Shown here one piece after another: positions 1 to 43,548 of a stretch of DNA of 43,548 nucleotides. Source of the DNA: a virus; the IMG/VR virus record IMGVR_UViG_3300035670_000440, positions 1-43,548 of that record. The stretch is one strand, 5' to 3'. Within the stretch, counting starts at the first letter, position 1, and every line of letters starts with the position of its first letter. The notes below the pieces were generated by a model that was not told the DNA's origin, did no database searches, and saw only the letters and a list, made by a program, of their open reading frames with translations. The position numbers and the translations under genes were made by a program.

Positions 1-5
1 TTAAT

Positions 6-236
6 ATGTTTGTCGACTTGTTCAAGTACTACATAGATAGTCCTAATTTTGTAGTAGAAAGACTCAATCACCAGGAGTTTACATTCACACCAACTGTAAC
101 TCCTTTGGTAACATTCATGATAAAACGAACAAAAAATGAAAAGAAGATCCTACAACACACACTTCAAGACCATGCTCAAGAAGAGCGGGTCGAGAAACAT
201 CTTGGTAACGGAAAGAAAAAGCTTAGATTGGTATAG
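6..236 (+). CDS. Hypothetical protein, possibly 5'-truncated by the window edge
   Basis: 76 codons if translation starts at the ATG at 6. The frame is also open back to base 1, so the true start may lie outside the window. It is the only frame without an early stop over bases 1-135, which supports coding there. The last third is lysine- and glutamate-rich (IKRTKNEKKI, then ...LGNGKKKLRLV at the end) and overlaps the next small ORF (136-315) in another frame by about 100 bases. I do not recognise the family. The product would be an early protein of the plus-strand block. The overlap leaves open that only one of the two frames is used across 136-236. Confidence 0.5.
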   Translation: MFVDLFKYYIDSPNFVVERLNHQEFTFTPTVTPLVTFMIKRTKNEKKILQHTLQDHAQEERVEKHLGNGKKKLRLV

Positions 237-315
237 CAAACACGAGTTACTGCATGACAATCCAGTCCCTGACGCAAGTAGATATACATCAAAAAGAGGA
301 TATATTGGGTTATGA
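136..315 (+). CDS. Small basic hypothetical protein (59 aa)
   Basis: The ORF begins ATG AAA AGA AGA TCC behind an A-rich stretch and encodes a 59-residue protein starting MKRRSYNTHFKTMLKKSG and ending SRYTSKRGYIGL. Its stop codon TGA at 313-315 overlaps the ATG of the next gene at 312 (ATGA), the coupling used by other genes in this block, such as 4300 and 6395. That overlap is the main reason to call it. It overlaps the preceding frame (6-236) by 101 bases. The N-terminus is strongly basic. The family is not recognised and no function is offered. Confidence 0.55.
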   Translation: MKRRSYNTHFKTMLKKSGSRNILVTERKSLDWYSKHELLHDNPVPDASRYTSKRGYIGL

Positions 316-521
316 TTGAAGTAACTGATGGTTTTAGATACAGTTTTGAGCAGGCTTTTGCTATATTCCAAAGTAATGTAACCAATGAAGTATTCAGTCG
401 AAGGATTGGACACATACCTGCTGCATTACGACCAGAAGATTGTTCATCGCTAATAGAGCTTGCAGATTATATCGAGAGCTGTAGTGATGCAATCAGAGAG
501 TTTGTACAGGACTATGGATGA
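312..521 (+). CDS. Hypothetical protein (69 aa)
   Basis: 69 residues, MIEVTDGFRYSFEQAF... to ...AIREFVQDYG. The start overlaps the preceding stop as ATGA, and the stop TGA at 519-521 overlaps the start of the next gene at 514, so translation is probably coupled on both sides. The composition is that of a soluble, acidic, mostly helical protein with no membrane segment. The family is not recognised. It sits in the early plus-strand block upstream of the recombination and replication genes. Confidence 0.65.
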   Translation: MIEVTDGFRYSFEQAFAIFQSNVTNEVFSRRIGHIPAALRPEDCSSLIELADYIESCSDAIREFVQDYG

Positions 522-936
522 TAAAACATACGTAGAAAGGTACAACAAACTGTATAGAGAGTCTGCTGTTGACTACTCCTTCTTCTCACTGATGATGAAA
601 CATTCTAATGTGAGAGACCAAGAAGATATAAGACTTCTACTTCAGTACTTTAACTACCTGAGAAATGTGTTATCAATGGCATTTGCTCATGGTAAGAGTG
701 CAAAAAATGTTTACGAGGTGCTTGATAGAGATGGGTTTCAGCCTTTCGAGGTCCACTCTATCAGCCACTTCGCAGACAAACAAAAACAGGTTCATTGCAG
801 TAAGTACAAAATACAACTCATGTTTGTAACAATAACTGAAATAGCAGTGGATCTAATGCCTTACACAGGTAAATGGAAAGAAAAAATACTAAAAACAATA
901 ATAGAAAAACTCATAAATGCCGAGATATATAACTGA
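514..936 (+). CDS. Hypothetical protein (140 aa)
   Basis: The frame is open from 460, but the ATG at 514 (MDDKTYVERYNKLY) is preferred because it overlaps the previous stop by eight bases and gives a natural N-terminus. The product is about 140 residues, charged and probably mostly helical (segments such as EDIRLLLQYFNYLRNVLSMAF and EKILKTIIEKLI). No signal peptide or membrane segment is evident. The 3' end overlaps the start of the Sak4-like gene at 917 by 20 bases. The family is not recognised. Its place just ahead of the recombinase suggests a part in DNA metabolism, but nothing in the sequence proves it. Confidence 0.65.
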   Translation: MDDKTYVERYNKLYRESAVDYSFFSLMMKHSNVRDQEDIRLLLQYFNYLRNVLSMAFAHGKSAKNVYEVLDRDGFQPFEVHSISHFADKQKQVHCSKYKIQLMFVTITEIAVDLMPYTGKWKEKILKTIIEKLINAEIYN

Positions 937-1606
937 CCACAGTGTCGAGACAGAAGAGCCAATGTCATTCTTACTATATGGTAAGAGTGGTACTGGTAAG
1001 TCATTTGCACTCAAGAGTATAGACAGACCTATACTTTATATACGACATCCATTCGAGCCATCGCATTCTCACTTCAAAGGTAGAACTAATGTTGTAACTG
1101 TTGAGCTAGATGGTGACGCTAATGGTAGCTGTTGGGATGACTTTCAGCAAGCGCTGAAGATTATTCCTAACTTCAAAGAAAAGAACGAGAATGGTGTAGT
1201 CGTAATAGATTCAATGACAGCATTGTCAAGAGATCTTGAGACCTATATCAAAAGCAAGAACAAGGGAAGAATCGAGCTTAAAGACTGGGGTTTTATGTAT
1301 GACGAGTTATTTCGTGTAGTGCGTATATGTAAAACCAGTAGACTGCATTGTGTAGTCATTCTTTGGGCTGATGTAATGCGTGAAAAGATCAGTGGTGTAA
1401 GTATGGTTCAGCCTAAAACCAGAGGTGGTTTAGGTGAAGAACTACCGCACTACTTTTCAGAAACTATCTATGCTTTTACAAGCAAGGATAAAAATGAACT
1501 AAAATACCTATGGCAACATCGATCCAATGATACTGCTATTGCACGTACAATGGTGGAAGACATGCCAGAATTCACAGACCAAAACTTCAACATATACTTC
1601 AAATAA
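917..1606 (+). CDS. Sak4-like AAA/RecA-fold ATPase (phage recombinase)
   Basis: 229 residues, the usual size of phage Sak4-type ATPases (AAA_24 group). A Walker A motif GKSGTGKS lies at residues 22-29, close behind a short N-terminus. A Walker B-like strand GVVVIDSMTAL has its aspartate near residue 98. Sak4 proteins are RecA-like core ATPases thought to promote single-strand annealing or strand exchange together with a phage SSB. The next gene encodes an SSB-like protein with an IPF tail, which matches that pairing. An alternative start at residue 16 (MSFLLYGKSG) would leave little ahead of the P-loop, so the ATG at 917 is kept. It could be a more general AAA ATPase, but the neighbours favour recombination and replication. 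Confidence 0.8.
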   Translation: MPRYITDHSVETEEPMSFLLYGKSGTGKSFALKSIDRPILYIRHPFEPSHSHFKGRTNVVTVELDGDANGSCWDDFQQALKIIPNFKEKNENGVVVIDSMTALSRDLETYIKSKNKGRIELKDWGFMYDELFRVVRICKTSRLHCVVILWADVMREKISGVSMVQPKTRGGLGEELPHYFSETIYAFTSKDKNELKYLWQHRSNDTAIARTMVEDMPEFTDQNFNIYFK

Positions 1607-1617
1607 GGAATAAGACA

Positions 1618-2187
1618 ATGATTCTAAACACTCAATCAGGTTCAGTAAGCCCAAAGCTAACTCCAGGCTGGAAACTTGTAAAGATCACCGATGTAAGCGT
1701 ACAGGATAACCCTAACGATTATATCAAACATAAGATCACATTGCAGGTAACTAATCAGGAAATTCAAAACGTACTAACATCAGGTTCGTTTCCAGTAGAT
1801 TTACCTATCTGGAACAGGCAGAATCAAGATGGTAGCTACGGTGGTGAGTACGACTTACTGAATCTTTATCGTGCAGCTGGATGTAACGAGAATAAGATCG
1901 GTACAAGCCAGACAGAAGTAGCTCTCGAGTCTTTGAAAGGCAAAGAGATCATGCTTCGTTTCAACCCAAGACCAGGTAGTGTGTACGTTGACGCATATCC
2001 TAAAACAGCTTCGCCTTCTAATGCAGATGAGTCATTCATCGAGTACAAAGAAGGACAGTTTCAGAAGGATTATGCCTATCAACTACAACGCTATGAGTCT
2101 AAACTTGCTTCTCAGGAAGTGCTAGTAAGTGCACCGTTACCAACAAACGGTGCTGAAAAGCGTGGTTCAGTAGAAATTCCATTCTAA
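1618..2187 (+). CDS. SSB-like single-strand DNA-binding protein with IPF tail (DUF669-like)
   Basis: 189 residues. It starts 11 bases after the Sak4-like gene behind AAGGAATAAGACAATG, which may be a weak ribosome site. The first two thirds are rich in beta strands, with segments such as GWKLVKITDVSV, HKITLQVTN and GKEIMLRFNPRPG, as expected for an OB-type fold seen in DUF669-like phage proteins next to Sak4. The protein ends in KRGSVEIPF. This resembles the acidic SSB tail ending in IPF that docks partner proteins, although with fewer acidic residues. The likely role is coating single-stranded DNA for the neighbouring recombinase, primase and helicase. The fold is inferred, and family membership was not tested by a profile search. 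Confidence 0.65.
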   Translation: MILNTQSGSVSPKLTPGWKLVKITDVSVQDNPNDYIKHKITLQVTNQEIQNVLTSGSFPVDLPIWNRQNQDGSYGGEYDLLNLYRAAGCNENKIGTSQTEVALESLKGKEIMLRFNPRPGSVYVDAYPKTASPSNADESFIEYKEGQFQKDYAYQLQRYESKLASQEVLVSAPLPTNGAEKRGSVEIPF

Positions 2188-2504
2188 TGAACGCTGATCT
2201 TGTAAATTTCTTACAGTCTAACAAAGAAAAAGCATTTAAAGCTCAAGTGATAAATCATCACATAGGTGGTAATGCTCGTTCTTTGAGACATGACGTTAAC
2301 GAGTTACGTAAAGCTGGAGTCCCTATCATAAGTGGGGACTTCGGCTATATGTACACAGAAGACGTACAAAAGATAGATCGTTGTCTTGAAAGACTTGCAA
2401 GCACTTCTAATAACATATTCAAGGTTATTATGGCTTTGACATCTACAAAGACAAAAATACTTAGAGGAGATAGCAATGGACCACTATTCGACGGGTCTCA
2501 TTGA
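2187..2504 (+). CDS. Winged-helix DNA-binding protein
   Basis: 105 residues. The start codon shares its first base with the stop of the SSB-like gene (TAATG). Residues about 25-60 (IGGNARSLRHDVNELRKAGVPIISGDFGYMYTED) follow the pattern of phage winged-helix proteins: a recognition helix RxxVxxLRxxGxPI, then a short glycine-aromatic wing (GYMY). Such proteins occur in phage replication modules and may guide replication proteins or act as regulators. The C-terminal part looks helical, and the last 29 bases overlap the primase gene. The DNA-binding fold is well supported by pattern. The exact role, replication initiation or transcription control, is not. Confidence 0.65.
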   Translation: MNADLVNFLQSNKEKAFKAQVINHHIGGNARSLRHDVNELRKAGVPIISGDFGYMYTEDVQKIDRCLERLASTSNNIFKVIMALTSTKTKILRGDSNGPLFDGSH

Positions 2505-3468
2505 GATAGTCTTCAATAAAACAAACAGGTGGAATATGATAGCACCCGAACAGGTGCTGTCATATACTCCTGACGATAGAATAGAAACCTATAGATCCAT
2601 GTATCTGTGGCCAGAACGTGCCATAGATATGGTATCAAGATGGAAGCATATAGGTAAAGGCAATTCGGGTACAAGTTGGGATGAAGAAATGATTCCAGAT
2701 GAGGTTGTTATTGACCTTGATCTAAAACTTAGTAATCAACAACAGCTTGAAGAGCAAGCAGAAGAGTATTATGAAGCTATAGCTAGATTCTGTCCAACGG
2801 ATAGGTTTGCTATTTTCAGCTCTGGCACAGGACTTCATGTGCATTTCTGCAAATCTTTGTTTAACATACAACCATCAAAAAACGTACCTTACATAACCAA
2901 ACAAGTAGCTTTAGCTATAGAAAGACACATAAGTATCAACAAGCCTTGTGCTATTGATACGTCTATCTATCATCAAGTGGCTTGTTACCGCATGATTGGA
3001 TCTATAAATCCTAAAACGAATACTCGCAAGAGACTTTTAGGAGGTAACTATCCATTTACTCCTGGACATCACGTACTAAGTTATATGGCAGACTATGTTG
3101 TGCCAGAACCAGTACGCCATCGTCCAGTAGAAACACAATACCCTGCTGTCACACCTTGCATGACTAAGCTATGGCAACTAGGCTTTGAGCATGCAAAAAA
3201 CCATCACGGTAGACATAATACAGTATTAGCTTTGGCTTCTTGGATGGTATACAACAATATGCCAAAAGATATAGCAGAGCTATCTATTGTAAACTGGATT
3301 GAACAGACCAATATACCTTACGACAAACACGATACGATTCGATCTATTAACGAAGCATATCAGAGAAAGGTAAGATTTGGATGTTCAAGTGAAATACTAT
3401 CAACATACTGCATGAGCCATTGCAAACTATATGACAGAAAGAACAATCAGAGCAGCAAAGTCTATTGA
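2476..3468 (+). CDS. Archaeo-eukaryotic-type primase (PrimPol-like)
   Basis: 330 residues. A good ribosome site (AGAGGAG) precedes the ATG at 2476, one of few in this block, which fixes the start despite the overlap with the previous gene. The three archaeo-eukaryotic primase (AEP) motifs are visible: VVIDLDLK with D80 and D82, SSGTGLHVHF at 116-124 (the s-G-x-G-x-H motif), and AIDTSIY with D161, followed by RMIGSINPKT. The C-terminus has cysteines C303, C312 and C316 near H315, a possible small zinc site. The protein would lay primers, and possibly extend them, at the fork beside the helicase encoded next. No DnaG-type TOPRIM pattern is seen. Confidence in the catalytic core is high; polymerase versus pure primase activity cannot be told. 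Confidence 0.75.
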   Translation: MDHYSTGLIEIVFNKTNRWNMIAPEQVLSYTPDDRIETYRSMYLWPERAIDMVSRWKHIGKGNSGTSWDEEMIPDEVVIDLDLKLSNQQQLEEQAEEYYEAIARFCPTDRFAIFSSGTGLHVHFCKSLFNIQPSKNVPYITKQVALAIERHISINKPCAIDTSIYHQVACYRMIGSINPKTNTRKRLLGGNYPFTPGHHVLSYMADYVVPEPVRHRPVETQYPAVTPCMTKLWQLGFEHAKNHHGRHNTVLALASWMVYNNMPKDIAELSIVNWIEQTNIPYDKHDTIRSINEAYQRKVRFGCSSEILSTYCMSHCKLYDRKNNQSSKVY

Positions 3469-4303
3469 AACAAGACTCAAACAAGTACAAACTAAAAAGT
3501 ATCTAGACCTAGCTGCCTTTTTTGGTAGACCAAACGCAGACTTGAAGATGTTTGATGGTGATATACTTTTGCTTGTAGGTGGATCAGGTGCTAACAAGAC
3601 CACTATAATGCAAAATATTGTTCATTATACACATGAGCCTACACTTTATGTTTCACCAGAAGTGTACGACCATTTGTTTTACAGAAGACAGCTTCAGATA
3701 ATAACGGGCATGTCTAAGCATGCAGTGTTATCTAACTACAAGTATTTGTTTGATGAATACCATAAAGAGCTTGATCTAATACATTTGGTTTGTAATGGTA
3801 TTAACGAAGTGTCTTTGCAGGAAACCTTAGCAGATGTGTCTATGACAATGGGTATTAAGAACATTGTATTGGACCACATGAAGCTTATGGATCTGCAAGG
3901 TGACTTTACACGTAGAGCTGAGGAGTTTGTAGCATGGCTTAAACCATTTGCAAGCGCAAGAGGTATTAAGGTATTTATGGTATCACAAGTACCTAAGTCT
4001 GCTATGATGCCAAGCTATGCGACAGGCAAAGTAAGAGATCTAGAGATCTATGACGCTGCAGGTGCTTCGGGTTTGTATCAGATTGCTGACCTAGCAATGA
4101 CGATCAACGCACCTACAGGTATTAACGAACCTATACGCTATGTGTCTTTTGGTAAAGCAAGAGATGGCGAAGCGTACAAGGTCGTAGGCGTTCCTTTACG
4201 GCTTGATGTTGATTCTATGCGAATGATACCATTACGTCCAGATGAGGAGATGCAAATAAAAGAACAAAGAGCACAACGAATAAATAACTCAGTAATAAAA
4301 TGA
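3431..4303 (+). CDS. DnaB/RecA-fold replicative helicase
   Basis: 290 residues, overlapping the primase gene by 38 bases. The RecA core begins after about 45 residues: GDILLLVGGSGANKTT (Walker A at 50-57), NIVLDHMKLMD with D148 (Walker B), VFMVSQVPKS with Q186 (motif H3), and YVSFGKARDG near 237-246, which matches the DnaB H4 arginine-finger region. The Walker A is unusual: asparagine 55 stands where the glycine before the catalytic lysine is expected. Length and motif order fit a phage DnaB-like helicase without an N-terminal primase-interaction domain. It probably works with the AEP primase and the SSB-like protein. A RecA/KaiC-type ATPase with another role is the main alternative. Confidence 0.75.
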   Translation: MTERTIRAAKSIETRLKQVQTKKYLDLAAFFGRPNADLKMFDGDILLLVGGSGANKTTIMQNIVHYTHEPTLYVSPEVYDHLFYRRQLQIITGMSKHAVLSNYKYLFDEYHKELDLIHLVCNGINEVSLQETLADVSMTMGIKNIVLDHMKLMDLQGDFTRRAEEFVAWLKPFASARGIKVFMVSQVPKSAMMPSYATGKVRDLEIYDAAGASGLYQIADLAMTINAPTGINEPIRYVSFGKARDGEAYKVVGVPLRLDVDSMRMIPLRPDEEMQIKEQRAQRINNSVIK

Positions 4304-4842
4304 AAAGCACATACGAGATTGTATCAGAGCTAAAGTTTGCTAAAGATGCTATTATAGATATGATGGAGCAAACAGAAGGTGAGATTACAGATGCAGTAAG
4401 CGAGGTTCTTGAAAAGATCCAACAGCTGCAAGTAGAATCAAGCCAAAAGATAGCAGCAGTTGACTGGGTGTTTGGGCAAATTCAAGAGCGTAAAGCTATG
4501 ATTGAAGGTGCTGCTAAATACCATGCCGACAGACTAGCACAGTACAAAGCTAATCTTGCTTCCATAGAAGTGCAACAAGACAGGCTTAAGTACAAGGTTA
4601 TGGATCTTATGTTAGCTAATAACATGGACGCTATAGATCTGGAACATAAAAAGATTAAGCTTATGTACAGCAAAAGCCTGGTAGTTGAAGAACTAGATAA
4701 AGCTATTGCTAACGTACCACAGGAGTATTTACGTACTAAAGTGGAGATCGATAAAACTCCGCTAAAGAAACATATCGAGGAAACAGGTGTATCCTACGAT
4801 GGTGTGGTTATTCAAGAGAGTCCTTACATTAGAGGCCTATGA
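4300..4842 (+). CDS. Gp157-like coiled-coil protein
   Basis: 180 residues, coupled to the helicase by an ATGA overlap. The sequence has the layout of the siphovirus Gp157 family: a long helical region about residues 5-105 with heptad-like spacing (DAVSEVLEKIQQL, AQYKANLASIEVQQDRLKYKVMDLML), then a short strand-rich C-terminus with KIKLMYSKSLVVEE and PQEYLRTKVEIDKTPLKKHI. The TP-K-IK-like end (KTPLKKHIEETG) is characteristic. The family is common in phage replication and recombination blocks beside SSB or recombinase genes. Its biochemistry is poorly known. Family assignment is good, function is open. Confidence 0.75.
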   Translation: MKSTYEIVSELKFAKDAIIDMMEQTEGEITDAVSEVLEKIQQLQVESSQKIAAVDWVFGQIQERKAMIEGAAKYHADRLAQYKANLASIEVQQDRLKYKVMDLMLANNMDAIDLEHKKIKLMYSKSLVVEELDKAIANVPQEYLRTKVEIDKTPLKKHIEETGVSYDGVVIQESPYIRGL

Positions 4843-5195
4843 AAGCGTCTAGTGCAAAGGCAAAAGGTAGAGCACTTGTAAAGTCATTCGCTGAGGGTTT
4901 GTCCAATGCTCTCGGTATTAACATGGATGAGTTTACAATCACGCCTTCTGGTGTTAACGGGGAGGACTTAGTTCCTTCCCCTTATGCTAGAAAGTTATTT
5001 CCGTATTCAGTAGAAGGCAAATCTAGGGCAAGGATAGCTATCTACGAATGGATGAAGCAAGCTGAAGGTCACGGACACGAGCCTTTGCTTGTCGTAAAAC
5101 AAAACAGGAGTACGCCTCTTGTGATAATGAAACAAGAAACATTCTATAAAATGATTAAAGATGCACGAATCAAAACAAATAAAGATAGTGATTGA
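4839..5195 (+). CDS. PDDEXK-type phage endonuclease / resolvase-like protein
   Basis: 118 residues, overlapping the Gp157-like gene by four bases (ATGA). The N-terminus KASSAKAKGRALVKSF, the motif GEDLVPSPYARKLFPYSVEGK, and the segment EPLLVVKQNRSTPLVIM follow the plan of small phage PDDEXK nucleases, described as Holliday-junction resolvase-like. Candidate metal ligands are D43 in GED and the E59-x-K61 pair in VEGK. It may resolve recombination or replication intermediates made by the Sak4-like system, or debranch DNA before packaging. The short length matches the family. The substrate is inferred. Confidence 0.7.
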   Translation: MKASSAKAKGRALVKSFAEGLSNALGINMDEFTITPSGVNGEDLVPSPYARKLFPYSVEGKSRARIAIYEWMKQAEGHGHEPLLVVKQNRSTPLVIMKQETFYKMIKDARIKTNKDSD

Positions 5196-5352
5196 GCTTG
5201 ACTATGAGTCATCTCAAGCAGATTTAAAAGACTTAAGACCGTACATTGAACGTATGACTAGCTTTAGTCTTGACAGTGTTGGCAAGGACTGGGAAGGCAA
5301 TACATTATACTTGTATGATGCTAATTGCAGGAAGCTTTATGTCAAAAAGTAA
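5161..5352 (+). CDS. Hypothetical protein (63 aa)
   Basis: 63 residues, MHESKQIKIVIELDYESSQ... to ...NCRKLYVKK, overlapping the nuclease gene by 35 bases and the next gene by 14. No ribosome site is visible before the ATG, so translation is probably coupled. The pattern suggests a small alpha/beta protein: an N-terminal strand IKIVIELDY, a helix, then a strand NTLYLYD. The family is not recognised. Confidence 0.55.
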   Translation: MHESKQIKIVIELDYESSQADLKDLRPYIERMTSFSLDSVGKDWEGNTLYLYDANCRKLYVKK

Positions 5353-5866
5353 TCCAATCTATCCCAATCCTATAATGGCTTATTCAATAAGAACATTGTT
5401 TAGTGGCAATCATTTTTCTTGTTTAGGAGATCATGGTTACTACTCTAACAATGCTATTATGAACTGGTGGACTCATGAACATTTGAACAAACCACTAGCA
5501 GAACAAGCTAAGAAGTTTGGATTCTATGATGCTATAAAAGAATTGTTTGCTAATGCTAATACGCATGATAACCCAGCAAATAATTGTTATAACATCTTTT
5601 ATCTAAAGAAACGATTAATGCTTCCAATAGATGAGGATGGTGACTTTGTTATCTATTCAGATAATGAAGAAACATCAAGCTTGTTTGGTGAAGCTATATC
5701 AAACAGTATGATTATGGTCCCTGCTTCAAAGAACTTTGCTCCTATTCTTATCACTACATTTTCTAATGATGAGAACGATCAAATCTTTGAAGCTATAGAT
5801 TCCATATCACTTTATTCATCAATGATTACACATAACAATGAAAACAGCAAGAAGCAACACAGTTGA
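5339..5866 (+). CDS. Hypothetical protein (175 aa)
   Basis: The open frame extends upstream to 5270, but the ATG at 5339 (MSKSNPIYPNP) is chosen. It overlaps the previous stop by 14 bases, in line with the packing of this block, while the upstream codons read through the preceding gene. The product has no clear membrane segment or signal peptide. It is rich in aromatic and asparagine residues (NNAIMNWWTHEHLN, HDNPANNCYNIFYL). The family is not recognised and no catalytic motif stands out. Confidence 0.6.
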   Translation: MSKSNPIYPNPIMAYSIRTLFSGNHFSCLGDHGYYSNNAIMNWWTHEHLNKPLAEQAKKFGFYDAIKELFANANTHDNPANNCYNIFYLKKRLMLPIDEDGDFVIYSDNEETSSLFGEAISNSMIMVPASKNFAPILITTFSNDENDQIFEAIDSISLYSSMITHNNENSKKQHS

Positions 5867-6059
5867 GTACTATGTAGGTGGTCGTATTAGAGTAAGATTT
5901 GAATCTTCTGGACATGAAAGTGATCACGAGTTTGAAAGTATGGTTCTAGCTGAGTTAGAAGAAAAACTAATTCAGCTATCCACGACTGGAAAAATCTTTG
6001 AATACTTACATGCTGAAGAAATAGATCATACATGGGAAGAAATTCCTTACGAAGAATAA
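5838..6059 (+). CDS. Small acidic hypothetical protein (73 aa)
   Basis: 73 residues, MKTARSNTVEYYVGGRIRVRF... to ...DHTWEEIPYEE, overlapping the previous gene by 29 bases. The first half looks strand-rich (VEYYVGGRIRVRFES), the second half helical and very acidic, ending in EE just before the stop. A GGGCATG hairpin follows 7 bases after the stop. The family is not recognised. Confidence 0.6.
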   Translation: MKTARSNTVEYYVGGRIRVRFESSGHESDHEFESMVLAELEEKLIQLSTTGKIFEYLHAEEIDHTWEEIPYEE

Positions 6060-6066
6060 CAATAAC

Positions 6067-6090
6067 GGGCATGGCTGAAAGGTCATGCCC
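6067..6090 (+). promoter_or_regulatory. Intergenic hairpin GGGCATG/CATGCCC
   Basis: A perfect 7-bp inverted repeat (6067-6073 with 6084-6090) with a 10-base loop sits between the stop of the 73-aa gene and the next start at 6111. It is followed by AAAACTTTAACG rather than a run of T, so it is not a clean intrinsic terminator. It could be an mRNA stability or processing element. A second hairpin of similar setting lies at 6594-6636. Confidence 0.5.
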
Positions 6091-6110
6091 AAAACTTTAA
6101 CGAGAAAACA

Positions 6111-6398
6111 ATGATAGGAACAACAAAAGAAATAATACGTGATCTTTTAGCTTATCACGGAGAAGATCTATACATGGCTATAGACTTATGGACTATAGAT
6201 GATGTTGCTGAAATACTCAACGACATAGATCCAGACAACCTATATCCATATAATCAGTTAACAAAAGATGACTTTGTGTTAATACTAGAACGTGCCTACA
6301 GCTCGGCTACTAGTGATAGCCCACTGTCTTGGGACTCTATTTCAAGTGAAATACAATATTACGTATACAACAAATATCTAAAGGAAAGACAAGAATGA
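6111..6398 (+). CDS. Hypothetical acidic protein (95 aa)
   Basis: 95 residues, MIGTTKEIIRDLLAYHG... to ...YNKYLKERQE, highly acidic with several short helices (TIDDVAEILNDIDPDNLYPYN). No Shine-Dalgarno is obvious before the ATG (CGAGAAAACAATG). The stop overlaps the next start as ATGA at 6395. The family is not recognised. Small acidic early proteins of phages are often host-takeover or anti-restriction factors, but nothing specific supports that here. Confidence 0.6.
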   Translation: MIGTTKEIIRDLLAYHGEDLYMAIDLWTIDDVAEILNDIDPDNLYPYNQLTKDDFVLILERAYSSATSDSPLSWDSISSEIQYYVYNKYLKERQE

Positions 6399-6586
6399 AA
6401 ACATACGAAGTCTTGGTAGATGTTTGGGAAGATGAAGAATGGGTTACTAAAAGTCTATTTTTAGCTTTAGATCCCAACAGTAATCTAGAAGAACAAGCAT
6501 TGCGTATTATACTAAGTATTTCCAGAAATAGTGGATTTACTGTTAGTGTAAATACTATCGAAGTAATACAAGAAGACGAAGAATAA
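6395..6586 (+). CDS. Hypothetical acidic protein (63 aa)
   Basis: 63 residues, MKTYEVLVDVWEDEEW... to ...NTIEVIQEDEE. AAAGGAAAG nine bases ahead of the ATG is a plausible ribosome site, and the ATGA overlap couples it to the previous gene. A beta-alpha-beta pattern is likely (TYEVLVDVW, helix NLEEQALRIILSI, FTVSVNTIEVI). Like the gene ending at 6059, it ends in acidic residues and GAAGAATAA and is followed by a GC-rich hairpin. The family is not recognised. Confidence 0.6.
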   Translation: MKTYEVLVDVWEDEEWVTKSLFLALDPNSNLEEQALRIILSISRNSGFTVSVNTIEVIQEDEE

Positions 6587-6593
6587 TAACAAA

Positions 6594-6636
6594 GGGGCAG
6601 GATAATGACCACAGGCCATTTACGATAACCTGCCCC
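6594..6636 (+). promoter_or_regulatory. Intergenic hairpin GGGGCAGG/CCTGCCCC
   Basis: A perfect 8-bp inverted repeat (6594-6601 with 6629-6636) encloses 27 bases and starts seven bases after the stop of the 63-aa gene. No T-run follows (AATGTTGCTC). The setting mirrors the hairpin at 6067-6090: an acidic gene ending GAAGAATAA, an AATAAC-like spacer, then a GGGC-rich stem. An mRNA 3'-end or processing element is the likeliest reading, and a partial terminator is possible. Confidence 0.5.
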
Positions 6637-6654
6637 AATGTTGCTCAACAAACG

Positions 6655-6669
6655 GTTACAATTTGTAAC
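6655..6669. promoter_or_regulatory. 15-bp palindrome, operator-like
   Basis: GTTACAA-T-TTGTAAC is a perfect 7+1+7 palindrome in the non-coding stretch before the tRNA-like element. Its size fits a dimeric DNA-binding protein site. No second copy was noticed elsewhere by eye, so regulatory use is only a suggestion. Confidence 0.35.
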
Positions 6670-6695
6670 GCTTTCGTATATTAGATTATCAAACT

Positions 6696-6719
6696 GCTGG
6701 GGCTTACCGTAAGATCAGC
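6696..6719 (+). other. Small stem-loop upstream of the tRNA-like element
   Basis: GCTG/CAGC (6696-6699 with 6716-6719) surrounds an inner CTT/AAG pairing with loop ACCGT. The stem is interrupted by GGG and AT bulges. It lies 25 bases before the tRNA-like element and could belong to a longer structured transcript. Evidence is weak. Confidence 0.25.
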
Positions 6720-6744
6720 TTGCTAACTGGCAGTCTTTCTGGCA

Positions 6745-6835
6745 TCTCTCGTGGTGTAAGTGTGAATAAATAGCACCTTTGGGTAACAGGTCTACTTGTA
6801 GTAGACAGATGTAGGTTCGAGTCCTACCGAGAGAT
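6745..6835 (+). tRNA. tRNA-like element with long variable arm, isotype unclear
   Basis: The acceptor stem is perfect: TCTCTCG (6745-6751) pairs with CGAGAGA (6828-6834), discriminator T at 6835. The T-arm is canonical: GTAGG-TTCGAGT-CCTAC (6811-6827). A D-stem GTGT/GCAC (6754-6757 with 6773-6776) and T8, A14 fit, but the D-loop is long and lacks GG. TCTAC-TTGTA-GTAGA (6791-6805) would be a class II variable arm, as in Leu, Ser or Tyr tRNA. The anticodon arm is irregular: the best stem, ACCT(T)/(C)AGGT, has a mismatch, competes with the D-stem, and puts G rather than T at position 33, so no anticodon can be given. CCA is not encoded. Either a divergent or decayed phage tRNA, or a tRNA mimic. 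Confidence 0.5.
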
Positions 6836-6866
6836 CAAATAACAATAATTAATAATAAGAAATAAC

Positions 6867-7133
6867 ATGGCAAACAGAACGCAACATATTTGGCACTTAA
6901 AAGACACTGAGAAAAGAATCAATGCTCTTGATGGTGGTTGCAAAACAATAGAAGAAGCTATGAAAATGTATGAGCACATACCAAGTAGAAGGCTCACAAT
7001 AAGTTATAAGAACAGAGCTATGGGTCGCATTATTAGAATATGTGATCCCGATCTATTTAATACCATACATATTAGATGGGCTTCGGAATATAAAAGAAAC
7101 GGAAACGTTATAAGCAAGATGTATGATATTTAA
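6867..7133 (+). CDS. Basic hypothetical protein (88 aa)
   Basis: 88 residues, MANRTQHIWHLKDTEKRIN... to ...GNVISKMYDI, the last plus-strand gene before the convergent late block. The leader is A-rich (AATAATAAGAAATAACATG) with no clear Shine-Dalgarno. The protein is basic and probably alpha/beta, with a helix TIEEAMKMYEHI and a strand-turn-strand region SRRLTISYKNRAMGRIIRI. The family is not recognised. It lies just after the tRNA-like element and may share its transcript. Confidence 0.6.
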   Translation: MANRTQHIWHLKDTEKRINALDGGCKTIEEAMKMYEHIPSRRLTISYKNRAMGRIIRICDPDLFNTIHIRWASEYKRNGNVISKMYDI

Positions 7134-7211
7134 TCAAAGCTTGCTATTGGATCTATCAATATAACAGCATATCTTTTTATTGGTGTGTGATTATAGTTTC
7201 GAATGACAGCA

Positions 7212-7232
7212 TAGTTAATTAGGAGTTAACTA
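7212..7232. promoter_or_regulatory. Inverted repeat TAGTTAA/TTAACTA
   Basis: A 7-bp AT-only inverted repeat (7212-7218 with 7226-7232) lies just ahead of the terminator hairpin in the convergent intergenic region. It may be an extension of the terminator structure or a protein site. Low weight. Confidence 0.25.
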
Positions 7233-7239
7233 GGTTAAG

Positions 7240-7277
7240 AAGCAACAGGAGATTGACCTCTTCTGTTGCTTTTTTTT
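7240..7277 (+). terminator. Intrinsic terminator of the plus-strand block
   Basis: AAGCAACAG (7240-7248) pairs perfectly with CTGTTGCTT (7263-7271), with a possible inner GAG/CTC pairing. The stem runs straight into a T-run reaching 7277. This is a textbook rho-independent terminator for plus-strand transcripts. It sits eight bases from the end of the convergent giant gene. No T-run exists on the other strand, so it should act one way only. Confidence 0.85.
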
Positions 7278-7284
7278 ACTCTAC

Positions 7285-10200
7285 TTAAGGTTCTTCCTCT
7301 ACAGGTACTTCTCTGAACAGACCACCCCATCCTACTTCGTCAGTAGCAGCCATTTTAGCTTTCTGTCTACCGATTTCTACCATAGGAATACCAAGTATGT
7401 TTCTTGGTGCATTGATAGGTGTTTCAATACTTTTTACTATGTCACGGGTAAGTAGTCCGTAAGGAAAATACGTGTACGCATAGTAGCTACCCAGTCTTTC
7501 CCAGTCACCACTAAATGCAGCTCCAATAATTGGAGTTATAAAACGTGATGAAGGTGGTAGTACTATTTGTAACGGAGCAATGGCAACAGGAAGATCACCA
7601 AGAAAAGCTTTTTCTTTTTCTTCTGGATCACCAAATAGCCATTCAGCAGTGTCTTTGATCCAAGCTAACGGTTGTGGAAGTGTAGAATCAAACACAGAAA
7701 ATGGAAGAAAGCTCGCCATTGCTAGCATGAACATATCTAAAATCATCATGCGCTCAAACTTCTTGCCAGCATCACTGTTAGGTTGGATACCATACGTCTT
7801 TAAATCGTTTACTATTTGGCTTCTAAACTTCGTAGAATTCCAAGCCCATAGTTGAAATCGACTTATTATCTTACCAAGCGATGTACGGCTAAATGCAGGT
7901 CTGTTAGCGTTGTTGTACATAAACTGTGTAGCAGCAACACCACGCTGTGCCATTGATATAAGTAGCGGATCATTAGGATCTATAGTTGCACTTGATACAT
8001 CAAAGACTTCTCTAGCTTTTAGATAGTGAGACACAAAAGAACGATAGCGAAGTTGTCTTTCAGATGATTTCATAAAGAAAGCGAACTTATTAAACACAGC
8101 ATCAGACAATCCAGACTTCTTCCAAATCTCCATAAGCTCCATGTCTTTGATGTCAGGCTTACCCTTGATAACATCAACCATTCTATTGATAGTCTCTTTA
8201 ACCTGAGTAGGAGCTATCTTATTGATATTAGAAAGCTCGTTAGCTAAGAATGATTCGAGAGCACCATGACTTTCAGCCCAAGCATACACATCGTTACGTG
8301 ACTTAAATGATGGGTCAATTCTATTACGAAGAAGGTCCACATTAAAACTACCACGCCAGTGTCTAAACCCAGCACTGATAAGGTTGTTAGGTTCACCACC
8401 AACAATGTTGTTTACAAATGTTTTTGGTCTAGATAGCAACGTCATTAACTGATACTTAGCTTCAAAGTTAGACCATGTTTGTAACCATTGTGTAGAATTC
8501 CATAACTTTGTTGGATCTTCACCTTCTTTAGGTTTGCGTAGTTTATTAAGAAACTTACCACCTTGCTCTGATACGTACTCATCTGCAAACTTCCAGTAAA
8601 ATGATTTTTTAATTTCTGGCAGGTCACGTATATCACCTTCAGTAAACACACTTGGATAGCCTAAGTTGTCACGGATATATAGTTCCATAAACTTGGACCA
8701 TTTAGTTGTTTCCTCTTTGGAAATAACTAAAGCTGATTTACGTCTAAAGTTTTCAATACGTATATCACCATCTAGTGCAAGAACGTTATTGTAGTATGCT
8801 TTTACAATATCTTTTTCATACTGTTGTAAGCTACGCATATCACGTTGCCACCCAGCTATAGTAGCATTTTCACCACGTTTACGTGTATTTTTTTGCTTGT
8901 TAGATAGACCTATGTTTTGAGCTATCTGATTATAGCTTTTCTCGTCAGTAATAAAATCCATCTGAGAATTCCATAACATCTCATCAACCCAGTTTTGATG
9001 AGACTTAGATACATTTTGCTCGGACCTAGCTTGATGTTTGAGAGATTCAATCTCTAATATGGCATCTTCTTCGCTTATGCCCTTCTGCATTCTAGCTCTA
9101 GCAAACTCTTCTATGTACTTATCTGGATGGTTCATGTGTGGGAAGTAACTATCTCCACCAATAAACCCGATAGGCTTGTACTCAAGACCACGTTTAACAT
9201 TAATACGATGCAAGGATTCTGCTATTTCAACAAGAGAACGACTATCACCATTGTCTTGCAAACGACGTGCAATGTTCTGTAATCTTCTTTGGTAATTGAT
9301 TTGGTTAAGATTGTTTAACCCTACGATCTTAGAATCTGGTCCTTGTGTTTGTTTTGTAAGCGCCCAGATACGATTGTATGTTTTTTCAACATCAATAAGT
9401 CTAATAGATCTTTTTCCTGTAAGCTCTGGCTCAAGGTATACTATTGTATCCTCAGGCATGTTGCCTACAACAAACGTTTCGTAAAAGTCATTAAGGTGTG
9501 ATGTAAGTTTAGTGTCTATTTGATCTGCAATTTCAAGTGCAGTTAATTGTTTAGACACTACGTTTCCATCTTCAATAACATTGACAGTGTATTTTTTTGA
9601 AGCAACACGTTCATCAAACACCTTTTTAGACATTTCGTATTCTTTTTGGTACACTTGTTTGTTACCAATAGGTGCTTTAAGCTCACGTCTTGCTACTGCA
9701 AAGTCAAAAATAACAGCTCCATCTCCATCAGACTGGCTGTTTACAGCATTGATAATATCAAAGTCTTCTGTGGTCTTAAATACACGGTAGTCTTGCATAC
9801 CGCTAATCATATCGTTGATAGCAGATGCAGACTGGTGGAGCTGACTCATTGTAGACGTAGGCTTGATAGCATAGTACTTTGTAAAGCCTTTTTCAAAATC
9901 TACTTCGTAGGCAGTGGTACGCTGAAGCTGGTAATCAAACTCTTGTGTTTGCTTACCTATGGTGTCTGGAAACCAAAAGAAATTCTTCCAATGAAACTGA
10001 CCCTTCTTAGCATTGGTCATTGTATTCCATATATAATCACGACCACGCTTATGAGTCTGCATAAACTCTCTAAGATCATACAATGTAGACTGATCTGGAT
10101 TTGTAGAATAGCCTTTGTGTCCAGCAGTAACACCTCTCCAGTAGCTCAAGAAGTTATTAGCAAACCAACCTGGAGCATGATGAGCATCGTGATAGCCCAT

Positions 10201-13200
10201 CAACTCTTTGAAATCATCAAGGATAACAAGCTCTTCAGCAGAAAACTTTTGATTAGGATCAAAGATCTGGCGAAGATTATCCAAATAAGCCTTGTTATCT
10301 GTGCGTTGAATCTCTTTGTTAGGATCAAGATTGCGCTCAAGAAAGTCAGAAACGGTTGTTTTTTTATCAGCTTCGGCATAAGCTTCAGCAACTTGTTTAG
10401 CTTCTGAAGTAACAACTTCTTCGATAAGCTTTTCTTTTTTCTTGCCAGTAGCTTTTTTAATTTGTGCTACTTGCTCTGGCTTAGGATCGAAAGTATCGTT
10501 TCTTGGCTCAGATAACACTTTGTTTTCTGGGACCGTATTAAATGCTTCCTGTTTACCTAGTGTAGAAAAGTCATAAACATCCTGAGGATCTTCTATCTTA
10601 ACTCGTTTGTAGAGATTTTTTACATTCAAAACGCTCATTTTTTCCCCAGCAATAGCATCTTGAACAATGCCATAGCTTTTGTAAAATGAGTTGGTGTTTT
10701 CAAGACCAGTAGATCTTAGAAATGATCCAAAAGAGTTTAGGTTGTTGTTAAATACTTTAGCAGTAAGCTTGTCGTATGCGTCTTGCTGTTTAACCGACAA
10801 ACCTGTAGATAGCATTTTCTCATACAGTTTATTTTGAGCTGCTACATCTTTAGGGTTTTGCACATTAAACGTACCGATCATATACGTGTCAAAAAGATCA
10901 CGCTGCCATTTGCTTTGCAATACGTCTCTAAAAGCTTTTACTTTAAGCTGTAAACCTTCAACAACTTCAGACTTGTTAATACCCTGACTATTGTTTATTT
11001 CCCTTGATGCTACTGCATAGTCTTTCTTAAAACTATCAGCTTTGTTGGCAATGTCATTAACAGCTTTAGCTACCAGTTCTTTACGTTCTGGCGTTTCTGC
11101 TGCTTTCATAACTCGCTCTACTTGTTTGTAAAGCATTGAAGCAGTAGTGATGTCACTTACGTCTTGACTTATAAGCTGTTTTGCCGTGTTGACCTTAGAC
11201 GCTATAGACCGTTTAGCTTTATCAATAACAGCTGGATCAGTAGATGTGTTGACGGTATTAAAGTCTTGTTCTATAGAGTTTCTAAGTCTAACTACTTCTT
11301 TAGAACCATTAATGCTTTTAAGAATACCAAGACTTTCAAGTATCTGAATTCTTTGCTTGTCTTGCGTTGTCATCTCTCCACCAGCTTTGTACTTCTCGTA
11401 CCCGTACTTGGTGTACATTGTTTTGTAGTCGTCTATAATCTTGGAATACTTGGTTTCCGTAAGACCAGGCAATCCAGCCAAAGCAAATATATCTGGGTCT
11501 GGAGACTCTATACTGCTAGCAAGTAATGCTTTTTTAGACTTGAAGTCACTTGTACCTTGAGGCTCTTTAAATGATATTAAATACTCGTAATAGCTTTTGT
11601 TTTTACGAACGCCAGCATCTGTAAAAATATGCTTGTTAGTTGAATCAATAGCATCTTTGTATAGCTTGTACTCTTTAGGTTTAACAGAGTCAATAAGAAT
11701 ACGTCTTTCGCTACCATCTTTATTTCTTACAACAGCATAAGTATCAAATGCCTTGCTCCAAAGCATATTGCTTATTTCTGTTGGTCTAATCATGTCAAAG
11801 CTATCAGCGCTATCAGCAGCGTAGTTCATAGCCTGACGTGCAAAACCATCAAACTCGCTTATGTCAGCTTTCTTAACAGACTCAATTCTAATAACAGAAG
11901 CTTTATTAACATTGCTTGGTAGTTTAATACCTTTTTGATTCTTATCTATTGTAACAACATCTGGAGCTACAGACCACCATGAAGAAATGTCTGTACGTGC
12001 AGAAGCAGCAAAGCCAACAGCTTGCTTACCTTTGGTGGCATTGAATCCAGCAGTAGTAAGTGCTGTCATGTCAAACAAAGAAGCTACATTTTTCTTATTA
12101 GTTGGTATAGGTTGTACACCCATAGCTCTAGCACCTTCTTCATTCTTGCTAGGTATGTTTACTTTTTTATCACCAACTTGTTTTGTCCATTGATCTTTGT
12201 TTCTAAGCAGCACATCATGTAGCGTTTCTTGTGCTTTGCCATACTTGTTCTTGCCTAAATCTTGGTAGATAAACGTGGAATCAATGTCCAAGTCCATACC
12301 ACCCATGTAAGCCATGTCTTCGCTATGTAGCGCTATACCTGTTCCTCTGTTGTCATAGAAGCCTTTAAACATCATAGACCTAGCGCCAGATATAGAATCA
12401 GATGGCACACGAATGACAATCATTCTAAGGTCTTGTTCAAGATTTTTTACTAATTCAGATTGAGGATCTTTAGAAACTTCAGCCTGATAGATATCAAAAA
12501 GATCACCAAGCTTCATGTCTTTTTCTAGGGCACGACTCTTGACCTTCATATTACGTGAGCCTTGACCAAGCATAAACTCGCCTGGTTTTACAAGACCACG
12601 ATTAAACTCATCGGTAGGCAAACCAATAGCCTTAGCGGAGTACGGCACTTCTGGAGTACTGATACGTGAATGTAAGTAAGAGGCTACTTTGTTGTCTACA
12701 TACCCAACAAGATTCTTATTTGACAGAATAGATGGGCTCAGTATTTCAATATCATCAGATAATGACAGCAATGCTTTTTCAGCAGCAGACAGGTTTTTAC
12801 CTAAAAACTCAGACTCAGCAACATAAGAAGACGGATCTTCTTTAATGTTAGACTTGAGTATCTGTCGCATTACGCTATCATAAACGTAAATGTTTGTAGA
12901 CACATTAGGATTAAGAATGTCTACAAGATCCTGCACTCCAAGCTTTTCTATTTTAATCTTTGAAGCTTTAAGCTTTGCTACAACTTGATCTGTTTCTCCA
13001 TCAAGTTCTACATTAAGTCTCTGAAGTTTTTCTGCCTCTTTAGGGTCACCTCTAAAAGAGTTACCAATAGTTTCGTCAAATACTTCATTTATGATTTCTT
13101 GATCTACTTTGCTTGCATGCAAGTTTCCAAGTGCCTGACTTACAAGTACTTGATTTTCAAGTGAACTTGCTATGTCTTCTTTAGTACCAAGATTGTAAGA

Positions 13201-16200
13201 CACACCTTCTACGGGCATGGTGTAGATAGCATCTTTGATGTCTACTTGTTCTTGCGTTCCAGCTTTGTAGATACGCATTTTACCATCGTTACCTAGCTGG
13301 CTGTCGTACTTGACTCGTTTACCAGACTGCTTTGCACTTGTGTCACGAAGAATCATGTGCAAGCCATTCTCTTTTAAAAACGCATCTTGAGCATTACCTG
13401 CTCGGAACATGGCATGCTTAGATAATAACATACCAAGATCACTGTCATCACCAGCAGCAATAATAGATTTGATAACACCAGCTTCGGGATCATAGCCACC
13501 ATCACGAACCATTTGGTCAAACACATCTTGACGCACAATCACAGCGCCATCGGTAGCTGTCTCTGATACTTCATCAAATACTTCGCCATTTTTTTCATAG
13601 CTAAATATATCGTCTTCAACGCCTTCACGTTTTGTAAGACCATTCTTATTAGCAGAGTTTAGAATAACATACTTGAAACCACCTTCAGCATCATCTATAC
13701 CAGCAAAGTATCTAGCATCAGCCCACTGCCCGTCAGCGTGCAATAACTGCATACGCTTATTAAGTGCAAGAAAGTCATTAACAAAACCTTTCTTAGCTAG
13801 ATCAGCTAGCTTGACTCCAGGATTAAGAACGTCAGTATGTAGCTTTACTTGGGAAGCAACATACGTATCGTATAAATCTTTAGCAGAATCTTCATCAATA
13901 TCTAGTCTTGTTTTTACTTCGTCGATGTATTCTTGTCTAGCATCTAAGTATGTTTGTTCAAGACCAAGATCTTGTATTTCTTTAAGTGCTAGTACTTTTT
14001 CTTCTGGAGTAACTGGAATCATGTCATAGTAGACAAGCTCGCCATTACTCTTTACGTGACCAGCAAAAGCTTTGCCTTGCTCAAGCATTTTGTGGTGAAT
14101 CCACAATAATTCTTTTGGACTTTCAAAAGGATCAAAGATTTTTTCCGTCTTATAAGAATTTTCAGATACAGTGTTATCTACATAGCGTATGCTGTATACC
14201 TTAATATCTTTGTTGAACTTGTTCAAGCCCCTTTGAAAGTGACTAGGTGCTTTAGATACAGCAATAGGTTCGCCACTTCTTGATGTAGAGCTAGCTTGAA
14301 ACACTTCTCTTGTGGTTGGATCTACTACATACTGAATAGCTTTTTCGTTGTTTTTAATCTTTCTAATTGTCTGTGTTATCTCAGCAGTAAGTTTACGTTT
14401 TTCGTCTGGAGATACTTTAGACTTTTCGCTAATGTATTTGTTAACAACAACCTCAGCAAAGTCAGCTGGGGTCTTGGTGTTGTCCAAACCAAACTGATCG
14501 TAGTCATTCTTAATACCGTTCAAAATCTCGTTGTAACGAGCTTGTTTCTGTGATGCAGGTATTGTGTCGTCTAATGATACTATCGTGCGTGTAACGTAAT
14601 CTATGGGGGCCTGGCGACGAAGCTGTATACCATTTATGTCACCAGTATACCCATCTTCCATGTTACGTAGTATGTTGTCATCAAAGAGTGCGGTATCATC
14701 AACAGTAGCTGTATCTGTAGAATCTAGTGCTTTCTTTGTAGGACGTGGTACGGTAGGGTCAGCTTGTAATGGAACAACATCTGTAGCTACAGGTTGATTA
14801 GGATTTAAAGCTTCTACTGGAATAGGATTAGTATCTCCAGTTTCAATAGTGCTATTGACTGGCGTTCTAACAATCTTTTGAGATGGTGTGCTATCTACAC
14901 CAAGTAAAGCTTCTGGAGTCTGCTTCTGACTGTCGAGCCATTGCTTAAACTCAACATCACGGCTTGGGTTTTCCGTAAGATACTCACCGTAAGCTCTTTT
15001 GATTTGCTCACGTTCAGAAGTAGATACAATAAACTGCTCTTCTTGCTCTCTACCTAGTCCAAGATCTCTAGCAATAGTAGCTTCTAATGCTGGATCTGTG
15101 TTAAAAAATTCCTGTGCTCTTGCATCAACATCTGGCTTATCGGAAATAGCAACAAGCTGATCTAATGTAATGCCTTCAGATTCTCTTACAACAAACTCAT
15201 TGGCAACTTCTGGAGTTACTGATTCTTCTACATCTAAAATTCTTTGAGCAACAGGGTCGGGCTGATCGTCAGAAGAAGTACGCAAACCACCTACTAATAT
15301 ATCTGCATCGGTAAGTTTGTTGCTTGGTGTTTTAGCAACTTGATCTTTGATAATACCAACTGCCCTATCTGATATTCCACTAAGATCCTGTTCACCAGTA
15401 AACGGATCTAAGTCGTATGCACCTTCTTTTATTTCTTGATCTATTTGCTCTGTAGCTTTTACCAAAGCTTCGCCAAAACCACCTTTACGAATAGCATCAA
15501 GAGCAGCATTGTTTGCATCTTCTGCATTCATGCCTTCAGCTTCATACTTAGCTACAAGAACATCATATTCTTTTTTAAATATAGCATGAGATACTATTTG
15601 TGAAGTAATACCACCTCGAGCAGTACCAAGACTACTACCAAGCCACATTCTAGCTTGATGTACAATTTCTTTTCTTACATTCTCAGCTTGATCGCCATAT
15701 AGCTCTTCAGCATTCTTGTACTCTGGAATGTTTTCTTCTGGATTAAGCCATGCTTCGTATCTACGTTTACCATCAGCAGTAACACTACTAGGTCCTGTCA
15801 TTACTTCAAGAGCCTTACGTTGTGCATACGGCATCTCAGTACCAAACCATGCACCAGTCAAGTAATCAAATACTTGAATCTCAAGCGGTTGGTCCATAAG
15901 TGTACTAGGTAAACCGTTTACCATCATACCAGCAAGAGCACGAATAGCAGCAGGTTGACCACCAAATACTTCTGCAACACCACGATCAAGACCACCAAAA
16001 GCAGCACCAGTAGCAAAGCTATAAGCCATTTGATCTATACCGCCTTGCCATGAGGACACACCAGAAGCAAGACCCATACGAATTGCACCTTCAGCTACGC
16101 TTTCAGCTACAACACGTTTACCGCCAGGACCAAGTAAAACTTTCTTAGCTAACGCCTCAGCTGGAGTACCTGCTAATGCTTTCTTACCCATGTTCATGAT

Positions 16201-16617
16201 AAGATCAGCAGCGTACATTGGAATAGATCGTGTCTGCGTGTAATACCTTCCTACTACTGGATTGGTAACAGTACGCAGTCCTTGCATAGTTTTTGTTACC
16301 GCAGCTTCAGCACCCTCACGACCTACAACACCACCAAGAAGCTTGATGCCACCTCTAACACCCATTGTACCTGCTTTAGTACCAAAACTAAGAGCAGTAC
16401 CCACACCAGGAATAATACCAACAAAACCAGCAAAGTAACCAGCACCTTGCGCTAAAGATTCGAGCCAGTTATCTGGCTCTTCTTCTACAATGTCAATAGT
16501 GGTGAATCCTTGAACAAACCCACCAGCTAATTGTTTTAGTACATCTACAAACTGTAGGCCATCCTCCTCCTGTTGCGAAGGATTAAGGCCATACCCAACA
16601 GGTCTAGGTGCTAGCAT
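7285..16617 (-). CDS. Giant virion protein (3110 aa) with two-barrel RNA polymerase core
   Basis: The largest gene and the last of the minus-strand late block. The N-terminus (about 55-98) is hydrophobic and glycine-rich (GYFAGFVGIIPGVGTALSFG), as in internal virion or ejection proteins. A hydrophobic stretch near residue 2955 (MFMLAMASFLPFSVF) suggests a membrane-active C-terminal region. The middle resembles a multisubunit-type RNA polymerase: TDGA at 1022-1025, SKHAMF with K1067, DTSAKQSGKR with K1096 and K1100 (beta-like barrel), then RVPS from R1403, GFYDNRGTGI and MGGMDLDIDSTF, whose aspartates D1442, D1444 and D1446 match the catalytic DxDxD loop of beta' and of crAss-like virion polymerases. 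Likely packaged and injected, then transcribing early genes. N4-type (T7-like) polymerase motifs were not seen. The polymerase call is by pattern; domain borders are unknown. Confidence 0.75.
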   Translation of the reverse strand: MLAPRPVGYGLNPSQQEEDGLQFVDVLKQLAGGFVQGFTTIDIVEEEPDNWLESLAQGAGYFAGFVGIIPGVGTALSFGTKAGTMGVRGGIKLLGGVVGREGAEAAVTKTMQGLRTVTNPVVGRYYTQTRSIPMYAADLIMNMGKKALAGTPAEALAKKVLLGPGGKRVVAESVAEGAIRMGLASGVSSWQGGIDQMAYSFATGAAFGGLDRGVAEVFGGQPAAIRALAGMMVNGLPSTLMDQPLEIQVFDYLTGAWFGTEMPYAQRKALEVMTGPSSVTADGKRRYEAWLNPEENIPEYKNAEELYGDQAENVRKEIVHQARMWLGSSLGTARGGITSQIVSHAIFKKEYDVLVAKYEAEGMNAEDANNAALDAIRKGGFGEALVKATEQIDQEIKEGAYDLDPFTGEQDLSGISDRAVGIIKDQVAKTPSNKLTDADILVGGLRTSSDDQPDPVAQRILDVEESVTPEVANEFVVRESEGITLDQLVAISDKPDVDARAQEFFNTDPALEATIARDLGLGREQEEQFIVSTSEREQIKRAYGEYLTENPSRDVEFKQWLDSQKQTPEALLGVDSTPSQKIVRTPVNSTIETGDTNPIPVEALNPNQPVATDVVPLQADPTVPRPTKKALDSTDTATVDDTALFDDNILRNMEDGYTGDINGIQLRRQAPIDYVTRTIVSLDDTIPASQKQARYNEILNGIKNDYDQFGLDNTKTPADFAEVVVNKYISEKSKVSPDEKRKLTAEITQTIRKIKNNEKAIQYVVDPTTREVFQASSTSRSGEPIAVSKAPSHFQRGLNKFNKDIKVYSIRYVDNTVSENSYKTEKIFDPFESPKELLWIHHKMLEQGKAFAGHVKSNGELVYYDMIPVTPEEKVLALKEIQDLGLEQTYLDARQEYIDEVKTRLDIDEDSAKDLYDTYVASQVKLHTDVLNPGVKLADLAKKGFVNDFLALNKRMQLLHADGQWADARYFAGIDDAEGGFKYVILNSANKNGLTKREGVEDDIFSYEKNGEVFDEVSETATDGAVIVRQDVFDQMVRDGGYDPEAGVIKSIIAAGDDSDLGMLLSKHAMFRAGNAQDAFLKENGLHMILRDTSAKQSGKRVKYDSQLGNDGKMRIYKAGTQEQVDIKDAIYTMPVEGVSYNLGTKEDIASSLENQVLVSQALGNLHASKVDQEIINEVFDETIGNSFRGDPKEAEKLQRLNVELDGETDQVVAKLKASKIKIEKLGVQDLVDILNPNVSTNIYVYDSVMRQILKSNIKEDPSSYVAESEFLGKNLSAAEKALLSLSDDIEILSPSILSNKNLVGYVDNKVASYLHSRISTPEVPYSAKAIGLPTDEFNRGLVKPGEFMLGQGSRNMKVKSRALEKDMKLGDLFDIYQAEVSKDPQSELVKNLEQDLRMIVIRVPSDSISGARSMMFKGFYDNRGTGIALHSEDMAYMGGMDLDIDSTFIYQDLGKNKYGKAQETLHDVLLRNKDQWTKQVGDKKVNIPSKNEEGARAMGVQPIPTNKKNVASLFDMTALTTAGFNATKGKQAVGFAASARTDISSWWSVAPDVVTIDKNQKGIKLPSNVNKASVIRIESVKKADISEFDGFARQAMNYAADSADSFDMIRPTEISNMLWSKAFDTYAVVRNKDGSERRILIDSVKPKEYKLYKDAIDSTNKHIFTDAGVRKNKSYYEYLISFKEPQGTSDFKSKKALLASSIESPDPDIFALAGLPGLTETKYSKIIDDYKTMYTKYGYEKYKAGGEMTTQDKQRIQILESLGILKSINGSKEVVRLRNSIEQDFNTVNTSTDPAVIDKAKRSIASKVNTAKQLISQDVSDITTASMLYKQVERVMKAAETPERKELVAKAVNDIANKADSFKKDYAVASREINNSQGINKSEVVEGLQLKVKAFRDVLQSKWQRDLFDTYMIGTFNVQNPKDVAAQNKLYEKMLSTGLSVKQQDAYDKLTAKVFNNNLNSFGSFLRSTGLENTNSFYKSYGIVQDAIAGEKMSVLNVKNLYKRVKIEDPQDVYDFSTLGKQEAFNTVPENKVLSEPRNDTFDPKPEQVAQIKKATGKKKEKLIEEVVTSEAKQVAEAYAEADKKTTVSDFLERNLDPNKEIQRTDNKAYLDNLRQIFDPNQKFSAEELVILDDFKELMGYHDAHHAPGWFANNFLSYWRGVTAGHKGYSTNPDQSTLYDLREFMQTHKRGRDYIWNTMTNAKKGQFHWKNFFWFPDTIGKQTQEFDYQLQRTTAYEVDFEKGFTKYYAIKPTSTMSQLHQSASAINDMISGMQDYRVFKTTEDFDIINAVNSQSDGDGAVIFDFAVARRELKAPIGNKQVYQKEYEMSKKVFDERVASKKYTVNVIEDGNVVSKQLTALEIADQIDTKLTSHLNDFYETFVVGNMPEDTIVYLEPELTGKRSIRLIDVEKTYNRIWALTKQTQGPDSKIVGLNNLNQINYQRRLQNIARRLQDNGDSRSLVEIAESLHRINVKRGLEYKPIGFIGGDSYFPHMNHPDKYIEEFARARMQKGISEEDAILEIESLKHQARSEQNVSKSHQNWVDEMLWNSQMDFITDEKSYNQIAQNIGLSNKQKNTRKRGENATIAGWQRDMRSLQQYEKDIVKAYYNNVLALDGDIRIENFRRKSALVISKEETTKWSKFMELYIRDNLGYPSVFTEGDIRDLPEIKKSFYWKFADEYVSEQGGKFLNKLRKPKEGEDPTKLWNSTQWLQTWSNFEAKYQLMTLLSRPKTFVNNIVGGEPNNLISAGFRHWRGSFNVDLLRNRIDPSFKSRNDVYAWAESHGALESFLANELSNINKIAPTQVKETINRMVDVIKGKPDIKDMELMEIWKKSGLSDAVFNKFAFFMKSSERQLRYRSFVSHYLKAREVFDVSSATIDPNDPLLISMAQRGVAATQFMYNNANRPAFSRTSLGKIISRFQLWAWNSTKFRSQIVNDLKTYGIQPNSDAGKKFERMMILDMFMLAMASFLPFSVFDSTLPQPLAWIKDTAEWLFGDPEEKEKAFLGDLPVAIAPLQIVLPPSSRFITPIIGAAFSGDWERLGSYYAYTYFPYGLLTRDIVKSIETPINAPRNILGIPMVEIGRQKAKMAATDEVGWGGLFREVPVEEEP
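12280..13554 (-). other. Predicted RNA polymerase catalytic region (two double-psi barrels)
   Basis: This segment of the giant gene covers residues 1022-1446. The proximal part (TDGAVIVRQDVF, LLSKHAMFRAG, LHMILRDTSAKQSGKR) follows the beta-like barrel of crAss-like phage polymerases, with lysine candidates for substrate binding. The distal part (IRVPSDSISGARSMMFKGF, then ALHSEDMAYMGGMDLDID) follows the beta'-like barrel: an R-x-P motif and a glycine-led DxDxD metal loop about 40 residues later. Bridge-helix and trigger-loop equivalents would lie downstream of 1446 but were not identified. Confidence 0.7.
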
Positions 16618-16628
16618 ATATTACTTAC

Positions 16629-17510
16629 TTATTGTTGTGGTGCTTGTTGCAATATTCCTTGTTGAACTTCTTTTGGCAAAGTAGAAAACACTCTTTGTAT
16701 TGCAGCTTCAGATCTCTTTCTTGACGCTTCTGGCATTCTTCCTTTTGCTTCTTCATAAGCTTGACTCATGCTAACGTAAGCTCCTAACAAACTATTAGGT
16801 TCTATTGGTCTTCCAGAAGAAATAGACTGTGAAACTTTTGTTCCAATATCCTTAGACATTTTGACAATATCTTCAGATACAAGCTCTGCAGACAAGTTTT
16901 TTACATCTGTTCTACCTATAAATCTTCCAAGATCCGCAAAAGGACCAGCAAGAAAACTTCCAATAGGTGAAAGAAATCTACCAATTCCTTGTATGTCTTT
17001 ATATCCAGAAGCTAAATCGACTCCTGGATCTACATCAATAGTAATAGGACCAGCTGCAGCAGCTTCTTGAGCTTTTCTAAGAGCATCCATCTCAAGATCA
17101 AATTTTTGTTTTGTTAAACCAAACTGAGCTTGAGCAAGACCAAGTTGACCACGACCAATAGCAAGCTGACCACGACTAATTTCTTGCTGAAAAGGAACTT
17201 CTACTTCTTGTCTAAATTTTTGAGCTGCTGCCGTTAAGTCAATACCAGCTTGAGCAAGTTTATCTTGAGATTGTGCCCTAGCGTAATTATAAGCCATTGT
17301 AGCGTCAAACTGCTCAGCCTGCATTTTTTGCTGACGTTCTTTCAAATTCATTTCTGTAAGAAACTGCTGATTTTGTTGCTGTTGTTCAGCTCTACGCTGC
17401 ATTAAATTAGCAGTAGATTCGGCTCTACGCTCAGCCATTTGATCGTAGTTAGCTCGAGTTTGAATAGCAAACTGAGAAGCTTGTAGTAAGTTTTCAAAAG
17501 GAGACGCCAT
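16629..17510 (-). CDS. Coiled-coil internal virion (ejection) protein candidate
   Basis: 293 residues, 11 bases upstream of the giant gene. The N-terminal 150 residues are an uninterrupted Q/A/R/E-rich helix (AERRAESTANLMQRRAEQQQQ, then repeats of RGQLAIGRGQLGLAQAQFGL), a likely long coiled coil. A less biased region follows with GIGRFLSPIGSFLAGPFADLGRFIG, a possible amphipathic or membrane-contacting helix around residues 175-200. Place and composition match the internal core proteins that podoviruses eject with DNA, next to the giant injected protein. No enzymatic motif is seen. Confidence 0.65.
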   Translation of the reverse strand: MASPFENLLQASQFAIQTRANYDQMAERRAESTANLMQRRAEQQQQNQQFLTEMNLKERQQKMQAEQFDATMAYNYARAQSQDKLAQAGIDLTAAAQKFRQEVEVPFQQEISRGQLAIGRGQLGLAQAQFGLTKQKFDLEMDALRKAQEAAAAGPITIDVDPGVDLASGYKDIQGIGRFLSPIGSFLAGPFADLGRFIGRTDVKNLSAELVSEDIVKMSKDIGTKVSQSISSGRPIEPNSLLGAYVSMSQAYEEAKGRMPEASRKRSEAAIQRVFSTLPKEVQQGILQQAPQQ

Positions 17511-17512
17511 AT

Positions 17513-18190
17513 TTATATCCCACCATAAGTTAATTGTGGCACAGCGAAGTTTGTATTAAAACTAGTATTAAATCTAGGTGAAGTATAATTTTGTCGACCA
17601 AACATTCTTTCCATAAAAGCCATGTCTTCAGCTCTTTGAGCTTGCATCATTTGCTGACCACTGCGTTGTGCACCATAACCCATAGCCATACCGCCTAAAG
17701 CTCCTAAGGCTTGAGCAAACGGATTGTTCTGTGCCATACCAGCTCTAAAGTTTAATGCGTTCATACGTGCAGCGTTACGTGCTTGTACGTTTTGAGCTTC
17801 AATGTTTGAACGTGCAGCTTGAATTTCACCAAGCATACCAAGACGTTGAATATTACTTTGACCCAAAGCACCAAAAAGAGAAGCCTGTGCTGCTCGTCTA
17901 TCCATAGCAGTAGCTTCTGCAGCTAAAGCTGGATTACCCATTTGTGCGTACATACGCTGTGCTTGGGCTGCAGCTCCACGCTGCGAAGACTGAAAACCTT
18001 GATAAAGAGGTTGATCGAAGTTAGCACCTTCTACTCTAGCTCTAAGCTCGTCATACCCAGCAGTAGATATTTGCTCTGGGGTAAAACGATCTAGCATACG
18101 TGCTGCTCGTCTGTTTGATCTACTTTGTAGGAATCCAGATAAGAGGGAACTTCCAGCTCCTACCAGCATCCCAGCTGTCATTGGGTCCAT
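17513..18190 (-). CDS. Alanine/glutamine-rich internal virion protein candidate
   Basis: 225 residues. A strong ribosome site (AAAGGAGATATTATG) sets the start. Residues 4-23 (MTAGMLVGAGSSLLSGFLQS) form a glycine-zipper-like hydrophobic segment. The rest is helical and rich in A, Q, R and M (AAAQAQRMYAQMGNPALAAEA, LGALGGMAMGYGAQ). This is the pattern of small ejection proteins such as T7 gp14, which insert in the host envelope during DNA entry. It stands with the coiled-coil protein and the giant protein in one unit, consistent with a three-part ejection apparatus. No family match is claimed beyond this analogy. Confidence 0.65.
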   Translation of the reverse strand: MDPMTAGMLVGAGSSLLSGFLQSRSNRRAARMLDRFTPEQISTAGYDELRARVEGANFDQPLYQGFQSSQRGAAAQAQRMYAQMGNPALAAEATAMDRRAAQASLFGALGQSNIQRLGMLGEIQAARSNIEAQNVQARNAARMNALNFRAGMAQNNPFAQALGALGGMAMGYGAQRSGQQMMQAQRAEDMAFMERMFGRQNYTSPRFNTSFNTNFAVPQLTYGGI

Positions 18191-18217
18191 AATATCTCCT
18201 TTTAAGCCTAAATAAAA

Positions 18218-18391
18218 TTATTCTTTATCAGATTTGTTATTGTCAACATTGTCTTCCATAGCTGTTTGGTCAGCTAAAGCCTGAAGAAGTCGTTGATATA
18301 CATTAAAAGCTTTTGCATGATCTTCTGCCGTAGCAGGAGCTTTACGTGCTAAGTCGTAAATATACGATACCAAAGATTGAAATTCGTTCAT
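18218..18391 (-). CDS. Small hypothetical protein (57 aa)
   Basis: 57 residues, starting MNEFQSLVSYIYDLARKAPA and ending DNVDNNKSDKE. Its ATG overlaps the stop of the tail fibre gene by one base (TAATG), so it is probably translated by coupling. The first 40 residues look helical (HAKAFNVYQRLLQALA), the tail is acidic. It fills the only space between the fibre gene and the ejection genes, which supports it as a real gene. Resembles small phage accessory proteins in size only; family unknown. Confidence 0.7.
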   Translation of the reverse strand: MNEFQSLVSYIYDLARKAPATAEDHAKAFNVYQRLLQALADQTAMEDNVDNNKSDKE

Positions 18392-21300
18392 TAGTTGTAA
18401 AATGGCATTTTGTAAATGTTTCCGTTTATATCTACATATATGTAACCAGCAATAGCTCCAGCGCTAGTAGGAAAGCTACCTGCGTTTGATGTTATCTTAA
18501 AAACAGAAGAAGCATCAGCTTGTGTCACATTAAACTCAACGGCTTTATCGTTTGCTTTATAGAAGTTACCGTAAAATCTTGAATTATTCACAGCTTCAAA
18601 AGTACCAGCAGTAACAGCAGCTCTTCCAGTATCAGCAACACCCCAGAGTTTTACTTGTGGTGTGCCAGAAGCATACTGCATTACAAGTGATCCACCGTTA
18701 ACATTGTCATTGTTGTGGTAGATTGTAAACTTACGTGTTGTCTGCTTTGTATTGTAGCTGTTTTCATGCAATGTAAGACCAAATCTAGAAGACCCAACAG
18801 GGTTTGATAAAACGTGTATACCACCAGAATTTGTATTAGTATTCTGTGCATAAACAAATACTTCACCATCTGTATCAAGTATTTTTACGTTGTTACCACT
18901 AGAAGCTGTTGTTGTTAAAGATCCACGAAGAATAACACTGCCAAACTCAGCAGTACCATCATCCTTAATAGCCCACCCACTAGTTCCCGAAACATAATTA
19001 TTGCTTTTAAGAAGATTGGTATCAATAGTAATGTTATCCAAGTACACGTTAATAGAAGATCCAGTGCTATACGCTCCAGCTACTTCCATTGTCATAATCA
19101 TACCAGCGGATATACCAGTAGCACTAGCTACAGTAATCGCAGTAGTACCAGCAGGATAACCTACTTTAGGTGTTGCTGTTCTTGTAACCCTTGTTATTAC
19201 ACTTGGATGTGATGTAATGGTTTGACCAAGATCTGGATTGTGAGAAAAACGAACAGTGTCGTTATCAAACACTTCGTAAGAGAGTCCAGGATTTAAGTTT
19301 ACTGTAGATCCTACTACGGAAGCAACTTCTCCTAATCGTTGTCCATCAATATAATCTCTAAATGTATCTTGAGTAACCGCAAGAGATATTTGATCGTTAA
19401 GAATTTTTAATGAAGAACTAGATCCAGTAGCTCCCAAATACACTGGACTACCAGAATTAGCAATAACACTAATTGTACTAATTCCAACATTGGTTGGTGA
19501 TCCAGTAGCTGCTTTGTCTTCTGTTGCTGTAACTGATATGTATTCCTTAGGATTAGCCGTGTTTACAATGTATAATACATTTCCATTTTTAATAGGATAT
19601 AGCAACTGGCTTAAATCTAAAGAACTTGTGCTACCGCTATAAGAGGTTGCTAACGATCCTAAATATATATTCCCATATAAGTTTGTAGCTGTTAAAGCAA
19701 AGCCATCTAGCGTCTGGCTAAGTTTAGATCCATAATCACCAGTATTTAAATTAAGTCCTGATCCTATTGGTGCTATTACAGTAGTCGACTGTATTGATAA
19801 ACTTGTCGCCCCAGCAAGAGCAGCTGCATTTACTATAACGGGATATGCAATACCATTGCTGTTATTAACAACATAAAGTTTTTGTCCAATAGACAATGAT
19901 ATTGGTAATGATGTTACTTGTAATGTTGTTACTGTGCCATTGGCAGCACTAGTAAGCGTAGCTATAGAATTACCTGTTGATGATGTTTCTATAATGCTTG
20001 TAATACTTGTAGCAGTTTGAGTAAGTGTAGACCTGACTAAAGCAGTATCAACATGTACTCCAGAACCATTACTTGCAGTAAATGTTCCACCACCTACTTT
20101 GGTTACGCTAATACTAGTAGCTCCTAGAGAAGCATCAGCCGTAAGCTGCAAAATTGTAGAATCTCCTGTGACTTTATCTACAACATATATTCTGTCTCCA
20201 TTAAACATAGCATAAGGCAATCCAGGCGCAGATAATGCCAAACTAAATGGACTACTTATTCCAGAGTATGCTGAACTTATAACACCCAAACTACCTGCTA
20301 CTGAAAATTTCTCTATACTAGTAACAACATTATCCGCTGTTTGTTTTATTTGTGATCTAGCATAAGAGCTTTGTAAATGCACTCCAGATCCACTAGGAAC
20401 ATTTAATGTTACAGATTGTACTGGTAATGAAACCGCTCCACTAGTAACGTCTGAGGTTAATTGTATTTCTGTAGGAGCAAGTGTTGTTGCATTATATACA
20501 AAAAACCTATCTCCATTGTATAGGTTTACTGTTAGTCCTGATATGGGTAAACTAGTAACCGTACCGTTTACTGCACTTGATAACTGGCAAATAGAATTGT
20601 TTGCATTATATCTTTGTACTACACTACTAATACTATCTCCAGTAATACGCAACAATGCCGAAGAACTGTTAGCTGTTAAGTATACCTTAGAATCAATAGG
20701 TTTGCTGACTGTAGAGCTGTTAATAGGTATCGTTGAGCTTAACGCATCCGTATTGCTAGTAACAGTATGTGTTGATACAAGTTCTGGATTTGTGTTGTCA
20801 ACAATAAATAAAATGTCATTAGCCTTAATAGGCACTCTCAAAAACGGTGATTTAAGAGACAAACTAGTAACTGTACCGCTATACGTTGTAGACAAATCTC
20901 CCAAGTAAATAGCACCAGCTAAAAATAAAGACCTTAAATCAATAGCATCGCCTGATATATTAATGTAGCTTACAAGTGATAACTGATCTAATGTAATCGG
21001 AGACTGATCTTTAACACCAAGTATTTTTGGTTTTATAGATATACTTGTAGAACCAGTATTTGCTAAGGCAGTTGTTTGGCATACATATTGTTTTCCATTT
21101 TCTAGGTCTTGTACAATAACTTTCCAACCAAGATCACCTCTAATAGAAATAGGTAAGGGTGTTACAGGTATAGATGTTCTTCCTAGTATATACGAAGCAT
21201 ACGATCCAGAAGAAACAGTACCTGTTGCAACAATAGTTGTTGTACCAGCAGATGTTACCGTACAAGTTATATCGTCAATTTCTATTTCAGCGTCTACAAT

Positions 21301-22080
21301 AACACCATCAGATGTAAAACTACCAGATGAGCGTGTAATTGTAAGAGTGTTAGAACTATTGACTACAGTAATGCCACCACTAGGTGTATAAGTAGTTCCT
21401 TTTGTCAAGTACCCAGAACCAGCATCTACTTTTGCAAGAACATCTAGTTCACCTAATTGAGCACCTATAGATATTGAATACTCTAATTCACTTACCCATG
21501 TTGTAAGGCTTTTTTGAGTAAGGTATATACCATTGCCTTTTTGTAACTGTGACAGTACTGTTGTCGGATTAACAGATATTGTTGTATCAGAAGAACCAAC
21601 ATTAGATGATATGGTAAAAGTAGCTACATAACCAGTTAATGATACAACAGTAATAATATCATCTTCTTTTAAAACACCATCAGATCCTATAGGCACAATG
21701 GGTAACACGGAAACAATTCCAGGCTGTACAGACCCTGATAACGAAGTAATAGGAGGAAACAATGACTGTATAGTATTGAGTCCATTATCACCAGCTCCAG
21801 TTACTTGTAGTGGTGGACGCTGTCCTTGTCGTTGGAGTTGACCTGCACCTAGATTAAACCTAACCCATCCCTCATCAAACCTACCTTCTATAGAATACCC
21901 AGCACCAGTTTTGTCGTTTACAAGGCGTATATCGCCACTTTTGCCTCCAGTTCTATCGGAAGCCTCAGTACCAGCTTCTGAGTTTATAGACTGAGCTAGC
22001 TTTTGTATCTCATCATACACATGTCTAAATACAGAAGAAAGCTCCTGAGGAATATTTCCAGGTGGTTTAATCTGTCTCAT
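18391..22080 (-). CDS. Long tail fibre / tip protein with tandem repeats
   Basis: 1229 residues behind a strong ribosome site (TTAAGGGAGGTCTATG). From about residue 390 to 1000 the protein consists of imperfect repeats about 100-108 residues long. Each has a G-D/x-R-x-Y/F-V-V/Y-N strand (GDRFFVYNATT, GDRIYVVDKVT, GQKLYVVNNSN, GNVLYIVNTAN) followed by a T-S-L/I-S strand and a hydrophilic helix (KQTADNVVTSIE). Near residue 1036 lies GTSGWAIKDDGTAEFGSVILRG, a motif of tail tip (J-like) proteins and fibres. The C-terminal 190 residues are beta-rich and probably a receptor-binding or trimerising head. Likely role: extended adsorption fibre. It overlaps the hub gene by four bases. Confidence 0.75.
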   Translation of the reverse strand: MRQIKPPGNIPQELSSVFRHVYDEIQKLAQSINSEAGTEASDRTGGKSGDIRLVNDKTGAGYSIEGRFDEGWVRFNLGAGQLQRQGQRPPLQVTGAGDNGLNTIQSLFPPITSLSGSVQPGIVSVLPIVPIGSDGVLKEDDIITVVSLTGYVATFTISSNVGSSDTTISVNPTTVLSQLQKGNGIYLTQKSLTTWVSELEYSISIGAQLGELDVLAKVDAGSGYLTKGTTYTPSGGITVVNSSNTLTITRSSGSFTSDGVIVDAEIEIDDITCTVTSAGTTTIVATGTVSSGSYASYILGRTSIPVTPLPISIRGDLGWKVIVQDLENGKQYVCQTTALANTGSTSISIKPKILGVKDQSPITLDQLSLVSYINISGDAIDLRSLFLAGAIYLGDLSTTYSGTVTSLSLKSPFLRVPIKANDILFIVDNTNPELVSTHTVTSNTDALSSTIPINSSTVSKPIDSKVYLTANSSSALLRITGDSISSVVQRYNANNSICQLSSAVNGTVTSLPISGLTVNLYNGDRFFVYNATTLAPTEIQLTSDVTSGAVSLPVQSVTLNVPSGSGVHLQSSYARSQIKQTADNVVTSIEKFSVAGSLGVISSAYSGISSPFSLALSAPGLPYAMFNGDRIYVVDKVTGDSTILQLTADASLGATSISVTKVGGGTFTASNGSGVHVDTALVRSTLTQTATSITSIIETSSTGNSIATLTSAANGTVTTLQVTSLPISLSIGQKLYVVNNSNGIAYPVIVNAAALAGATSLSIQSTTVIAPIGSGLNLNTGDYGSKLSQTLDGFALTATNLYGNIYLGSLATSYSGSTSSLDLSQLLYPIKNGNVLYIVNTANPKEYISVTATEDKAATGSPTNVGISTISVIANSGSPVYLGATGSSSSLKILNDQISLAVTQDTFRDYIDGQRLGEVASVVGSTVNLNPGLSYEVFDNDTVRFSHNPDLGQTITSHPSVITRVTRTATPKVGYPAGTTAITVASATGISAGMIMTMEVAGAYSTGSSINVYLDNITIDTNLLKSNNYVSGTSGWAIKDDGTAEFGSVILRGSLTTTASSGNNVKILDTDGEVFVYAQNTNTNSGGIHVLSNPVGSSRFGLTLHENSYNTKQTTRKFTIYHNNDNVNGGSLVMQYASGTPQVKLWGVADTGRAAVTAGTFEAVNNSRFYGNFYKANDKAVEFNVTQADASSVFKITSNAGSFPTSAGAIAGYIYVDINGNIYKMPFYN
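19340..20910 (-). repeat. Protein-level tandem repeats in tail fibre gene
   Basis: Units begin near residues 391, 495, 598, 705, 805 and 913 with variants of L-x-S-x-x-x-G-T-V-T-S-L. Period is about 100-108 residues. The DNA itself is diverged, so the duplication is old or under diversifying pressure. Weaker copies may lie at about 203 and 297. Boundaries are approximate. Confidence 0.6.
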
Positions 22081-25000
22081 AGACCTCCCTTAAATATCTT
22101 CTCTCTAAATGTAAAGTCAATGCTATCAATCTTACATCCAGCAGGAGACGTTACTGCAAGTCTAAACCTTTTACCTTTTCTGTACTGACCACCAGATTGT
22201 GGAACATCGTAACGGTAGATAGCGTCTTTGTTAGATGACGGTAAAGCCGTTCCTTCTTCTAATACTGGAGATGTCAAAGACACAGGCGTCTCATCATCAA
22301 TTTGTAGGCTCACAGTTGACGGTAGAGCGTCTCTAAGCTGCAACTTGACGTTGTATATCCACTTTTCTATTGCAGGCTCTCTGAGGTCAAAATAGGGCGA
22401 ATAATACGTTGTAGCTTTTGTGGTAGCACTTGTTGCTATTGTTGCTACAACACCACCACCAGTCCAGAATGTAGGTATACCATTAGATGTAACGCCTGGA
22501 GCTGATACTAAAGATGAACCGTACTCACTCGAATTCCACAAGTCCCAACGACGTTGATCTACTGTGTATACAAGAAAGTAATAGTTAGAAGCACCAGAAG
22601 GCCAATAAGCTACAAGCAGCTGTTTATTTCTTGGATCGTAGTTTAATGACACTTGCTTTGTAGTGTCTCTGTTTAACCAAGCTGGGTTTACGGATGAGAA
22701 AGTTTCAGAAGAATAACTTCTAATTATCGGTAACGATATATCTATAGGTGCACCACCATCAGATACATATATACCATTAGGACCTGCAAAAAACATTCCT
22801 ATATCGGTTGTCACAACAGAGGTTGCTGATAGCGCACCAAACCCATTCATCTCGTCTTCAATATAGAAGCCGTCTGGGTTGATTCTCCATATCTTGTTTT
22901 TGCTAAAAGCAAATATCCTGCTTTTAAAAGATACAAGTGCTACAGGTGTTTCTGGAAGTCTTAGGAAGTTTGAAAAGTAATTGAATACGTTAAACTGCCC
23001 TTGAGCAGATCTAAATATATATTGTTTTGCGTCTGATATTACAGAGTGATAACAGTCTGCAACAAAATGATACCCACCTTGCTGACATGACAAGCCGTAA
23101 TTAACCGTGCTTGTAGTCGTTGTTTCTGGAAAACCAGAATTAGATTCGTAAGTAGGTCCAAGCTGATTGATTGTAAAGTTATCTACATACTCAAACTTTC
23201 TGCCTGTAACAGAAGTAGAACCAAATGTAGTAGTAGTCTCAGCCACAGAAGGTGCAAGAGATATTGTCTCTACAAGCTGATAAAAAGATTTTGCAAATCC
23301 ACCAATACCACCAGACTGTGCACGATATATATTAAGATGACTTACCCTTCTGCTTACTGTTGATGGAACGAATGCAGATATTTTAATTTTCTTTCCTGAG
23401 TTAGGAGAGATATAAGATTCTACAGACGTAAGAGGCGACTCTTGAAAGCCATCATACAACAAGCTAAACTTATAATAGTAGGTAGTGTTTGGCTCTGTAA
23501 AACCATTAGGTTCTTCTACTAGGTATATACTACCTATGCTAGATACAAGTGCACCAGTAGAGGTATCAGCATATCTGGCTGCTGGATCTAGCGTACCATC
23601 ACCGTTAAGCATATAGTACATAGATCCAGTATATACCATTGCTGCGTTCTTAACCAGTGTTGTAGAAACAGAAGTATCAGAAAAACTAACACTACTACCA
23701 ATCGTAGACGAAAGATCTATCGTTGTAGTTCCGTGATAATTTTGTCCACCTATGTTATTGTAGTAAGCACGTCTTAATGTTGTTCCACTATAAGATAACC
23801 ATACAACAACATCTGGAAGTCCATCAGACACAGGATGTGTATTGGACCTACTAAGTTGTTGTTTAGGTTGACCACTAGTTACAAATAAAAAACTACCAGC
23901 AGAAGGTATTTCTCTATATTCATTTGATGGAGGTGAATCTTGATACTTAATATAAATACTTTCAGATACGGTACTACCAGCAAGGCTAGCAGACATACTT
24001 ATGTTACCATAAAGACCTATGGTACTTGAGCTTGTTCTAAACAAACACTTTGTACCAAGCTTTAACTTTATTGAGTAGTTATCTAAACTGTTTATAGAAG
24101 TATAAGATGTAACAAGATCTGTTGTTACAAAAGCAAAAACATCTGAAGACCTTCTAAGGTCTGGAGATATATCAACAACGTTAGCAGTTCCAGCAAGGTT
24201 TGACTTAGCTATTTTGTATAAAAAAGATCCAGGAATAGTATTGTCGTTCTCAGAAAGCTTGTTAGGTATTGTTACTTCTTCTACAAATCCACCTATAGCA
24301 GTAACAGCAAGGTACACATCGCTTGATGTTGTTTCCATATCCGTTACTAAGTAACCGTTTTTAGAAAGCTGATACCCAAGCTGAGTGCTAGTTGTAACAG
24401 TCATAGCTCCAGCATTAACCCTATAAAGAGTAGATGTTTCGTTATCGTAAACAAGAACATCTCCAGGATTTTCTGGATCTGAGCATATCGCAGTTATATT
24501 TTGAAATATATCATCGCTCGTCTTATCGAAGTATGGAGCTGTAGATGAAAACCTTGTAAGTCTTTTACCTGCTTTGTCAATATAAACGTAGCCACCATTA
24601 TTGTCTGAACAACCTTTCCATCCAAGACCAAAAGAATATCCTTGAACAGTGTTAGGTATTTCTATAGCTGCGTTGTATATAGCTGGAGTAGATGATGGTG
24701 CAATTCCAAACTGCGTGTGGCTTACAATGCCAAGCCATTTTGCAGGTGTGGTAGATGACCCACCTGTACCTATATGAATAGCTTTATTGTTAGCTTCCAT
24801 AGATACATTACTACCAGCAGTAACACCAAGAGAATACAATGTTCCAGTAGCGTCAGTATCTTGATATAGATACACATTGCTATCGGATATAACAGCTTGA
24901 TAGTTTGCGTCAAGTTCAGCTCTAGTAGAAACCCTACCGTTTGTCCCTACACCTGTTTTCCAAGATTCGTCTGAGCTTCTTCCTTTTATACCACCTGGAT

Positions 25001-25115
25001 ATGATGGATCAATGTCGCTTCCAAAAGAGTACTGATTTTCTAATAGATCAGAAGCTGGTTGCGTTGTTACAAGACCACCATTAAAAGATTTAACTGTTAG
25101 CTGCTGTTTTGGCAT
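22077..25115 (-). CDS. Tail hub / tubular protein, beta-propeller-like (1012 aa)
   Basis: The frame is open from a TTG at 25154, but the ATG at 25115 (MPKQQLTVKSFNGGLVTTQPAS) is preferred: it gives a typical hub N-terminus and a shorter overlap (26 bases) with the muramidase gene. The start FNGGLVT...LLENQYSFGSDIDPSYPGGIKGRSS follows podoviral tail hub or tubular B-like proteins, where N-x-R/D-P-x-G-G-I-x-G-R marks the first repeat. The rest is beta-rich with recurring short strands and turns, consistent with propeller blades (QNITAICSDPENPGDVLVYD, FKSRIFAFSKNKIWRIN). It would form the tail below the portal and hold the fibre encoded next. Confidence 0.7.
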   Translation of the reverse strand: MPKQQLTVKSFNGGLVTTQPASDLLENQYSFGSDIDPSYPGGIKGRSSDESWKTGVGTNGRVSTRAELDANYQAVISDSNVYLYQDTDATGTLYSLGVTAGSNVSMEANNKAIHIGTGGSSTTPAKWLGIVSHTQFGIAPSSTPAIYNAAIEIPNTVQGYSFGLGWKGCSDNNGGYVYIDKAGKRLTRFSSTAPYFDKTSDDIFQNITAICSDPENPGDVLVYDNETSTLYRVNAGAMTVTTSTQLGYQLSKNGYLVTDMETTSSDVYLAVTAIGGFVEEVTIPNKLSENDNTIPGSFLYKIAKSNLAGTANVVDISPDLRRSSDVFAFVTTDLVTSYTSINSLDNYSIKLKLGTKCLFRTSSSTIGLYGNISMSASLAGSTVSESIYIKYQDSPPSNEYREIPSAGSFLFVTSGQPKQQLSRSNTHPVSDGLPDVVVWLSYSGTTLRRAYYNNIGGQNYHGTTTIDLSSTIGSSVSFSDTSVSTTLVKNAAMVYTGSMYYMLNGDGTLDPAARYADTSTGALVSSIGSIYLVEEPNGFTEPNTTYYYKFSLLYDGFQESPLTSVESYISPNSGKKIKISAFVPSTVSRRVSHLNIYRAQSGGIGGFAKSFYQLVETISLAPSVAETTTTFGSTSVTGRKFEYVDNFTINQLGPTYESNSGFPETTTTSTVNYGLSCQQGGYHFVADCYHSVISDAKQYIFRSAQGQFNVFNYFSNFLRLPETPVALVSFKSRIFAFSKNKIWRINPDGFYIEDEMNGFGALSATSVVTTDIGMFFAGPNGIYVSDGGAPIDISLPIIRSYSSETFSSVNPAWLNRDTTKQVSLNYDPRNKQLLVAYWPSGASNYYFLVYTVDQRRWDLWNSSEYGSSLVSAPGVTSNGIPTFWTGGGVVATIATSATTKATTYYSPYFDLREPAIEKWIYNVKLQLRDALPSTVSLQIDDETPVSLTSPVLEEGTALPSSNKDAIYRYDVPQSGGQYRKGKRFRLAVTSPAGCKIDSIDFTFREKIFKGGL

Positions 25116-25701
25116 AGCTGTTATATTCTGTTCGGTTTGAAGCCCACCCAACAAAAAACTGCCTCATTGTTGGTTTAATGTATGCGTGAGTTATATAATG
25201 ACTCATGTGCATAGAATTAATACCATTGTATATTATTTTGTGCGCTTTTGTATTTAAAGACGATAGCCTTAATATGGTTGTATCATTAATTATTCCATCA
25301 AGCATAAGGTCTTCACCGTACAGATATTTGCCACCCTTAATTGTGTTTATAGAATTACAAAGCCTCTGTAACCAAAGAGCAGGTCGCATTACTCCTAGAT
25401 TGATTGCAACCTCAAACATTTCCATAGCTATCTGAGGGCAAATAGCGTAAATCTTGGATAGTTTGTTAGCGTCCCAAAAACCCTTTTTATATATGTCTTT
25501 GGCCATACCTACGGTAAACTGAGACAATGTACCTTTGTGACCAAAAGAACGAGCTGTTTCTATGGATATACCGTAACGCTCGTTATCAACAATATGACTT
25601 CCGTTTTCAGAAACAATCCCCTGGAAGGCATGTTCAAAAGCCTCCTCAGGGGACTGAAAATCATACTTCTTGTTTATTAGTTTAGGAGATCCTGTAGCCA
25701 T
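25090..25701 (-). CDS. GH108-like N-acetylmuramidase (endolysin)
   Basis: 203 residues. The pattern follows GH108 phage lysozymes: FEHAFQGIVSENG with the candidate catalytic E32, then a short insert and YGIS at 43-46, TVGMAKDIYKKGFWD (the T-x-x-x-A-x-x-I-Y-x-x-x-Y/F-W box), and AMEMFEVAINLGV followed by WLQRLCNSIN. In most relatives the glutamate lies in EGG; here it is ENG. The enzyme would cleave glycan strands of peptidoglycan, at lysis or during entry. No signal peptide is seen, so it would need a holin or virion delivery. It overlaps the holin candidate (25677) by 25 bases and the hub gene by 26. Family call is good; lysis versus virion role is open. Confidence 0.75.
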   Translation of the reverse strand: MATGSPKLINKKYDFQSPEEAFEHAFQGIVSENGSHIVDNERYGISIETARSFGHKGTLSQFTVGMAKDIYKKGFWDANKLSKIYAICPQIAMEMFEVAINLGVMRPALWLQRLCNSINTIKGGKYLYGEDLMLDGIINDTTILRLSSLNTKAHKIIYNGINSMHMSHYITHAYIKPTMRQFFVGWASNRTEYNSYAKTAANS

Positions 25702-26141
25702 TCAATGATTCCCTTTCCAGTAAAATCTTTTACAGGATCGTTAAACAAATATGCTAATGCAAATGTTACAAGACTACCACCTTTAGCAACGTAACTAGCC
25801 CATGTAACTTTTTCTGGATTGTTAGAATTATCTAAAACCCACTCACCTTTTTCGTTCACGTTATAAACGTCAAACGGATAAATTATTTGTCGTATAGCAA
25901 CAACAAGTGCTGCTACAATCTTGCCTTTGTTTTTGCCTATTACCCAAACAATAAACTTTTGAAACAATCCTAAGTTTTCTTTAAGATGTTCCTTTGCGTT
26001 AACGGTTGTTTTTTTAGCTGGCATATCTGATAGTTTTGGTTTATTTGGTTGCGGTTTATTTCCAATATTGGAAAACTTTTCTAATTTAACCAAATTAATT
26101 TTATTTGGCTTTTCGTCACTGTTCTGTTCTAATGAATTCAT
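25677..26141 (-). CDS. Membrane protein, holin candidate
   Basis: 154 residues. The first 60 are polar and basic (KPNKINLVKLEKF, NKPKLSDMPAKKT). Two hydrophobic segments follow, about 73-90 (GKIVAALVVAIRQIIYPF) and 114-133 (WASYVAKGGSLVTFALAYLF), then an amphipathic end. It is encoded directly ahead of the muramidase with a 25-base overlap, the usual holin position. The long polar N-terminus is atypical for a holin. It could instead be a virion membrane protein. Confidence 0.5.
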   Translation of the reverse strand: MNSLEQNSDEKPNKINLVKLEKFSNIGNKPQPNKPKLSDMPAKKTTVNAKEHLKENLGLFQKFIVWVIGKNKGKIVAALVVAIRQIIYPFDVYNVNEKGEWVLDNSNNPEKVTWASYVAKGGSLVTFALAYLFNDPVKDFTGKGIIEWLQDLLN

Positions 26142-27000
26142 ATCGGTAACGTCTTGTTTGATTTGCCTTATCTTTATAGATTCTCATCCACCAACTACCA
26201 AGCGGTTTAGGTGGTGCGCCTCGTTCTACGTGCCAACCTGATCCTGTAAACTCTTCTTTATATGTTCCTGTTTGTACGTGCATAACGCTTTTGCGTTGTA
26301 TCGTACCATGTGAACTTATACTTTCTTTAGGTGTTTCCATTATCCAAGCTTCGTGGATGTGACCACTTACGAATATATCCGCATTGTCAATGTATGCGTT
26401 ACGTCTGTTGGTTTGGATTACACCTTTGGTAACAACTCCTCCACCACCTGATCCGTGATGATAGTATAGGTTTGTAACAGATGGCTTAACTGTATCTTTA
26501 CCATCTTCAGTTAAGATAGTAGGAACAAAACGTACCCAGCCGTCATACTTACCCAAAGGTATCTTTGTTTGTGCACTCATTCTTTGAAGCACATCTGTTT
26601 CTAAATGTTTAAGAATAGAAGTTTCATGATTGCCATACGTTACGAGCGTCATATTTTGTTTGTAAGGCTCGATCCAATCATTAAAGGTATCAATCACTGA
26701 GTCAATATATGTAGCGTTGTTATGCTCAGGACGAACATCACCTTTCATTCTTCTGCCGTCATATTTACCTTGCATGAGGCAAAACAAATCGCCAAAAACT
26801 AAAACGCCAGCATTGCGTTCGCTGGCTTGTTTTAAATGCTTTTCTAAAAGATCTCTGTCACACTTTGGGTTGTCCCAGTGCCAGTCGGCTGTGAGTAGAA
26901 ACCAAACATCCTTGTCTTTTTGCAAGTCTGGACGTATCGTGATAACCCTGCCATTTTCAGTTTTAGTAACAGGGTGTATACTTACGTTGGCATCAATCAT
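26116..27000 (-). CDS. Calcineurin-like metallophosphoesterase
   Basis: 294 residues with the full metal-site series of the family: D39-x-H41 (TADWHWD), G70-D71 (VFGDLF), G123-N-H-E126 (YGNHETS), H181-H182 (YYHHGSG) and G213-H-x-H216 (VSGHIHEAW). The family hydrolyses phosphomono- or diesters, including nucleic acids and cyclic nucleotides. Phage members often lie in replication or late blocks and their substrates are rarely known. Here the gene sits between lysis-type genes, overlapping the holin candidate by 26 bases. An alternative role is nucleotide signal or host nucleic acid degradation. The start follows an A-rich leader without Shine-Dalgarno. Confidence 0.85.
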   Translation of the reverse strand: MIDANVSIHPVTKTENGRVITIRPDLQKDKDVWFLLTADWHWDNPKCDRDLLEKHLKQASERNAGVLVFGDLFCLMQGKYDGRRMKGDVRPEHNNATYIDSVIDTFNDWIEPYKQNMTLVTYGNHETSILKHLETDVLQRMSAQTKIPLGKYDGWVRFVPTILTEDGKDTVKPSVTNLYYHHGSGGGGVVTKGVIQTNRRNAYIDNADIFVSGHIHEAWIMETPKESISSHGTIQRKSVMHVQTGTYKEEFTGSGWHVERGAPPKPLGSWWMRIYKDKANQTRRYRYEFIRTEQ

Positions 27001-27015
27001 TGTATTTAAATTAGT

Positions 27016-27321
27016 TTATGGTGCAAGCAGTTTTGATATAACGGTATTCATAACGCCACCTCCAACGAGACCAGCGCCAATCCCCCATCCTACCACCGTC
27101 CACTTGATACGGTTAAAGTCCTGTTCTATGTCATTGACCTTATTTTCCGCTTTCTCTAGGCGATATACGATACCTCTGTTGCCATCAAGTTCATTACCTG
27201 TTATGGCATAATATACTTTGTCGAACTTAATGGTAAGAGTTGTAATGCGTTCCTCCAGCAAAACAATCTTTTCTTCAATACCATCAAGTCGCATACGGTC
27301 AGCGTCGTTCATATCGCTCAT
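27016..27321 (-). CDS. XhlA-like coiled-coil protein with C-terminal membrane anchor
   Basis: 101 residues: a helical coiled-coil region about 1-72 (GIEEKIVLLEERITTLTIKF, then RLEKAENKVNDIEQDFNRIK) followed by one glycine-rich membrane helix about 74-91 (WTVVGWGIGAGLVGGGVM). This is the layout of haemolysin XhlA-like proteins, which accompany phage holins and endolysins. It lies between the M15 peptidase and the phosphoesterase, so it probably belongs to the lysis group. A tail or envelope-spanning (spanin-like) part is less likely because there is no N-terminal signal or lipobox. Confidence 0.6.
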   Translation of the reverse strand: MSDMNDADRMRLDGIEEKIVLLEERITTLTIKFDKVYYAITGNELDGNRGIVYRLEKAENKVNDIEQDFNRIKWTVVGWGIGAGLVGGGVMNTVISKLLAP

Positions 27322-27342
27322 TTCTTCTATATTGTTTAGTTG

Positions 27343-27750
27343 TTACCAAGTTCTTTTTCTGCCCACATCTACGTGAGTAAAACTATTATATGCTTTTATA
27401 CCACCAAAACCCATGTCGTTTGCTATAGAAGCAATTTCCATTGGGGTAACTCCTTTAACAACAATATCGAAAGCCATTCCCTTTACGTGTAAACTTTCAC
27501 TAGCTCCACCTATAACCTTATTGTGGTTTTCAGATCTATAGCAGCTATTAACATGTACTGGCTTACCTATGTGATCTCGAATAGCTTGTAGCCCAAGTAT
27601 AAGAGCGGGATGAAGCAAAACGATATTTGATCCATCTTTACTTGCAAGTTCACCAAGAGTAAAGTTACGTGATACCTTGTAACCACGTCCTAACTTCTCA
27701 ATGTCAAACTCTAATGCGTCTTCGGAATTTTGATTTCTAAAAGCGTTCAT
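27343..27750 (-). CDS. M15-family peptidase (peptidoglycan endopeptidase)
   Basis: 135 residues, matching the M15_3 family in size. Zinc ligands are visible as H88 and D95 in ESLHVKGMAFD and H126 in FTHVDVG. The upstream VNSCYRSENHNKVIGG with R72 is the usual substrate-side strand-turn. The family cuts peptide cross-links or stems in peptidoglycan. It is the first gene of the lysis group in transcription order and the second cell wall enzyme besides the GH108-like muramidase. No signal peptide is present. Confidence 0.85.
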   Translation of the reverse strand: MNAFRNQNSEDALEFDIEKLGRGYKVSRNFTLGELASKDGSNIVLLHPALILGLQAIRDHIGKPVHVNSCYRSENHNKVIGGASESLHVKGMAFDIVVKGVTPMEIASIANDMGFGGIKAYNSFTHVDVGRKRTW

Positions 27751-27824
27751 AATCCAAAACTATTTAATAGATTGAGAATATCTTAAATAAAGTGTATGCG
27801 ATGTTGGCTGTTATGTCAACACTA

Positions 27825-28970
27825 TTAGGATGGCATTCCTATCCATCCATATTTGTGCATATCGGCAATCTTTTCAAGCACATAACCATACTTTTTGCCA
27901 ACAGATTTCATTCCATACATAATGCTGTAGGATGTAGATATAAAGTCCTGATTTTCTGACTTTAATCCAGTTTCAATACCGTTAAGATAGTCTTTAAAAG
28001 TTCTGCATACAGACCCATAACCAGATATAGTTTCTGGAAATACTCCAAAATCACTAGTAACAGGATATGCTCCACACATAGCACCTTCGATAATAGCTCC
28101 ACCAAAAGGTTCAAAGTACTGAGTAGCTAATACCATAACTTTTGCTTTCTGTAGAAACTTTACACGCTCAGTACCTTTTAGTGCTCCTACACATGATAAG
28201 TTTTTATGCTTAACAAGAAGGTTTTTAACGTATTCTGGATGACCTTGACCTGCCATAATAAATGGAACATCAAAATGATCGGATAGCATACCAAAGATTT
28301 GGCATCCTTTCTGATCGTAGATACGACCCATGTAGGCTACGTACTGTTTTTCTACATTAGGATCATACGTCCAGTAAGTTTCGTCAAAGTGATTTGGCAC
28401 AACAAAGTCACCGTACTGAGGCATTTGGTTTTTCTTACCAGTAACTTGATCTAACCAAGCTTTACTTTCAAATATACGGTAAGGTGCAAACGTGTCTGGA
28501 TAACCAATACCAGGTTCTACGTGAATAGCTTTAGGATATAGGTTGCCTAGTTCTTTGTGAGGCCAACCAAAATGATGAAGGTAAATATCGTTATTATTTG
28601 CCCCCATATTTTCAATAGCTTTTAAAAGCTTTGCATGAAATTCTATAAATAAAGACGTACCAGTATTAGCTAGGTCACCTTCAAAAACGCCAGTAGTGTT
28701 AAGCTCTTGAGTAGCTATGTAACGAAGCTCTTTTAACCTTTCTGAGGTAATGAGCTGGATAAGCTCAATATTCGGCTCACACTTTTTCTTATCTAGTGGA
28801 CCATATATAGGATCAAAAACCCCAGAATGGTAATGGATAACTTTATATCCAAGTGAAGCTAACATAGGCACAAGCCTACGAGTTTTCTGGGTATAAGCAC
28901 AATGACTATGCTTGTCAGTACCCTCAGTATGAAACAATCCTATAGAGTGGATTACTCTGCTAGAAAGCAT
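27825..28970 (-). CDS. GT-B-fold glycosyltransferase (GT4-like)
   Basis: 381 residues. The C-terminal half has GT4 features: YVAYMGRIYDQKGCQIF at 210-225 (start of the nucleotide-sugar domain), VPFIMAGQGHPEYV near 235-248, and an E-x7-E motif at E287 and E295 (FEPFGGAIIEGAMCG). The N-terminus binds the acceptor (GLFHTEGTDKHSHCAYTQKTRR). Donor and acceptor cannot be told. It lies in the late block between the fibre/accessory genes and lysis genes, so it may glycosylate virion fibres, such as the threonine-rich collagen-like protein, or alter the host surface. It has no membrane segment. The only carbohydrate enzyme in the window. Confidence 0.85.
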   Translation of the reverse strand: MLSSRVIHSIGLFHTEGTDKHSHCAYTQKTRRLVPMLASLGYKVIHYHSGVFDPIYGPLDKKKCEPNIELIQLITSERLKELRYIATQELNTTGVFEGDLANTGTSLFIEFHAKLLKAIENMGANNNDIYLHHFGWPHKELGNLYPKAIHVEPGIGYPDTFAPYRIFESKAWLDQVTGKKNQMPQYGDFVVPNHFDETYWTYDPNVEKQYVAYMGRIYDQKGCQIFGMLSDHFDVPFIMAGQGHPEYVKNLLVKHKNLSCVGALKGTERVKFLQKAKVMVLATQYFEPFGGAIIEGAMCGAYPVTSDFGVFPETISGYGSVCRTFKDYLNGIETGLKSENQDFISTSYSIMYGMKSVGKKYGYVLEKIADMHKYGWIGMPS

Positions 28971-29017
28971 ATATAATTGGTTTATGCTTAATTGCAGACT
29001 AAGCTATACAATAATTT

Positions 29018-29335
29018 TTAATTATCAAAAGTTATTTTTTCAAACACAACCTGAGGATTGTATGTAGCAAGGTGTGCAATGGCATAGTTTTCTATGCTAT
29101 CAATAAGCTTATCGTACTCATTTGCACCTATCCCACCAGCTACTTCTGTGTTAGACATTTGTGGCAGGTAGAACCTGTATACTTCGTTAATAAGTTCTTG
29201 TGTCTTATAGACTACTACTTCTACAAGCATAGATCCTGGAGTAGAAAGATATGGCTTAAAAAACATGTAGTTAGTGCCATCAATAAGAATAGAAGAATCC
29301 TGTCTCGTCTTTAGTAAACCAGTAGATTTTATCAT
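29018..29335 (-). CDS. Hypothetical late protein (105 aa)
   Basis: 105 residues, MIKSTGLLKTRQDSSILIDG... to ...FEKITFDN. The N-terminal half is beta-rich (SILIDGTNYMFFKPY, MLVEVVVYKTQELI), the second half helical. It starts one base after the stop of the 40-aa gene at 29337. It lies among small accessory virion-type genes and is probably structural. The family is not recognised. Confidence 0.6.
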   Translation of the reverse strand: MIKSTGLLKTRQDSSILIDGTNYMFFKPYLSTPGSMLVEVVVYKTQELINEVYRFYLPQMSNTEVAGGIGANEYDKLIDSIENYAIAHLATYNPQVVFEKITFDN

Positions 29336-29336
29336 C

Positions 29337-29459
29337 TTATTTTTTTTTACGTGATTGCATTTTAGGCACGCAGTTTGGAACTTGTTTACCAGATTTGTTC
29401 TTCATACCTATCATTGAGTATCCTTTCCAACAAGGATTTTTTTTCATTGATTTAGCCAT
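29337..29459 (-). CDS. Small Lys/Cys-containing phage protein (40 aa)
   Basis: A 40-residue product starting MAKSMKKNPCWKGYSMIGMK and ending VPNCVPKMQSRKKK. The frame is open further upstream, but the ATG at 29459 directly follows the preceding stop (TAATATG). The NPCWKGY...GMK...VPNCVP pattern recurs in small proteins of many aquatic phages, often near structural genes. Two cysteines and many lysines suggest a DNA- or metal-binding or minor virion role. Function unknown. Confidence 0.65.
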   Translation of the reverse strand: MAKSMKKNPCWKGYSMIGMKNKSGKQVPNCVPKMQSRKKK

Positions 29460-29460
29460 A

Positions 29461-29718
29461 TTAACACTTCCATCTTTTTCTTGCAGCTTTACCACGTTCA
29501 CCTGTCCATCCAGCTGATCTAGCACAAAAAGACTTCTTACGTGCAGCATCTTCCTTAGTTTTAGGATTAGGTGCAGGTGGTTTTAAATTGCTGTTGTTTT
29601 TACGGTTATACTCGGCACGACCTTTGGCAGTCATACCAGCACCTTCTTTAACGGAAAGAAAGTTTCTGTCTTTGCCTTTTGTTGTACGTGCTATAGGTAC
29701 GTGTGTGCGCTTTGCCAT
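29461..29718 (-). CDS. Basic DUF6321-like protein (85 aa)
   Basis: 85 residues, very basic. The features LSVKEGAGMTAKGRAEYNRKN and the C-terminus KKSFCARSAGWTGERGKAARKRWKC are hallmarks of a small family common in marine and freshwater phages, which I recall as DUF6321. The ATG shares one base with the upstream stop (TAATG). Function is unknown; the charge suggests DNA binding. It is one of three small basic proteins encoded in a row here. Confidence 0.75.
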   Translation of the reverse strand: MAKRTHVPIARTTKGKDRNFLSVKEGAGMTAKGRAEYNRKNNSNLKPPAPNPKTKEDAARKKSFCARSAGWTGERGKAARKRWKC

Positions 29719-29894
29719 TATTTTTTCATTTTACGAAGTGTCTGAGCTAGTCTAGCTCGTTGACCAAGTTTACCAGGAGCTTTAGCAGCTTTAGCTAGAG
29801 TAGCAGCAGGTATAGTTTCACCCTTCTTAATACCTAGCTGTTTGCGTAAAGCACCAGGTTTTTTAATTGCGCCTTTAATCCAGTTTTTATTCAT
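29718..29894 (-). CDS. Small basic phage protein (58 aa, KNWI-GA type)
   Basis: 58 residues starting MNKNWIKGAIKKPGALRKQL and ending RARLAQTLRKMKK. Its ATG overlaps the preceding stop by eight bases and its stop overlaps the next start by one base. The pattern KNWI-x-GA-x-KKPGALRK-x-LGIKKGE-x-IP-x-x-L-x-KAAK recurs in small proteins of marine phages near structural genes. Highly basic and probably helical. Too short for a default ORF cut-off but well supported by overlaps and the family pattern. Confidence 0.8.
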   Translation of the reverse strand: MNKNWIKGAIKKPGALRKQLGIKKGETIPAATLAKAAKAPGKLGQRARLAQTLRKMKK

Positions 29895-30279
29895 TTGATA
29901 TGTTTATTTGAAAGTTTTCTAAAATAGTTTCCACCCATTCCTTATTTTCTTCATTCCAATGATAGATTTTTTCGTCACTAGGATAAGGTATTGGTGCTTC
30001 CCAATCCCAGTTAGCATTAAGATTCCATGATGGATAAGGTTTTTGTGGATAAAATACTTGATTCGTTTCATCCCACGTATAACCTATACCAGCATAATGC
30101 CCTCTAAACTTTCTATTGTAGCTTGTTTGAATCCATGTACCATCTAAATTAAGTACATCACGAATAAACGCCTGACCCAATGGCTCTGAATTTACTGGAG
30201 CTGGATCAGGTGCATCACTATCACTAATAACAACAATTTCTTTTACTATTGTGTTTTCTACTCTTGCAAAATGTGCCAT
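29887..30279 (-). CDS. Small virion-associated protein of aquatic phage type (130 aa)
   Basis: 130 residues. MAHFARVENTIVKEIVVISD, WIQTSYNRKFRGHYAGIGYTWDE, FYPQKPYPSWNLN and IYHWNEENKEWV form a pattern found in many cyanophage and other aquatic phage proteins, where it usually lies near tail or fibre genes. It is aromatic- and proline-rich with short strands, likely a small beta structure on a fibre or baseplate. Function is not established. It lies between the glycine-rich adhesin and the three basic small genes. Confidence 0.75.
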   Translation of the reverse strand: MAHFARVENTIVKEIVVISDSDAPDPAPVNSEPLGQAFIRDVLNLDGTWIQTSYNRKFRGHYAGIGYTWDETNQVFYPQKPYPSWNLNANWDWEAPIPYPSDEKIYHWNEENKEWVETILENFQINISNE

Positions 30280-30297
30280 AGTATTTTATGTATTGAT

Positions 30298-31181
30298 TTA
30301 AATTTTATATCGTACAATTACAATACCAGAACCACCCGAACCACTCCATCTACCAGAACCACCACCACTACCAGTATTTACAGCTCCACTACCAGCTACA
30401 ACAGCTGATTGAACAAACGATCCATTTCCACCTCCACCAGCACCACCAGAACCAACACCATAGTTATAATATCCACCGCCACCACCACCTCCAGCTCTTC
30501 TTGTAAATACATTGGTTATACCATTCAAAATACCCTCTCCACCATTACCAGAATATTCAGTACCGCCATCACCACCAAAATAATTTGAACCACCACCGCC
30601 AGCAGCTGATAACCAATTTCTATAAAAATTACCACCAACATTACCCTGACCAGCAACAGCGCTTCCACCATATCTATTTCCACTATTTACCGTTCCAGCA
30701 CCACCACCAGATCCACCAGGTAAACCATCACCAGTGCCACTATTATAATAGTCTCCCCTACCGCCTCCACCTCCACCTACAGCTATAATACTACCCAAAC
30801 TTGACTGAGCACCAGTACCACCAGCATAACCATTATTACCACTTGCAATTCCAGCACCTCCAGCACCTACAACAACTGAAACGGAGCTAGTTAAATTTAT
30901 TGTACCAGTAACGTGAGCACCAGCACCACCGCCACCACCAGAAAAAACACTATCTCCACCTCCACCGCCACCTCCACCACCAATAATAAGATATTCTAAA
31001 TCTCTAATATTACTATATTCGGGTTTTAGTGTAAGAGTACCGCTTACTGTAAATACATGTAAATAATATGTTCCTACAATAATAGTGCTTTCCGTACCGC
31101 CTGTTGCTGCAACACCAGCACCAGCAATACCGCCCTCTTTTTTTGCTCCTACAGCAGAGAAAAATAATTGATGTATTGTCA

Positions 31182-31182
<1 letters not shown>
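30298..31182 (-). CDS. Glycine-rich adhesin-like protein (294 aa)
   Basis: 294 residues. After about 60 ordinary residues, LEYLIIGGGGGGGGG introduces long poly-glycine segments separated by short motifs (VVVGAGGAGIASGNNG, IIAVGGGGGGRGDY), ending GGSGIVIVRYKI. This is the layout of glycine-rich phage tip adhesins, whose runs may form packed polyglycine-II helices, as in T-even gp38-type adhesins. It follows the collagen-like fibre gene with a one-base overlap, so it probably caps or works with that fibre as a receptor-binding part. The glycine codons are GGT/GGA-rich, which gives apparent antisense ORFs. Confidence 0.75.
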
Positions 31183-33076
<1,894 letters not shown>

Positions 33077-33080
<4 letters not shown>

Positions 33081-33472
33081 AAGGCTGGAGTGGTTTGTCC
33101 TGATACGTCTATTTCACCTTTTAAAAATGTAAAAGAATTTCCGTTGGGATATTTTACTTGTATATCCATATAAACTTTTTTTACTGGAAAAGCATTTGTA
33201 ACAGTATCTAAAAATACAAATTCAAAATAATCATTAGTAGCATCGCCATTAGCAATAACAACACCACCATCAACAGTGTTTACATTAGCTAGTAATGTAG
33301 ATATTTTATTCATTTTTGATCTAATAGACACATCAATACGACAACCAGTTAAGTCTACTGAGGATGTTACATCTGTTGCAGGATTGTATTCTGTTACAAA
33401 AAAGCCATCACGAAACGTGTCTCCTTGAACGATAAGATACTCTATCTCTGGAGGTGTAAAATCAGTAGTCAT
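33077..33472 (-). CDS. Fibre/baseplate adaptor-like protein with Ig-like pattern (131 aa)
   Basis: 131 residues, overlapping the fibre gene by four bases. The N-terminus [17 protein letters not shown], then [18 protein letters not shown] and [24 protein letters not shown], matches the short beta-sandwich type seen ahead of fibre genes and in baseplate upper protein N-termini. A structural role, joining the collagen-like fibre to the tail, is likely from position. It is not a confirmed family match. Confidence 0.6.
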
Positions 33473-34076
33473 AAAATTTTATATTATATGATCCAGAGCG
33501 ACCACGCTCATTCTTTTGTTTAAGACCTTCACGAATATAATGTTCGTATTGACCTGCATATACTTGATACATTGCAGCATTAGCAGTTACTTCAGCTGCA
33601 AACATTTTAGTTTTGTATAGCACTCCCATACGAAGATATTCTGGAATAGGTATTTTGTCAGTGTCTTTTGCTATAGGTATTGGCAGTGTATCTGCAACAA
33701 TTTCTAGTGTAGATCCAGTAATATCGTAGGTGACAACATCGTTGCCACTTTTTTTGAATATACTTATTGTTTGACCATCAGTATTGTATACCCACTCTTC
33801 AAGCATAACTTCTGCTCTTTCGTGAGGTATTTCGTTACCATTTAGGTATACACGATCTACTTCTACTCTGTAGTCAGCAAAGTCTTCGTTAGAGCGCATG
33901 TAAGCAAATTCGTATAATTCACTACCATCAGTAGTTTGACTAAGTACAATTTTGGGAGTTATACGTGTCCTATTGCAATAGTCTAGTACTGCATTAGACA
34001 AGTAAATAATAGCTTCCCTTCCAGATACCTGAGGAAACTCTTTTTCTACTAAATCTAGAATTTGTCTAGTTGTCAT
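33462..34076 (-). CDS. Head-tail adaptor (gp4-like)
   Basis: 204 residues, overlapping both neighbours (one base with the gene at 34076, 11 with that at 33472). The N-terminus MTTRQILDLVEKEFPQVSGREAIIYLSNAVLDYCNRT is a helical adaptor pattern, followed by a strand-rich insert (VDRVYLNGNEIPH, GQTISIFKKSGND) and C-terminal helices (YLRMGVLYKTKMFAAEV). This fits the ring of adaptor proteins bound under a P22-like portal. Assignment is by position and fold pattern. Confidence 0.65.
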   Translation of the reverse strand: MTTRQILDLVEKEFPQVSGREAIIYLSNAVLDYCNRTRITPKIVLSQTTDGSELYEFAYMRSNEDFADYRVEVDRVYLNGNEIPHERAEVMLEEWVYNTDGQTISIFKKSGNDVVTYDITGSTLEIVADTLPIPIAKDTDKIPIPEYLRMGVLYKTKMFAAEVTANAAMYQVYAGQYEHYIREGLKQKNERGRSGSYNIKFYDY

Positions 34077-35626
34077 TATGCGTTTCCAGTTACTGGTGTA
34101 TATCTTTTAAACATGTATTTTTGAACTGCTTCATTGTACTGTAATAGTAACGAAGATAGTTCAGCTTGCATAGCGGATAGCCTATTTAATTTAAGCTGGT
34201 ATTCTTGTACAGCTGCTTGCATTTGATTGATCGTATTGTTTTTAGATACGTCAGTGTCTTGAGCAGCTTGTTGAACAAGTCGTTGCTGAGTAAGTTCTGC
34301 TTGTTGCAAACTTCTTTGTATACTTGCCTGGTATGCAGATAAATCAACCTGATACTGGTTCATAGCATTTTGCATTTTGCTATTAAACTCAGCAATTAAC
34401 ACTTGGTTTCTTTCTGCAATAACATTAGCTTCAGTTGCGTATGCGTTAACAGAAGCAGTATAAATTTGTGTTTTGGATTGTATGTTAGCAGTTTGTCTTG
34501 CTATTTCTGAGTTTACAATCTGAACATAACGTTCAACATTAGTTTGATAACGTCTTAATTGTGCAGAAAACTCTTCTACCGTAGCTTCAAAAGCTTTTAG
34601 CTTGTTAAATTGTTCAATTTGATCTTTATTCTGAGCGTCAGCTATTTTTTGTTGCAAGTTAATTCTTGCTTGTTCAATAAGCTTATTGACGTTTTCTCTA
34701 AATACTTGATACTCAGCATTAAACTCTTGTAGCTCTTCGTTGACTTTTATTTGCCAATCTTGCTGCTCTCTATCTATTTTAGCAGCATACGTTTGAGCTA
34801 CCTCTATATCATCTGCAGCTGCTTTTGCATCAAAGTTTGTATATGTTGGAGGCGTAGTTACCTTTGTAAATAAAGGCGCAGCTGGAAAAGCGCCAATACT
34901 TTCAGCAGCAATGCCAACAGAAGTAGCTTGCTGAAATAATATGTTTGTTGTAGCTGATAATTCAGATGGTATAGAAACTTCAGCAGGAACTGTAATATCT
35001 GTAAATACAGGTGCTGTTGGAACAACTCCAGAAAATACAGAAAGCGTAGGTGCTGTTACTGGACCGTATGTTAATGGTGATGGCAAAGCATCAATAACCG
35101 TGCTAGATATAAGTGCACTTACTGCATTGTTATAAGACACGGTTATAGACAGTGTATAAGCTTGAATCTGTACTGTTTTGTTTGCTACGCTAGCAAATAG
35201 TATTACAGCATGCTCTAACTGTGTAGGAAAGTTTTCTATCGTAATATTACTGTGACTTACGCTATACAATGGCAACATCCATACTTGACCACCATTTGGA
35301 AATACTTTTAGGTTTTTACCTACAAGAGAATAAACTGGTGTTTTTTCTGAGGGATAGTATAAAGAATCACGTCTTGTTAAACCATAAGCTTGATTAACAT
35401 CTACTTTTCGTGCCGTATAACCATCTTTTGTTACGGAGTATATAATACCATCAGTAATAATAGTTCCAGCTTCTAGAACATTTGTAGCAGATATATAGCG
35501 TACAAGTTCATCATCTGGTATAAGATTAGACAATATTCTAGCGCCAGCAGTAAGCCAGTTAGATAAAATAATGTCATCAGGGACAGTGCCCGAAAGTTGT
35601 TCTACTCGTGCTTTAAATGTTGCCAT
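34076..35626 (-). CDS. Virion structural protein with long coiled coil (516 aa)
   Basis: 516 residues. The N-terminal 170 residues are mixed alpha/beta with an adaptor-like start (MATFKARVEQLSGTVPDDIILSNWL) and EHAVILFASVANKTVQIQAY. A threonine/proline-rich linker (PAPVFTDITVPAEV-like text, about 185-245) leads to a glutamine-rich coiled coil from about 255 to 500 (EFNAEYQVFRENVNKLIEQAR, LQYNEAVQKYMFKRYTP). It may be a neck or head-filling protein that spans the connector. The family is not recognised. It is the first gene after the minus-strand terminator at 35636-35671. Confidence 0.65.
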   Translation of the reverse strand: MATFKARVEQLSGTVPDDIILSNWLTAGARILSNLIPDDELVRYISATNVLEAGTIITDGIIYSVTKDGYTARKVDVNQAYGLTRRDSLYYPSEKTPVYSLVGKNLKVFPNGGQVWMLPLYSVSHSNITIENFPTQLEHAVILFASVANKTVQIQAYTLSITVSYNNAVSALISSTVIDALPSPLTYGPVTAPTLSVFSGVVPTAPVFTDITVPAEVSIPSELSATTNILFQQATSVGIAAESIGAFPAAPLFTKVTTPPTYTNFDAKAAADDIEVAQTYAAKIDREQQDWQIKVNEELQEFNAEYQVFRENVNKLIEQARINLQQKIADAQNKDQIEQFNKLKAFEATVEEFSAQLRRYQTNVERYVQIVNSEIARQTANIQSKTQIYTASVNAYATEANVIAERNQVLIAEFNSKMQNAMNQYQVDLSAYQASIQRSLQQAELTQQRLVQQAAQDTDVSKNNTINQMQAAVQEYQLKLNRLSAMQAELSSLLLQYNEAVQKYMFKRYTPVTGNA

Positions 35627-35635
35627 AGTGGGTAA

Positions 35636-35671
35636 ATAAAAAGAAAGCCGACAACCTTATGGAAGTCGGCT
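35636..35671 (-). terminator. Minus-strand terminator after capsid/decoration genes
   Basis: On the minus strand AGCCGAC and GTCGGCT (35665-35671 with 35646-35652) form a 7-bp GC-rich stem with a 12-base loop, followed by TTCTTTTTATTT. It lies in the 67-base gap between the decoration gene and the 516-aa gene. Partial read-through would give more capsid and decoration mRNA than downstream tail mRNA. Confidence 0.75.
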
Positions 35672-35693
35672 CTCATTAATCATAGCTGTACGC

Positions 35694-36077
35694 TTAACCT
35701 TTGTAACGATAAGCGAACAAAATTTTAAAGCGGCCAGCAGTGCCAGCAGCCAAACTTCCACCGTTAAATTGAAAACGGTAGTAAGGTGCTTCCTTACCTA
35801 CAAGGTTAGGATAGTATACAAGAGTACCTGCAGTGTGTACTACATCACTGTCAAGAGTTGCGATGTCAACCCAGTTTGTGCCATCTAAACTACCTTGAAG
35901 TGTAAGAGTAGCAGCAACATCGTTAAACGCTACAGTTTTTACAAGCTGAACAACAGGAGTTTGATCTCCGATTGTAAGTGTAAAAGCGTCAGTGTTTGTA
36001 GGTGTTGCAGCTGTTGCAAGAACAGGTGTTTCAGCAATGGTAAACTTGCCTAGAAGAGATTTAGTTGTTATAGCCAT
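35694..36077 (-). CDS. Head decoration / fibre-like protein (127 aa)
   Basis: 127 residues with the best ribosome site of the block (AAGGAGAACAAAAATG), suiting high expression. It is a beta-sandwich type: TDAFTLTIGDQTPVVQLV, AATLTLQGSLDGTNWVDIATL, YYRFQFNGGS. The motif L-x-x-S-x-D-G-x-N-W is typical of surface beta domains on capsids. It directly follows the major capsid gene by 11 bases and precedes a terminator, which favours an abundant capsid decoration or cement protein. Confidence 0.7.
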   Translation of the reverse strand: MAITTKSLLGKFTIAETPVLATAATPTNTDAFTLTIGDQTPVVQLVKTVAFNDVAATLTLQGSLDGTNWVDIATLDSDVVHTAGTLVYYPNLVGKEAPYYRFQFNGGSLAAGTAGRFKILFAYRYKG

Positions 36078-36088
36078 TTTTGTTCTCC

Positions 36089-37402
36089 TTAGCTAATTAC
36101 CCAAAGTGAATGTGTTTCAATCAGGTTGATCCACAGACCTGCATCACTAAACCACATATCCTTGATACCATCGTAGGCATTTTCGGTTTTGATGTTAGTC
36201 ATGTATTTGTCTGGACGGAACTGAGTGATACCCACGTTGTCAGTGTCTACAACAACCATGTAGTTATTGTAAGGACCACGAAGAACAGGGGCATGTACCA
36301 AGTCGATCAAACCGTGAGGTGTTACAAGAGTACGGATGTTGAAACCGTATTCGTTTTGTTGCATAGCATCAAGCTGGACTCTCCATCCAGAGTTGCCAAC
36401 AAAACCAGAAGTGCCTACTTGACTCCAGTATGACAATGCACCAGCACCACAGAAAGCTACTTTGCGTCCAGTTGAAGGAATGCTTGTAAATACTTTTTCT
36501 GTGTCTGCGATGAAGTTGTTGTAGCCGTAGCTAGCACCAGTAACTTGGAAAATGTTTTGGTAGTCACCAGAAACATTACCGTAGCGGTGTAGGGCAGAAA
36601 TAATACCCATAGTCTGACGAACAGTTTTGCCACCAATAGTTAGGTGAGAAGCGAAGTCGTCAGTTGCACCCATACCAGTACCGTAAGGACGTTGACCAAA
36701 AAGCATAGCACGCTCTTTACGCATGTTGTGCTCTTTGTTTTTTTCCATACGTAAACGGGCAAGTTCGTTAGAATAGCCACGGAGTGCTGTGTCGTAAAGT
36801 GTACCAGTTACTTCTACAGCAGTTTTGAAGATCTGTGTAGAGTTGTAAACCACTTCTAAATCATCATCGTATGATTCGGGAGCTTCTGTACCTTCACCGA
36901 AAGCAGTACCAACAACGTAGAACAAGTCGCCATCAACAATGTCGAGGGCTTGGTTTGTTGCGCTACGTGGGTTACCCATAGAACTAACGTTGATGTTGCT
37001 TCCAACAACATTAGTAATTAAGACCATACCTTTGTATGTGGTATAGTCAGCGTTGTAAACTTCGCACTGAAAGCCGATAAAGCCTTCAGATGCAGTTGAT
37101 GAAAGACCAACAATGTTGTCGATAGCGAGGCCAGACAATGTATCGCCAGGAGCTCCTGGAGTACCGCCAGCCCATGAGGCATTTGCGTTCGCAGAAAACT
37201 GTTGTTTGATCCACCCTGAGCGGTGCTCGAACATTTTGTAATCTGGATCGTTTGTCTCGGTTACGCTACGATTCAACAACATGGTGGTAAAAGGTGTAAT
37301 CTCTCTCCAAAGTTCTTTTGTCTGATTTGGATTCAGATAAAAGTCACGACGTTCTGAGAACAATACACCCAGCGTATCTTGGGATAAGACTTTTGCTGAC
37401 AT
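36089..37402 (-). CDS. Major capsid protein (SU10/DUF5309-like, HK97 fold)
   Basis: 437 residues. The sequence NPNQTKELWREITPFTTMLLNRS, then FEHRSGWIKQQF, matches the SU10-type (DUF5309) major capsid family in order and spacing. A central region with ARLRMEKNKEHNMRKERAMLFGQRPYG forms the spine-like helix, followed by domains around FCGAGALSYWSQ. It lies between scaffold and decoration genes, as in P22-like layouts. A weak ribosome site (AGAAGATAACATG) is present. The product forms the T-number shell; no cleavage site is obvious. Confidence 0.85.
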   Translation of the reverse strand: MSAKVLSQDTLGVLFSERRDFYLNPNQTKELWREITPFTTMLLNRSVTETNDPDYKMFEHRSGWIKQQFSANANASWAGGTPGAPGDTLSGLAIDNIVGLSSTASEGFIGFQCEVYNADYTTYKGMVLITNVVGSNINVSSMGNPRSATNQALDIVDGDLFYVVGTAFGEGTEAPESYDDDLEVVYNSTQIFKTAVEVTGTLYDTALRGYSNELARLRMEKNKEHNMRKERAMLFGQRPYGTGMGATDDFASHLTIGGKTVRQTMGIISALHRYGNVSGDYQNIFQVTGASYGYNNFIADTEKVFTSIPSTGRKVAFCGAGALSYWSQVGTSGFVGNSGWRVQLDAMQQNEYGFNIRTLVTPHGLIDLVHAPVLRGPYNNYMVVVDTDNVGITQFRPDKYMTNIKTENAYDGIKDMWFSDAGLWINLIETHSLWVIS

Positions 37403-37403
37403 G

Positions 37404-38186
37404 TTATCTTCTGTAGTTAATCATGCTTTGTATAAACGTATCCTGTTCATTAGGAATAGTAGCACCATTACCAGAAGCAGGAATGACTCCTGCAGGTGGG
37501 GGTGGAGCTTGCGTTCTAACTTGAGGTTGCGCTACACTAGCAATCGGTTGTTGTTGTTGTGTTTGGGTTGGTTGACCTTCCCCTTTGAGGAAACGATAGT
37601 ATGCAACTAAATTCTCAAGTTTCATGGTTTCTGGACTGCTCATGGTAACCAGAAAGTCTTCTGCTTGCCTTTGATCTAGTCCGTACTCGTACATTACTTC
37701 TTGCTTAGTCTGATTAATCAATTCCTGCTCACGAGCTTGTTGCTGATATACTTGCTCTCTTTGTTGCATCTGTTCGTTGTAGTAGTCAAGATATTCTTGA
37801 TACTTTTCATTGTAATCGTCAACGGCAACACGATACTTGAAAGATTCACTAGTAGGATCAGTATAAGCCTCTTCTGGACTGTAACCTTGTGGTTTAACAG
37901 GCTTAGAAGGTTTTGTTGGAGCAGGCTGACTAACATCGACTTGCTGTGGTGCTGATTGATAACTTGCTTGCTGCTGTTGCTGCATTAAGCGATCATATTC
38001 AGACTTTAGCTTGTCGTGCTTACTCTGCCAATATTGGTATCGTTCTCTTTGAGAACTGTCATCGGACTCAGGTGATTCCTGTGTATCAGGACCCTGTGAT
38101 TCCATTTGCGTTGTTTCTAGAGTCGGCTCTTCGCTACTGAAAGGCTTTTCACTAAAGAAGTCGGCACTCATTGTTGGATTGTTCAA
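37404..38186 (-). CDS. Scaffolding protein
   Basis: 260 residues, acidic and glutamine-rich, with little hydrophobic core: disordered N-terminus (SSEEPTLETTQMESQ), a helix YQYWQSKHDKLKSEYDRLMQ, a QYQ-rich linker, a long helix region about 120-190 (YNEKYQEYLDYYNEQMQQREQ), and a polar C-terminus with proline runs. It overlaps the portal stop by four bases (ATGA) and sits directly before the major capsid gene. This is the standard scaffold position and composition. It should leave the head before or during packaging. Confidence 0.8.
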   Translation of the reverse strand: MNNPTMSADFFSEKPFSSEEPTLETTQMESQGPDTQESPESDDSSQRERYQYWQSKHDKLKSEYDRLMQQQQQASYQSAPQQVDVSQPAPTKPSKPVKPQGYSPEEAYTDPTSESFKYRVAVDDYNEKYQEYLDYYNEQMQQREQVYQQQAREQELINQTKQEVMYEYGLDQRQAEDFLVTMSSPETMKLENLVAYYRFLKGEGQPTQTQQQQPIASVAQPQVRTQAPPPPAGVIPASGNGATIPNEQDTFIQSMINYRR

Positions 38187-40402
38187 AACAAGTTTGCGGT
38201 TTGTTTATAGATAGTAGACGCAGTTTCCTGCTGTCTCTGGGAACGAAGTTCGTCGCCCATTCTCGCTTTGTGAAGTTGCCCAGCAGCTTCTGCACGGCTG
38301 GCAGTAGACTTAAGTTGGGCCTTAAACTTCTCAATTTCTGCTTTTTGACGTGAATGTATTGTTTCACGCTGTGCTGTTTGTAGATCACCACTAAGCATCT
38401 TGATCTGTTCTTGTGCAGATTCAAGCTCTTGACGCATACGTTGGATCTCGCTAAAGCGTTCTAGTACGCCTTCAGTGTCTACTACTTCAGTTTGTTTTAA
38501 TACTTCTACCTGATCTATAAGTCCACGTTGGTACAAGTCCATGTAGTACTCAAAACGTGCAAATCTATTTGATGGTAGTGTAGATCCAGATACAATAACA
38601 ACGTCATATCTACCAACAGAAATGTTGTTAACCATACGCAGAATATCACCTGTGTACTCGTTGTAGATAGGTTGATTGATAACGACTTCTCTTGGTGCGT
38701 TGTTAGGCTGGATCAATCGTATAATTTTTTCTTGCTTGTAGGTCTTTTGTATAAGTTGGACAACAACCTTAGCAAATTGATTTAAAAACTCTTCAATATC
38801 ATCTTTCTTGCTTTTGATACGTCTTTGAGAAAACTCATCAATAGCAATAGTACCTTTAAAGGTAGCAGGGGCTTGTGCAACATCGCCTTGTCCTAAAGCG
38901 TAGATACCAAGTATTTCTTGAATATCTCTACGTGCATCGGCTTCATTTTTGTAAAGCTCATTAGGAAGTGGAGAAGGAGCAGCAATGGTAGGCGCTCCGA
39001 ATTCCTGATCGACTTCGATAACCGCAGTACCTGCTTTACCCCATTCTTTCTCCATCTTTTCACGATCAATACTACCACGTTGAACAAATACTTTTTGATT
39101 TGTTGTGTTAGCAGCATGAGCGACAATAAGCGAGCGTGTTTTGTTTACATATTCCTGTATAGGACGAACAAAACGAACATCTGAAATCGGGTAAGGGTTT
39201 CTGTTGTGCCTGTTAAACAATGGGACAATAGGATAATGTTCTACATCCATATACCCCTGGTAGATTGTTTTACGACCTACAACAACAGTTCTGTAAATGT
39301 TATCAATATCAATAGGCACACATACTAGCTGTCCAGACTGAACAACGTCACCAATAGTAGACCAAGATAGATACACAGTAGATTCTGGTATCGCTACAGT
39401 CATATCATCTTCGTGAGCAGCTTCTATTCCAGGCACAAGCTGAGGTTCACCCATAGGTTGACCTGTTTGTGGATCAATAGCTACTGCAAAGTAGAAAGAA
39501 GTGATACCTGTGGAAAGCATACGAGCGTAGTCCATGTACTTTTCAGAATCGTAGAAGTACATTCCGCCACCTTTACTAAGCTCAAGTATTGCAGGTTCTA
39601 GAATAAACTCTTCATACTTCTGCTGATAGTGTACGTATTCCTTTCCTGTAGAGCGGTCACGACAATGCCAACCTGCTGTTTTGCCTTTGGTATAACGATC
39701 CAGTAGGCGAAAACGCTTGTGCGTATCGTCACCATTATCTGGACCTATCTGTTGATCTTGAAGGCCAAGTCGACCTGTGTATTGATTTGGAAGGTTATCC
39801 TCCTCAAATACACCGTTAAGATCTATGTCCCCAAAAGTCTGTTTAATCTGTTCTTCAGTGATGATACGAGCCACAATAATATTTGCAGCATCTCTACAAA
39901 ACACATCACGAGAATTAGGATCAACGTAAACAGTAAGAGGATCAATATCTTGAATAAGGACTTCACCTTTGCCATAATCAGCATTAGGATCGCTCCAAGC
40001 TTGTAACCAGCCAGCGCCTTTAACATAGTAATCATCAATCGTTTGTTTCAACGATACATTGGCAGCGTTGTAATCCCAAACCCATGCTAGCAAATCCGAA
40101 AACAACCTGCCGAGCTTTGTATCGGAGTCTTCTCTTGCTACACTTTGGAACTTGGGCTTGTTATACGTGAGTAGTGCTTTTGCTTGCTCTACTGCTGGGT
40201 GTATAACATTAATAACTAAAGGCGATTGGCCTCTAGACTTTAATTCTTTAATCTGTTCGTCAGTCCACTGAACGCCATTACGAAACTCGTCATCCTCCAG
40301 AGCTTGCTTACTCCAATGCTGTCTGCGACCCTCGTAATTGAAGAATATCTTTTCCGTTTGGCGTGCTGCCTCATCGGAGTATTGACGTGTTTTTTTGTCC
40401 AT
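38183..40402 (-). CDS. Portal protein (P22-like)
   Basis: 739 residues, the length of the large P22-type portals. The N-terminus RQTEKIFFNYEGRRQHWSKQ, GVQWTDEQIKELKSRGQSPL, and INVIHPAVEQAKALLTYNKPKF, then IDPLTVYVDPNSRDVFCRDA, follow the family closely. A long C-terminal coiled coil (EIQRMRQELESAQEQIKMLSG) is the barrel of P22-like portals that projects into the head. It lies 24 bases after the large terminase gene. It forms the dodecameric DNA gate that TerL docks to. Confidence 0.9.
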   Translation of the reverse strand: MDKKTRQYSDEAARQTEKIFFNYEGRRQHWSKQALEDDEFRNGVQWTDEQIKELKSRGQSPLVINVIHPAVEQAKALLTYNKPKFQSVAREDSDTKLGRLFSDLLAWVWDYNAANVSLKQTIDDYYVKGAGWLQAWSDPNADYGKGEVLIQDIDPLTVYVDPNSRDVFCRDAANIIVARIITEEQIKQTFGDIDLNGVFEEDNLPNQYTGRLGLQDQQIGPDNGDDTHKRFRLLDRYTKGKTAGWHCRDRSTGKEYVHYQQKYEEFILEPAILELSKGGGMYFYDSEKYMDYARMLSTGITSFYFAVAIDPQTGQPMGEPQLVPGIEAAHEDDMTVAIPESTVYLSWSTIGDVVQSGQLVCVPIDIDNIYRTVVVGRKTIYQGYMDVEHYPIVPLFNRHNRNPYPISDVRFVRPIQEYVNKTRSLIVAHAANTTNQKVFVQRGSIDREKMEKEWGKAGTAVIEVDQEFGAPTIAAPSPLPNELYKNEADARRDIQEILGIYALGQGDVAQAPATFKGTIAIDEFSQRRIKSKKDDIEEFLNQFAKVVVQLIQKTYKQEKIIRLIQPNNAPREVVINQPIYNEYTGDILRMVNNISVGRYDVVIVSGSTLPSNRFARFEYYMDLYQRGLIDQVEVLKQTEVVDTEGVLERFSEIQRMRQELESAQEQIKMLSGDLQTAQRETIHSRQKAEIEKFKAQLKSTASRAEAAGQLHKARMGDELRSQRQQETASTIYKQTANLF

Positions 40403-40426
40403 GTTGTGACAGTAAAGTTTTTTTAC

Positions 40427-41953
40427 TTAGGATAACATCCAGTCTGAATCATCCCTTTTGGCTGTACCCAATAAATACTTGTCTATGTTTTTACGAACTT
40501 TTAGTTGTTTATCGGGCGCTTTATGGCTTGGAACATAAGAGTGTAGCATTGCATAATACAACCCATCAAGGGTGTCATCATGGCTACCTCTCGGATAATC
40601 CAAAAGCTCCGTTCTCAATTCGTTCTGATCTTTGTGTAGGTATACTCTTTTTTTGTAGAAGTAAGGCTGCAAGGTTTCAAGTCTTGACGACTTTGAGTTT
40701 CTTGGTGTAACCTTAGTTTCTAGTCCAGGTATATATACATCGCTCAAGCTACGTAAATACGATCTTAACATTTCCTGATAACCAGTACTCTCAATGGTAG
40801 TACGTTTAGGTTTATACATTTTGAAGTATTTAACGATAGCATCGGCAAGATCCATAGGCGATACTCGCTTTCTAAAATACGGCAGTACATAGATGTTTCT
40901 ATTCTCATCCATAGCAATAGGCATGATAACAGAAAAGTCAGCAGTCTGGCTAACCGAACTAGCTGGGTCAACACCAATAAATATATTTACAGGTATAAGC
41001 TCTTCTCCTTTACGCAGGTATGTATTGCCATTAACATGTTCTACTTGGTGGTCGTGGTAGTTAAAGTACTCAGCTTTGAATAGCTGATCCTCATCACCTG
41101 TAACCACACACTGATACTCCCTATAAAAGGAGCTAGCCTTACCCATACTCTTAAGTGACTGAAACTCAGCTATAAGCTTAGGTGCGCTATTCCATGCTGG
41201 CCATAAAACATCTGGATTATCTTCAACAGTCCACTTACTCTCATCATTCTCAAGAATAGCCTGATACCTAACACTATGCCATCCACTAGATCTATGCAAT
41301 TCTTCAACCATACAAGATTGGTGCTGAGGCGTACCTACAACAACAACCTTACCTTTCTGCGGATCTCTAGCTGGTACAAGTGATTGCAATAGCCAACGCA
41401 TGTTATACTCCATAGCTTCGGGAGTCTTAGTATTGGTCATATCCTCAGGATCATCCAAAACAATAAGCGTGGGGCGCTGGTTACCAACCTTTAGACCTAC
41501 AACCTGCTGACCTGTACCCTTACAGATAATCGAGCTACCATTCTTCAATATGATCTCGTCTTGCTTCCAAGTCTTTGCTGTATGCTCACCCCAATAGCCG
41601 TAGATTGTTCGGAAGTTTTTGGAGTAGTCTAAAACATTCTTAATTGTATCAAGAAGACGAATGGCGTGTCCAGAAGTCTTAGAAACAAGAACCACAACGT
41701 GTGGTCCTGGATCATACATCAAATGGTGTATAGGTTTTAAACAGGCTGTGATCGAACTTTTAGCATGACCACGGGGAGCAATAATGTTTACCTTGTTGAA
41801 ACTAGGCTCAAGGAGTATCTGACTCAACTCGTGGTGAAACTGTGCGCTCGGCACTGAGAACATCTGCGGTGTTATCACCTTCCCGAATTCCACTAAGGAG
41901 TAGCGAAGCATCTCCCTGATCGTTTCTACCTTCGACTTCGGCTCTTCTATCAT
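40427..41953 (-). CDS. terL: Terminase large subunit
   Basis: 508 residues. Walker A APRGHAKSS at 59-67 with K65, Walker B LIVLDDPED at 164-171, then a coupling motif region VVVVGTPQH at 203-211. The nuclease domain has the RNase H-like acidic triad D329 (IGVDPASS), E388 (TTIESTG) and D460 (SHDDTLDG). It packages phage DNA and cuts concatemers. The ATG at 41953 (preceded by GAGGTATTAA) overlaps the small terminase gene by 146 bases; later starts at residues 14 or 31 would reduce this. The nuclease and ATPase motifs are complete. Gene order TerS-TerL-portal is standard. Confidence 0.95.
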   Translation of the reverse strand: MIEEPKSKVETIREMLRYSLVEFGKVITPQMFSVPSAQFHHELSQILLEPSFNKVNIIAPRGHAKSSITACLKPIHHLMYDPGPHVVVLVSKTSGHAIRLLDTIKNVLDYSKNFRTIYGYWGEHTAKTWKQDEIILKNGSSIICKGTGQQVVGLKVGNQRPTLIVLDDPEDMTNTKTPEAMEYNMRWLLQSLVPARDPQKGKVVVVGTPQHQSCMVEELHRSSGWHSVRYQAILENDESKWTVEDNPDVLWPAWNSAPKLIAEFQSLKSMGKASSFYREYQCVVTGDEDQLFKAEYFNYHDHQVEHVNGNTYLRKGEELIPVNIFIGVDPASSVSQTADFSVIMPIAMDENRNIYVLPYFRKRVSPMDLADAIVKYFKMYKPKRTTIESTGYQEMLRSYLRSLSDVYIPGLETKVTPRNSKSSRLETLQPYFYKKRVYLHKDQNELRTELLDYPRGSHDDTLDGLYYAMLHSYVPSHKAPDKQLKVRKNIDKYLLGTAKRDDSDWMLS

Positions 41954-42677
41954 TTAATACCTCGAATAAAGCGTCTACTGCTTCAATTTCATATTCTGGA
42001 ATAGCTTTTGCGTTCTTTTTAACCTTCATCTGCAACACATCCATAAGCATATCGGCTGCTTTTAGCATGTTTGCTGGGTCTTTCTTTGTTTTAGCAGTAC
42101 TAGAAGCCTCAAGCACCATCTTAATGACGCTATCTGGGGTTATATCGTTGTCTAGTAAAGCTTTTTTAATTTCATCTTGTATCATTTTAGCCATTTTAGG
42201 GACTTTAGCAAGTCTTTTTGCGTTCATCTTGGGGTTTATAGCTGTTGGATTGAACGCTTTACCCAGCTTTACCCAGTTAACCCACCCTTTGTACACCATC
42301 ATCTGTGCATACATGAAGGCAAAGTTACGATATTTCTCTTTTAAGCTACCATTTTCAAGATCACCTCTCGGTTTTATCCGATTATAGTCGCCTTTATCCT
42401 TGTACATCTGGAATATAAGCGGTGCATTGCCAAGAACAACCTTGCCAAACACAAATCTTAACATCTTTCTGGAACGATTCTTCCTATTCGTGTACACCTT
42501 AGAGTGTAAACACTCGGCAACATAGCCATCATCGGTCAACGCCCACTGTCCTTGCTCGGCATCTCGCCATGATACATACTCAATACCCTCTTCACGAGCC
42601 TCATCTTCAGTATATACCATGTGCCAAACAATAGGCTCTTTGCCCAAAGGGGCACACTTACCAATACGTTCTGCCAT
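41808..42677 (-). CDS. Terminase small subunit (289 aa)
   Basis: 289 residues, the first gene of the minus-strand late block. The middle (AFNPTAINPKMNAKRLAKVPKMAKMI, then NDITPDSVIKMVLEASSTAKT, DPANMLKAADMLMDVLQM) is the helix-turn-helix plus oligomerisation pattern of small terminases. The N-terminal 100 residues (EPIVWHMVYTEDEAREEG...) are an extra domain not typical for TerS. The C-terminal 48 codons overlap TerL in another frame and are polar (DQGDASLLLSGIREGDNT), so they may be flexible. It recognises the packaging site; the structured region upstream is a candidate for it. Confidence 0.75.
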   Translation of the reverse strand: MAERIGKCAPLGKEPIVWHMVYTEDEAREEGIEYVSWRDAEQGQWALTDDGYVAECLHSKVYTNRKNRSRKMLRFVFGKVVLGNAPLIFQMYKDKGDYNRIKPRGDLENGSLKEKYRNFAFMYAQMMVYKGWVNWVKLGKAFNPTAINPKMNAKRLAKVPKMAKMIQDEIKKALLDNDITPDSVIKMVLEASSTAKTKKDPANMLKAADMLMDVLQMKVKKNAKAIPEYEIEAVDALFEVLNDRRAEVEGRNDQGDASLLLSGIREGDNTADVLSAERTVSPRVESDTP

Positions 42678-42770
42678 GAAAAATAATTTATTTGAAAATA
42701 CGTGTTTCCACTATATCTAATTTCTTAAAAAATCCTTACAATAAAAACAGAAAGTTTTCTTTCTAGCTGC

Positions 42771-42985
42771 ATAGACTAAGGGCGGTGTCTATATCCTCCG
42801 AAATGGACCCAGTGGGCAAGAAACGGAGCAGACGTTGGGTTGTAGCTTTCACCTACATAGAAAGCAAGTTGTCCCCAATAGCAGCGGAAACAGTCCTGGC
42901 TATAAGTAGATGATTGGTAAAGGTAATACCCAGACTTGCACCTACGAAATGCCTACGATAAAACAATCAATACTGCCTGGCAGTA
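42771..42985 (+). ncRNA. Candidate structured RNA or leader, unidentified
   Basis: Several perfect stems occur in series: ATAGAC/GTCTAT (42771-42776 with 42787-42792), CTCCG/CGGAG (42796-42800 with 42824-42828), TTGGG/CCCAA (42835-42839 with 42874-42878) enclosing GCTTTC/GAAAGC (42845-42850 with 42860-42865), and TACTGC/GCAGTA (42971-42976 with 42980-42985). TGTAG/CTACA (42841-42845 with 42853-42857) would compete with GCTTTC/GAAAGC. It does not match RNase P, tmRNA, 5S rRNA or hammerhead signatures that I could check by eye. Strand is not determined by the stems; plus is assumed. Confidence 0.3.
42803..42913 (+). CDS. Possible mini-ORF (36 aa)
   Basis: ATG at 42803 opens a 36-codon frame starting MDPVGKKRSRRWVVAF and ending TVLAISR. 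Its stop TGA at 42911-42913 overlaps the ATG of a second mini-ORF (ATGA), the coupling typical of this genome. No ribosome site is seen and the same bases form hairpins, so this may be chance. Confidence 0.2.
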   Translation: MDPVGKKRSRRWVVAFTYIESKLSPIAAETVLAISR

Positions 42986-43047
42986 GGGCTATCCTATATC
43001 ATACAAACAAGCCATTCAGAAATTTTCTACAAAATTTTTTCAAATAG
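42910..43047 (+). CDS. Possible mini-ORF (45 aa)
   Basis: ATG at 42910, overlapping the stop of the 36-aa frame as ATGA, opens 45 codons from MIGKGNTQTCTYEMPT to NFLQNFFK. It lies in the hairpin-rich leader ahead of the early gene at 43271. No family is recognised; chance cannot be excluded. Confidence 0.2.
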   Translation: MIGKGNTQTCTYEMPTIKQSILPGSRAILYHTNKPFRNFLQNFFK

Positions 43048-43061
43048 GACTTCTATATACG

Positions 43062-43085
43062 TGTAAATACCTAGTAATATTTACA
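43062..43085. promoter_or_regulatory. Inverted repeat TGTAAATA/TATTTACA, operator-like
   Basis: A perfect 8-bp inverted repeat (43062-43069 with 43078-43085) with an eight-base spacer CCTAGTAA, in the AT-rich part upstream of the early gene. Size and spacing fit a dimeric regulator or replication protein site. It might also be a promoter hairpin for the virion polymerase, by loose analogy with N4. Confidence 0.4.
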
Positions 43086-43143
43086 GATAAGGTTCTAAAA
43101 TTTGATGCAGAATGGATGTGAGAGATACATACAGAATCCCATC

Positions 43144-43167
43144 CCCCATCTTTCGGGTATGGTGGGG
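43144..43167 (+). other. GC-rich stem-loop in early leader
   Basis: CCCCATC (43144-43150) pairs with GGTGGGG (43161-43167), one U-G pair, loop of 10. No T-run follows (TCTAAACTCG), so a terminator is unlikely. Confidence 0.35.
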
Positions 43168-43218
43168 TCTAAACTCGTTGAAAAATTTGGTTCACGTTGA
43201 CGCTCGCTACGCTCCGCT

Positions 43219-43268
43219 TGTAGGACCCCATGTTAGTGGACACTAATGTCTATAACCTAACTCCTACA
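43219..43268 (+). promoter_or_regulatory. Folded 5' leader of the early gene
   Basis: TGTAGGA (43219-43225) pairs with TCCTACA (43262-43268), closing a structure that ends two bases before the ATG at 43271. Inside lies TTAGTG/CACTAA (43233-43238 with 43241-43246). There is no Shine-Dalgarno; the sequence between stem and start is only CT. If transcribed, this fold could control translation or mark the 5' end. Confidence 0.45.
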
Positions 43269-43270
43269 CT

Positions 43271-43548
43271 ATGTCAACAAATGTAATCTTCGCACGTCGC
43301 ACTGAATCCAACGACCTCAAGGTCCTACCTATCACTAGCTCTACTAAGCTAGCTGACCTTATCAACTGCGACGTCTTCACTGTCTTTGCTGATACCCCTG
43401 CTGAGGCTTTTATGGCTTCACAATCTGCAACTGCTAAGGTATCCTTTGAAGGTATACCTCAGACAGGTGCTACTACAGGCAGGGACGGTGCTACTCGTCA
43501 CTATGTACGTGTATGGAAGTCTGCACCAGCTACTACTGATGCTACTTC
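43271..43548 (+). CDS. Early-type hypothetical protein, cut by right window edge
   Basis: An open frame of 92 codons runs off the window without a stop. It starts MSTNVIFARRTESNDLKVLP and reaches ...HYVRVWKSAPATTDAT. Codon use differs from all other genes here: ATC, TTC, GAC, AAC, CTC, GTC and GCT are frequent, the choice of highly expressed genes. The frame is free of stops and the composition is protein-like, so it is coding. The product is not recognised; it contains an S/T-rich, probably beta-structured segment. It is divergent from the late block and is the first gene beyond the structured leader, so it is likely transcribed early and strongly. Confidence 0.8.
   Translation, partial: MSTNVIFARRTESNDLKVLPITSSTKLADLINCDVFTVFADTPAEAFMASQSATAKVSFEGIPQTGATTGRDGATRHYVRVWKSAPATTDAT

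Follow-up and report, generated by a model that had tools for sequence, protein, structure and literature searches.

Packaged RNA polymerases are known from a few groups, namely N4-like, giant and crAss-like phages and P23-45. The locus studied here raises the question of whether a further enzyme of this type is embedded in a giant protein of a small (~45 kb) tailed phage. The window, i.e. the whole analyzed stretch of 43,548 nucleotides (IMG/VR record IMGVR_UViG_3300035670_000440), encodes a 3110-aa protein at 7285-16617 on the minus strand, as supported by the ORF list and by homologous giant ORFs, and the original prediction placed a virion-type two-barrel polymerase core at 12280-13554 of this gene. 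Indeed, the minus-strand interval corresponds exactly to residues 1022-1446, and all of the motifs invoked are present with positions and named residues exact: TDGA, SKHAMF, DTSAKQSGKR and MGG start at 1022, 1066, 1092 and 1438, respectively, and DLDID occupies 1442-1446. The interval however stops at the last aspartate, whereas the polymerase core (residues about 880-1660, 11638-13980, minus strand), as delineated by an AlphaFold2 model, PDB fold matches and hhalign, continues to about residue 1660. The description of the protein as structural is an inference from gene position.

Used as a single-sequence query, the giant protein was without match in PHROGs, Pfam (above cut-off), PDB sequences and 50,697 phage records, and pattern scans based on it alone recovered no relatives. 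A profile generated from gp66 of Cellulophaga phage phi14:2 (P0001) plus ten other polymerases, crAss-like or related, including Fpv1 gp33, was best placed at residues 1391-1492, the predicted DPBB-A, if weakly, while a mixed alignment of crAss-like sequences and the window was too diverse for scanning. The giant protein and the crAss-like polymerases have an identical spacing of 37 residues between R-x-P and G-x-DxDxD, and a DNA pattern derived from the giant protein's sequence (R-[VI]-P, 34 residues, G-x-D-x-D-x-D) was employed to scan IMG/VR. Eighteen stretches matched, 17 of them within ORFs of two-barrel RNA polymerases: nine relatives with homology to the giant protein (core E down to 1e-60) and eight crAss-like polymerases, the remaining match being unrelated (L031). 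Searching with alignment A2 yielded 22 viral loci and two loci in cellular genomes, follow-up bringing the family to about 20 homologous loci, all with D-x-D-x-D. The homologous giant ORFs in IMG/VR span 2700-3420 aa, and the relatives are only 21-28% identical to the protein of the window. The family profile retrieved nothing from PDB sequences, and no paper describing the family was found in the literature, most subscription journals being outside the search. The polymerase family is new and previously unannotated, in a new genomic setting, while the kind of enzyme is already known.

Sequence homology to the known enzymes rests on profile-profile comparison, since the HMMER family profile did not pick out gp66, which was absent from its top matches among single crAss-like ORFs; a single-sequence tblastn search also gave no match between the giant protein and gp66. 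Using hhalign, the family and the crAss-like RNA polymerase alignment matched with a score of 76.7 (probability 94, E 1e-7, 438 columns), covering residues 941-1451, as compared to at most 21.1 in 60 column shuffles and 20.6 for the reversed profile. The DPBB-B half alone (residues 880-1359) scored 41, its shuffles not exceeding 17, and DPBB-A alone gave a probability of 93, the family without the window sequence 82.5. The proposed kinship to crAss-like polymerases is thereby supported at a significant level, with the beta-like barrel preceding the beta'-like barrel as in gp66. In the beta-like barrel, with motifs D1023-G1024, GK1067 and TSAK1096Q-G1099-R1101 (13315-13551, minus strand), residues D1023, K1067 and K1096, together with K954-R955 further upstream, align with D962, K1027, K1065 and K893-R894 of gp66, respectively. 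Analogously, for the beta'-like segment R1403-x-P1405...G1440-x-D1442-x-D1444-x-D1446 (12280-12411, minus strand), R1403, P1405, G1440 and D1442/1444/1446 align gaplessly with gp66 R1322, P1324, G1359 and D1361/1363/1365. Residues 1518-1542 (11992-12066, minus strand) were placed only weakly by hhalign, on gp66 1521-1555, and are tentatively assigned as a probable bridge-helix or trigger region. No significant hhalign match was obtained to the single sequences of P23-45 gp96 and gp64.

An AlphaFold2 model of residues 880-1780, computed from alignment A3, shed further light on the fold. The model has a pTM of 0.71 and a mean pLDDT of 71, with the barrel regions mostly at 80-97, and includes a long helix at model positions 638-671 that contains the tentatively assigned residues 1518-1542; the trigger/bridge part is of moderate model confidence. 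Foldseek against the PDB returned 6vr4 (gp66) as the top match (E 2e-7), followed by QDE-1 and further two-barrel RNA polymerases, and both barrels are matched by gp66, QDE-1, P74 gp62 and gp96. VIA-align superposed 586 residues on gp66 at 4.1 A; global TM-scores to PDB entries were modest (0.42 to gp66). In a viral fold library, unnamed viral proteins ranked highest (E to 1e-32), succeeded by crAss-like proteins. Absence of a double-psi barrel, or a confident match to another fold, would have refuted the original prediction, and neither outcome was encountered, the best PDB matches being the crAss-like virion polymerase and QDE-1. A T7/N4-type polymerase core was also considered and rejected, as the core matches two-barrel enzymes, although the empty search for the T7-type domain had no responding control. 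Judged from alignments and a predicted structure, residues about 880-1660 are a single-chain two-barrel RNA polymerase with DPBB-B before DPBB-A, for which RNA synthesis is inferred.

The core is one of three conserved blocks of the giant protein, connected by variable linkers. The N-terminal block (residues 13-353, 15559-16581, minus strand; blastp among relatives, E to 1e-34) is Gly-rich and hydrophobic, and possibly represents a membrane or ejection part, an inferred role. The C-terminal block (residues 2446-3088, 7354-9282, minus strand; alignment A4) is helical by prediction and the best-conserved of the three, with blastp E-values down to 1e-118 among relatives, and down to 1e-119 for the C-terminal part of the nine relatives recovered by the IMG/VR pattern. 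It matched phrog_11358 weakly in seven of 16 members, no named phage encoding such a block was found by tblastn, and its AlphaFold2 model is of low confidence and too poor for interpretation.

The giant gene is the last of the minus-strand (late/structural) block, which also includes a P22-type portal, terminase, head protein, tail-fibre-like repeats, endolysin and metallophosphoesterase. Immediately upstream, at 16629-25154 on the same strand, are late genes for two small proteins and two large putative tail proteins; in L036, L037, L043 and others, homologs of the 22077-25154 product and of the N-terminus of that of 18391-22080 precede the giant gene. Convergent to it, on the plus strand at 460-7133, is a presumed early recombination/replication block that encodes Sak4-like, primase, DnaB-like helicase, Gp157/Gam-like and RusA-like proteins according to PHROGs/Pfam; in relatives, homologs of the primase/helicase genes also run towards the giant gene. 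In phi14:2 and Fpv1, the polymerase gene likewise closes the late block and is directed towards the early genes. The contig is fragmentary, and comparison of 34 window proteins to phi14:2 ORFs and to a portion of those of Fpv1 and of P23-45 using phmmer, an insensitive single-sequence approach, gave no match at E 0.05; that the window is a fragment of a known crAss-like phage was rejected, the other genes being without match to phi14:2. The phages of this family are not recognisably Crassvirales, and are tailed with genomes of about 45-50 kb. Scans of most larger ORFs and a beta' search agree with the earlier claim that no other RNA polymerase gene is visible in the window, but the contig is incomplete and the search for the T7-type PF00940, which found none in the window, was without a positive-control match. 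Sigma-70-like sites were not above chance, and no 10- or 12-mer clearly exceeded shuffles as an early promoter motif.

We consider it very probable that the giant gene encodes a multi-domain virion (ejection) protein with a built-in DNA-dependent RNA polymerase of the single-chain two-barrel type that serves early transcription, packaging and activity both being inferred. The polymerase would be made late, together with the structural proteins, and because of this it would need packaging to serve early genes. Packaging into the capsid is itself inferred, from gene position and fusion architecture only: like its crAss-like counterparts, the gene closes the late strand and faces the early genes. 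The enzyme may then be ejected into the host before the DNA or alongside it, the conserved N- and C-terminal blocks putatively serving ejection, anchoring or regulation, and would transcribe the first phage genes without host sigma factors. Large late proteins that contain a packaged two-barrel polymerase are already known (PMC10770324, PMC7886860, PMC10172136): gp66, with two DPBB domains on one chain, is an experimentally verified virion polymerase (PMC7886860), the P23-45 enzyme was detected in virions by western blot (PMC10770324) and that of crAss001 by mass spectrometry (PMC10172136). It is on the other hand conceivable, if unlikely, that the giant protein is a working polymerase that is not packaged, i.e. 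a late-made non-virion enzyme acting in the same infection. Packaging data are lacking for the giant protein, and non-virion two-barrel enzymes do exist, such as P23-45 gp64 (PMC10770324), and match the model. However, the terminal position of the gene in the late structural strand and the fusion of the core to sizeable conserved blocks on both its N- and C-terminal sides speak against such an enzyme, as do the known relatives within giant late proteins, which are virion proteins (phi14:2 according to the MS/MS annotation of its record; PMC10770324).

Conservation was assessed in a 19-row alignment, with rows covering each site as denominators. D1442, D1444, D1446, R1403, P1405 and G1440 are invariant (19/19 rows), as are D1023 and G1024 in the 17 rows covering them and K1067, K1096, G1099 and R1101 in 15 of 15 relatives. 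With identity otherwise so low, the predicted active site must be strongly constrained. Among the residues singled out by the original prediction, the three aspartates, K1067 and K1096 fall on their gp66 counterparts by profile-profile alignment, whereas K1100 is not conserved, being kept in merely two of 15 relatives. Computationally, the active site is intact, D1442/D1444/D1446 forming the Mg-binding triad and K1067/K1096 belonging to the partner barrel; catalytic activity is inferred. Such invariance of the catalytic aspartates and both barrel lysines at this divergence from the window is difficult to reconcile with a polymerase fold that has lost catalysis and only provides an ejection or tape-measure-like protein with a scaffold, structural or DNA-binding, a scenario that we deem very unlikely even though evidence of activity is absent and known enzymes are extremely distant in sequence. 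Marginally less credible again is an RNAi-type polymerase used for RNA-templated synthesis or primer formation instead of early-gene transcription. The top VIA-align Z-scores do go to QDE-1 (17.6) and RDR2 (17.1), ahead of P74 gp62 (12.6), P23-45 gp96 (11.7) and gp66 (10.7), but the RNAi enzymes belong to one clade of single-chain polymerases together with the DNA-dependent enzymes of phages (PMC10770324), the dsDNA-phage setting and the sequence homology favor the phage enzymes, and a primase-like gene is already present in the phage. The blank single-sequence searches would also conform to motifs arising by chance in a large structural protein that lacks known relatives. The family alignment, the profile, the fold and the near-exclusive recovery of two-barrel polymerases with the IMG/VR pattern already refute this reading, leaving it a negligible likelihood.

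Returning to the packaged polymerase, its closest known counterpart is gp66 of phi14:2 (Crassvirales, PDB 6vr4), with which the giant protein shares the single chain, the barrel order, equivalent aspartates and lysines, the R-P to DxDxD spacing, a giant late-strand gene facing early genes and, for one relative, an apparent Bacteroidota host. In contrast, there is no pairwise sequence match, the core is located mid-chain in 3.1k aa with conserved N- and C-terminal blocks of its own, and the genomes, with a P22-type portal, are about 45-50 kb versus about 100 kb. P23-45 gp96 (PDB 8h2m/8h2n) is similarly a two-barrel polymerase within a giant virion protein, but there the polymerase is N-terminal and clamp-less, in the tape measure of a long-tailed phage, whereas about 900 residues precede the core in the 3110-aa protein. 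Flavobacterium phage Fpv1 gp33 is comparable in being giant, virion-annotated, equipped with RxP...GLDYDID and facing early genes; this 4.4k-aa protein of an about 89-kb phage is however linked by tblastn to the crAss-like set and not to the present family. QDE-1 and RDR2, eukaryotic RNAi polymerases, share the single-chain two-barrel core, but are cellular rather than virion proteins and lack a sequence match. The N4 virion RNA polymerase, of about 3.5k aa, consists of a lipid-binding NTD, a central polymerase and a large CTD (PMC12633501). The likeness of this protein, gp50 of the Schitoviridae, to the giant protein is confined to the three-part layout, as its polymerase is related to T7-like single-subunit enzymes and the fold differs.

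The family adds a polymerase core without match in Pfam, PHROGs or, by tblastn, 50,697 public phage records, in genomes about half the size of those of crAss-like phages, and its diverged sequences enlarge a group of enzymes with little resemblance to one another. Whether it constitutes an independent virion-polymerase lineage of small (~45-50 kb) P22-portal phages, with at least one Bacteroidota provirus and a two-barrel polymerase placed in an N4-like three-part ejection protein, we regard as evenly balanced. It would show that injected two-barrel polymerases are commoner among Bacteroidota phages, and would offer a compact natural system for studying ejection of a very large enzyme through the tail and the start of transcription.

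The putative provirus is L056, a Bacteroidota MAG contig that is 99.995% identical to IMG/VR L042. No tyrosine integrase was found in the L056-related phage record. The region that L056 shares with a 50.6-kb IMG/VR contig is preceded by host-type genes (TonB-dependent receptors, PEGA) and by a tRNA-Ser, which stop ~0.3 kb short of its start. This suggests a provirus beside tRNA-Ser in Bacteroidota, a chimeric contig not being excluded. If both the provirus and the proposed lineage of packaged polymerases hold true, even phages able to integrate would start infection independently of host sigma factors.

Conservation across the family of the giant protein is higher in the C-terminal block (window 7354-9282, minus strand) than in the polymerase core. 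As judged from sequence matching, this block may be common to other giant phage proteins, since 7 of the 16 family members weakly match phrog_11358 (3431 positions, function unknown) there. In the polymerase region, the relatives at L035 and L036 form a branch with DLDSD in place of DLDID, all three aspartates being retained, and in the relative at L044 a Cys/His-containing segment (ICNGTCG...IQHVVA...) appears to be inserted after the beta'-like barrel DPBB-A in A3, the family alignment used for AlphaFold2. On a Rhodothermales chromosome (L057), the family match comprises only one 264-aa open frame at approximately 9935-10726, carrying the DPBB-A motif RVPAPS...GGADLDID, and no remainder of the giant gene was recognisable near this frame. 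The match is probably the remnant of a decayed provirus.

On the plus strand of the window, the primase-like and DnaB-like helicase parts occupy two ORFs in different frames with overlapping ends (2476-3468 and 3431-4303, respectively). A single open frame of approximately 590-630 aa matches both parts in the relatives' loci L036, L037 and L045. The two-frame arrangement may represent a gene split, a programmed frameshift or a sequence error.

Further along this strand, a cloverleaf resembling a tRNA was observed at 6745-6836, with a 7-bp acceptor (UCUCUCG/CGAGAGA), a TTCGAGT loop in the T arm and a folding z of -2.4. Neither ARAGORN nor Rfam called a tRNA here; the element is possibly a degenerate tRNA close to the early/late junction.

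At the right end of the window, an open frame (MSTNVIFARRTESNDLK...; 43272-43548, plus strand) extends past the terminus, and the contig is therefore either incomplete or circularly cut there. TIR-like sequence (VFLCHATEDKPVVRKLYSRL...PWLDDEDL) also occurs in a reading frame within the last ~200 bases of the region that L042 shares with L056, its counterpart from a Bacteroidota MAG contig; this frame is perhaps a defence gene.
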